Positions 1-64,000 of a stretch of DNA of 64,000 bases are shown here, piece after piece; position 1 is the stretch's first letter; every line of letters begins with the position of its first letter. The notes beneath the pieces were generated by a model. The model saw only the letters and a program-made list of their open reading frames with translations. It did not search any database and was not told the origin of the DNA. The stretch comes from Daphnia pulex (Eukaryota > Arthropoda > Branchiopoda > Diplostraca > Daphniidae), in assembly GCF_021134715.1 (NCBI RefSeq), contig NC_060026.1:15181001-15245000 (forward strand), in the 5' to 3' direction. Both the position numbers and the translations under genes were made by a program.

Positions 1-814
1 TGGCAGTCATGTGTGAAGATATATCTAGACATATACTGTATACGTCGCAGCACACCATCTGTGGTGTTGGCACTTTATTGGCACACGAGTAATAATTAGC
101 CTAATTGAGTTTGGTCATCGAACCCGGAGATCGGACAGCAGACAAAATGTCGAAATGGCCTCCACCCTTAAATGGATCCGACTGATTAAAAAAGAGACTC
201 ATGATCATAATTCAAAACAGTCTGTGAAAAAAGGTAATGAAAGAGATAAGTATTTACGCATGTGCATATACAATAAATAATAATATACGGTCTAATTAAT
301 AAGCCGTGTGCAGCACGGGTGGCCGGCAATTTTCCGTGTGTGTCTATTTCCGTCGACAAAATAATGAATGGCGGCCGTATAAAACTCCAATAGACGTGTA
401 ACGTTATTTGCATAAAAACAAGATTTTTTTTTCTCGTTCCAATTGAGGAAGAAAAAGAGACGCCACAAGGAAAAAAGAAACCAAAACAACGAAAACAGTT
501 GTGTGTGTGTGTTCAAATTTCTGGGCTCCGCCCATTTGGTAAGATTCTCCAGTCGGCCACTAGGCGTCTCCACCGTAGGGCCCTCGTAGCATTAGGTCCG
601 AGCACATGTGGAACCCGGGTTTCAGTCGCAAACAGTCGGTGATTCGTGATGGTCCGGTGAAAAAGATCGTAGAAAAACATTCATCCTTCTTACGAAAGAT
701 AAATCATTTTCCAAGTGTGCATAATCCCATTTGTTGTTGTTGTTGTGTTTCACGAGCTTTTGTTTTATTTCTACAACGGGTGAAAATCGACTTTGATCGC
801 GTGTGTGATAGACA
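1..814. other. 5' flank and probable 5' UTR of bib
   Basis: No coding exon is recognisable here. The stretch is AT-rich with short homopolymers and ends in the bib start codon. It probably holds the bib promoter and leader, but no clear TATA box or splice site fixes the transcription start. Confidence 0.4.
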
Positions 815-3800
815 ATGGCGACAATGAGTGTGGCCACGACTCCACTGACGAGTGCCGGTCTCGAGAATCTGATGACGACATTGCTGGAACGTTTCGAGAC
901 GGCCTGTTTGGAGCAGCAGGAGGCGGGAAATGGCAACAAGATGCGGGTGCCAATGCAGGCCGAAATCCGATCGCTAGATTTCTGGCGTTCCATTGTGGCC
1001 GAATGCCTGGCTTCCTTTTTCCTCGTCTTCATCGTCTGCGGCTCGTTCATACCTTGGTCGGGACACACTCCGCCAGCCATCAGCATCGCATTGGCTTCCG
1101 GCTTCGCTGTGGCAGCCCTCACACTCTCCTTCGCCCAAATATCTGGTTAGAATGATGTTGTAAACATTTCTCTCTCTTTTATTTTTCTATTAGTGAATGT
1201 GTTTACTTTAACGTCTTCTTTTTCCCCCTAAGTTGCCTAACGAGATACTGTTTAGTCGCCGACTGATTTGTTGTTGACACACTTTAGGCATTCCTCGAAT
1301 GGTTTTCATCAACTCGACATCTGTTTTTTCTTTTTCTGTAGGAGCACATTTGAATCCAGTCATGTCGCTGGCATTGCTCGTCACTCGCAAAATATCGCCC
1401 ATGAAAGCTTTGCTCTACGTCACGTCTCAAGGAGGTGGAGCCATCGCTGGAGCTGCTCTTCTTTACGGGTATATAACTAAAATCTAAACCAATTTTTCTG
1501 TTGTTCAGATGCTGCCCAATATATGTGGGGGCAGTCTGACGGAAACGATAAAGAAGTTTGACACCCAAAACTCTTGTGGTTCTCTCCCCCACCCAGAATA
1601 ACACACACGTGTTCACTTGTGCGTTTTTATTATAAGGCCGGAAATAGATGGTTGACCTCCTAATGACCTTACCCCCTCTTTCCACCCCCGCTTTTTTGGA
1701 CATGACACCACGAAAATTCCTTTTTGGCAACGTGCCTCTTTTCATTCGACCACTTGAGTATAACCGTAAAAATGAAGCTCTCGGGTTCTTTACCAGTTTC
1801 GTTGTTTGGGTTTTTGTATCAAACCGCAAGAAAAATTGGATTTGAAATAACAGGAAATCAATGGTCCCCTAGTTCAATAGAATGTCTTCACTTCCTCGAC
1901 ATATCCTGGTATCTATTGAATTATATTGGGATATTATATTAGCTAGATGGCTGCGAAAAATAGGGAAAAGTGGGCACACAGAACAAACTTTGTTTGTGTG
2001 CAAGACCATGGATGGATGGCCGACTGCTGCTTGCCAGATGTCTGACCCCGTTGGCTGTCTTTTTCTTGACTCATTATTTTCATTTCATCTCCCCCTATAC
2101 GTTTTTCTTCTCTTTTTCAACTAGCCGCTCTGCTCCCCCCTCTCTCTCATCTTCTAGCTGGCCCCCCTTTTGTTATATTTCGTTTGTAGACTTTTATCTC
2201 TCTTTTTTAAGTTGAAGAAAAAACTGCAAAGATTATAGAAGCCGACCTTTTTCTTTTATGGCAATTATACCATCGGCCAGATTCTTCTTTTTTTAATTAA
2301 TGCAGTAGACATTAATCGAGTGTTGGGGTGTCGAGTAGAAGCGCTTGGGTTTGAATTCGAGTCGAAATGTCTTATTTTTTTTGAAAAAATGGGATCATAT
2401 CGAATATCGCTGAGGCCACTTGAACAAATCGAGCTGACGTCATAATATTGTGAACGAGGTGACGCCCTTTTGCGCTTCGTTTTTTATCTTTTTCTCAAGT
2501 GAAAAAGAAACGAGAGACGAGCGCTAATATCTTGAAAGGCTCTGGAACTCATCATTTCAAAAAATATGGGAGGAGGAATGTGTTTCTTAAGAGGCTTCCA
2601 TTTTCAATTCAAAGACGTTTTTTTTTTATTTTCTTAGAGGAATAAAAAAATAGTACATCTTCTCAGGTATTTTTTTTAAATAATGTGTACAATGGAGAAA
2701 TTCGATGAAGCGATCATGGAGGCCTAGGAAGAGGAGGCGGAGTAGTAGCAGTAGTTTAGTAGATTTTTCCCCTTCCATTGTTGGCGGTTCAATGTTCCCT
2801 CATGCGTGTTTGTGTGTGTGACCACGCCCGCTCTCCCCCGATGATTTCTCATTCGGATTGAAGTAGAATCGCAGGCTCAGCGATGGCTCGATAAGCACCT
2901 GATGGTATACCCACACAGAGAGAGATAAGTAAGAGTGTCAATACGGAACCCCCCGACGTAATAATAATCCAATCGGATATTGAATCTACCCCCAAACGGA
3001 TTATATAAGAAATCCCCATCGTTTTTGAAAAAAGTGCGGGAGGAAATCGGCACACACTTTTTATTTTATTCATTGAAGAAATGATGTAACCGGATCACTC
3101 CATCGAAAAAACCACTTAACCACTACCGTAGTAGAAAATGATAGCGAAGATTGTTTTCTGAGGAGACATGAGAATGAGAACGACTTAATTGACGTCAAGA
3201 AACAGTAATTCATTTCTGTGTGAGTGGCGCATGAATGGAAACTTGGCACTTCCTGTCCTCGATCTGTCCGACCTTTTAAAAAACATTTCTCTCTCTCTAC
3301 GAGTCTACGCCAATCGACGAATATAAAATATAAAGGGAGGAAGAACCGATTGATACAATTGACGTGAAAAGGGTACAAGAGGGGAAAGGTTAAGGTTACA
3401 CACCATTGTGTGTGTCTGTAATAGCGATTTCTCTCCCCCTAGCTCTATATCGGATCCATTCAACCCCATCCGGCGGTGTAAGAAAAAATATAAATCGTAG
3501 GGCTACGACTCCTACGAGATAGTCGACATGTGTGTTTCCAATTACACGTTGGGCGAAATGTTTTGTGGCGTCACACGAGGTTGAACATCAACAATCTATT
3601 GAGCCCTTTTCTTTTTTCCAATGGGGGGGTGTGTATAGGCCTAACCCCCTTTACTTGATCCGTATGTTCAAAAACAACAACAGCCGGAGGATTTTAACCA
3701 AAATCGAATCCGTCTGTGTGTTACTGGAACAGGAGTTTTTTTGAAAGCTCACTTGGAAACCCGAGCACTTGTTCTCTTTAACAACTCCTGCGCCCCAGTT

Positions 3801-6800
3801 GTCTCTTGGATGGATGGATGGATGGATGGGGAGGAGGAAAAAAAAGTTGGTTGGGGGGGAGATATCCGCGTCTTGAAGGCGACATGCAGCTGTTCCAGTT
3901 GTGTCTGTCCTTTGCAACATTCTTTTCCTCCAAACTGCTACATTGAACAAACTCAGAGAGAAAAAGAAATTCCAGTAAAACGGTAGTGAATTTATCACGA
4001 GACCTGTTTCTTTCTCTCTTTTTATTCCGTACACAGTCACAAGGAAATAATCGGTGACGAATGGATTCCAGCTATTCGTATCCATACAAGAAGAAAAGAT
4101 CCTTTTTTATTTTCTATTTCTATATCCATTTCCAGTTGTACAAAAGAGAAAAAGGGAAATTTATGTATGTCTTTTTATTTCCTTTTTCAGTGTAACCAGT
4201 CCTGGACATCAAGGATACCTCGGAGCTACAATCGTCTCTACCGGTTTAACCGATTGGCAAGCACTGGGCATTGAACTATGCCTGACGTTTGTCATCACGC
4301 TCGTCTATTTGGTAATAACCATTTTTTTTATCTATAACAAAACAAAAAAATTATTGGAGATAACAATTTCTTGGTCGAGTCTTTTAATGTCAATTTCATT
4401 AAAAAATAACAACAACATTTCAACCTTTAATGTAAAATTCAGATAAGAACTCGTTTTTTTTATTTTCTTTTTCCCTTTCACTTAGACAACGATGGATGAT
4501 CATCGACGTGGGTTATCGGCTTCCATTGGACCTGGACCCATCACGCTTGGCCTCACCTACACGGCCTGCTCCTTTGTCGCTGTGAGTCATCCTCCGCCCT
4601 TGATAGCATTCTTTGATTTAGTTGGATGGGGGGTATAGTAGTGACCTCCTAGAATAAAAGAAATGGGAGGCCGGATGAAAAATGTGTTTAGGCCGGCGTC
4701 CGATCAACTTAAATTAGCCACGCTTCCAGTCGGGGAAAAATATCCTACTTATTATGGCGTTGATCATGGAAGTGTGTTGTCTTTTTAAGGAGGGGAGACC
4801 CTTTTGAAGGCGATCCCGTTTTTCCCCTCTCTCCTTTTTTCCACCTGGTGAGTTCAGAGAAACACTCTCTCTATAACACACACATACCTGAGGCCATGTT
4901 TGAAAAAATATTCGACAAAAGACTTCCCTTCTCTTTTTTCTTCCATTTCTTGGTCACATGTTTCTAGAAAAGGTTTTTTTGGGGGGGGAGGGGAGAAAAC
5001 GGCAGGTGCGAAACGTCCAGAGAACCTCTTTATTGTTATCACCCGTAGATTATGGTGAGTGTGTGTGTGTACTATAGTATATCTCGACCACCGCAGCTAT
5101 ATAACCCCCTCGGTGTTTGTTAGACTTTTTGTGGGGGAGTCCAGAGTCCAGTTAAGTTTTTATGGACATTTTTTTGAGTTTTAGTTGTCAAAGGGGGGGG
5201 GGGGAGAAGAGAAAGTCGGAATATTTCAATATGTAATTGAATTTGTTGAAAAAACACATTTGAATTGTTTTTTAATTCAAATTTTTTTGGGTATTTTTTT
5301 TATGGAAAATAGTTGCCATCAACTGGTGCCTCATTCAACCCTATGAGATCACTTGGTCCGGCTTTCGTCATGAACAAATGGGACGCTCACTGGGTAAAAA
5401 ACTAAATTTTCATTAATTTGATTTGAAATAATCCAAGTAACCAGACTAATTATTTTCCAGGTTTATTGGCTGGGACCCATCGTGGGTGGCTGTCTGGCGG
5501 CTATCCTCTACGAGTTCATTTTCAACCCGTATCGCAACTCGCAACGCCGTAAGGGATCCATCCCCGATGGTGGTAAGGCAGCTGCCCCCTTAGTTCTTTT
5601 TTCTCTTATCTTGGAATGAACGTACTTGACCAAATTGAACAAAAATCCTGTTTTTCTTTTGTCTTTTTTTGTCTGTGACAGACGCGTCGAGCATTCACAG
5701 CGACGAGGACAACTACGACGACGTGAAATCAACTGTGGCTAATTACCAGAGTGCCCGCTCTCAGCACTACGATCAGTACCGGCCGGCAATTAGTCCAGGT
5801 GGTCCGTCTAATCCAATTTCTCCTAGCGGTGAGTTGTTTTTTCTTTTCTTTCTTATTTTGTTGTTGAATAACAATCAAATAGAGGGGGGTACTAATTATA
5901 TGCGACGTGTGTTTTTTGTGCAGGTGGTGGTGTCGGTGGCGCTGTAGGAAACAACTGGCGGAACCAGCAGCGGATGGAACGAGCCGAATCGGTTTATGGC
6001 GGCACCAAGTCGCTTTACCATTGCGGCAAATCACCTGGACCGCCCAGCCGTTCGAGCAATCTCAACCGCTCACAGTCGGTCTACGCCAAACCTCCGGCCG
6101 CTCCGGCTGTCCAACCTCCCAACGTTTACGCTTCCCGCGGAGCTCAGCTCCAGTCGGCGCAGAGCACTTATCTGGCCGCTCGCAACGTCGACCTCATTCG
6201 CACCGAGAGCATTTACGCCACGCGACAGCCGCCGGCTCCTATGGCATCCGGAAACAGCAGCCGGGCCGAAAGCGTTTACGGCAGCCGCCATCCGCGCCAT
6301 ATGGCCGATATGACGGACGTGGATCGACCCGTGCGCGACAATTCGCTCCTGACGTCTTCGGTGGCTAGAGAACCCGTTTACGCCACCAGGGCTCCCAGTC
6401 ACGACCGTTCCAAACCGGAATCGTACCAACTGGAGCCCATTTACCAGACTCGACGTGAAGTTGTACCATCGGTGGCGGCCGTCGAGCCGGCCCAGCGCGG
6501 TGAAAGTCTCTACGATCGCAAAGTCCCTACTTATCGGCCGGAAGCGACTGTAGCCGCTTACAACCGTCGACCCAATCCGGAACAGATGGAAACATCGGCA
6601 ACCAGCGCCGGAGGAGCTCCAATTTCTCCTAGCGACACGTCAAAAGATTCGGCCTATGGATCCGTCCACGGCACTTCCATTCAAAGTCCAGCGGAATGGG
6701 CAGGTCACGGTCAGGATAACAATCAGAGCAACTACAATCAACAACAGCAGCAACAACAACAACAGCAGCATGTTCAACATCTCCAACATGCTTCCGCCTT

Positions 6801-6969
6801 CAGTCCTCATTTACCCAACCAGCCTCCGCAAGGTTCTTACCAGATCCAGCAGCAGCAGCAGCAAGCCGGTCATCATCATCACTACGCTCAGAAGTTCCGA
6901 GCGGATTTGATGTCGCCCAACAGCCAACAACATTCGCCCGGATCATTTCACTCACCGGTGCAATACTAA
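815..6969 (+). CDS. bib: Big brain, MIP/aquaporin-family membrane protein
   Basis: Eight coding exons: 815-1145, 1342-1468, 4191-4311, 4486-4581, 5313-5393, 5461-5572, 5682-5828 and 5924-6969. They join in frame with GT-AG introns into about 686 residues. Six membrane segments occupy roughly residues 50-275, with the two half-helix loops at residues 115-117 and 234-236. The long cytosolic tail keeps features I recall from Drosophila Big brain: a SIHSDED patch near residue 293, repeated S-V/I-Y-A/G motifs, an [12 protein letters not shown] block and a polyglutamine run near residue 612. In Drosophila the protein promotes Notch-dependent lateral inhibition in neurogenic ectoderm and behaves as a channel. 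Here the pore tripeptides read NPV and NPM, not the usual NPA. The start at 815 has an upstream out-of-frame ATG at 793. The family call is firm; exact function in this animal is inferred. Confidence 0.93.
1469..4190 (+). other. Long bib intron 2
   Basis: A 2.7-kb intron separates the exon carrying the first pore loop from the next membrane segment. It is pyrimidine- and homopolymer-rich and contains a short GGAT microsatellite at about 3808-3830. I see no coding exon in it. Confidence 0.6.
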
Positions 6970-7566
6970 TAAAAGAATTGGTAAAATAAATTAACAAAAA
7001 CATTTGAATAATCACCGAAACATTTAAAAAACAATTATTCTTTCCCTTATTTTTGGCTGAAAGTGTATATCGTCTTCCGCCATTTGTATATTATATCCAA
7101 GTCTTCATATTCTTCATTCATTTTGACTTGGAGAATTATTATTTCATTCTTCTTGATGTGCTGTTTAGTTTTTTAATTAGCAGACCATCTTTTTCGGGCA
7201 TGACTCGGAAATAGCCAAGTGTTTATATCTTGACTATCATTTGTCTTTTCTCTCTGAATAATTATATAACCTTTTTTTCTCTTTGTCTGTGTGCGTGTGA
7301 GTGTGAGTGTTATAATTCAAATACTCGTGTGTGTTTCATTTTATTGAATGTCTCTCTTGTCGTCATTTATCCAAACCGTTTTATCTGCGCTTTTAATTAA
7401 TAACATTTTGTTTGTTTTTCTCCAATTTGCTAACCGAGTGCAGTAGGTTGTTTGGTCAGTGCCAACAAATCGGCTGCCAACGTCAATCGATCTGTTAATA
7501 ATATAATTTTGTGCACGATAAAAAAATGGGAACAAATTGAATAAAACGTGAAAAGATTTTTATTAA
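6970..7566. other. Convergent 3' ends of bib and DRC1
   Basis: The gap between the bib stop and the stop of the opposite-strand gene is AT-rich with an AATAAA-like signal at about 6985. It probably holds both 3' UTRs. No further gene is visible. Confidence 0.5.
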
Positions 7567-9789
7567 TTAGATTGTTAATTTACCGCGTAGGATCTGCTCG
7601 TATTGGATGAGTGCCCGGGCCAGCATTTTCCACATGTCGAGTCGTTTTTTAGGTACGGCCGTCTCTTTGAAGAGTTGGAAATGTGACCGGATAGTCGCCA
7701 CGTCGGCCAAGTAGAAGCGCGTAGTTACGGGCTGATCTGCCGGTCGCGACCGCTGCTGGTGGATGTAGCAGGCCAGTTCTTTCATCAAGTCGGAATCGGG
7801 AACCAATCGCATTGCAGACAGCAGGATACGGAATTCGTGTTCGTCGGGAATGTCCAACGCCTTCATCAGTCGCTCTTTGGCGTTGTCCACACTCGCCACT
7901 GTATCCGTCAAGAATTTTAAATTCTTATCCAGACGGACAACCTCTGCGTCCAGATCCTTGGCATCTTTAATAAGAGAAATTTCCAAAAAAATTCTATCCA
8001 ATTATTTAAAATACCACCAACTGTTAAATTACCCAGTTCGACTGATTTCGATTCAATGTGACGTGACACGCCCACAAGTTTGTCCCACGGCTGTTCCAAA
8101 ATCTCAACGAAAATTCGTTCGTCGATACCAGCCAACTGGAGGGGGGAACGAATCAAAGTTTTAAAAAATGTAATTTAGCAAAATTGAAAAGAGTTCAAAC
8201 TTTTTTGAGGAGTTGGCTGATTCGATCTTCGGCCATTTCGCAAACGGATTCGAGTTGACGATCGTTGGCGCTTTTGATGGTGGAGAATTTGCGCTCCATC
8301 GAGTCGCAATCGTGGCGTAAATGTTCAACTTCTTTCAACAATTTCAGTTCTTCTCCGCGTCGAGTCTGGTCGATTTTGTCGTTCTCCTCCTTGAGCTGTC
8401 GGTAGCGATCGGTCATCCGGTTGATTTTGCGTTTGTTGCCGACGATCAGACCGGCCCGCTCCTCTTCGCGGAGTTTCAGCACCCGGCAATTGTAATCCAG
8501 CACTTCGTTGTTGAGAGTGAAATCGACTTTGAGCTTCTCCAGTTCTTGCTCAATCAACTGGATGTCCGCCGTTAGACGGTGGCGCGTTCGGCTGCATTCG
8601 CTGTAATAGTACGCGTCCGTCTCGTCCAAATCGTCCACCCAATGGCTTCCGATGTCGTTGAGTTCGTGAATGATTTCGTTCTCCGATGTCGACCAATCGG
8701 ACAGCATTTTATCCATCAATTTCGAGTGATCTTCCAGCAACAAATTGTAGTCTTTGCCAAAAGCTGACTGTAAAATATTTAAATTTAATTTTGTCTGATG
8801 GAAAAAAGAATTAAATAACTTGCGTCAATCTCTCCCAGTTGACAGCGCTGGGTGGTCCGGGTGAAATCCAAATGATCCTTCATCCTTTTGCGCATCACGC
8901 CGAGATCTTCCGTCTGGCGCTCAATTTCCAGCTGGATAATTTTGTCGGCTTGATTCACCTCTTCGCGTAATCGGTCAATCAGTACCTGCTGGGTGTTTAG
9001 CACGTCGTCGCTCATCCCTGGGTGTTTAGTTATAAACCATTTTGTCTTTTTGTATTTCGTGAGCTGCAATTAAAAATTAGAGAGTTACACGAAGGTGTGA
9101 AATACCTTGAATTTCTTGTATGTCCGCTGTTAATTGATGAGGGGCCGTGTTTTTGAAAGCCTCCGTCCATGTCGACTGCAATGTAATGTCGACGGCATTA
9201 ACGTGAGTGGAACAAGCTTCGGATAATGACGTACATTCCGTCTCGGTGGCCTGTCGCTGGTCCAGTTGACGTCCAGTGCGAACCGCCGAACTCGATTCGA
9301 CACTTCCGATCTTGTAAATCAATATAATTAGAAATGTGTATGAAATCCAATTACCAAAAAAGCTGAGAATTTCAATCTACCAAATCGCAGCCATCGTCTT
9401 TCAAGCGTTTCAGGACGTCGTGACTGGTAGCCAAGGCCGCCTCCCCTTTCTCGCCCACCAATTTGACATGGTCAGTTGAATTGGTGCACTGTTTTATGAT
9501 GTCGCTCAGCCTGATTTCGACAACATTTGTAAGTACACAAACGGCTGAAATTGAAGAAGAAAGGTCGTAATTCGAATATATATGTACCTTGTACTGGGAT
9601 CCTGCATTTGCGTTGCGTCTTTGTTTGCCTTTTCCGTCGTTTGTTCACGCGAAACTGTTTCCATGTTTTCTTACTTTGCCCGTCACTACGTGGCCATCGA
9701 ATCAACAACCGGACGAAATAAATCAATGCTTGCGTTATTTTTCCCCTGTTAGGTAAATAAAATTTGGCTTTGTTTTTAGTACTGGGCAT
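7567..9789 (-). CDS. DRC1: Dynein regulatory complex subunit 1-like coiled-coil protein
   Basis: Exons on the minus strand, 5' to 3': 9789-9588, 9544-9381, 9310-9106, 9017-8824, 8764-8201, 8135-8033 and 7964-7567, giving about 609 residues. The protein is almost entirely coiled coil. It matches DRC1 (CCDC164) at several places: a VLNTQQ motif in the N-terminal half, the LDYN..VLK.R.EE....KRKINR block in the middle, and a C-terminal block ending MW..LA.AL.QYEQILRGK. DRC1 builds the nexin link between axonemal microtubule doublets and controls dynein-driven bending. The 5' end is uncertain: an upstream in-frame ATG at 9918 would add 43 residues, and part of the first exon may be intronic. The intron between 8824 and 8764 fits only with a GC donor (GAC then GCAAGT). 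Confidence 0.8.
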
Positions 9790-9918
9790 ATTTTCTTGGA
9801 CGCAGTGGAAGTATTGTTGTGAGCTGATTATTGTTTGCTCAAGTTCACTTGCGGTTTTCAATAGAGTGTGCAAATAATTGCACGGGGAATTGCAATTTTC
9901 CGTGTTGTGCAGTGACAC

Positions 9919-10315
9919 GATTTTTTAAAATCAGACACGACATTTATCCTTCAAACTATAATAACATTAAACATCAATTCAAATTTACTTAATTGTTTAA
10001 GCAAGTTTAAAAATACTTCGAAAAATAGTCTAAAGATCGATACTTAACAATCGATTACGTTAGATTTGTTTTCATTTCAATGCTGATTTACTAACGTTTA
10101 AACAATAAAAAATACTACAAAGTTACACTTTCATCACAATAAACTAAAAAACCGAATTTTGCTTTGAATATTTCAATCATTTTTCAATAAAGTTTAATCA
10201 AATGCTAACCTCGCCCGTTTACTTGGCAACGTTCGAGCTATACTTCATTTCTTTAGCATAGGCTGCGTTGCCTGAGAGTGGTCTTGTTCTCTTGTTTTTC
10301 ACGCATAGCTCCAAA
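9919..10315. other. Shared divergent promoter region of DRC1 and RpL11
   Basis: About 400 bp of AT-rich sequence separate the two divergent genes. A pyrimidine-rich stretch just before the RpL11 start (about 10283-10300) resembles the 5'TOP leader of ribosomal protein mRNAs, but the transcription start cannot be fixed by eye. Confidence 0.4.
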
Positions 10316-11750
<1,435 letters not shown>

Positions 11751-12378
11751 GCATTGTGTGTACTTCGTTCTGTTGCAAAATACACCGTTTTGCGAAATCC
11801 ATTTGCCATTTTTGTTTCTTTTATGCGTGTCATTTTACAATGGTTTATTAATGAAAGGGAATTCCATTAAAAAATAATATTCGATAAAAGTTCATTAGTT
11901 ATAAATTATAAGGGATTATGAATGACCACTAAATACATCCGAAATTGAAGTTTAATTAATTTTCGCAAGTTTTTAATATCGAAATTAAAATTTACACAAT
12001 AAATCGACAACGAATTATCGATAGATAAATCGATTCAACACATTGTTGCCGCTATCAAAATATCTACATATAGAGCAGCTGGCTGGTTATTTACCATTAG
12101 CAATTGTGTAGTGTCGTCTGACAGCCGACTTATTCGGACGTGATTAAGCGTGCTCTTAGTATTCAACAAACTTCGATAAGGTATTGACGTTTATCTTTAT
12201 ACGTTATCAGAAAACGCAATTTACTAGTTACTTATTTATAATTATTTGTATCCTTAATTCGTTAAGGTAGCATCCATTATTTACACGATAATCTTGATGG
12301 CAATGGCCTAGTTTGAAATTACGTAGAAAGGTGTTGACTAACGGTAATCTATTGTTGGTTTTTTATCCGATGACAGTC
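11751..12378. other. RpL11 3' end and ZNF706-like promoter/5' UTR
   Basis: No coding exon is supported. The last part probably contains a 5' UTR intron of the next gene, because a plausible acceptor (GATGACAG) sits two bases before its start codon. Confidence 0.4.
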
Positions 12379-12679
12379 ATGGCTCGTGGACAACAAAAAA
12401 TCCAGTCTCAACAGAAAGCTAATGAGAAAGCTGCAAAAGCCAAGAAGCAACAGGGCCATAGCGCTAGTGATCAGAAAAAAGCTGCCATGGCTGCCCTAGT
12501 GCATGTTTGTGCCGTTTGCAAGGTAAATTGTGTTGTAAGATATTTTACGTAATCAAATTAATAAATTTGAATATTTTGACCAGTCTCAAATGCCAGATCC
12601 CAAAACATACAAGCAGCATTTTGAAAACAAGCATCCAAAAAACCCCTTGCCTGCTGATCTACAAGATGTTGTGGCCTAA
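12379..12679 (+). CDS. ZNF706: ZNF706-like small C2H2 zinc-finger protein
   Basis: Two coding exons, 12379-12522 and 12584-12679, encode 79 residues. The N-terminus MARGQQKIQSQQK and the block SQMPDPKTYKQHFENKHP match vertebrate ZNF706 closely. The lysine/glutamine-rich N-terminal half resembles the SERF-like segment of that family. The C-terminal half holds a single C2H2 finger (CAVC followed by HFENKH). Mammalian ZNF706 is a small nuclear protein linked to exit from pluripotency and to protein aggregation. The frame is open upstream to 12313, but the conserved start is at 12379. Confidence 0.93.
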
Positions 12680-13143
12680 ACCTGACCGAACCTGGCATAT
12701 TGCAAGATAGGAGATTCCAAAACAAAAAACTCCTAATTTCATTCATCTTTCAATCCATACTTTTCACATATAATTAGGGTGTGGGAGGAGCTGCCATTCT
12801 ATACCTCTTGCGTGCCATTTACGACAACGGCATGAGAATAAACCCTTTAAATACTATGCACACGACCAATATCATTTTTACAAGTAACTTTTTTATCTGC
12901 AGCTCCATACCTGGTGTTTTCCATTTTCATAAGAAAAGAAACGAAAAAAAAAACAATTCATTTTCAGTATGTGGTCGTGTTTTGTTTTTCATACAAATAA
13001 ACGGCTGATTTCATAGGTTTTTCTCTCTCAAAAATGTCATGTGCCTGCGTAGTGCGTAGGAAAAAACTACCGCAACTTCTTCAATTGGTTTCCTGCGCAT
13101 TGGTCCAAGCAGACGATTGTATTTGAAAAAAAAGTAGTCCGAA
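12680..13143 (+). other. ZNF706-like 3' UTR and intergenic gap
   Basis: A canonical AATAAA signal at 12837-12842 probably ends the ZNF706-like transcript. The frame opened at 12781 shows no recognisable protein. The remainder is the short promoter of TRMT11. Confidence 0.5.
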
Positions 13144-15063
13144 ATGGCAGCGCGAAACATGTGGAAGTCTTATTTACTTTGGTGTGCAAATGAACATGTG
13201 TCATTCAGAATTCCTGTACGATATGAATTTTCAAGATTTTAAGTTTATTTCTAATTATAACTTGTTTTAATCCTCAGGAAGTTGAATCGGTTTTAGCTAT
13301 GTACAAAATTCCACATACGTGGATCGAGAAACCAGAAGAAAATGTAAATACAACTTTATATTCGTAAATTTTGTATCAACTAATTATATCACAGACTTTT
13401 TTTTATAGCCTTGGATGCTGATTTCTATGCCAAGTGAAGATTGTGCAGTGAAGCTTATGAAAAGATGTGTCACTGTCCGGTCCATCATCGAGCTATGGGC
13501 ACAATCAACAACAAAAGAGCATCTTGATGACCAGTTAAAAACCTTGCCTGCAGAGTTCACATCTTATTTTAAGAAGGAAAATAAATTCAAAGTTGTGGTG
13601 GATATATTTAATAAAGTAATAAGCCAAGAGGAAAAAATCGAAAAAATTGAGGTAAGATTTTGAAACAAATAAAATTATCTGACTGTATGAAAGTACATTA
13701 ACAGTCTATCAGTCTTTCAGTTACCTGCCAATTCTCGGATCTGCCAATTTGAAAAACCCTGACGTTACATATTATTATTACGAATTCTTTGGGCTGGACG
13801 CTGGACGTATTCCTGAGAATCCTTTTAATTACTTTTTTGGCCGATGGGTAAAGAAATCAACTACTATTTCTTCTGGTATTACTCAAATATCATCAATATT
13901 TTTTCTACTGTTTCCAGATTTCCGATAGTGAACGAACAGCAGTAGCCAAATACTCCCTCAAAACTCGGCACTTTATTGGCAACACAAGCATGGATCCTCA
14001 ACTGTCCATGATTATGGCAAACCTCGCGCAAATTGACAATGGCCATATAGTTGTTGACCCGTTTGTTGGAACAGGTTGCTTACTACTATTTAAAAAACAT
14101 GTAACATAGTAACTAAACGTCTTACATTTCAGGTTCTCTTCTGGTAGCAGCAGCTCATTTTGGTGGTTATGTTTGCGGAACGGATATAGATTACCTCACT
14201 ATTCACGGAAGAATGAAACCAACTAGAGCTCACCAAAAGAAACGCCAGCCAAATGAAGACATCAAGGGAAACCTAAAGACTTATAACCTTTTTTCACGCT
14301 ATTTGGATGTCTTCGTGGGTGACGCATCAACGCCCGTTTGGAGGTCGAATTTCCGTTTCGACTCCATCATAACTGATCGTAAGAAAATGTTTTAGTTTTC
14401 CCTGAAGATTTTCACTTATGATTCAAATCGGCGAAATTCTCTACAGCTCCTTATGGAATTCGTGAATCAACCTATAAAGTGGGTAGCAAGAAAATCGCCC
14501 CTATTCCGGATGAGATGCTGTCGACACATTTTCCTTCTAAAACTCAGTACGGTTTAGGCGACATCTATAAAGATCTTCTTAATTTTGCCGCCAATAGTCT
14601 CAAACTGCATGGCCGACTGGTTTTTTGGATTCCAATCATACGGTAAGGTTTTCTAGCTTGGGTTTTAATAATTTGTCATATTGATTCGCAATAACTTCTT
14701 TGATAGAATGGAGTATGATCCAGACCTCCTACCTGAACATCCTTGTTTGGAAACTATAGCCAACAGTGAGCAGATCCTAAATTTGCATTCCAGCCGTCGA
14801 TTAATAACTATGCAAAAGATTATGGAACCAAAGGTAAAATTCTGGCATAACTACACATGTAATTGAATACACATTAATTATACGTTTATGAACAGGAGGC
14901 TGAAGATTCAGCAATAATCCACAACCTACAGTACACATTTCGACACAAGTTCTTCAATACCAGCGAAATCAAAGGACATGGAAAGGAAGACGAAAGTGCG
15001 CGAAATCTAACGAAAAGAAGCAAACGGGGAAACGGAATAGCAAAATTGCCATGTGATAAGTAA
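13144..15063 (+). CDS. TRMT11: tRNA (guanine(10)-N2)-methyltransferase catalytic subunit
   Basis: Nine coding exons: 13144-13215, 13278-13343, 13409-13651, 13713-13847, 13918-14074, 14133-14378, 14447-14642, 14707-14833 and 14896-15063, giving 469 residues, close to the human length. The N-terminal half is the THUMP-like region typical of Trm11. The Rossmann methyltransferase part has the SAM motif DPFVGTG at residues 219-225 and the catalytic DPPYG at 306-310, split by the exon 6/7 junction. With TRMT112 the enzyme makes m2G10 in cytosolic tRNAs. The gene is intact, but from position 14237 onward it lies in the left arm of a giant palindrome, so exons 6 (part) to 9 are duplicated in inverted form at 24050-24876. 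Confidence 0.94.
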
Positions 15064-18000
15064 CCTAACAGTTTTTGAATATGCAATACAATACACAAGT
15101 GGGTAAGTGCATCGACCCGTCCTTTTTTAATTCAGTAAGTTATTATTATTTTCAAAGCGTCATCTTCTTGGGCAGTCTAACATCGCCGACTTTGATAGGC
15201 GAAATGAAATCACAGAAAATGTTTTCGGCTTGAAATTGTGGAGAACTAAGTTCTAAAAGGTTGGAAATGAAAACTGAAAAGATGTAACTAGAAAAGACAA
15301 GAGGCTACTGTTGAAACCTGTCATCAACGACTCTACCGGCATCGAAGACCAAATAAACTTTGTCACAATGGAGGCAGCACTCGCAGAAGAAAGAATTTTT
15401 CTGTATCTGTCGCTAACCGTACGATTATTCCGAGTTGCATGCATGTTCACTGTCTTGGCGTTCTGTATGAGTCGATCGAAAGTACACGTTATTTACACAC
15501 GTCCCATTTGTGAACGTATACGCGTATACGTTAATTACTTTGTTTCAGGAATGCCCCACCAGGTGTCACTGCAGTTTAATAACAACAATGGCTGCCATTC
15601 CCCACATTGAACATTGATTAGTGCCTGGTAGTGCTTAGTGGTCTGTCTTTCATGTTTCGATGCAGTATTATATCAGGTGAACATTTTTAAAATATTTGTT
15701 TGGCGTTCGTTGCCTTGTAGATTCTCTGAAAGTCGTGCTGGTATTTTAATATAGTGTGTCCAGTTAAAGCGTGGTTAAATCGTTGAAACAACTGAACCTG
15801 AAGAAAAGAAGAATGCAAGTCATCTTGCGTCTTTTAACATATTTGTAGATCAAGAACTTGAATTGAATGATATTTTCTCCTGCTGTATCAGTTGTAAAAA
15901 TATTGAAATAGCGAGTCATGCCGGTGCTGCCAGCATATTTGAAGTTCACTCAGTTCAAGTGAGTGCTAAGTGTTTACCAGAAGAAAAGTGACATGTAGTT
16001 TCCTACATATGGTTTTCTGCCTAGTCGAATAATACTCTGCATTTGTATTTCTTCTACATCTATTTCCACATGAGTGTTTGATTTTTTAACTGCGAAAAAT
16101 CTGTGTGAGAGGAGAATTGAATGATTGAGGCTGTGTAAAGTCTTCTTTCTTCTGTATTCTATTATAGCAGTTGTAAACAAAGTTAATAAGAGTGAGACAA
16201 ATGCAAAATATCTAACCTTGATGTTTTTCATCAAATTACAGGAGGAAACCTGAAAGTTGTGCAGCCTATCGTCGACTATTTTGTTCCAAATCATTGTATT
16301 CAGACTACTGATTGTGCCATCAAAATTATACTGGTATCAACCAACACTAGCTTTATTACAGTATTGCTGAAACATGTATTCTTGAATTCTTTGTCTCATC
16401 TTTTATTAGAATTCATCATAATTATCTGCTGTTTGTATTGGATTTTCTAGATCACCAACCCCAGCACGGACCAGTCTATCATTCCATCTTCTAGAGAACC
16501 TTGGGTAACTGATTGATGGTTTCATGTGTAAGTATACTTGTCATGTCACTGAACTTTCTTCGGTGCAGTCTAATATGTATTTTAAGTATTGATCTGACTT
16601 CTCTTGAGGTCTATCTAAAATTCAAGAGATGATTTTGAGTGTAAACTGATGTTTAATTACTGTTTAATTATTCTTTTAGATCATAGACGTCAAGCACATT
16701 GATGAAACAAATTATAAATAACGTGACTTATTTTTTTAATTTACAGGTTTCTAAATTGGCATTACAGACTTTATGTGAAGTCATGTCCTTTCAAGAAAAT
16801 GGACAAGGGCTTAGTCAACAAGATTCATTGTTTTCTAACTCGTCTCGTTCCGTTGAATCTCCCCTTTACTTCCTTACACAGGCCCTCTTGTTTGGAGGTA
16901 TTGCTTTCTGTTGCTACATCTTGTTTGAATATTACTGTCATCCAAATAAATGTTCATTCTGATTACAGGGTAATTCCTTCGTGAACTTCATCCATTGCTG
17001 AAAACCAACGAGATCATGCTGTAATTCAAGACCGATAATTTGTCTAGTTAGCTAAATTACAAGTGCATATCTGGGCTCCCTTCTTTTCTGTGGCCCCGTT
17101 TCCCTAACTAACCACTAACCAACGCCCGCCGGTGGTCACTCACCCGCTGTGAATCCAGGAGGAGGGGAGGGCTCTGGTCGAACGGGGACTTGGAAGGCGC
17201 ATGATCCGATGAAAACTTTTGGAGGGTCATGAGTCTAACCCGGAAGCCTAGTATGACTACATCTCCCCGGAAAAACTTGCCTCGTACTTCTCTCTTCTTC
17301 TCGGTCCAGATAAATATCTCTGGGGGCCGTAGACATATCCTATAACAGCATGTGCGAGTTAAAACAATGCATCCACTACCCAATGAAACAAATAGCCATG
17401 GTTTATTTTTTGTGGAAATCTCCGTCAGTCAAGTTACAAAGACGATGCAGATTTCCGCAAAACTAATCCATCGCTTTTTGTCTCATTGCCGCAGCGGTGG
17501 TGGCGGGTTGCGTTTAAACTCGTGCAGTAGTAAACCGTCTTGAACCGGACGCTCTGTTTATTGAATTTTTTGAACATTTTAAAAAGAAAATAAAATTTGT
17601 TCATAAAGTGTATTTATTTTATTTATTATATTACATGGTTAAATATTGGTTTATAGGGTTAAGGGTATAGATTTAATGGTTGGTAGGTGTATGTTTTCGC
17701 GGTTTGAAGGATTGGAAGGTATGTGTTTGTGGGGTTTGGAGATTAATGGGTAGGGATACATTTGTAGGGTTATAGATTCACTGCATTTTTATCCAAACTT
17801 GAAATATCCCCCCTCCAACATCCACCACTTTCCTTTCCCAACCCCAAAAACATGTTTATTATTTGTTTGACATGAACATCCCATATTTGTTTTTGTTGCT
17901 TCTGAACTTATAAATGGTAAACTGCAATAGTCACGATGACAATTTAACAAAATATGATGCAACTTCGGTAACACAACACCAGCACCAAGGAACGGCCAAT

Positions 18001-19542
18001 TGAACTTGATGTAGAAAGATTTCACCAGAATAGGCTTCAACAACGTGCCACATCAGACAGCAACAACGCGAACATAAAACACTAAACCTATAACCAGAAT
18101 GAAATGAATTAATATACATGAATAAATGTCACTTTACGTTATTTACAAGAGTTAAAGCCCTCGGCTGGCTGCATCAAGTCCATGTGTACGTTGGGCAGCA
18201 ACAAAGAAGCTCATACTTTTACCAGACTGATAATCCTATTTATTAAAAAAAACTCAATTACTATCAACTATCAAGGAAACAATGTCTTAAATTACAAAAA
18301 CAAAAATGACATAAGTTAAAGTAAACTATGCAAACACAATCCTTCAGATTAAAAGTTGCAAAAGAACCTACAGCTATCAAGCATTTACAAGGTAGACAAC
18401 TGAAAATTCTACAACAAATAAGTTAAGAGATAGTCACCGACTAACTAAGTCTGTAGTCTCACAGTTAGAAAGTTGAACATATTTACCTGAATAGTTCTGA
18501 AGTGTTTCTTACAAAACATACAGCCGGTACAGGAAAAAGAGGAATTTATCCTTGGCATGGTTGTCCAATTTCAAAGAGCTCAATTTCACCTACACGAGGG
18601 GAAAAAAGAGTTACTTATAACAGGAAATCAAATGCGGTTTTGTTTTCTTCTTTTCAGACCTGGAGTGTTACAATTCTGGCTCGGGCATCACTCAATGAGG
18701 GGAAAGAATTGAGGTAATCACTAGTTGTGATTGTGATGGGTAAACAATTTGAGGGGAAAGAATTGAGGTAATCACTAGTTGTGATTGTGATGGGTAAACA
18801 ATTTTCAATCTTTTCTTTGATATCCAACTCTTACAGCACTCTGTGCAGAACTCTACAAACAAATAATGGTTAAAGCTTTATTAAAATATCTTTTATACTG
18901 CCGGGTTCTCACTTTTCAATGCTTGGCAATGTCTCTCAAAAGCGGGTGGTGTCAAGTGAAGAAAGTTGGGGATCGTCATTAACTCTGCATTAGCAAATTT
19001 ACCAGGTGGTGTTGCACACGGAACAACCTAGCCCTGATGCAAGGGCAGCAGGACGCTAGCTGGATGGAAAGACCTGGCAACTGGCCAAACTAGAGGGCCA
19101 GTCTTCATCAAAAGCGCGTTATGTTGAAACGTGAACTGCTGCTCTCTTGTATACTTTACGTCCGTAAGATCTCATATTCAACGACTTGTTTGCACTCAGA
19201 TCCAGCGAACGGAATTCGTCTTCTCCTAATAAATTTTAACAGAAAGCCGGTTACAGCACATGCCATTCACGTGTAAATAATCTAATGATACTAAGCGCGA
19301 TTTAAAAAGATGAAAGTTACCATACACTTTTAGAATTTCTTCATTATTGCGAAATGATGTGGGATAATTAGCAATGGGAGTTGACACAAACTGCTGAAAT
19401 TACGGAAAACACGTAAGTTGACAATTGCAGACATTTTATTTGGCTCTTTTTAGGCAGACTAAGATACTGTTTCATCGCCATCTATGATTCACATTTACAA
19501 CTGCGGCGGATTAAAAGTACCCGACAACAATAGAACTCCAAT
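15064..19542. other. Arm interior without recognisable protein genes
   Basis: Beyond TRMT11 no frame longer than about 106 residues is open, and none looks like a known protein. The AT-rich stretch contains scattered splice-like sites, a GC-richer patch at 17100-17380 and a G/T-biased stretch at about 17636-17780. A long non-coding transcript is possible but not supported by anything decisive. Confidence 0.5.
18698..18805 (+). repeat. 54-bp tandem duplication in left arm
   Basis: A unit that begins GAGGGGAAAGAATTGAGGTA and runs to GGGTAAACAATT is present twice in direct tandem. The mirror position in the right arm (about 20345-20420) has it once. It is the main structural difference between the two arms. 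Confidence 0.9.
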
Positions 19543-19627
19543 AATTTTTAAAATTCGAGTTCTATTGCTGACATTAGAACTCCACTATGCGACAGTAGAA
19601 CTCCAATTTAAAATTCTACTGTCTGGC
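19543..19627. repeat. Palindrome spacer with nested short inverted repeats
   Basis: The 85-bp loop between the arms, together with the adjoining arm ends, carries several copies in both orientations of a short motif close to TAGAACTCCA (for example 19531-19540, 19575-19584, 19597-19606, and inverted at 19629-19640). The core can therefore form small stem-loops by itself. Confidence 0.75.
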
Positions 19628-22600
19628 ATTGGAGTTCTATTGTCGGGTACTTTTAATCCGCCGCAGTTGTAAATGTGAATCATAGATGGCGATGAAACAG
19701 TATCTTAGTCTGCCTAAAAAGAGCCAAATAAAATGTCTGCAATTGTCAACTTACGTGTTTTCCGTAATTTCAGCAGTTTGTGTCAACTCCCATTGCTAAT
19801 TATCCCACATCATTTCGCAATAATGAAGAAATTCTAAAAGTGTATGGTAACTTTCATCTTTTTAAATCGCGCTTAGTATCATTAGATTATTTACACGTGA
19901 ATGGCATGTGCTGTAACCGGCTTTCTGTTAAAATTTATTAGGAGAAGACGAATTCCGTTCGCTGGATCTGAGTGCAAACAAGTCGTTGAATATGAGATCT
20001 TACGGACGTAAAGTATACAAGAGAGCAGCAGTTCACGTTTCAACATAACGCGCTTTTGATGAAGACTGGCCCTCTAGTTTGGCCAGTTGCCAGGTCTTTC
20101 CATCCAGCTAGCGTCCTGCTGCCCTTGCATCAGGGCTAGGTTGTTCCGTGTGCAACACCACCTGGTAAATTTGCTAATGCAGAGTTAATGACGATCCCCA
20201 ACTTTCTTCACTTGACACCACCCGCTTTTGAGAGACATTGCCAAGCATTGAAAAGTGAGAACCCGGCAGTATAAAAGATATTTTAATAAAGCTTTAACCA
20301 TTATTTGTTTGTAGAGTTCTGCACAGAGTGCTGTAAGAGTTGGATATCAAAGAAAAGATTGAAAATTGTTTACCCATCACAATCACAACTAGTGATTACC
20401 TCAATTCTTTCCCCTCATTGAGTGATGCCCGAGCCAGAATTGTAACACTCCAGGTCTGAAAAGAAGAAAACAAAACCGCATTTGATTTCCTGTTATAAGT
20501 AACTCTTTTTTCCCCTCGTGTAGGTGAAATTGAGCTCTTTGAAATTGGACAACCATGCCAAGGATAAATTCCTCTTTTTCCTGTACCGGCTGTATGTTTT
20601 GTAAGAAACACTTCAGAACTATTCAGGTAAATATGTTCAACTTTCTAACTGTGAGACTACAGACTTAGTTAGTCGGTGACTATCTCTTAACTTATTTGTT
20701 GTAGAATTTTCAGTTGTCTACCTTGTAAATGCTTGATAGCTGTAGGTTCTTTTGCAACTTTTAATCTGAAGGATTGTGTTTGCATAGTTTACTTTAACTT
20801 ATGTCATTTTTGTTTTTGTAATTTAAGACATTGTTTCCTTGATAGTTGATAGTAATTGAGTTTTTTTTAATAAATAGGATTATCAGTCTGGTAAAAGTAT
20901 GAGCTTCTTTGTTGCTGCCCAACGTACACATGGACTTGATGCAGCCAGCCGAGGGCTTTAACTCTTGTAAATAACGTAAAGTGACATTTATTCATGTATA
21001 TTAATTCATTTCATTCTGGTTATAGGTTTAGTGTTTTATGTTCGCGTTGTTGCTGTCTGATGTGGCACGTTGTTGAAGCCTATTCTGGTGAAATCTTTCT
21101 ACATCAAGTTCAATTGGCCGTTCCTTGGTGCTGGTGTTGTGTTACCGAAGTTGCATCATATTTTGTTAAATTGTCATCGTGACTATTGCAGTTTACCATT
21201 TATAAGTTCAGAAGCAACAAAAACAAATATGGGATGTTCATGTCAAACAAATAATAAACATGTTTTTGGGGTTGGGAAAGGAAAGTGGTGGATGTTGGAG
21301 GGGGGATATTTCAAGTTTGGATAAAAATGCAGTGAATCTATAACCCTACAAATGTATCCCTACCCATTAATCTCCAAACCCCACAAACACATACCTTCCA
21401 ATCCTTCAAACCGCGAAAACATACACCTACCAACCATTAAATCTATACCCTTAACCCTATAAACCAATATTTAACCATGTAATATAATAAATAAAATAAA
21501 TACACTTTATGAACAAATTTTATTTTCTTTTTAAAATGTTCAAAAAATTCAATAAACAGAGCGTCCGGTTCAAGACGGTTTACTACTGCACGAGTTTAAA
21601 CGCAACCCGCCACCACCGCTGCGGCAATGAGACAAAAAGCGATGGATTAGTTTTGCGGAAATCTGCATCGTCTTTGTAACTTGACTGACGGAGATTTCCA
21701 CAAAAAATAAACCATGGCTATTTGTTTCATTGGGTAGTGGATGCATTGTTTTAACTCGCACATGCTGTTATAGGATATGTCTACGGCCCCCAGAGATATT
21801 TATCTGGACCGAGAAGAAGAGAGAAGTACGAGGCAAGTTTTTCCGGGGAGATGTAGTCATACTAGGCTTCCGGGTTAGACTCATGACCCTCCAAAAGTTT
21901 TCATCGGATCATGCGCCTTCCAAGTCCCCGTTCGACCAGAGCCCTCCCCTCCTCCTGGATTCACAGCGGGTGAGTGACCACCGGCGGGCGTTGGTTAGTG
22001 GTTAGTTAGGGAAACGGGGCCACAGAAAAGAAGGGAGCCCAGATATGCACTTGTAATTTAGCTAACTAGACAAATTATCGGTCTTGAATTACAGCATGAT
22101 CTCGTTGGTTTTCAGCAATGGATGAAGTTCACGAAGGAATTACCCTGTAATCAGAATGAACATTTATTTGGATGACAGTAATATTCAAACAAGATGTAGC
22201 AACAGAAAGCAATACCTCCAAACAAGAGGGCCTGTGTAAGGAAGTAAAGGGGAGATTCAACGGAACGAGACGAGTTAGAAAACAATGAATCTTGTTGACT
22301 AAGCCCTTGTCCATTTTCTTGAAAGGACATGACTTCACATAAAGTCTGTAATGCCAATTTAGAAACCTGTAAATTAAAAAAATAAGTCACGTTATTTATA
22401 ATTTGTTTCATCAATGTGCTTGACGTCTATGATCTAAAAGAATAATTAAACAGTAATTAAACATCAGTTTACACTCAAAATCATCTCTTGAATTTTAGAT
22501 AGACCTCAAGAGAAGTCAGATCAATACTTAAAATACATATTAGACTGCACCGAAGAAAGTTCAGTGACATGACAAGTATACTTACACATGAAACCATCAA

Positions 22601-24876
22601 TCAGTTACCCAAGGTTCTCTAGAAGATGGAATGATAGACTGGTCCGTGCTGGGGTTGGTGATCTAGAAAATCCAATACAAACAGCAGATAATTATGATGA
22701 ATTCTAATAAAAGATGAGACAAAGAATTCAAGAATACATGTTTCAGCAATACTGTAATAAAGCTAGTGTTGGTTGATACCAGTATAATTTTGATGGCACA
22801 ATCAGTAGTCTGAATACAATGATTTGGAACAAAATAGTCGACGATAGGCTGCACAACTTTCAGGTTTCCTCCTGTAATTTGATGAAAAACATCAAGGTTA
22901 GATATTTTGCATTTGTCTCACTCTTATTAACTTTGTTTACAACTGCTATAATAGAATACAGAAGAAAGAAGACTTTACACAGCCTCAATCATTCAATTCT
23001 CCTCTCACACAGATTTTTCGCAGTTAAAAAATCAAACACTCATGTGGAAATAGATGTAGAAGAAATACAAATGCAGAGTATTATTCGACTAGGCAGAAAA
23101 CCATATGTAGGAAACTACATGTCACTTTTCTTCTGGTAAACACTTAGCACTCACTTGAACTGAGTGAACTTCAAATATGCTGGCAGCACCGGCATGACTC
23201 GCTATTTCAATATTTTTACAACTGATACAGCAGGAGAAAATATCATTCAATTCAAGTTCTTGATCTACAAATATGTTAAAAGACGCAAGATGACTTGCAT
23301 TCTTCTTTTCTTCAGGTTCAGTTGTTTCAACGATTTAACCACGCTTTAACTGGACACACTATATTAAAATACCAGCACGACTTTCAGAGAATCTACAAGG
23401 CAACGAACGCCAAACAAATATTTTAAAAATGTTCACCTGATATAATACTGCATCGAAACATGAAAGACAGACCACTAAGCACTACCAGGCACTAATCAAT
23501 GTTCAATGTGGGGAATGGCAGCCATTGTTGTTATTAAACTGCAGTGACACCTGGTGGGGCATTCCTGAAACAAAGTAATTAACGTATACGCGTATACGTT
23601 CACAAATGGGACGTGTGTAAATAACGTGTACTTTCGATCGACTCATACAGAACGCCAAGACAGTGAACATGCATGCAACTCGGAATAATCGTACGGTTAG
23701 CGACAGATACAGAAAAATTCTTTCTTCTGCGAGTGCTGCCTCCATTGTGACAAAGTTTATTTGGTCTTCGATGCCGGTAGAGTCGTTGATGACAGGTTTC
23801 AACAGTAGCCTCTTGTCTTTTCTAGTTACATCTTTTCAGTTTTCATTTCCAACCTTTTAGAACTTAGTTCTCCACAATTTCAAGCCGAAAACATTTTCTG
23901 TGATTTCATTTCGCCTATCAAAGTCGGCGATGTTAGACTGCCCAAGAAGATGACGCTTTGAAAATAATAATAACTTACTGAATTAAAAAAGGACGGGTCG
24001 ATGCACTTACCCACTTGTGTATTGTATTGCATATTCAAAAACTGTTAGGTTACTTATCACATGGCAATTTTGCTATTCCGTTTCCCCGTTTGCTTCTTTT
24101 CGTTAGATTTCGCGCACTTTCGTCTTCCTTTCCATGTCCTTTGATTTCGCTGGTATTGAAGAACTTGTGTCGAAATGTGTACTGTAGGTTGTGGATTATT
24201 GCTGAATCTTCAGCCTCCTGTTCATAAACGTATAATTAATGTGTATTCAATTACATGTGTAGTTATGCCAGAATTTTACCTTTGGTTCCATAATCTTTTG
24301 CATAGTTATTAATCGACGGCTGGAATGCAAATTTAGGATCTGCTCACTGTTGGCTATAGTTTCCAAACAAGGATGTTCAGGTAGGAGGTCTGGATCATAC
24401 TCCATTCTATCAAAGAAGTTATTGCGAATCAATATGACAAATTATTAAAACCCAAGCTAGAAAACCTTACCGTATGATTGGAATCCAAAAAACCAGTCGG
24501 CCATGCAGTTTGAGACTATTGGCGGCAAAATTAAGAAGATCTTTATAGATGTCGCCTAAACCGTACTGAGTTTTAGAAGGAAAATGTGTCGACAGCATCT
24601 CATCCGGAATAGGGGCGATTTTCTTGCTACCCACTTTATAGGTTGATTCACGAATTCCATAAGGAGCTGTAGAGAATTTCGCCGATTTGAATCATAAGTG
24701 AAAATCTTCAGGGAAAACTAAAACATTTTCTTACGATCAGTTATGATGGAGTCGAAACGGAAATTCGACCTCCAAACGGGCGTTGATGCGTCACCCACGA
24801 AGACATCCAAATAGCGTGAAAAAAGGTTATAAGTCTTTAGGTTTCCCTTGATGTCTTCATTTGGCTGGCGTTTCTT
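19628..24876 (-). repeat. Right arm of the 10.6-kb palindrome
   Basis: This 5249-bp arm is the inverted copy of 14237-19542. It ends abruptly at 24876/24877 inside the copied TRMT11 exon 6, and the sequence beyond is unrelated to TRMT11. This is most likely the derived copy. Apart from the truncated TRMT11 exons it holds the same gene-poor sequence as the left arm. Confidence 0.9.
24050..24876 (-). pseudogene. Truncated inverted copy of TRMT11 exons 6-9
   Basis: Partial exon 6 (24876-24735), exon 7 (24666-24471), exon 8 (24406-24280) and exon 9 (24217-24050) are the same as in the intact gene, with splice sites and the DPPYG motif kept. The THUMP-like half and the SAM-binding motif are missing, so an m2G methyltransferase cannot be made from it. 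Sequence beyond the junction supplies an in-frame ATG at 24918-24916, so a short chimeric frame exists. I treat it as a fresh gene fragment. Confidence 0.85.
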
Positions 24877-24918
24877 ACATAAATCAAAATAACAAAGAAA
24901 AGCTATAGGCAATTTCAT

Positions 24919-25944
24919 CTACAGTACCATCTATTATGTTATCTATAGACACATTCCCATTAACACGAACTTTGCAGAAAGCAAATAAATTGTAAAGTGG
25001 AAGAAAGTGATAAAAATGCTACAGCTACGTCCTCCCCCCACACCACAAAAATTATAAGATATATTTGGATTAAAAGACCAAACAAAAATTACATTCGTCA
25101 GGATTCAGGTTTGAGATGAGGATTTTTAGAAAGATCAATTTAGAATATAAAAAAAAAATGCTTGCATGGCCATCTCTAAATTGGATATGCCTAGAGGGAA
25201 TTGGGATAGCCACGCCTAGAATAAACGGTATAGACTGTCCATAGCCACGTATAAAACAAATAATACTAGGCCATGATTATGTAGACTGACATTCAAAATT
25301 ATAATCGAAAACTTATCTCCTTTCGGCAGGGATTATTATATTAACACAAAGACGGAAAAACAGTATCACAATCTGTCAAGTGCAACCTTTAAGTTGAACG
25401 CAAGAACGGGTCCAACTGTATAAATTGAAACGCACGTCCAGTTGGAATTGGTTCATTATAACAAATTGCGAACAACTAAATAATGGCATATTCTTTATTC
25501 TCACTCACCGAAATTGTTTTGCTATTGGTTTTCATCTGTTGAACTAAAAACTGACGAAAAATGGGCAGTTTTTATCAGGTGAGTCATGAAAAGCGGCGTC
25601 ATGACAACCAATCAATCAGTGATGAGCCATCACGCATCGAAGATAAAGCAGAATAATCGTCGTCCAAAGAAAAACTATTTTCTCTCAAAAGAACCTATAG
25701 ATTCAACTAAACTTAACGGAATAATTGGATTATAATAGTGACGTAACTATTTGAGTCATCATAAAATAAACATGTTGCTCAAACATAAAAACCAAATTTC
25801 GAATCAAAAGTGTCGGTAGTTATCTTTTATTGACTCGTTGCAAGATAGGCGATTGATAACACCGCACTTAAGGTATTTCAGCTAGAAAGTTTCATTTTGT
25901 CGATTGTTACGTGTCGCTTTTGTTACAAAGAAAATCGAGAAAAA
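24919..25944. other. Intergenic region between palindrome and C1q gene
   Basis: AT-rich, with no recognisable coding exon. Its last few hundred bases must include the promoter of the C1q gene, but I see no convincing TATA element. Confidence 0.5.
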
Positions 25945-27091
25945 ATGGCTCGTGTGACAGTCTTTTTTGGTCTGATGTTAATTTTGAGTTGCGAGACAAT
26001 TTGTTCCTCTGCTCTTACCACATTTTTCTTGGAAGACAAACTGCAAGAATTGGAAGTGAGACTAGAAGCCAAAATTGAAGCTAAAAATGCTCAACTTGAA
26101 ACAAAGGTGACGCAACTGGAGGCGCAACTCAAACTAAATGTAAGTCTACGGTTTAGTTTAATTCAGAGTTTCACTGTGGGTAAAAACACTTTTGCTTTTC
26201 TATGACAGAATAAACTAAGACAAGATTTGGCATTGAAAGTAATTCAATTAGAGGCCAAAAATGTCCAACTAGAAGTCAAAATTGGAAAACTGGAGACCAA
26301 AGTTGAACAACAAGATTCGCTTTTAACTTCCCTTTTACGAGAGAAAAATGAACGCAGAGCAGCAGCATCGACCGACTCTGTTCGTCCAATTGGCAATAAT
26401 CAATCGCCAGTTGCCATCAACGGACTGCCGTCTTCATGCGGGGATCTGGCGCTGATTGGCCATACCCTTAGCGGAATTTATTCTGTCATGGGATCGGCGA
26501 AAATGGAATCCGTTTTCTGCGATTTCACTAAACTTCCTGACGATGCGGGTAAATCACATTTCACGTTATTTAGTTGCAATTTTCAATGTTTTAATTCTAA
26601 ATTGATGAAAAGGTTTTCAGAAATGGATCGGATACGCCGACGTCAAATCGGCGCCCGTCCATTTCTACGTCCAGAGAAATTCTTCATTTTCCGACGAATT
26701 CACTCCGATTCCGTTCCAGTTGGCGGTAGTGAACGAAGGAAACGCCATGAATTTGACATCGGGGAAATTCACGGCACCGCGGCCGGGAATTTATTTTTTC
26801 TCTTTCGCGGGAGTGGCGCGTCTTTCTTCTTCATCTGCTGTAGATTTTTATTCTGAACTTTATTTGAACGGGAATCGAATCGGGTCGAGTCATGTTTACG
26901 AGAATAACCCCCCCGTTCTTCAATATAGTCCGTTGTCCCTCCAGTCGACGCTGAACTTGAAAAAAGACGATCAACTCTGGGTGACGATTACTTATTCTGC
27001 TGGTTCAGACTCGTCTTTGTATGACAGCGGCATCCACCGGACCCATTTCACGGGTTTCATGTTGGAGGAGGAAATTGTGGCGGCCCTTTGA
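25945..27091 (+). CDS. Secreted coiled-coil protein with C1q domain
   Basis: Three exons, 25945-26139, 26209-26548 and 26613-27091, encode 337 residues. A signal peptide covers about residues 1-24. Heptad-rich coiled coil rich in L-E-x-K repeats follows to about residue 112. A short cysteine-flanked segment at 142-169 (SCGDL, SGIYSV, VFCDF) resembles the start of a fibrinogen-like domain. The C-terminal 150 residues are a C1q/TNF jelly roll, with GKFTAPRPGIYFFSF as the typical core. C1q-domain proteins trimerise and act as secreted recognition molecules, often in innate immunity; the ligand here is unknown. The last acceptor (26611-26612) has a weak pyrimidine tract but is the one that keeps the C1q frame. 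Confidence 0.85.
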
Positions 27092-28085
27092 GGTTCATGA
27101 AACATTTTCGACCCAAACATTTTTGTTTAATGTCGACACGCAATTTTGGGGAGGGGAGAGAAGGGGGAGAGAGAGGGAATTTAAAGGGGGAGAGAGAGAG
27201 AAGAAAATTATTTTGATTTCAACTCGTTAAGGGGTGGGCATTTCTTTACAGAAATCGAACTGTATATGCAACTAGACTTAAGGAATACACACACAAATTT
27301 TCAAGTTTCTATCTGTAAAACTCTAGACCTTACAAACAAAAAACCAATTTTGATTGCGTGATTTACACAATGCAAGTGGACAACAAATTGGAGAAAATTC
27401 ATTCGCTTCTAATTCGTTAATGGTTTGGAATTTTTTCAAAATCTTTTCATAGTTATATTCTTATTATAGTTGTGCAAATTCACGCATCTATGGGGAAAAT
27501 AAAGGACAAATGAAAAACCAATTTGAATTTGATTGCCCATCGCAGCTTAACATCAAATAAAATTAACGCTGAATCGCTTCTATTTCCCGCATCTTAATAC
27601 AAAAGCATTCTATAGCTCTGACAAAAGTTTTTTTTATATATATATATATAAATTAAAAGGCTTAAATTTTTTTTAATGTGAATTTTACTGTAAATGCCTG
27701 CAAGGAAAGGACGGACACGCCGACGCGTTATAAAAAACGAAGACGAAAACTGTCAATTTCGAAAGACCAAGATGTTGGGAGACCAACATTTGAATTGAAC
27801 CATGTCGTGTTTAGTTGATTTAACGACGATTCTTACTTTGATGACGTTCGTTTGCTGATCTTTAATGTCAGGTGATGAATGCCAAGTGCCAGGATCGGCC
27901 ATTCACGATCGTTTGATACTCAATAGTGATGATTTTATACGTTACGTTGATGTCAATGTCAACGTCAACTGCTGAATGGTTGTTAATATGCTACGAAAAA
28001 GAATTCAAAACAAAAATTGTTATTGTAACCTCCTATCGACATTTACTGTCAGTGCTGAGTTGTGAGGTAAAAAACGGGCCTAATC
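27092..28085. other. 3' flank of the C1q gene
   Basis: Purine-rich GAGAGA tracts lie directly after the stop, and a TA microsatellite is at about 27637-27651. No gene is visible. Confidence 0.5.
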
Positions 28086-29036
28086 TATACAGTCGTTCAC
28101 TCGTTCCTACATATGAGATATTTATCAATGAGCCCTAACTGAGAAAAACAAAAACGGCGATGAGAAACAGTTCCATTCAACCGCAGCCTAGCTCAGGAAT
28201 AATCGTTCTCCGAAAATACGTAGCGATTGATAGATCAACGCCACCAAATAGACAAAAGGGAAGAATGGAGATAGATGTTTTTCCTACCTTTATGCCTGGG
28301 AAATTCGGCCAGGCATCCACAAGTGCTCCATCCATCCGCTGATAAGTTGAATTACATCAGGCGGAATAGGAGAAAGGGGTTCCTCGTGAATACACCCACA
28401 CTCACATGGGCGTACACGAGGACAGACTAGATTTGACGAAAGGGAAAGAAGAGATCCGTAAGTTCTACCGACATCGGTAGTTTCTCCAATCTAACTGGAT
28501 GCTGTTTATCTAATTGAAAAATTAAAAATGGGTTACGAAAAATATTTAGACAGATAAAAACAAGTAAGGACAAGCAGAAAATGAGGCAGTGGGTAAACCT
28601 GAATTTTTTAATAAATGGGAGAATGTAACGTGTGTCCATGTTAATACACTGCACTCACGCAGGTCCTGCAACATAAAAATCTCTAACAGGTGGCAGGAAT
28701 AAAAGTATTAACCAAAAGGCATTATCCTAGTGACGATACTGAGGACAGGGTAAATGCCAACAAAAATAAAACTTAAATATCTTGTGATTACGATGGCTGG
28801 CCTCAAATCTGCACAAAGGAAAAGTTTACGCACTGCAAACAAACTGCCAAGCATCGACAGGTGGCTTACATGATAAATGCCAGTCAGGAAATATGACATT
28901 TCACAAGTTTGAACAGGTTTAACTTTTCTGTTCAAGCTCTCGAAATCATTGCATTTGTATTCTCTACTTTAATTTACCTGCCAAACAGCATGGAGGGGAT
29001 ATCAGGCAGAGCCTTGAGCCTGGACACCAACACTGA
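28086..29036 (-). repeat. Tandem duplicated unit, copy 1 (probably non-coding)
   Basis: About 950 bp that recur directly downstream at 29037-29980 with moderate divergence. On the minus strand splice-like sites are shared by both copies: a donor after TGTTTGGCAG, a donor in TTTATCATGTAAGC and an acceptor ending in TGCAG. No frame is conserved. A 40-nt hairpin at 28382-28421 and a second at 28293-28315 are kept in both copies, which suggests a structured spliced RNA. Confidence 0.6.
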
Positions 29037-29980
29037 TCAGCAGTCGTTATTCCTACAAATGAAATATTTATAAATGAGGCCTAACTGAGGAAAACCAAAA
29101 CGGCGATGAGAAACAGTTTGAGTCAACCGCAGCCTAGCTTAGGAATAATCGTACTCCGTACTATAAGTAGCGATCGATAATCATCGCCACCAAATACTCA
29201 AAAAAGAACAATAGAGATAAATTTTTTTCCTACCTTTATGCCTGGGAAATATGGCCTGGCATCCACAGGTGCTTCATCCATCAAAGTTGAATCCACCAGG
29301 CGGGTTGGGAAAAAGAGCCTCAGACTCGTGATAATACACCCACACTCACATGGGCGTACACGAGGACAGAGGGAATTTAACGAAAGGTGAAGAAGAGATC
29401 CGTACCTCGACTGAAATCGTTAATAGTTTCTCCAATCAAAAGGGATGCTGTGTATCTAAATAAAAAATAAAAAATGAGTTACGACAAATATTTACAGATA
29501 CAACAAGAAAAAGTTGGAAAATGAGACAGTTGGTAAACACTAACTGTTTATAAACAGCAGAATTTAAGGTTCCATGTGCTACATTTGTACAATTCATGCA
29601 TCACTTAAATATCTAGCTCACAGACTTAATAAAATAACGAAAATCATTATACCCAGGTGATGATACTAAGATTGTTGCTGACGGCAGGTCAATATCATGA
29701 CAAGCAAATCTTGAATATTGTGTTGTTACGATGGTTGGTTCAGGCATAAAATCTGCATAAAGAAAAGGTTACATAGTGCAAACAAACTGGGATACTGACA
29801 TGCTTCAACAGGGGGCTTACATGATAAATCCTAGTCAGGAATCAAAACTTCACAAAATTTGGAATAGGTTAACTCTTCTATTTGAGCTTACATAATCATT
29901 CCATTTGTATTCTTAGTTTATAACCTGCCAAACAGCATGGAGGGAAGAGCAGGGAGAACCTCGACACTAGTCGACACCAC
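29037..29980 (-). repeat. Tandem duplicated unit, copy 2 (probably non-coding)
   Basis: Second copy of the unit, offset by about 945-950 bp. The equivalent hairpin lies at 29325-29364. The second hairpin at about 29239-29261 is mostly kept with one mismatch. Small indels differ from copy 1 throughout, so the duplication is much older than the palindrome. Confidence 0.6.
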
Positions 29981-32370
29981 GAAGCACACAAGACGACCAC
30001 ATTTCTGTAGAATTATTATTTAGTTGTGCTTATTTTGGCTTATTTTTCGTGCAACCACGTACGTTTAAAAAACAATCCATTTTTCGTTTTTGTAATCTAA
30101 TTTGAAACTTCGTCCCTTTTTCTTTCGAAACTTGTATAGTTGTAGCCTAAACAAATCAAAATCAGACGACACTAATCTACTAATTAGTCATGCACTCATG
30201 CTGAAAATTGATGGCAAATTACGTAACTAATTATTTAATCAGCACAGTAGCATCAGTCACTAATCTATTGTTTATGTAAGCACAAGAATTCAAGAAAGAA
30301 GTTGGGTTAAAAGTTAAAACTTAAAAGGATTTCTGCCGGCTTTTAAGTTATAGTAATACTGTAATATAGACTAGGCTAACGTCCGAAGATAAATGACTTC
30401 ATATTCACATGTGGTGGCGCTGGTTCAGGAAACAATGCTGTATGCTGATATTAAAAGCGCCACTCTTTTTTTTAACATTTCAGGCCCACATTTTGTGACA
30501 TTTAGGCCCGGGCCTGAATGACTGGGCCTGAAACCTTGAATGTCATCCACCCCTATTTAAAAGCGAATAAAAATTTTGTAAACGAACCGGTAATTTTTTT
30601 GCATGGCGATTCGTGGAGATTTGACGGGACGATAGATTATTAGAATGTTGATTTTCTTCTATTGATATGTAACTAACACAGTCATCGTTAGCAATTTATG
30701 TCCATCGCTTTCTCATTAACTCAAACACTGACGCAATTTGTGTTTTACTTCCATGTAGGAATTTGTTCTTCTTTAATATTTTACCTCGTTTACATTTTAA
30801 TTTAATTATTTAAAAAATCCACCACTCTGAACACGCTGATTTCCTTCCAGCACCTCACAAGGAAGTACCGGAAACGGTCATCAATGGCCGAGAGTAGATA
30901 CCACCGAGGTGGTTACACTCACGACCTGCTTCGCGCTCAGAAGCCAGCGTCATTACTCGTCATCGTGGGTGGAAAGGAGACAAGTTTCTGGTGGGAAACA
31001 AGTCAAGATATACTACAGAAATGATCCTGTGAAGTATGATCTTAATTTTCCATTGGTTTCAGCCTAGTATTTGTACCTTTTCAAAAAACCAACTGTCAGT
31101 GGCGTTTCTACCAGTACTCAAATGCGGATAACACACCATCGTTAGGACAATAAATAATTTTGTTCGTTTCATAAGTTAGTATTGCTATTAGGCAGTAGTG
31201 TTCATTTGATGCAATTCACGAAAATTGCTTTAAACTCTGTCGGGAAAATAAAATAAACTAAAACTTTTTTTTTAGTAAAAAAAACAGATGTGAGGAAAAG
31301 GCTGAAAGCGATATTCCTGGCACGTCACAAATCGGCAAGACGATAGGGTATTAACGGATCCCGCCAGGTGGCGACGTACTCTCCCAAACAAACATTCCAA
31401 AATTTGTGTTCACAGTTGGTATAATATACAAGAAAAAAAATTACAAGATAACATCATAAAATCCGACACGTAAGATTCAATTGCGCAAAAGTTTGCATAT
31501 ATAATGATTTGTCTCATTACTCTGTCGTCATTGTTCATTACCCAACACGACCCGCCATAGAAAGTTAACCTCGAAATTCCAACTATTCAAATGGGTAGCT
31601 CGCGATAGAATGTCCTCACGTTTCCCAAAGCAACAAGGACATCATTTCAACTGCGTGTGTTTAGTAGTTTCCCATTAAAAAAAAAAAAATCAATCAATAC
31701 ATTGCGCAGCTTAACCTTCCTCGGTTTTTTCCAATGAATATTTTAACTTGTTGCCTGTTTATGAGAAAACATAGACGGAGCTCACAGTTCATATGCAATA
31801 ATATTTTTTTTTTTTAGTTTAGAAAGTGGTTTTTTTAATGTATTTCAACGAGAAACGTGACACCCCATTCAGAGGGGAGCCTAATGTCCTCGTATGCATA
31901 ATGAGAAATAAGTGATTTGTTGCATTTAAATTGCATTCGTATACAAATAGCCTAATAGAATCCATTTGGACGGTTGCCGAAGCGTGCAGCAGCTCAATCG
32001 CTCGACCAAAACGACCAGCGGACATTTTATTTCCATAAAATTCTTTTTTTTTTTCAAAATAATTTCTATCAAGGAAAGAGAAAGTTAAAATTTTCAAATT
32101 TCCTTTGCAAAAACAGCTCCTGTCTATAGGAAGTCCAAAAAAAGAGTTGAAAAATTCTGTTGGCGATTTCTCAGTAAGGTAATCGACCATATTTGGGTCC
32201 TGTATACAACAGTTAGCGAGCTCTCTGTTTGAAAATTGTCGGTCGGTTACCCCTTCCTTTGTCGACCGCAAGTAGAAAACTCGTTCCCTATATGCAAATT
32301 CGATTGAGAGTGCACCGTGTCCACAGCGTCAGCTGACAAATGTCTGAAATATGATCAATCCCGTGCCGAC
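29981..32370. other. Gene-poor AT-rich interval
   Basis: No reading frame of interest. A short GC-rich patch around 30480-30545 contains repeated GGCCTGAA-like words and GGCCCGGGCC, looking like a dispersed repeat fragment that I cannot classify. Confidence 0.4.
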
Positions 32371-32860
32371 TATAAAATGCGGAATTACACAGCCGGCCCA
32401 TTAGTAACCAGCATACCATAGGAGAAGAAGAAGACAAGATTGAGTTGAATTCATCAAGTCGCCAGACGGAAAAAAATTGTGAAAACAGTCCCGGTCTTTT
32501 TTGGTTTGGTTTTCTCAAATAAAAATGGATGACCAAGGTTGCAATTTATTACCGTCGTCGCACAGGGCTAGCTTTACGTGAGGAGGACTAAATACATTTG
32601 CCCGCGATCGTGAAAGCCCTCGAGCGATGTATACCTCGGTTACCACGTAACCTTTTACGTAGATAATATTTATATCCGATATTATTTCAGGATAAAACCA
32701 AACACAAAACAGCTAAAAGGGTAATAACGCTTTGGGCTGGAATTTTTCTAAAAATGCTGATATGTACCTTCTCTCACTGTAGTACTCTGTGGTGTAGTTG
32801 ATAAAATAATAAGGCCAGTGCAATGCTCAGTTTTACACTTAAAAAATAAAACTAGCAAAT
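32371..32860 (+). other. Possible small TATA-driven spliced gene
   Basis: A TATAAAA box at 32371-32377 precedes an ATG at 32525 in an A-rich context. GT-AG exons 32525-32577, 32691-32720 and 32783-32801 would join in frame into a peptide of 33 residues, and an AATAAA-type signal follows near 32845. The peptide resembles nothing I know. The splice sites are individually reasonable, but the model could be chance or a non-coding transcript. Confidence 0.22.
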
Positions 32861-34028
32861 GGCCTCCAGCCAATTGATATTATACGAATATTATCCAGCA
32901 ATCGGCCAGAGTATAACATAGACACAAGTCTGGGGTATTACATATCAGGCCAGTAGATTTCGTGATGTCCCCGGCCTTATTACAACACAACGCGCTTATT
33001 ACTTCTTTCTTTTTATTTCTATATTATTATTTTATTTCTCTCGCCACACACACACACACTGGCGTCTACACTTTTGCCCTTGAAATAATTACGAGCTGAT
33101 GGGATTTAGTGCGGAACTTGTTGCGGACAGCGGGTCTAAAATTCCCAATTGTTTCTTTTTTTAAAAAACAATTTTAATGAACTCTCAGAAGAATCAAAAA
33201 CTCAGAGGGGGGTCTCCCTTTTTCTTCCGTGTAAAAAAATTCCAAACGGAAAATTAATTTCTTTTGTGCGCTTATATAAAGGTCAGAAGAATTAAGAAAT
33301 AAAATAGATCGTATATATACCAAATAGATTGTGTTGTATTTTTTCGCTTCTTTTTTTTTTGTATGTTGAAATTCTTTTTTCTTGTTGTTGGGATTATGAA
33401 ATAAACCCAGAGTATGCGATCAAAATAAAATGCCGGAATTTAATCCTTTGAAAGGGGGTCATTTTAATTCATTAATTACACAAATATTAATAATTTGTTT
33501 AATTTTTCGAGGACGCGGTTAATTTAAAAAAAAAGAGAGTTTTTGTTTAGTCTAAAAAAAAAGTAAATCGCAAAAGATTTTTTTGTGGGGGAGTGAAAGA
33601 AAAATTTAAAAAAAAAAAAGAGGAAGACTGACAAAAGCTCTTCCGCCGGATGCGCGCGTCCCGCCGAGATTATGAAACCGTGACTATTACAAAAATATTT
33701 ACAATTGTCTGTTTGTTTGTTTGTTTGTTTTTTAGCCATTTTTTTTTGGGGGGGGGGGGGGTAAGAAATAAATGTTATAAAAAAAGGGAGGGGTTAACAA
33801 AGAAAAAACACACAACTGCGTCATCGACTAATATTAATTATGTAAGGCCTATAAATCCATTGATTATTTTGGCAACTTGATCGTTTCCAGCAGTGAGTGA
33901 GAGGGCCTTATTTGTGTGTTCACCGGATTATTTTGTTTAGTTTTGAAATTCACCCAAAAAGAAGAGAGAAAAAGAGTATAGAAGATTTAAAAAAAAAACG
34001 TCCCATTGAAATGAAATGATTTTGTTGT
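32861..34028. other. Probable 3' UTR and spacer of the two-TM gene
   Basis: Very AT-rich with homopolymer runs, including a G run at about 33749-33762 and TTTG repeats. The portion next to 34029 probably forms the 3' UTR of the minus-strand gene. Confidence 0.4.
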
Positions 34029-36676
34029 TTAGTAGCGGCCGTGATTGTTGTTGTGGTGATGGTAGCGTTGCGGTTGGCCGTCGCCACCGCTGTACGAATC
34101 GCTTTCATCCGCGTACGGATACTGCTCCTCCTCCGGAATGGGAGTCTTGACGGTTGTTTCGTGAACACGGCCGTGAGATTCAGGCAGGTAGATCGTCTTG
34201 CGCCTTAATTCGACACCGATAACAAATTTTATAATCATCTAAAGGAGGTGAACTGGCCAATCAAGGTGAGTCTCTATAATTTTACCAGTGATGCGTCCAA
34301 TAGAGTTCGCTGTTGGGCGGTAGAGGGGCGTCGGGAGAGCCTTCACGGCACATCCAGGCGCAGAATACGAGGCCGATAATCAGGCTGACGAAGCCAAAGA
34401 CCAACATAAACACTCCCAAATACCTTTCGAAAGAAGAAAATCATCGATAATTATTACCAAACCAACGAGTCAAGGCAAAAACAACAAAGTGTGGCGCGGG
34501 TCACAACCGTTTATCTTCCTTTTTGTTAACGACCTCGCGGCCATTACTAAAAAATAAAAAAGGAGAAAACTTGTGACGTAATTTAACTGCTTGATTACTC
34601 ATCGGTGCTCTTTTAACCGACACCTTTCGCATTTAATTGGCCGTCCGCACGAAATGCCCATAAAAAGAACAGACAAAAAAACAAAAAATTTTAAAAACGA
34701 AAATTGAGCGCCAAAAAAAAAAAGTTCGAAAGTTCGCGCCGCTCGTTTGTTTTTGATGTAATAATAATCATGGGTATATAGTAGTATACGTAGTAGTAGT
34801 ACCAGACGAACGGCGGATCGTTGAGCTGTAGGACGATGACGAAACCGAGACAGACGAGCAAAAGGCCAAGGTTGAAGAGTAACATGAGACAGCAGCAACT
34901 GCGGGTGTTTGGGCACATGGGGTGGGGCGCCCTGGACGACTCGATCACGATCCCGCCTCGTTTGGACGTTTTCGAACGCAGAGTGGCGTCTTCTGTGTAC
35001 GGAGGCGCCGTCCTGTACGTCCTGTACGATCCCTGACTAAAATGACACCAATTTTCCGATTTTGATTTTTTGAAAAATTCGGAGCGGATGCGGATGGATG
35101 AGAGAAAATTTCACCTGAGTTCCGAGGTGGGCATCCGCGTGAGGAATTCCGGTTGCGGGATGTAGATCTCGGGCACCTCGTGATCGACAGACGTGTTCGA
35201 CCTATTGTTCTCGTCGTGCTGGCCGTAGTGATATTCACGTTCCCGGCGCTCATCCATCGACAGGGAACCACTTCCCAAACTTGGCGATCTGCCAAAAAAT
35301 AAAATAAGAAGAAAAAATCACGTAACAAATTGTCTTTTCTCTTCTTTAAAAAAAAAATAACAACACGTTCTTCTTGGATAGATAAAATAGAGTTCAATAG
35401 CCTGGCTGGAAATATTATAAAGATGGATATACCGCCCCTGGGGGGATGGATGGATATATACCATCGGCGGGACAACAGAAAAGAAAAAAGAGTCGGTGAC
35501 CGCAAGTTTCCCGTCGTCCAGACTGCTGTCCAACGTGAAAGAAAAGTGGCGTGCGAACAATTGACCACACAAATCCCAGATCGTTTTTCCCGTATATATT
35601 CACGTGTATATGCGCCGGTTAATTTAATACGAAACGTTGACCAGAAGCCAAAAAATCTCATGTGAGTTTCCTGTATCCGATCGGGTGGGGGGGGCTGTTT
35701 TTTAATTTAATGAGAAACAACAACAGAAGTTGTTGTTTGGGTTTTTTTGTTGTTGCACCTCAATTTGACTTCGGTGGGTGTTAGTTCTGGTCTTTCCAGC
35801 AGCACACGAAACAAGCTCATCTCCGGGTTCAACGTTTTGTCTTGGTGGCAAAATGTAACTGTTCAAAACTTCATCTTCTTTTTTTTTTCGTTGTTTCTCC
35901 CTTTTTTTCTTGACACTATAAAAGAGAAAGGTACAAAAAAAAAAGACAAACAAATGCCGGAGGCCGCGTGAATCTGCGCGAAAAAAAAATGTCGTCGCTA
36001 TGCACAACAACCGCAGTCACAAACGACGGCGTTCATTTCAACCCCGGAATTTGTTCACAAAAATGTCTGTGTGCTGTGTGACCCCCCCCCCCTATATGTT
36101 GACTTAATAACGGTACAATCTTTTGTTTAAGAAGAAAGAAAAAAAGAGGAGAGAAATTTGATTGAATAATAAGAGACCTCCGTGATGTTTGTTCCGACCT
36201 TAATTTTTTCGGCTACAATAGAATAGAAGAAGAAAAATGGCTGACCTTAATTGATGTCTATAGGCCTATAGTAGTAGTATAGTATACCTCTGGTAAGTTT
36301 GAATGGCATCGTTGGCCACCAAAAAGTCTGGATTGCTTCTCTCTCCTCCGCTGCGATCTGAAAGTTCACGCGACGAAATTTGATGATGGCGATGGACGTG
36401 ATTCGGCTGCTGGATGAAACTCTCCTCGTCGGTACTGGAAAATCCCGGATTGGTCTGTGCCTGTGTCGTCATTCTGTTGGCGTCGAATCCACCACCCAGG
36501 TGACTTTCGGCGCTGCTGTCGCTGTTGGTGTCTTTGACACCGCGGATGGCCCTTCCGGCTCGACCGCTTTTGCTCCGTTCCGGCCGCTGGGGATACAAAG
36601 TCGACTCATCTGCCGAATCTGTTGCTCCCCCTCTTTGAATCGTGTAATCTCGATACGCCGACTCGTAACGGTTCAT
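34029..36676 (-). CDS. Unrecognised two-transmembrane protein
   Basis: Five exons on the minus strand: 36676-36288, 35288-35115, 35036-34803, 34423-34286 and 34203-34029. They splice in frame to 369 residues. The first 230 residues are hydrophilic, rich in serine, arginine and tyrosine, with no signal peptide. A cysteine triplet leads into TM1 (about 237-259), then a short loop with NDPPFVW, then TM2 (about 267-291). The tail is acidic and then His/Asn-rich, ending in GRY. Both termini should lie on the same side of the membrane, probably cytosolic. The layout (long polar N-terminus, hairpin of two helices) does not match a family I can name. Splice phases are consistent throughout, so the model itself is well supported. 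Confidence 0.78.
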
Positions 36677-39208
36677 TTTTCAAAGCCCTATAGGTACATA
36701 CAAAAAAGTTAAAAATGTTTTAGACACGTAGTTGACCACTTTCTCTTTAAGAGAAAAAACCAACGTGGCCTCAATTCTTGTTAAGACGAATAAATATCTA
36801 AAGAATTCAAAGCCCGTCAGAGCGGGAAGTCGCGCGAAGAGAAACGGTATGTGTGTATAGTTGTTGTTGAAGGAGAAAGGAAATAGTGAAAGTGGCACTA
36901 CCATAATAAGAAGGACTCGCTTCTTCTTCTTCTTTTGGTTAACTTTAGGAAGAAAGAAACTGAGGAGGAATGTTTCCTTCATTGGATGGGCTTATATACA
37001 CACTGTACGAACATACAACAAGTTTTTGATAGAAATCGAGTGAAAGTTACTATAGACGCAGCTTCCCCACTAGCCTTGTAGGGCTTTTCCTTTTTATGGA
37101 AATTGAAGATAAAAATAATGAACAAATCCTTGGTGAACCAAACCCAACATTTATATAGCCCCGTGGGTTGACTGAATATACTTGGAAAATGTCAAAACGA
37201 TTGGTCAATCTGTATATACATACCAGACTTGCCCCCCACACACTTTGCACAATTTTCTAAAAATTGACTGAATAAAACAACAACCGCCTTTATTTCAAAG
37301 TTACCTTTAGGAGAGCGTGACGGGAGTGTTCAAGGTTCTTTCGGCCTCGTCTTCTATTTGGTCGTGGAAGAAATGACAAAGGTGGCGCCGCTGAGTCACT
37401 CACCGATGAAATCACAAGACACACACACACACAAAACCCCTCACAGCACACAACAACAACCACGAAATAGAATCAACTAATGAAGCGAGAAAATCTGAAC
37501 AATTTTCACACCAAATAATCGTCGATTTTGAACGAAAGAGTTAGTTTTTCGTCATGTCCATGCCAGTCGGCTGTCGATTCGACACTGGTGAAGAAACTGC
37601 TGTCTACCTTGAGAGTCTATTCTTCAATAGCCTTGGCAGAGTCTCTCACCTGTTGGTTTGGTCTCCCTCTCTCTCTCTCCAGTCATTCGTGCTGTAGTTA
37701 CCTACCTCCTCCTCCGACCGCCGCCCTAAACAAAAGGTGTGCATCCACTTCCTTTTAAGGGTGGGCGGAGTCGCCCAAGATATTGCCACAGGGCGATTCC
37801 GGCCTTTTTTTTCACTGCGGAATGACAGCAGACTCTCCTATTTATTCCATCCATACCTTCTTCTTATTTTTAAAAAAATGATTTTGGTTGTTGTTGTTGT
37901 TATTTATTCATAATACCACGAAACGAGGTGGTTTAGCCCTCCGGGGGCTACTGTATAGTTATACCAGAAGAAGAAGAAGAAGATTTGGGAAATTCGTGAG
38001 GGGATTTGCTATTTTTATTACAATATATCTGATTCGTCATCTCTTATTTCTCAATCCCATGTTTTTTAAAAACACAATTTTTTTGATGATGTATTCATAG
38101 AGTGACTTGAGTAAACGGTAGTTTTTCGCAAAACCAACGGGGGGAAGACTTGGCCGTCATGAGTGAGATTGAATGGATTAGATAAACACCGATTTTTCGT
38201 TCCAAGTTAAAATTTAAATTTTTATCTGTGATTCACGAACGATAACAAAAGTTACATCATGAAATAATAAATAAATCACTTTCTTAAATCCTACGCATCT
38301 GGAAAAATCTTTCCAGAGAACTTGTATACGTAGTCATCATTTGATATGTGAAATTATATATCCCGGGATATATTCTTTGTGTATTGTTTTACACGGGGGG
38401 CGCACATATCTACTTGATGACACACATCATCGTCTAAATAATTCGTGTGCCGGTTGTTTTACTTTCGCTCCCGTGTAATCACTATGAGTAACGTTGACCT
38501 TTTATATATTTTCCCTTTCGGAAACGTGATCTACGAGCGCCAGTTATTTTCCCGCAGCCAAGAATTGACTATAACCTGTGTGTGTGTGTGTATATTCTTG
38601 CGGTATTAAAATATGAGCGAGCACGATTTTTATCTCCATTCCAAAGACTTTTTTTTTTTATTTTATTTTTTAATTGCTACACGCTGGGCTGCTCCCCTGT
38701 CCTCACATGCGATAACGAATAACGACCTGGCGCTGATTTTTCCGACAGATAAAACAAATGGTGCAAGCTGTTTAAACAGCTAGTCTATAGAAGGAAAAAA
38801 AGTCAATGGATAGACTGGCAACTATTTTTTAAAAAGAGAAACTGTCGATCATTGCCCTGCTGGTTGCTTAGCAGCAGCAGCCGCCAATTCTGTCAAAACA
38901 AACACGTGTGTGTTGTGGCTAGTGTCAAGTGGTGTGCCTTCTATACTTGTTAGTCTATTATTAAAAATCTACAAGGAAATTGACGTTGGTAGTGCCCTCT
39001 TAGCACTGGCGTTGGATGTCGTTGCTGGGAGGGTTTTAAACTGGTTATAACAACGTTCGAACCTACAAGGCATCAACTCAGTTTCTTTTGTACGTGGCAT
39101 GTTGCCCTTGACGTGAAGCAGCAACGAGATGCTTTGTCAGGTTCTTCACCAGTGTACACGTAAACAACTGCACATGATAGACGAACGAAAAGAGTTTGGA
39201 CAGTAGTC
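36677..39208. other. Divergent promoter interval, two-TM gene and CASD1
   Basis: The left part probably contains 5' UTR exons of the minus-strand gene and the right part the CASD1 promoter. It holds CA/GT and GAA microsatellites (for example about 37419-37434) and no recognisable coding exon. Confidence 0.4.
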
Positions 39209-42200
39209 ATGGCCGAAGACGAATCGACGGCCACAAAACGTGGCAGATCTTCTTCAGAAATCATCAAACAATTCAATGTCTTGAATGCCAAAATATTGGC
39301 AATTCTTCTTGTTGGCTGCTTGTTGGGATATCACGGTGTGCTGAAGTTCATGAACGGTAACTTTCAATTGTTCGCTGATGTGGCACTTACTTACTAATTA
39401 ACTTTTTATTTTATACTCAGGTACCGATACATGCCAGGGATTGTTGACAAAAGGCAGGTTCCAAGGAAACAATAAATGGCAACCCTACGGCTGCATGATA
39501 CACTCACTTTCTCGCTTGTGAGTTCTCTCTTCTTAAATTTCCATTTCCCGATACATGTTGAAACTCAAACCTGTTTTTTTAATTTCTTGCAACAGAGATG
39601 CAGATAACTGTTTCAGAAAAACCCGTTTCATGACTGGAGAGGACAGCTTTTTGGTTTTTATTGGTGACTCCAGAATAAGACAACTCTATATTGAAACACT
39701 TAAACTGGTAGACCCAGACGCTGAACCCTTGGTTGTTGCAACAGACAGCAATGGAAATAGTTTAGATACATTACTGATCGATGAACCATTCAGAGTCTCA
39801 GCCGTCATGAGTGAAAAGGAGCTGAAGGAGCTGAAGCAGCAAGAGTCCCTTCGACTTCGTCATACAAGCTACATTTACAACAACCCGCAACTTTCGTTAC
39901 GGTTTATGTTCTTCTGGAGACCCAGCCTCAATCGAATTACAGCCGATTTGATTAACCAATTAGGCCTTAGCAGATCTGTTCCCCATGTAGTCGTTGCTGG
40001 CAGCGGCTCATGGAATATCAAAGGCAGCAACGGATCTCAAATAGTTCTAGATGATTATTCACAAAGTCTCCAACTACTAGCAAATGTGAGTCCACAAAGA
40101 TATAAAGCAACATGCACAATTACTCTCTAACACTATTTTCTTGATTCTTCCTTAGGCTGCAAACCACTGGCCAAACAAAAAATCGAAACTACTATGGAAG
40201 CTGCAGGACCGTGTCGACGGTAGCTTGTTGGATGAACCTCGCAAATGCATTACCAACGAATTGATCGACGAATACAATGGAAAAGCCCTTGAGGTACTAC
40301 TTAAAATATTCAAAAAAAGGAGCATTGATCGGGAAACAATTGGGCGTTCCGTGTGGTCTTTGTGATGAATGATGGGCTTCCATTCTTTTTTATTTGAAAA
40401 CAAAATTAAGGCTTTGGAAGGCTCGCGGTTCCAGATATGGAAAAGTGCCCGACTGGTCACAGACGGTATGGCCACGGGAGCAGACGGGCTACACTTGAGT
40501 CCACCTGTTCTGAAACATCACTCTCAGGTGAAAATATTTCCCCCCAGACAATTGTGTTTAATTGAATAATCGAATCCTTCCTCTTTCCCAGATGCTAATG
40601 AACATGTATTGCAACGAGCGAATGGATTTCAACGACGGCACGTGCTGCCGCTCTCCAGAATCCGCCACCACTCTTCAGATCGTCACTTTCACCATCCTAC
40701 TCGTGTGGTAATCGATCCATCGCGTGAGCCAGCTCATTTCGAATGTCGAGAAAAAACGGACAAAAACTTTTCTTTTTCCCTCCAGTTTGACTATCTCTGG
40801 AACTTGGACGGCCTACCAAAGTTTCGATTCGCGACTCAAGAAGCGCAAACAGTCGTACAGATCGATCGAGACCTTAATGGAAGCAGAGGACGACGAAATG
40901 GTCCAAAAAGATGTCGTCGTCGCCAACGGCCATTCCGTAGTTGTGGCGGAGGGATTCGACGAGAAGGCCACAACTGCTCATCGCAAAGCGGCCGTCAAGG
41001 ACGTGGAATCCAGTAGCCGAGTGGCAGTCACCGCATTGGGAAAACTTGGGCTCATCATGGCTTATTTCTACCTCTGCGATAGGTAGGCGGAATTCTTCTT
41101 CTTCTTCTTTTTGCAAGCTGATCGATCACGAAAGAAGCCAAAAGAGCAAGGGTCAATTAATAAGCGATTACGGACGGAACTTTCTCACGTGAGGAACGAA
41201 CCAACAAGCGGCAGTCACGTGATTGATTCCATTTTATCTCTGTTTAGGACGACTTTCTTCATGAAAGAGAACAAGTATTATTCGCATTTGAATTTCTGGG
41301 TGCCCGTCGGTTACGTTTTCGCCCTGGGCCTCTTTTTTAATGAAGAGAGCCGCTCAACCAAAGTTCTGCATCGGGATCAAACGGACGAATGGAAAGGTTA
41401 AAACACCATTATTAATAAAACGCGTCTGTATTCAATGGAAAAACTTAACTTTTTGTTGTTGTTGTTGTGACGGCAGGATGGATGCAGTTGGTGATATTGA
41501 TCTATCACATGACGGGAGCCAGTCAAGTTATTCCGCTCTATATGCAAATGCGGGTCTTGGTCTCCAGCTATCTCTTTCTCACCGGCTTTGGCCACCTGTC
41601 ATTCTTTTGGAATGGCGGCACCGCCAGTTTCCCCCGTCTATTTCAAGTATATACAAACAAAACAATCCGGGTCGAATTGAATTGAAACTCTGTAATCAAT
41701 TCTTTCTTTTATTGCAGGTTTTATTTCGGATGAATTTGATGACAGTGGTGATTTGTCTGTGCATGAATCGCCCGTATCAGTCGTACTATTTCGTGCCTTT
41801 AGTCTCATTCTGGTACCTCGTTGTTTACATCGTCCTGGCCGTTCCGCCGAAAGTCAGTGCCGCCATTTGCGATGCCAATTCCTTCGCCTACCTTTACATT
41901 ATCATCAAATTCTGCACGTTGATAGGGGCCATCACCATTCTCTACATGTCCGAGGTAATTGATTATTCAACACGTCCAAAACCTTTTTGTTGTTGTATAC
42001 CTTTTGTTGTTGCAGGTTTTCTTTGAGACCATTTTTCTCATCCGCCCGTGGAAGGCTTTGTTTGTCACCAGCAGTGACGAGATTCACGAGTGGTGGTTCC
42101 GCTGGTCGCTGGATCGATACAGGTCTGCTTGCATATATCGATTACCCGTCGCCTATCGGTTGAATCATCAATTTTCTTTTTATTCTTTTCCTTATCGACT

Positions 42201-42917
42201 GGGCGTGTGTGTGCTGTACAGCATTTGTTATGGCATGATCTTTGGTTTCTTGTACCTCAACGCCCAAAAGTTTGGCCTCATTGATGACAGCACGCGTCAG
42301 CACTTGTTGAGCCGGACGAAAATTCGTTTTCTCGTTGTATTGGCGGCCTTGATTGGACTGGGCGGTTACACGGCCTTCACCATCACTTGTCACAGCAAAC
42401 CCGAATGCAACGAAGTCCATTCCTATCTAGCCTTTTTACCGGTATCAAAATAGAACCTTGATTTAATTTCTAACCTTTTTAATTAATTTATTTACTTTTT
42501 GATCGACAGATTATCAGTTTCATTGTGTTGCGCAACGTTTTTGGACCGTTAAGAGTTCGTTATTCCTCATTTTTCGCCTGGTTTGGTCGCATTTCCCTGG
42601 AATTATTTATCGGTTTGTTATTCTTCAGTTGTAAATAATTTAAATTAAAATACTCACGGGAAATTGTTACATCAGGTCAATATCACATCTGGCTGGCGGC
42701 CGACACGCATGGCGTATTGGTTCTCATTCCCAACTACCCGGTGCTGAACGTGATGGTCACCACCTACATCTTGGTCTGCGTAGCTCACGAAGTGCACACC
42801 ATCACTGGCCAGCTCGTGCCACTGGCCGTGCCGTCCGATTGGAAGAAAACCATCCGCAATGTCTTCGTCTTCTTTCTGGCTCTCGTTCCAATCGCCATCC
42901 ATGACGGAATGTTCTGA
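39209..42917 (+). CDS. CASD1: CAS1 domain-containing sialate O-acetyltransferase
   Basis: Fourteen coding exons: 39209-39356, 39421-39517, 39596-40085, 40156-40293, 40411-40527, 40592-40707, 40786-41082, 41248-41396, 41477-41646, 41718-41954, 42016-42122, 42222-42441, 42510-42612 and 42676-42917. They give 876 residues. One TM helix near residue 35 anchors a lumenal SGNH-like domain with the nucleophile motif GDSR (Ser107) and the DGLH pair (Asp316, His319). About a dozen membrane helices of the acyltransferase type follow. In vertebrates this Golgi enzyme moves acetyl from acetyl-CoA to CMP-sialic acid. All three catalytic residues are present. Arthropods have little sialic acid, so the natural acceptor may differ. 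The protein is somewhat longer than human CASD1 because of the segment between the lumenal domain and the helix bundle. Confidence 0.95.
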
Positions 42918-45384
42918 TTCCAATGCTAGTGGCCGACTGCGGAATCCCATCCCAAACCCAAACCAAATAATTCCAGGGGGTTCTTCTCCCGACAATTGAT
43001 GACGACGTTTCAAACAGTTCCCGTGAGAATTCATTACGCACGCAAAACGAGACCTGTCCCCGGTGCTAGTGGGTGGTGGCTCCTTATAAAAACAAACACA
43101 CATATTTATACATTTTCTTCTTTAAGGTTATTGTTTTGTTGTACCAAAGTCTTGGAAGGGGGGAAACGAAGGAAATGTGCTGTCCAAACATGTACGCAAC
43201 AAAGGGGAAAGGTGGGGGGGTGTTAAATTTGATTTGATTAAAATGAGTCAACACAGAGGGGAAGGGGGGGGGAGGTTAATATTCCAAAATGATTTGAATA
43301 TTCCGCTCACATATGCCGTCCATCCGGTTTTTATGCTCCGGCGAAAGGGAAGGGAAGGAAGAAAAAAGTTTGTCTTGCGTATTGTGTGCGTGACTATGCG
43401 CCGTGTGTCGGGGGGGTTTCACAGTGTTTGAACGCGCACTTTGCTGATTGGAAAGTGGCAAGGAGGAAGAAAAAATATGGCAGACAGCCCATAAATTATG
43501 GACGCAAAGTACCAAGAAAGCCCGTTCGCCCCCCAGCTACTTACGTCCCTGTTCAATTATTGAGTTTTTTAATTCACATTTATGAAGAAGAGTGAAAAAA
43601 TAGATTGTTGAGAGAGAGAGTTGATGTTGGCTAATATTGTGTAACGACGAATAACCGAGCGTGCCGTCATTTCTGTTTGATCCTCGTAAGCTTTTCTCGT
43701 GAAAAATCGCTCCCGTTCTCTTTTCCACCCTTCTCTCTGTAATGGACATGTGTGTTGACTGTGCCAGTGACAGACGATATGTATATTAAAATGGATTTAG
43801 ACATTTTCTCTTTACTGGGTCGACTGAATATTTTAAAAACAACAAAGAGAAGAAGAATCCTGCCAAGATGAAAAGGGATTACACTAACTTCTCCGTCGAA
43901 TAACGATATATAATATAGTAGACGTTCAACAAACTTTGTGAACGGTTATTTTCGCTTGGAGGCACGTCATACTATAGATGTCGGGGTACACAAAAGAAAA
44001 ACAACATGAAGGGCCATCAAGTTTTGTTTGATTTGATGATATCTTTTGGAGGAACAAAAAAAACGGTATCCACCTTTAAAGAAAGGATCTAGAAATAACG
44101 GGGAAGCCAACAGTGCGGAACTAAATTGCCTTTTTCGTGAAAAACGATGAAGCCGAGCGCAATACATCTAAAGATGCATAAAGTAAAAAAAAAGGAAGAC
44201 TTTGGAGTTTTTCTACTTCCCTTTTATCTTGTATTGCCTCTCCTATTTTTCTCTGTTGGGTTGAAAAGAATAAAAGAGAAAGGCGGGGGGAAATGACACG
44301 AACGAATCTTTCATCATGTCGTATATAGAAAACGCGCAACTGGCCAGATCGAACAAGAGCGGTAGGATTGCCATAGGCCACTCTATTATATTCCGGTGGT
44401 GTTGTTGCTGTTCTAACCGGAAAAGGATGTACCCGTGTCCGTCTCTGGGTTACATACACAGTCTATCCCCATTTTCATTACTACATCTTTCTCTCTGCCG
44501 AACAACATTCTCACGACTTGGCTGGGCTTATCTAAGCCCAGCAATATTGGCTTTCCTCACTTTTACACAGTATATCTAACACCCACTCACACATCGCACT
44601 TTATAAGAGAAGAAAAAAAGAAGCTAGAAATAAAGTTCTTTCTATAAATTACTTTACCAGTCGTTTTAATTCAGTTGAGCGCTCACTTTCTTCTTCTCTT
44701 ATCTCTCAGATTCGTCTGCTGGGATAAAAAATAAACTTTTTTTGAATTTACCGCCTTTTTTCTGGTGTGGAAAAATAATCGATAAGGTGGCTCAGAGATA
44801 AGAGCTTCTACATTTTTTGGGTGGGAGTCTAGCCTCTTTTTTTTCACACGATCTCATCAACTACGTCTCAAAAGTTATATATTTTTTTTTGAATGAACTT
44901 CATAATTTTTTTGTTGGCGCCATTTTTTTTCCCGCTTGCCCAGCCATCCGTGAATGCAGCGCGACAGTTATATCAGAGTGTTTCTGCAAATCTCTTGTGA
45001 TTTCTTTCGTCGTCGTCACAAGTTCCACAATTTTAGTAATGATGCTGCTGCTGCGCAACTTTGCCATTCAAAGTGAGACCCTCAGGGTGTCGCGCTGGCC
45101 CGGCGACACAACTGTACACAGACTGAAGTGCAATAAACACGAGGACGCGTGTAGGAAGAAGAAGAAGAGCTCCGGGTTTTTTCTTTAAGATATGCCAAGT
45201 TGCTCAACTCGATCCCTGGGCGTGTAATCTTTTACGAAATCTGCTGACGTTCACAAGGGGATCGAACTTTTTTTACTTCCTCCGGCTGTTGAGAAGCGAT
45301 GCAGACGGAACCAATAGCCGTGAATGCGCATATAGAGTAAGAGAGAAGGAGAGAGAAAACCTGTTTTCAGTCAATCTAATCGAG
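42918..45384. other. CASD1 3' flank and intergenic region
   Basis: G-rich and homopolymer-rich stretches (about 43150-43290) and no recognisable coding exon. Short open frames here look random in composition. Confidence 0.45.
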
Positions 45385-46370
45385 CGGATGATTGAAAGAA
45401 AGTTTCTTCGGCGCACAGACTTTGCTATTCCGGTAACCGGGTGGAATGGAAGGGGGAAAAAAATAAGACATCCGCCGAGAAGACGGGTGGCGATGTCCCA
45501 GATTCTGATTTAAAAACATCCCATCCGCAATGTACAAAAAAAAAACATAAGGGAAAGAAAGGAGAAATAAATAATCGATGAGCAACCGCTATAGAACTGC
45601 TGGCACACACAATCACACCGCGCTGCGTGCACGATGGCGGTATAGATTATGTATGCGGATATGTCGTGTTGTTTGTTGGCCAACACACGTGAAAATATAT
45701 ACAAGCGGAAATCAATGAAGAAGAATGGAATCTATGAATGATGATCACAAAATTGTTTCACGGCGAATGTCGTTGGAATTTACGAACCAGCAATCGTTTG
45801 AAACTCCCGGACAACTTGGAACGACGAAAAGGATCAAATTAGTGCAATTGAGCCGAGCTATTTTTTTTTTTACTGTCCTTCACCCATAAAAACGGCTGTT
45901 GACAATTTTAGTCTAGTTCATTCAAATGTAATCTTTCGACTTGATGTTATAGCGTTCGGTTCAAACAGCTAATAAAATTTTTCAAATTTTGTTATTTGTT
46001 TGTTGAGTGCTGGATTTTCTACAGTAGCTAGGACGTTGTAAAAAAAAATAAGACAAGGCTAGAATTATTAAATTACGTTCCTACCCTAAGCCCTACGTGC
46101 TTGGATTTGAACTTATCAGCATCCCGGCTTTGTATACGTCCTCCAAAATACGAATACAGGTACAACATCAAAAGTGTTAAAATGGGCAATGTATGCACTA
46201 GATAGGACTGCAATAGCCCACATACCAATATTAGTAACACGATAGTGATCAAACGTAATTCGAGGGCAAGCAAGCCTTACTAATCAATGAGCAACGACCA
46301 GTAGATAAATCGAGGTATAAATGAAATAAGAGTCGAGTGAAAATGTCCTACAGAGCAATTACTATTCTAC
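45385..46370. repeat. Upstream flank of CAP locus, copy A
   Basis: This flank is repeated with moderate divergence at about 47718-48540, upstream of the next CAP gene. The shared block starts near GATTGAAAGAAAGTTTCTTC and runs through to the CAP first exon, with several indels. It marks the left edge of the tandem CAP duplication. Confidence 0.75.
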
Positions 46371-46377
46371 CGCCGAC

Positions 46378-47200
46378 ATGAATCGTGTCGTTCAACAATG
46401 TCTTGAGGCTCATAAAGAGTATCGACGCAGACATGACGCAGGCACCACCGATAGTAATCAGCAAATCGGTAGGTTTTAAAAAAAATATGTTCTCAAATCG
46501 TACAAAAAAGTGTATACCTTCGCTTTTAGCTACCCAATTTAGTTAACTTTAATCTTACTATTCTTTCACTGATTTTTTTTTAATTTTGAAAAAAAAGTGA
46601 AGTAAAATAAAATAAAATGTAACAGAATAGTTTGAATAAAATAAAGTACAGCCAAACAGAGAAATAAAAGTAAAACTTACAAAAAATCGGGATCCATCCC
46701 CATGCGAATAGAAAAACCGCGAAAAGGAACGACCTGCTCCACCGACGAATAACAGACAATAAGTGGTCGATCTCCGAATCAACCTGAGCTGCGTTGCAAT
46801 TTCAAAAATTCAAAAATTAATTTTTTGTATTAATACCACAATTAACTTTAAAATATCTGATTTAATCTACCGGCAATAATTTCAAGATTATGATTTAATT
46901 ATGAATATTAATATTTTTAAAATGCATCATAGATGGCCATAGATAAAACCCCGGTCTTTATCTATATGGTTATGGCATGGGCATTGCAACAAAGGGAATG
47001 AGAAAGAAAAAAGTAGTGGGGTAGGACGGGAAATGACAAAATGAAATAAACCATAACAGATTAGTAATAGTAAATTGGGTAGTTTAAGTGCACTTTATAC
47101 AAAACTGGGCCCAACGCCCAAACCAATGCCAACCACTAAAATGTACTACAACGCTTATTTTTCCGCTCAGAATCTGAACCTGTAACCAGAATAAAGACAT
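46378..47200 (+). pseudogene. Degenerate CAP-lectin gene, copy A
   Basis: Exon 1 (46378-46468) aligns with the first exons of the two CAP genes downstream but carries a 4-base net insertion that shifts the frame. At about 47100 the beginning of CAP exon 2 is recognisable (CAAAACTGGGCCCAA). After some 60 bases it runs straight into the last codons and 3' UTR of the CAP-lectin gene (from about 47156). Most of the CAP domain and nearly the whole lectin domain are therefore deleted. The preserved end shows this copy was once a CAP-lectin fusion. Confidence 0.8.
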
Positions 47201-47650
47201 TAATAAATAGTTTCTAGGGTGTTAAGCAATATGTCACTATACTGGGTTGCACAAGACTTAAAATCAAATAAACGGATATTAAATGTATAAAATCATATTT
47301 CCTTTGTTTACCAATAGTCTCTGACAATAGTTCTGGATTGAGAGATTTACAATCTAGGGCAGAAATAAGCCAGCCTGATCAAATAATAAAAATAAGCTTT
47401 TAGCCATGCTACGATTAGAGTAAAACTTATCAATTTCAAAAAGGTGCTGATAAATCTAAATAGGCAAGTGTGTAAGAGGTGGCAATGGGCCGTGATGTTA
47501 GGTGTCTTGAATTTAACTCAAACAAGCAAACTAAAGTGAAATGATAACGTCACGTCACCTGTCAGTCAAGTGGACGTGTAGATGCGTCCCATAAAATATT
47601 AGAGCGTGATATCTCTACGTGTTTTGGAAAACGACAGTTTAATTTCATTC
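47181..47650. repeat. Copy of the CAP-lectin 3' flank
   Basis: The sequence after the pseudogene matches the 3' flank of the intact CAP-lectin gene (52190-52680) and a third copy at 55143-55690. All three contain the CCAGAATAA...GACATTA block and a later AAAACTTATCAATTTCA block. Confidence 0.8.
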
Positions 47651-47717
47651 CTGACTAACTATTAAACTGACCTTTTATGATTATTTCGCCTTGATATCTT
47701 TACCCTGCTAAACCTAC

Positions 47718-48540
47718 AAATGATTGAAAGAAAGTTTCTTCGGCGCATGGAGTTTGCCATTCCGGTAACCGGGTGGAATGGAAGGGGGGAAAAAATAAGC
47801 ATCCGCCGAGAAGACGGGTGGCGATGTCCCAGATTCTGATAAAAATCCCGTCCGCAATGTACAATAAAACATAAGGGAAAGAAAGGAGAAATAAATAATC
47901 GATGAGCACACGCTATAGAACTGCTGACACGCACAATCACACCGCGCTGCGTACGCGATGGCGGTATAGTAGATTATGCATGCGGATATGTCGTGTTGTT
48001 TGTTGACCAACACACGTGAAAATATACAAGCGGAAACAATGAAGAAGAATGGAATCTATGAATGACTATAACAAAATTGTTTCATGGCGAATGTCGATGG
48101 AATTTAAACTGGCAATTGGGATTGTTTGAAACTCCCTGGCAAACCTGGAACGACGAAAAGGATAAGATTGTGTTATTTTAATTGTTGATGAGTGCTGGAT
48201 TTTCTGGAGCCGCTAGGACGTTCTAAAAAAAAATGAATACAAGGCTAGGACAATTAAATTACGTTCCTACCCTAAGCCCTACGTGCTCGGATTTGAACTT
48301 ATCAACATCCAGACTTTGTACGTCCTCCAAAATACGAATACAGTTGTTGTATAGGCCATGTATGCACTAGATTGGACTGAATTAGCCCACGCTCTACCCA
48401 TATCAATAATCCGATGGTGATCTAACACAATTTGAGGGCAATCAAACCTTACTACTCAAACAGCAACGGTCAGTTGATAAATCGAGGTATAAATGAAATA
48501 GGAGTCGAGTGAAAATGTCCTACAGAGCAATTACTATTCT
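47718..48540. repeat. Upstream flank of CAP locus, copy B
   Basis: Diverged direct copy of 45385-46370, about 2.3 kb downstream. It supplies the presumed promoter of the CAP acidic-tail gene. Confidence 0.75.
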
Positions 48541-48549
48541 ACCGCCGAC

Positions 48550-50175
48550 ATGAATCGTGTCGTTCAACAATGTCTTGACGCTCATAACGAGTATCGACGG
48601 AAACACGGCGCACCTCCGATGGTAATCAGCGATTCGGTAAGTTAAAAAATCAGTTTTTTTCCCCAGTTTAACTTAAAAGTGTTCCTTAGCAACCCAATTT
48701 ACTTTAGTTTATTCTAAGTATTCTTTCACTGTTCTCTTACTTCTTTTCATTCAAAAAGTGAATTAAAATCCAATGAAATGTAACAGAATAGTTTGAATAA
48801 AATAAAGTACACTCAAACATAGAAGTAAAAGTAATGGAGTTAACTTACTCGAAATTCGAGTCCATCATCACGTGAATACAAATAACCGCGAAGAGGAACG
48901 ACCTGCTCCACCGACGAATAACAGACAATGAAATGAGTGGTCGATCTCTGAATCAACCTGAGCTGCGTTGCGATTTCAAAAATTCAAAAAAATTTTTTTA
49001 TATTAATACCCCAATTAATTAAAACATATGATTGAATCTACTGGCAATAATTTCAAGATTATGATTTAATTGTAAATATTTTAAAATTAAAGCATCATGG
49101 GCATCAAAAAAGAAGATGATGAGAAAGAAAGTAGTGGGGTAGAACGGGAAATGACAACTGCCAATCACAAATCACTGACACCAGCAGGTTAAGAATTGAA
49201 ACGAATGAAATAAAGGCAGAAAAAGTAAATTAGTTAGTTTAAGTGCACTTTTTATCTTATTCTATTCTGAATACCTTAAACTCGTCGTTGTTTATTAATT
49301 TGTGCCGTGTGCTAGCTGATGAGAATGGCACAAAACTGGGCCCAAAATAATGCCAACCGACAAGACATGGTACATAGCACTGGCCGTGGCAATATCGGCG
49401 AAAACCTCTACTGTGCATACCCAAGTTTTGAAGACGGCCGGACCCCTGTTGAAAATTGGTACAACGAAATTAAAGATTACAGTTTTAACAGACCAGGATT
49501 TAGTTCTGGAACTGGTAATAAAGATATTGCTTACTTTTGATTACTATGTGTGCATGATACGAATATAATTCCTCTTAATTCTCATCATTGAAAAAAAGGA
49601 CATTTTACCCAAGTGGTGTGGAAAGCGAGCCGAGAGCTGGGCGTCGGATGGGCAACTGGAGGGGACGGCTGGACTTATTTTTGTTGCAATTATTCGCCTT
49701 CCGGTAACTTTAATAACGATTACGCAGGAAATGTTCTTCCGCCTGGTACTGTAAGTGACGAGCCGGAAGAATCCAACGAAGTAAGATTTTATTATTTCAG
49801 CTTGATAAATGTATATGAAAAATTCTTTCTACTAACAAATGGCCCTTTGGGTGATTTCTGATACAGGCTGAAGAAGAAGAAGAAGCGGAAGAAGCAGAAG
49901 AAGAACCAGAAGCGGAAGAAGAACCGGAAGCTGAAGAAGAACCAGAAGAAGATCCGGAAGTAGAAGAAGAAGTAGAAGAAGATCAAGAAGAAACAGAAGA
50001 AGTAGAAGAAGATCAGGAAGCAGAAGAAGAAGCAGAAGAAGACCAGGAAGAAGTAGAAGAAGATCCAGAAGCTGAGGAAGAAGAAGAAGATCCAGAAGCT
50101 GAGGAAGAAGAAGGAGAAGCTCCAGAAGGTGAAGAAGAAGCCGGTGAAGACGATGAGGCTGAGGAAGACGAATAG
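48550..50175 (+). CDS. CAP (SCP/PR-1) domain protein with acidic tail
   Basis: Four exons, 48550-48636, 49316-49514, 49599-49780 and 49867-50175, encode 258 residues. Residues 1-150 form a compact CAP domain most like cytosolic GAPR-1 (GLIPR2): AHNEYRRKHGAPP near the start, GENL, WYNEIKDYSF and GHFTQVVW. The putative tetrad is His49, Glu58, Glu80 and His97. The last exon encodes about 100 residues that are almost only Glu with Asp, Ala, Pro and Val in imperfect repeats. No signal peptide is present, as in GAPR-1. CAP proteins bind lipids or other ligands in a cleft; the role of the acidic tail is unknown. It lies between a broken and an intact CAP-lectin copy, so the tail probably replaced the lectin exon. 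Confidence 0.85.
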
Positions 50176-50922
50176 ATCGAAAATTTGTATTAGGCATATT
50201 TGCTGTTGTTCCAGGTTGTAAATATTTCACAACACAATTGGTGGCAATGCCGCAAAATCTGTTTGGAATATTCAACTGATAGCATACTGTTAAATAATGA
50301 GCTGATGGTCATTTTCCCAATGATAATTGTACAGAATATTGGGTCACTTTACCCATATAGTTAGGCCATCACAATTGACACAGCTTAAAAAATCTTATTT
50401 TTATCACCAAGTATCACACCTATTTGTTTTACCATCCCACACTAAAACTGTCTAAGATTGCTTATCAACGACATAATTGACTTGAACAATACACAGCAAC
50501 CCCAATTTGATAAACAGTTACAAGTACACTTAAGAGCTGAACGCAATTCGAATAAAGTCCTAGGAGAGTTATAAAAAATAAACAAGAGAATTCTATTGGG
50601 TAGAGATAATTTTAAAATGTACAGTTAATCTTTTTTAAGTTATAACTCCCACGTAGGCGTAACTAATTTATTGGTTTAGTGTTACTAATCCCTGAGTGGG
50701 TCTATGTTGAAATTTTTCAATGTACAAACACATTTCAACGGCGTGTTGAATTAATGATAAGTGAACTTGCGACTGTTGAACTCACGGACATATTTCAATG
50801 TACAAACACATCTCTACTACAGATTGAAAAGTGCGTAGGTGAATTAATGATAAGTGAACTTAATACTTAAACGAGAGAGAAATGAAAATGCTCTACAGAG
50901 CTCTTACCACTCTATCCCCGAA
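50176..50922. other. Spacer between CAP genes
   Basis: Contains a local imperfect duplication at about 50697-50865: ATTTCAATGTACAAACACAT and GAATTAATGATAAGTGAACT each occur twice. No coding exon is seen. Confidence 0.55.
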
Positions 50923-52193
50923 ATGAACCAGATCGTTCAACAATGTCTCGACTCCCACAACGAGTACCGTCGGAAACACGGTGCTCCGCCACTGGTAATC
51001 AACGAATCGGTAAGAAAATTAGCAAGTAAATTTATAAATCAGGTATCAATAATTTCGTTATACTTTACAGTTGATGAGAATGGCGCAAAACTGGGCCCAA
51101 ACCAATGCCAATCACTGTAAAATGTACCACAGCAGTAACAATCAAGCCGGCGAAAACCTCTACGCCACATCAGGGGGTTTATGCAATGGACACGATCCGG
51201 TTGATTCTTGGTACGACGAAATAAAAGATTACAGTTTCGGCGGGGGCCTAGGATCTATTTTCGGATTCGGCAGACCAACTGGTTAGAATTTATGTTAATT
51301 AAAATGGTTAAATTAAATAGATTGCTGATTGTTATTTTGTTACAAAATAAAGGACATTTTACTCAAGTGGTGTGGAAAGGGAGCAGAGAGCTGGGCGTCG
51401 GATGGGCAACTGGAAGTAACGGCTGGACCTATTTCTGTTGCAATTATTCGCCAGCGGGAAACTATCAGGGCCAGTATCAAGTCAATGTACTTCCGCTAGG
51501 TACTCCTCCTCCAGCCTCGGTATCTATCACAAAACCCAGCATTTTATTCCATCTAAAATTTGTTTTAACCCAATATACTTGACGTAGTGTCAGCCAGCAC
51601 CAAACCAGCCGTCGAATTCTTGTAGTTCTGCAGCTCCGGCCCTCCCGATGGAGGATTTGGACGTTAATTCTTTCGAGACCAGGCCATTAGTTCGTTCAAG
51701 CTTCAATGGGGTTAGTAACTAAAATAATTATGTCATTAGATAGCTAAAATTCTTACTTTAAATATAGGCGAAGCCTTCTGAAATCGTCGAAGCCATTTTC
51801 AACGGCCGTCTAGGCAACTGCATGGGCGACCGGATGAGACGCGGATATCATTTGAGCACCAATCAATACCTGATGTCGCAGAATCGCCAATTTGCGGCCA
51901 TCTTGCAGGAAGATGGAAATTTCGTCATCTACAAAAGTGACAAGGGTGGCCAGGCTGAATTTGCGACGGGCACTGGTGAAGGTGCCAATCAAGTCCAATT
52001 GCGCAACGATGGCCACATCACGGTCATAGACAAGTCCAAGCCGGAAAGTCCTTTGTGGAAGAGTCGCAGGAATGCGGAAGGAGGTGATTGCTTCCTCATC
52101 ATGCAGGACGATGGAAATCTGGTGGGCTACAAGGGGACGAACGATACGAGTCCTTCCAATGCTTATTTTTCCGCTCAGAATCTGAACCTGTAA
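50923..52193 (+). CDS. CAP domain fused to bulb-type mannose-binding lectin domain
   Basis: Five exons, 50923-51009, 51071-51281, 51353-51519, 51588-51710 and 51768-52193, give 337 residues. Residues 1-155 are a CAP domain closely related to the neighbouring gene, with putative cleft residues His49, Glu57, Glu79 and His101. A Pro/Ser-rich linker with two cysteines spans about 166-195. The last exon encodes a B-lectin (GNA-like) domain with two full QxDxNxVxY mannose-site motifs, at 243-251 and 309-317, and a degenerate one near 273-283. The start lacks a signal peptide. Exons 1-3 share phases with the acidic-tail gene, so the two differ by their 3' exons. It may recognise mannose-rich surfaces; whether it is secreted is not clear from sequence. 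Confidence 0.87.
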
Positions 52194-52843
52194 CCAGAAT
52201 AACGACATTAGTAAATATAGTTCCTAGAGTGACAAGAGTGTTAAGCAATAGGCACCTACTGGGTTGTATAAGACTTGAAAGCGAATAAACCTTAATTGAA
52301 TGTATACTCTTATTTCCTCTGTGTAGTTTTGGATTTAGGAGTTAACAAGCTAGGACAGAAAAATAAGCCAGCCTGATGATAAAAATAAGCTTTTAAACAT
52401 GCTACGCTTAGAGTAAAACTTATCAATTTCAAAACAGGAAATACTTTTTTTAAGACACTATCAGGTGCTGATAAATCAGTGTAGGGAGGTGTGTGTAAGA
52501 TGTGGCAATTGGCTGTAATATAAGGTGTTTTGAATTTCACTATTTGACGTGTTAAATGATAACGACGTGTCTCCTGTCAGTAAAATGGACGTAAATGCGT
52601 TACCTAAAATATTAGAACGTGAAATCTGTACGAATTCAAGAAGCAGATGAATCTCAAATAATTATGAAACTCACCTTTTTGTAGTTATTTCTCGACTTTG
52701 ATATCCAAACACTGCACAAACCTACAAAAAATAAAAGCTAAAATGAATAGAAAATTCAAACTTCTGTATTAAAAAAAACGAAGACGATACAAAACAAATG
52801 TGGAGTAGTATTAAATAAAAGAATTACGGCACTTATCCGGCGA
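52194..52843. repeat. 3' flank of CAP-lectin gene (recurring segment)
   Basis: Holds the CAP-lectin 3' UTR and the terminator side of the first MATH-BTB gene. Related copies lie at 47181-47650 and 55143-55690, so this flank travelled with segmental duplications in both directions. Confidence 0.75.
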
Positions 52844-54554
52844 TTAAAGCTGCAGAAGATAGTCGGTCAGTTCTTCGGCATCCGGTGGGTTGGCGTTAAG
52901 TAGTTGACACACATTTTTCAATGTCTCTACGTCGTACATTGCGGCCAATTTACCAAGTTGATGGCCACCGTCAGTCGTTTTTAACGATCCGGTGTAAAGG
53001 AAATTTAGAAAATTCTTGACAATCTCGACATCGAATTCTGCTTCGATTATGACAATAGACTTTTCAGTGTATCTGATTTTGCTAAAAGATGCATTCAGGA
53101 CAGGACTCCGGGCGCATAGAATAACTCGGTGGGCTTCCATCACTTTAACAGTTCCGACAATAATTTCGACATCCGTCAACTTTTGGTTTGTTGCTGCCAT
53201 CCAAAAATCTGTCGGCCAAGCGTCGTCCATCATCTCGTAGTTATAGTTGCTGATCGTACACATTGTTTTGATGTCGAGGTTGAAGTCAATGAATTTTGAG
53301 GTGAGAGAAATTGAATTATACCACATGTTGAAGCGTAAAAGTACTTTTGCGTTTTCTTTTGATTTCTTCGCTTCCAACTTAACCATAAGTCGGTTATTCT
53401 TCAGTTGGCAATAAATATCTTCAACTTTCAAGCCGAATTTTCGATGCTTGGCGCATGTAAAATGAATCCCAGGTTTACTGATACAGCTTTCACCGAAATT
53501 CCCAGTGACGTAAGCGAAAAACAATTCTTCTTTTTTATATTCCATTATACACTTAGGTATTCCGGATTCAGTAAACCGCAAAGCGCATCTAAAAGTGGGC
53601 GTAGTTCGATCAAAAATTATTTCTGTATCTATATCCGGCCTATGAAGTATGAAAACAATGAAAAAACAGATTAAAATACACGAAACCAAATAAATAAAAG
53701 AAATATTACATGATTTTGGAAGAAGAATTTGGTGCTTCAACTCCGTTATTTAAAATGTCCATGACTTTTACCATCTGCATGGCCTCAATTTTCTTCAGTG
53801 CAACTTGGCATAAACCAGACAGAGCCAGCAGCCCGTACTTGTTGGCTAACTTGAGCAATTCTTCATCTGCCAACGTTCCCATTGGCTCTCCCGTGTAAAC
53901 AAAGTGAAGAAACTTCTTCACAGTTGAAGGTTCCACTCCATCAATCCGGATCTGATGAGGAACGTCTTTTACCGGTTGTACCTTCTCAAATTCGTCTGCA
54001 AACACTCGACTGCGAGCAGCAAGAATGGCTTTGTGAACGGGAAATGTCTTGTTTTTCACGACAAATTCAACGTCCGCTAAATGTCTTTGAATTTTCAGAG
54101 CAGCCCATAATTGATCCTTGGCAAGACGATCAGACAGTCGATAGGAATAGCCATAGGTTGAATAGCAGGAAATAACTCCTTCGATGATTATTCGAAAAGA
54201 AAACGTGCAATTTCCAACAATCTTCTTGTCAAGTGGAGTTTTAAATAGCTGCAAACTTCCTCCATCGCCGATGTTCTCCTTTGTCATTGGCTTGATGATT
54301 ACAGGTCCTGTGCTACTACCTTGAATTTGGTACGTTACTTCTTCCACTTTCATCCCGATTTTGCCGAGATCAATTGCCATGAAAAACAAAATGGGTGATT
54401 TGGCGTGATTCTTCAACCCCACACGGAATACTCGTTCACCTCGAAACAGAATCATTTTCGATGCAATTGTTATTGCCGTTTGTTCCTCGACATTTTCCAG
54501 GATCCACTCGTACGGCACAATCACTTTCGGGGTACTAATCGAATCCAATGTCAT
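52844..54554 (-). CDS. Double MATH-BTB protein, gene 1
   Basis: Two coding exons, 54554-53710 and 53639-52844, join through a phase-2 intron into 546 residues. Module 1 (about 1-281) has a MATH-like part opening with PYEWILENV and a BTB domain (LADVEFVV, HKAILAARS, FLHFVYTGE). Module 2 (about 282-546) starts TEIIFDRTTPTFRC, again MATH-like, followed by a second, diverged BTB domain (LTDVEIIVG, HRVILCARS, FLNFLYTGS) and ends DYLLQL. SPOP-type MATH-BTB proteins recruit substrates to Cullin-3 ubiquitin ligases; that role is inferred here. The start codon is a conserved Met-Thr preceded in every paralogue by an acceptor, so a 5' UTR exon is likely. Confidence 0.85.
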
Positions 54555-54998
54555 GGTGACGTACTTCACAAAACTGGTGAAAATATAGAAAACAACTTTG
54601 TCAATTCTTATTGAAAAAAATAAAATTAATAGATCGACTCACCATAAAATAAGAATTAACAAGAATCTCAAAAACAGAAATGTTACACGTTGAAAAAAAA
54701 CTAGACTCTACCAGCCAGTGGTCAACAGGAAACTAACAGTAAATTCTTCTGCAACCCATACCCAATTTACCCAGTATAGTGAGAGAAGGGGTTAAGAATT
54801 TTAAAAGGGGGGGTTAGGGTGACGAAGGCAACACGTTGTTGGGGTGGGGGTGAGACCTTGGCATGTCCAGACAGATTTCTAACCCCTTCCTTTTCTTCTA
54901 AAACAAAATAGAAATTAAAACAAAAGGAACAAAATCATAAAACAAAATAGCAAAAATACAAAATATTCAAATATTTAACGGGAGAATCGAGATAAAAT
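54555..54998. other. 5' side of MATH-BTB gene 1
   Basis: Contains the likely 5' UTR exon, ending in a GTGAGT donor at about 54643-54648, and farther upstream the conserved block described separately. Confidence 0.55.
54781..54900 (-). promoter_or_regulatory. Conserved upstream block, gene 1
   Basis: About 120 bp with GGTTAAG, GGTTAGGGTGACGAA, GCAACACGTTGTTGGGGT, GTGAGACCTTGGCATGTCCA and CAGATTTCTAACCC. Near-identical blocks lie upstream of genes 2, 3 and 4 at nearly the same distance (about 220-370 bp) from the start codon, which suggests a shared promoter. Confidence 0.65.
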
Positions 54999-55141
54999 CT
55001 CGATTGCGATTTTGCTGCCACGTGAAGGAGTTCTGCATTTTTCTTAAAATATTTCCGATTCCATTTTCACCCATTCATTTTCTTTATCCAGGTCGCAAAA
55101 AATATCTTCAACTTTCAACCCGAAGTTGCGATTCTTAGCGC
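54999..55141 (-). pseudogene. Fragment of a MATH-BTB second-module exon
   Basis: An isolated 140-bp piece similar to 60765-60910 of gene 4, covering part of the second MATH region. It is joined abruptly at about 55142 to a copy of the CAP-lectin 3' flank. This is a duplication scar. Confidence 0.75.
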
Positions 55142-55142
55142 A

Positions 55143-55690
55143 ACCAGAATAACGACATTAATAAATAGTTCATACAGTGATAAGTAATAAGCACCTGCTG
55201 GATTGTGTAAGACTAAAAAGCAAATAAACCTTTATTAAATTTATAAATTCATATTTCCTTTTAACAAGAGTTCTGGAATTAGCTTGGGAATTAGGGATTT
55301 ACAATCTAGGGCAGAAATAAGCCAGTCTGATCAAAAGATAAAAACTTTTAGCCATTCTACGCTTGGAGTAAAACTTATCAATTTCAATAAAAGAAATACT
55401 TTTTTTAAACGCTATCAGGTGACTGATAAATCTGTATAGGGGGGTGTGTAAGAAGTGACAATTGGCCTTAATGTAAGGTGTTTTGAACTTCACTATTTGA
55501 CGTGTTACTTAAACATGAAAACAAGAGTAAAATGATAACATGTCACCTGCCAAAGTAGACGTAATTTGGTTACCTAAAATACTAGAGCATAAAATTGTAA
55601 CTGTTCAGGAAAATGGCAGTTCGATCTCAAAACAATTCTTAACCTAACCTTTAATGGTTATTTCGCAACCTTGATATCCAAATCCTGCAT
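55143..55690. repeat. Third copy of the CAP-lectin 3' flank
   Basis: Matches 52190-52680 and 47181-47650. Here it follows a MATH-gene fragment and is followed by MATH-BTB gene 2, as the original is followed by gene 1. A single unit of flank plus gene was therefore duplicated. Confidence 0.8.
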
Positions 55691-55820
55691 AAACCTACAA
55701 TGAAAAGGCTAAAATGAAAAGAATAAAATTCAAATTCCTGTGTTAAAAATAAACCAACGTAGATACAAAACTATGCAGAGTATATAATAAGAATTTTAAA
55801 CGGTAAATATAATCCGGTTA

Positions 55821-57534
55821 TTATAGCTGCAGAAGATAGTCGGTCAGTTCTTCGGCATCCGGTGGGTTGGCATTGAGCAGTTGACACACATTTTTCAAAG
55901 TCTCGACTTGGTACATTGTGGCCAATTTACTAAGTTGATGGACGCCGTCAGTCGACTTTAAAGATCCGGTGTAAAGGAAATTCAGGAAGAGCTTCACAGT
56001 ATCGACATGGAAATCTGCTCCAAATGAAATGATTGATTTGCTTGTATTGATGATCTTGTTCAATGATGCATTCAGGACAGGACTTCGAGCGCATAGGATT
56101 ACTCGGTGGGCTTCCATCACCTTGACAGTTCCGGCAAATATTTCAACATCTGTCAACTTTTTGTTGACTGCTGCCATCCAAAAATCTGTCGACCAAGCGT
56201 CGTCCATCATCTCGTAGTCATAGTTACTGATCGTACTGACGACTTTGATGTCAAAGTTAAAGTCAATGAATTCTAACAAGCTGTAGTTAATTGACTCAAA
56301 CTGGATGGTGAAGTGTTGAAGTAATTCTGCGTTGTTTTTTACTTTGACCGCTTCCAACTTGAACCAAATTTGGTTATTCTTCGGAACAAAATAAATGTCT
56401 TCAAATTTCAAGCCGAATCTTGGATGGTTGGCGCATGTAAAATGAATTCCAGGTTTGTTGATACGGTTTTCACCGAGATAACCAGTGATGTAAGCGAAAA
56501 ACAATTCTTCTTTTTGATATTCCATTACACATTTTGGCAGTCCTATTTCGGATGTAGTGAAACTCAAAGTGCATCTAAAAGTGGGCGTGGTTTGATCGAC
56601 AATTATTTCCGTATCTTTCTCCGGCCTATGAAGACAATGAAACGAATTAAAATAAAAGAAACAAAGTTAACAAAAAAGAAACGAAACTTTACATAATTTT
56701 GGAAGCATAAGGTTCTTCAACTCCGTCATTTAAACTCTCCATGAGCTTTGCCATTTGAGTGGGTTCAATTTTCTTCAGTGCAACTTGGCATAAACCAGAC
56801 AGAGCCAGCAGCCCGTACTTGTTGGCTAACTTGAGCAATTCTTCATCCGCCAATATTCCCATCGGTTCTCCCGTGTAAACGTAGTACAGAAACTTGGCCA
56901 CTGTTGAAGGATCCACGCCATCCAACCGGACCTGATGAGGACCGTTTTTTCCCGGTTGTTCTTTCATGAATTTGACTGCAAACACTCGACTGCGGGCAGC
57001 AAGAATTGATTTATGAACGGGAAATGTTTTGTCTTTCACAATCACTTCAACGTCAGCCAGATGTTTTTGATTTGTTATGGCATTCCAAAATTGCTCCTTG
57101 GCAAGGCGATCGCATAGTTTGTAGGAATAGCCATAGGTCGAACAGCAGGGGATGACTCCTTCAAGGACAATTCGAAACGAAAACGAGCAATTTCCAACAA
57201 TCTTTTTGCCTAGTCGAGTTTTGAATAGTTTCAGACTTCCTCCATCGCCGATATTCTCCATTTTCATTTGCTCCATCGTTACTGGCCATGTTGTGCCACC
57301 GTCTTGAATTTGGTACGTTACGTCTTCCACTTTCAGTCCAATTTTGCTGAGATTAATGGCCACGAAAAACAAAATGGCCGAATCGGCGTGGTTCTTCAAA
57401 CCCACACGGAAAACTTTTTCGCCACGAAATAAAATCATTTTCGACGCCATTGTCATCGGTTCTTCCTCGACGTTTTCCAGAATCCACTCGTACGGCACAA
57501 TCATCATCGGGGTACCAAATATCTTGGATGTCAT
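55821..57534 (-). CDS. Double MATH-BTB protein, gene 2
   Basis: Exons 57534-56693 and 56625-55821 encode 548 residues with the same two-module plan as gene 1, which is its closest relative in the array. Module 1 shows PYEWILENV, LADVEVIV and FLYYVYTGE; module 2 shows LTDVEIFAG, HRVILCARS and FLNFLYTGS. The 3' ends of genes 1 and 2 are nearly the same over the last 30 codons. No in-frame defect is seen. Confidence 0.85.
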
Positions 57535-57753
57535 GATGACGTATTGCACAAAACTGACGAGAAAATATAGAAAACCGTGTTGTTAATTCTAATCGAAATT
57601 TTTAAGAAAATTATTCGATCGACTCACCATAAATAAAGAAGTAACTAGAATCTCAAAAAAATAATTGTTGGACGTTGAAAAGAACTGCAGACTCGACCAG
57701 TCGCTGTTCAACAGGAAACTGAAAAGTAAATTTTGAGCAACCGGTTGCTAAGC

Positions 57754-57870
57754 GAGAGAAGGGGTTAAGAAAATTTAAGGGGGGTTGGGGTGACAAAGGC
57801 AACACGTGGTTGGGGTGAGAGTGAGACCTTGGGATGTCCAGACAAATTTCTAACCCATCCTTTTCTTCTA
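57754..57870 (-). promoter_or_regulatory. Conserved upstream block, gene 2
   Basis: Same block as upstream of gene 1, with ACACGTGGTTGGGGTGAGA and TGGGATGTCCAGACAAATTT, some 220-336 bp before the start codon. Confidence 0.6.
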
Positions 57871-58062
57871 AAAAAAAATGTAAATGCAATTAAAGAAACC
57901 AAAATAATAAAACTAAAGGGTTACAAGTAAAAATATATATTACAGAAAAAACGCAAATGACTTGCATGAATTTCTGTATTTTAACGACAAAACTGACAAG
58001 TATTGAAAATTCAAAAACACATTTAAACGCATTTAAGAAAAATCAAGTTAATCAACCAGCGA

Positions 58063-59772
58063 CTATAGATGTAGAAGATAGCCGGCAACATGTTCTGCAT
58101 CTGGTGGGTTGGCATTAAATACTTGACACACATTTTTTAAAGTCTCCACTTCGTACATTATGGCCAATTGACTCATCTGCTTACCACTGGCCCCCGTCAT
58201 TAAAAATCCGGTATAAAGGAAATTAAGAAAGTGCTTCACAGTATCAACATCGAATTCCACTCCAAATGTGACGATTGATTTGTTTGTGTTGATGATCTTG
58301 TTCAAAGAAGAATTCAGGACAGGACTCCGAGCGCATAAAATAACTCGATGAGCTTCCATCATTTTAACAGTTCCAACAAAGATTTCGACATCCGTCAACT
58401 TTTGATTGGTTGCTGCCAGCCATAAATCCTTCAACCATCCGTCGTCCATCATTTCGTAATAATAATTACCGATGGTGCTGGTCATTTTGATATCAAAGTC
58501 AACTGTTAGGAAAGGATCGACATAAAAATGCGATGGCGATACTGCTGCTACGTGAAGGAGTTCTGCGTTCTTCTGAAAATATTTCGATTCCATTTTCAAC
58601 CATTCATTTTCATAATCCGAGTCCCAAATATCGCAATAAATATCCTCCACTTTCAACCCGAAGTTGCGATGATTAACGCATGATAAATTAATCACAGGTT
58701 CAATTACAAAGGGGCGATTGCTATCGGTGTGTAACTCTCTTTCCCCAGTGAAATAAGCAATAAAAAGGTCTTCATTTTGATATTTCATCACACATGTGGA
58801 TTTTCCGTTTTCATCTAGTTTCGAATTGCATCGAAAGGTAGGTGTGGTCCGATCAAAGAATATTTCCGTTTCTTTCTCCGGCCTGTGTTTGGGAATAATT
58901 AAACAAATATAAATAAAATTCAACTAGTCTGGGAAAAACTAAAAGAAAACAAAATATTACGTGATTTTGGAAGAAGAGATCTCCTCATCGGCATTGCTGT
59001 TTAAATTTTTCATGGTGTTCGTTATTTGCAAGGCGTCCATTTTCTTCAGAGCAACTTTGCATAGTCCAGACAGAGCTTTAATTTGATAGTAATCAGCTAA
59101 CTTGAGTAAATCTCCATCTGCCAGTTTTCCATATAGCTCGCCAGTGTAGATGAAGTGAAGAAAATTCTCCATAGTGGAAGGTTCCACGCCATCGATTCGG
59201 ATCTGATGAGGACCGCCTTTTACCGCCTGTTTCTTTTCAAATTTGTCTGCAAATACGGGACTTCGGGCAGCAAGAATGGCTTTGTGTGCAGGAAATATCT
59301 TGTCCTTCACGACAAATTCAACGTCCGCTAGATGTTTTTGAATTATTAGAGCAGCCCATAATTGATCCTTGGCCAGACGATCGGACAGTTGATAGGAATA
59401 GCCGGGATCAGTCCCTACGATGCAAATTCGAAATACAGCCATCCAGTTTCCAAAAACCTTTTCGGTTAGATCAATGGTGAATAACTGCAGACTTCCTTCA
59501 TCGCCGATATCCTTTTTTGTCATTTCCGTCATCGTTATTGGGCTACTACCTTGAAATCCGCATTTTACGTCTTCCACTTTCATTCCGATTTTACCGAGAT
59601 CAATTGCCATGAAAAATAAAATGGGATCTACCGCCGCGTAGTTCTTCACACCCACACAAAATACTTTTTCGCCTCGAAACGAAATCATTTTCGATGCGAG
59701 TGTTGTCGTTTGTTCGTCGACATTCTCCAGGATCCACTCGTACGGCAAAATCATCATTGCCTCCGATGTCAT
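58063..59772 (-). CDS. Double MATH-BTB protein, gene 3
   Basis: Exons 59772-58961 and 58882-58063 encode 543 residues. The junction reads SSSKIT then PEKETEIFFDR. Module 1 carries LADVEFVV and FLHFIYTGE. Module 2 has an insertion relative to genes 1 and 2 in its MATH region (GERELHTDSNRP) and carries LTDVEIFVG and FLNFLYTGF. With gene 5 it forms a subgroup that ends DAEHV.DYLL or similar. Confidence 0.85.
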
Positions 59773-60010
59773 GATGATGTAATTCACAAATCTGTCGAGA
59801 AAAATAGAAAACCGAATTGTTAATTCTCATTGAAGTAGTTTTTAAAATTATTCGATCGACTCACCATAAATTAAGAAGTAACAAGAATCCTAAACACAGA
59901 ATTACTGCACGGCTAACAGAGTTACTCGACTTGACCACCTGCTAGGCTGCTGGTAAACACCAAACTAAACTGCAAATTCTTAACCACAGGCTACAGCCAA
60001 AAGGCTAAGC

Positions 60011-60140
60011 GAGAGAACAGGTTGAGAAACTAAAAGGCGGGGAGTTGGGGTGACGAAAGCAACACGTTGTGAGGGTGAGGGGGTGGGAGTGAGAACTTGG
60101 CATGTCCAGACAGATTTCTAACCCCCTCCTTTTCGTCTAA
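60011..60140 (-). promoter_or_regulatory. Conserved upstream block, gene 3
   Basis: Same block, slightly longer, about 239-368 bp before the start codon; the CTTGGCATGTCCAGACAGAT core is the same as in gene 1. Confidence 0.6.
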
Positions 60141-60302
60141 AAACAACCTTGGAATTTAAACGAAAAAAACTAAAATAATAAAACAAAAAAATGCAATAAA
60201 AGCAAAAATACAAATATTTAACGTGAAATTCTGTATTTTAAAGACATATGCACAGCTTGTGAGGAATGCTCAATAACATAATCAAGGTTAATGAACCAGC
60301 GA

Positions 60303-62004
60303 TCACAATTGTAGAAGATAGTCGGTTAGATTTTCGGCATCCGGTCGGCTGGCATTAAGTAACTGGCACACATTTTTCAAAGTCTCCACTTGGTACATTG
60401 TGGCCAATTGACTAAGTTGATGGACGCCGGCACTCGACTCTAAACAGCCGGTGTAAAGGAAATTTAGAAAATTATCGACAATCCCGTCCTGAAATTCCGC
60501 TCCCAATGTAACGATTGATTTCTCTGTGTTAGTGGTTTTGTTTAAAAGTTCATTGAAGACAGGACTCCGGGCGCATAGAATAATTCGATGAACTTCCATC
60601 ACCTTCACAGTTCCGATAAAGATTTCGACATCCGTCCACTTTTTCTTGGTTGCTGCCATCCATAAATCCTTCAGCCAATTTTTGTCCATCATCTCGTAGT
60701 AATAGTTGCCGATCGTGCTGACCGTTTTGATGTCAAACTCTACTTTAACGGAAAAATCGACACAATAACTCGATTGCGATTTTGCTGTCATGTGAAGGAT
60801 TTCCGCGTTTTCCTGAAAATATTGCGATTCCATTTTCAACCAATCATTATCTGCATTGAGCTCGCAATAAACATCCTCAACTTTGAACCCGAAGTTGCGA
60901 TGCTTAGCGCATGATAAATGAATCACGGGGTTATCAACATAAAAGTAATCGTCATCAGTATTTAACAATCTTTCTCCAGTGAGGTACGCACTAAAGATGT
61001 TCTCATTCTGAAATCGCATCACACTTTTCGATAGTTCGTTTTCATGGTTTTTAAATTTCAAACTGCATCGAAAGGTAGGCGTCGTCCGATCAAAAAATAT
61101 TTCTGTCTCTTTCTCCGGCCTGTGTTTGAGAATTATTAAACAAATAAATATAAGTTTCACAATGAATAAATTATAGTTAAAACACAAAATATTACATGAT
61201 TTTGGAAGAAGACATTTGTTCGTCGTTGTCATTTAAACGTTTCAAGATACTCGCTATTTTTAAGGCGTCAATAGTCTTCAGAGCATCAACACACAAATTA
61301 GCCAGAGTTGCAAGTTTATAGTGTTCAGCCAACATGAGTAATACTTCATCTTCCAGTGTTCCCATCGGCTCTCCAGTGTAGATGAAATGAAGAAATTTCT
61401 CGGCAGTTGAAGGTTCCACGCCATCGATTCGGATCTGTTGAGGAACGTCTGGTTGAAGCCTCTCGAATTCGGCTGCAAACACTCGACTGCGGGCAGCAAG
61501 AATGGCTTTGTGAACGGGAAATGATTTGTCTTTCACGATTAATTCAATGTCCGCCATGTTTTGTTGACTTTTTAGAGCAGCCCATAATTGATCTTTGCCC
61601 AGACGATCGCTCAGTTGATAGCAATAGCCGGAATAATCAGTTCCTTCGATGCAAATTCGAAACATAATTTTGCGGTTTCCAACGATCTTTTCGTTAAGTG
61701 TAACGGTGAACAGCTGCAGACTTCCTTCATCGTTCGAATCCTCTTGTGCCATTTCCTCCATCTTTGCTGGGCAGAGTCCACTGCCTTGCATTCCAAATTT
61801 TACGTCTTCCACTTTCATTCCCATTTTGTTCAGATCAACTGCCACTAAAAATAAAACGGGATCCACCGCGTGATTCTTCAAACCCACGCGGAAAACTTTT
61901 TGACCACGAAACGAAATCATTTTCGACGCGATCGTCGTTGGTTCTTGCCCGACATTCTCCAAAATCCATTCGTACGGCACAATCATCATTGCCTTCGACG
62001 TCAT
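60303..62004 (-). CDS. Double MATH-BTB protein, gene 4
   Basis: Exons 62004-61196 and 61119-60303 encode 541 residues. The two-module plan and phase-2 intron are kept. Module 1 has MADIELIV and FLHFIYTGE; module 2 has WTDVEIFIG, HRIILCARS and FLNFLYTGC. Its second module differs more from the others than they do from one another in the BTB region. Confidence 0.85.
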
Positions 62005-62246
62005 GATGACGTAATCAACAAAACTGGTGACAAAATGAAAAACCATATTTTTAGTTCTAATTAAATAAATAATTAAGTATAAGATTGACTCACCCAAAAT
62101 TAAGAGTTAAGTAACAAAATTGCAAGTAGGCTACGGTGAAGTTGAAATAACAGACTCGACTTATTGATGGTCAACTGGAAACTGAGACCAATTTTTCTAG
62201 AACCAGACAACCAGCACTCAAGCAGCAGTGCAGCACCAGCAGGCTA

Positions 62247-62360
62247 AGAGGAGGGGTTAAGGAAAAGGGGGGTTAGGGTGACGAAAGCAACACGTTGTTG
62301 GGGTGGGGGTGAGACCTTGGCATGTCCAGACAGATTTCTAACCCCCTCCTTTTCGTCTAA
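62247..62360 (-). promoter_or_regulatory. Conserved upstream block, gene 4
   Basis: Same block, about 243-356 bp before the start codon, nearly the same as that of gene 1 over GGTTAGGGTGACGAA to CCAGACAGATTTCTAACC. Confidence 0.6.
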
Positions 62361-62518
62361 AACAAACTTGAAATTTAAAATAAAGAAATAACAATTATAC
62401 AACTAAACGAGGAAATAAATATTACTAAATATGCAACTGTTTGCCAAAATTTCTGTATTTAAACGACACAGATTACAAATGTTGAATATTACCAAAACAC
62501 AATTAACAAAACCAGCGA

Positions 62519-64000
62519 TTATAGTTGTAGAAGATAGTCGGTAACATGTTCTGCATCTGGTGGGTTAGCATTAAATACTTGACACACACTTTTTAGAGTC
62601 TCCACTTGGTACATTGTGGCCAATTTAATGAGCTGCTTACCACTGGCCCCCGTCATTAAAGAACCGTTGTAAAGGAAATTTAGGAAAATCTTGACAATCT
62701 CGACATTGAATTCCGGCCCGAATGTAACGATGGATTTACCTGTGTTACTGATCTTGTTCAAAGAAGCATTCAGGATTGGGCTACGAGCGCATAAAATAAC
62801 TCGGTGAGCTTCCATCACTTTAACAGTCCCGACGAATATTTCGACATCCGTCAACTTTTGGTCTGTTGCGGCAGCCCATAAATCCTTCAACCATCCGTCG
62901 TCCATCATTTCGTAATAATAATTACCAATCGTGCTGGTCATTTTGATGTCGAAGTCAACTGTTAGGAAAGAATCGACAAAAAAATTCGATGGCGATTCTG
63001 CTGCCACGTGAAGGAGTTCTACGTTTTTCTGAAAATGTTTAGGTTCCATCTTCAACCAAACATTTTTATCAACCTCGTCGGAAATGTCGCAATAAACATC
63101 TTCAACTTTCAACCCAAAGTTACGTTGCTTTACGCATGATAAATGAATCACAGGTTCTCTTACATAGCGGCGTTCGCCATCCTCAACAAACTCGTATTCT
63201 CCAGTGAAGTAGGCAATAAAAATGTCTTCATTTTGATATTTCATCACACATGTGGATTTTCCGTTTTCATCTAATTTCGAGTAACATCGAAATGAAGGTG
63301 ACGTCCCATCATAAAATATTTCCGTTTCTTTCTCCGGCCTGTGTTTGGGAATAATTAAACAAATAAAATAAGCTTTATAACGAATTAAAAAAAAGTTCTT
63401 ACTAGACGTCAACAAAATATTACGTGATTTTAGAAGAAGACGTTTGCTCTTCGGTATTGCTGTTTAAATTTTTCATGATGTTTGTTATTTGAAATGCGTT
63501 AACTTTTTGCAGAGCCAATTTGCATAAACTAGCCAGAGTTGCAAGTTGATAGTATTCAGCTAACTTGAGTAAATCTTCATCTTCAAATGTTCCTTTCGGT
63601 TCGCCAGTGTAGATGAAGTAAAGAAAATTCTCCACAGTTGAAGGTTCCAGGTCATCGAACCGGATCTGAAGAGGACCGCCTTTTCCCGGTTGTTTCTTCT
63701 CGAATTCGTCTGCAAACACGGGACTGCGGGCAGCAAGAATTGATTTGTGTACAGGAAATGTTTTGTTTTTCACGATAAATTCAACGTCCGCCAGATTTTG
63801 TTGATTTTTCAGAGCAGCCCATAATTGAGACTTAGCAAGACGATCGCTCAGTTGATAGGAATAGTGGGAATCAGTTCCTTCAATGCAAATTCGAAACGAA
63901 AAAGTGAAGTTTCCTAAGAACTTTTCGGCAAGATCAATGCCGGTGAATAACTGCAGACTTCCTTCATCGCCGATTTCTTCTTCATAAATACACGTCATCT
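62519..64000 (-). CDS. Double MATH-BTB protein, gene 5 (cut by window edge)
   Basis: Exon 63338-62519 encodes the complete second module. The first-module exon runs from 63424 to beyond the right edge, so the start codon and most of the first MATH region are outside the window. Motifs LADVEFIV, FLYFIYTGE, LTDVEIFVG and FLNFLYNGS are present. It is most similar to gene 3 in the second module. Confidence 0.83.

Follow-up and report, generated by a model that had tools for sequence, protein, structure and literature searches.

A palindrome of 10.6 kb with nearly identical arms, whose outer ends carry part of a gene, lies on contig C10 of the Daphnia pulex genome. The locus raises the question of whether such a structure belongs to the chromosome and, if so, how its arms came to be the same. 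We analyzed a 64-kb stretch of DNA (C10:15181001-15245000), here called the window, in comparison with the genome of 133,188,837 bases in 13 contigs, presumably the assembly KAP4, which carries the accession GCF_021134715.1 in PMC11754708 and PMC12102780. Positions given without a contig are counted from the first letter of the window.

Architecture of the palindrome

Self-BLAST of the window gives a single inverted match, 14237-24876, and the longest inverted match obtained by chance in 20 mononucleotide shuffles of the window is 48 bp. In an end-to-end alignment, the arms have no substitution in 5249 paired bases and differ in two indels only, one of 54 bp (18696-18749), where the left arm contains two tandem units and the right arm one, and one of 3 bp (19524-19526). 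The alignment bears out the near-perfect palindrome described in the initial annotation, including the lengths of its arms and spacer (Table 1). Arm identity above 99% over kilobases and a short spacer, by which palindromes of arm-to-arm gene conversion are recognized, are both found in the window. All 64,000 of its 64,000 bases are A, C, G or T.

Table 1 Features of the palindrome and its surroundings, in window positions
Feature	Position	Strand	Basis or remark
TRMT11-like gene, 5' end not delimited	13411..15063	+	exons by hand; stop codon about 15061
Exon holding the left arm border	14133-14378	+	splice sites read by hand
TRMT11 3' part within left arm	14237..15330	+	
Left palindrome arm, 5306 bp	14237..19542	+	self-BLAST, alignment
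Repeat unit, left copy	15333..19542	+	
469-bp region with ~300-bp core, left copy	16982..17450	+	
54-bp unit, two tandem copies	18696..18804	+	single in right arm and other loci compared
Spacer, 85 bp, short inverted copies of TAGAACTCCA-type motif	19543..19627	.	single units end in this motif too
Right palindrome arm, 5249 bp, inverted left-arm copy	19628..24876	-	self-BLAST, alignment
Repeat unit, right copy	19628..23780	-	
469-bp region with ~300-bp core, right copy	21663..22131	-	
Inverted TRMT11 3' part in right arm, fragment	23783..24876	-	without 5' exons
Right flank	24877..30800	+	

The left border of the palindrome (14237) falls within an exon of a TRMT11-like gene, as had been noted before. 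The exons on the left continue upstream of the arm, and the right copy consists of the inverted 3' part only. The spliced product, assembled by hand with its first exon not delimited, matches PF01170 in Pfam (E 1e-11, 45.4 bits against a cut-off of 22.3). The marks of TRMT11 membership, an RMKL/UPF0020 methyltransferase domain and a DPPY motif, are both present, and the motif DPPYGIRES spans the intron at 14379-14446. A search of the PDB with the spliced product returned one weak match, to a tRNA methyltransferase (0.00092). A single exon or the 3' exons alone, used as queries, gave no match or matches under the cut-offs, and one exon alone had no match in Pfam. The name TRMT11 is one that we presume for this gene by comparison with the human protein. 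The palindrome had been described as capturing the 3' half of TRMT11, which is correct for the outer 1.1 kb of each arm; the remaining ~4.2 kb per arm consists of a non-coding repeat with dispersed copies. The gene is present as a passenger flank, and the palindrome is more than a TRMT11 accident.

The part of the right flank from 25216 has relatives situated ~4-14 kb past a repeat unit at four C10 loci compared. Many members of the family that includes the stretch 25216-30067 lie on C10 (best 40 of 879 candidates scored). The TAGAACTCCA motif of the spacer (19480-19690) and its inverse occur at dozens of short sites on most contigs, often in both orientations (best 40 of 105 candidates scored). 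Further along the window are a U3 snoRNA gene on the minus strand (30821-31043, 140.8 bits in Rfam) and, also on the minus strand, an array of related genes (52192-63998), the members of which have ~70-78% DNA identity; the one protein tested from the array contains a BTB domain.

A dispersed repeat and its conserved core

The repeat part 16213-19542 matches at least C2, C3, C6, C8, C9 and C10, the longer matches having 80-94% identity (best 30 of 595 candidates scored), and the part 15333-16212 is common only to C10 loci within the set compared. About 300 bp of the 469-bp region form a core (17080-17400 and 21700-22030 in the window) with 95-100% column identity in 32 copies from the fetched loci. 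Outside the core, arms of different loci differ by a median of 9% and more. A core 22-mer has 93 exact matches in the genome contigs and its reversed control none. A 49-mer with three mismatches allowed has 124 matches, at least 93 of them exact among the matches listed, and a core variant with up to two mismatches has 126 in the genome. Pooled, the core amounts to at least 126 copies at 95 or more loci among the matches listed, a list that omits C8 copies near 11.09, 12.08 (left) and 12.17 Mb and may omit others; that this number equals the count for the variant is coincidental. Core variants tend to favor particular contigs; the ACTTATC form occurs on C8 and at two places on C6 among the matches listed.

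Pairs of neighboring core copies less than 15 kb apart are convergent in 29 of 31 cases, direct in two and divergent in none among the matches listed. Because several pairs share a spacing near 4.0 kb and an identical asymmetric center, the convergent pairs are not independent events and probably have one ancestral pair as their source. Four of seven apparently single C10 units examined have a decayed inverted partner of the core region, with 71-81% identity. Another arrangement is seen at C2:6147304-6152079 (L018), where a lone core copy is flanked by other inverted arms, two of 1173 bp with 99.9% identity. Core copies are located within ~75 kb of an end on several contigs, and inspection by eye revealed no bias in their orientation near contig ends.

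A 106-residue frame was considered as a possible coding function of the core and rejected. Mismatches per codon position are 45/108/44, and inner stops, mostly downstream of frameshifts, interrupt the frame in 9 of 32 copies. Judged from its sequence, the core is taken as non-coding. Rfam found the U3 snoRNA only over the window, with no family at the core, and a lax search over 14237-19700 gave one match, whose 25 bits fall short of the gathering score of 50. Viral contigs contain no exact match to the core pattern. The palindrome has 71 ORFs of at least 50 amino acids; nine chosen ORFs of the repeat and outer arms have no Pfam match.

Core loci are rather evenly spaced, in steps of ~100-150 kb, in some chromosome regions. 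We treat this as a lead only, because copies are missing from the list and those within 15 kb of each other were counted as one locus. The test used core loci among the matches listed, in six stretches picked after the list had been seen. There are at least 22 loci in C6 0-2.3 Mb (mean step 106 kb, CV 0.55, P 0.003), at least 15 in C6 0.79-2.3 Mb (mean 103 kb, CV 0.27, 0 of 20,000 simulations), at least 14 in C10 14.2-16.4 Mb (mean 155 kb, CV 0.35, P 5e-5), at least 10 in its part C10 15.0-16.4 Mb (P 0.001), and at least 10 in C3 0.2-1.3 Mb (P 0.013). The spacing of the 10 or more loci in C9 7.9-9.6 Mb is not even (P 0.22). It is conceivable, though rather unlikely, that the repeat is a functional chromosome element, for example a boundary, replication or pairing site, and that the palindromes are its by-product. 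In this reading, the near-invariant ~300-bp core of its ~100 copies, the steps of 100-150 kb in certain chromosome regions, and the tail-to-tail pairs kept by conversion would all belong to that element.

Homogenization of arms and extension beyond the repeat

The divergence of arms was compared over a shared part of 1.5 kb in 11 palindromes. Within loci it is 0.00 (window), 0.06, 0.07, 0.09, 0.14, 0.39, 0.60, 3.47, 3.84, 6.64 and 6.73%, that is, 0-0.6% in seven palindromes and 3.5-6.7% in four. Between loci, the median is 9.1% and the minimum 1.17% (550 pairs). The arms of the window are 0% apart, as against 1.2% to the closest other locus. A 34-row tree joins the two arms of a locus as sisters in 9 of the 11 palindromes, the window included. 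It does not do so for C10:15055724, where the branch has weak support, or for the C8 locus near 12.08 Mb.

Twelve palindromes were scanned in 300-bp steps and assigned to classes by eye. Towards the center, arm divergence rises from 0-3% to 11-25% in five of them. The change to the diverged center is direct in C10:15055724 and C3:11751001, and it occurs across a mostly gapped step in C3:205001, C3:280001 and C10:15892501. Divergence is gradual or uneven in two (C6:1223001 and C8:12079750). No inner step is present in the remaining five, which are the window, C8:11392501, C3:1038001, C8:11082101 and C2:6147304; in the last three, the compared stretch stops where homology stops, and therefore no step could show. 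No conversion border is visible in the window because its arms do not differ. A palindrome homogenized on the outside and diverged on the inside is what arm-to-arm copying leaves.

Some palindromes extend well beyond the repeat. C8:11394055-11410088 is a 16-kb palindrome with 9 substitutions in 7991 aligned bases, and the arms of the palindrome from C3:1038256 onward are at least 7.6 kb long, with 19 substitutions in 7621. Outer-arm matches of the two with more than 90% identity are all on their own contig (34 of 34 candidates scored in one search, best 40 of 119 in the other). C8 also contains non-palindromic stretches that combine the outer and inner sequence, at 91-97% (L050) and 82-95% (L051) identity.

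The closest relative of the window palindrome is a convergent pair 130 kb upstream, C10:15055724-15063637, to the left arm of which the window arms are nearest (1.2%). Its arms are 95.7% alike; their outer stretches are homogenized, and the inner ones differ by 11-20%. Only one arm has a TRMT11 3' part beside it, inverted and with 97.3% identity, and ~170 bp that are absent from the window separate this part from the repeat. Because TRMT11 is beside one arm only, the pair with TRMT11 on one side appears to be older than the symmetric palindrome, and the upstream locus may represent an earlier state of the palindrome in the window. This paralogous locus hints that the inverted structure predates the identity of the arms. 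Recombination between the arms is able to invert the center, so we leave the donor arm unassigned.

Origin of the palindrome and its known counterparts

We consider it probable that the window contains a real chromosome palindrome, formed by a tail-to-tail pair of a non-coding repeat, the arms of which were made identical by arm-to-arm copying. The inverted pair would have existed first, tail to tail, and one arm would then have been copied onto the other by gene conversion or by break-induced copying across the pair. In the window, copying may have run inward to the hairpin-forming tail and ~1.1 kb outward past the repeat, which would have added the last TRMT11 exons to the far side; the join 24876/24877 would be the place where copying stopped. 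Conversion or break-induced copying is likely to account jointly for the pairing, the homogenization, the growth beyond the repeat, and the upstream relative.

A very recent inverted duplication was one of the two possibilities raised in the initial annotation. The absence of substitutions in 5249 bases is in keeping with a recent origin or a recent homogenization; the inner part of each arm is a dispersed repeat that forms tail-to-tail pairs at many places. From zero change at 2 x 5249 sites and mutation rates, including that of D. pulex, quoted in PMC12926508, our own arithmetic allows, as the upper limit at 95%, some 63,000 to 124,000 generations since the formation or last full homogenization. 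Rates for D. obtusa, per site per generation, are 2.45e-9 substitutions and 3.34e-10 indels (PMC12926508). Because the substitution rate exceeds the indel rate there, the ratio of two indels to no substitution between the arms is odd. Short-read polishing might have erased substitutions from the arms.

It is less probable, and to us doubtful, that the palindrome arose perfect and in one event, by de novo fold-back of a single TRMT11-adjoining unit at its hairpin tail. A broken or stalled strand could have primed on itself, been extended through the unit into the TRMT11 exon, and then been joined to the downstream flank, a sequence of steps that we regard as equally doubtful. This origin agrees with the position of the axis at a hairpin-forming tail that also ends the units at L004, L007, L008 and L010, with the non-palindromic units that carry the outer sequence of the C8 palindrome (L050 and L051), and with arms that are symmetric up to the spacer in the window and nearly so in the C8 palindrome. 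Taken alone, the window and the C8 palindrome are explained equally well by fold-back. It is the related loci that speak against it: the convergent pair 130 kb away with TRMT11 on one side indicates that a pair probably preceded the symmetry, homogenization at related loci is partial, and four of the seven apparently single C10 units examined retain a decayed inverted partner.

An artefact, in which a fold-back (hairpin) read or a mis-join placed an inverted copy beside the true locus, is unlikely, even though the arms lack substitutions and fold-back reads are documented in long-read data (PMC12870357). The initial annotation had allowed for a hairpin read, which is opposed by several observations. 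Both indels between the arms are derived changes of the left one, which is what a real palindrome would accumulate with age. A single 54-bp unit is the better fit for the right arm and for 19 of 19 copies compared at 16 other loci, and two units fit only in the left arm of the window (C10:15055724 has a further deletion at the site). Neither the right arm nor any of five other tails compared has the 3-bp insertion. The spacer is genuine repeat tail and matches the hairpin-forming tail of other units. The sequence contains no N and goes on into a flank unlike the one on the left, and a read artefact could not produce the relatives whose arms have diverged. A foldback-type DNA transposon that has very long terminal inverted repeats and captured TRMT11 DNA would also be consistent with the length of the inverted arms and the dispersal of the copies. 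Galileo, of the P-superfamily, likewise has long inverted arms and can grow by recruiting other sequence, and in one copy from Drosophila willistoni the inverted ends measure 4246 and 4680 bp (PMC4168063). Galileo also has target duplications of 7-8 bp and conserved ends (PMC4168063), neither of which was found here in the loci tested. No exact duplication lies directly outside the arm ends, as placed by alignment, in four of four palindromes tested; the outer ends vary among the C3, C8 and C10 loci where a transposon would have constant termini; and the nine chosen ORFs of the repeat and outer arms have no Pfam match. We regard a transposon as highly improbable.

Palindromes kept identical by arm-to-arm copying are best known on sex chromosomes, where they are tied to the absence of crossing over. 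Like the one in the window, those of the mammalian X and Y have arms more than 99% identical; there, arm-to-arm conversion keeps them so, and part of a spacer in one species can be an arm in another (PMC8981503). Mammalian arms have a median length of 37 kb (PMC8981503), whereas the stretches compared here are ~1-8 kb, and the pairs are spread over several contigs. In Caenorhabditis, near-perfect inverted gene pairs are maintained, with gene conversion proposed as a cause, and the arms of one genome resemble each other much more closely than they do those of other species, a likeness to the present case (PMC1803023). The Caenorhabditis pairs are homologous genes in divergent and convergent arrangement (PMC1803023), whereas a dispersed non-coding repeat is the seed here, close pairs lie tail to tail, none being head to head among the matches listed, and the arms extend into unrelated flanks. 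Among known palindromes, those of sex chromosomes and of Caenorhabditis come closest. When palindromes were surveyed in 23 parthenogenetic genomes, D. pulex was omitted for lack of annotation (PMC7953838), and no account of this palindrome family in Daphnia is among the titles listed in our literature search.

The D. pulex assembly contains, within a single genome and on several chromosomes, many small palindromes with one seed repeat and at varied stages of homogenization. The start of a palindrome, its inward spread, and its outward growth into neighboring genes can be compared locus by locus. Gene fragments at such sites, like that of TRMT11 here, can stem from palindrome growth and be misread as assembly errors.
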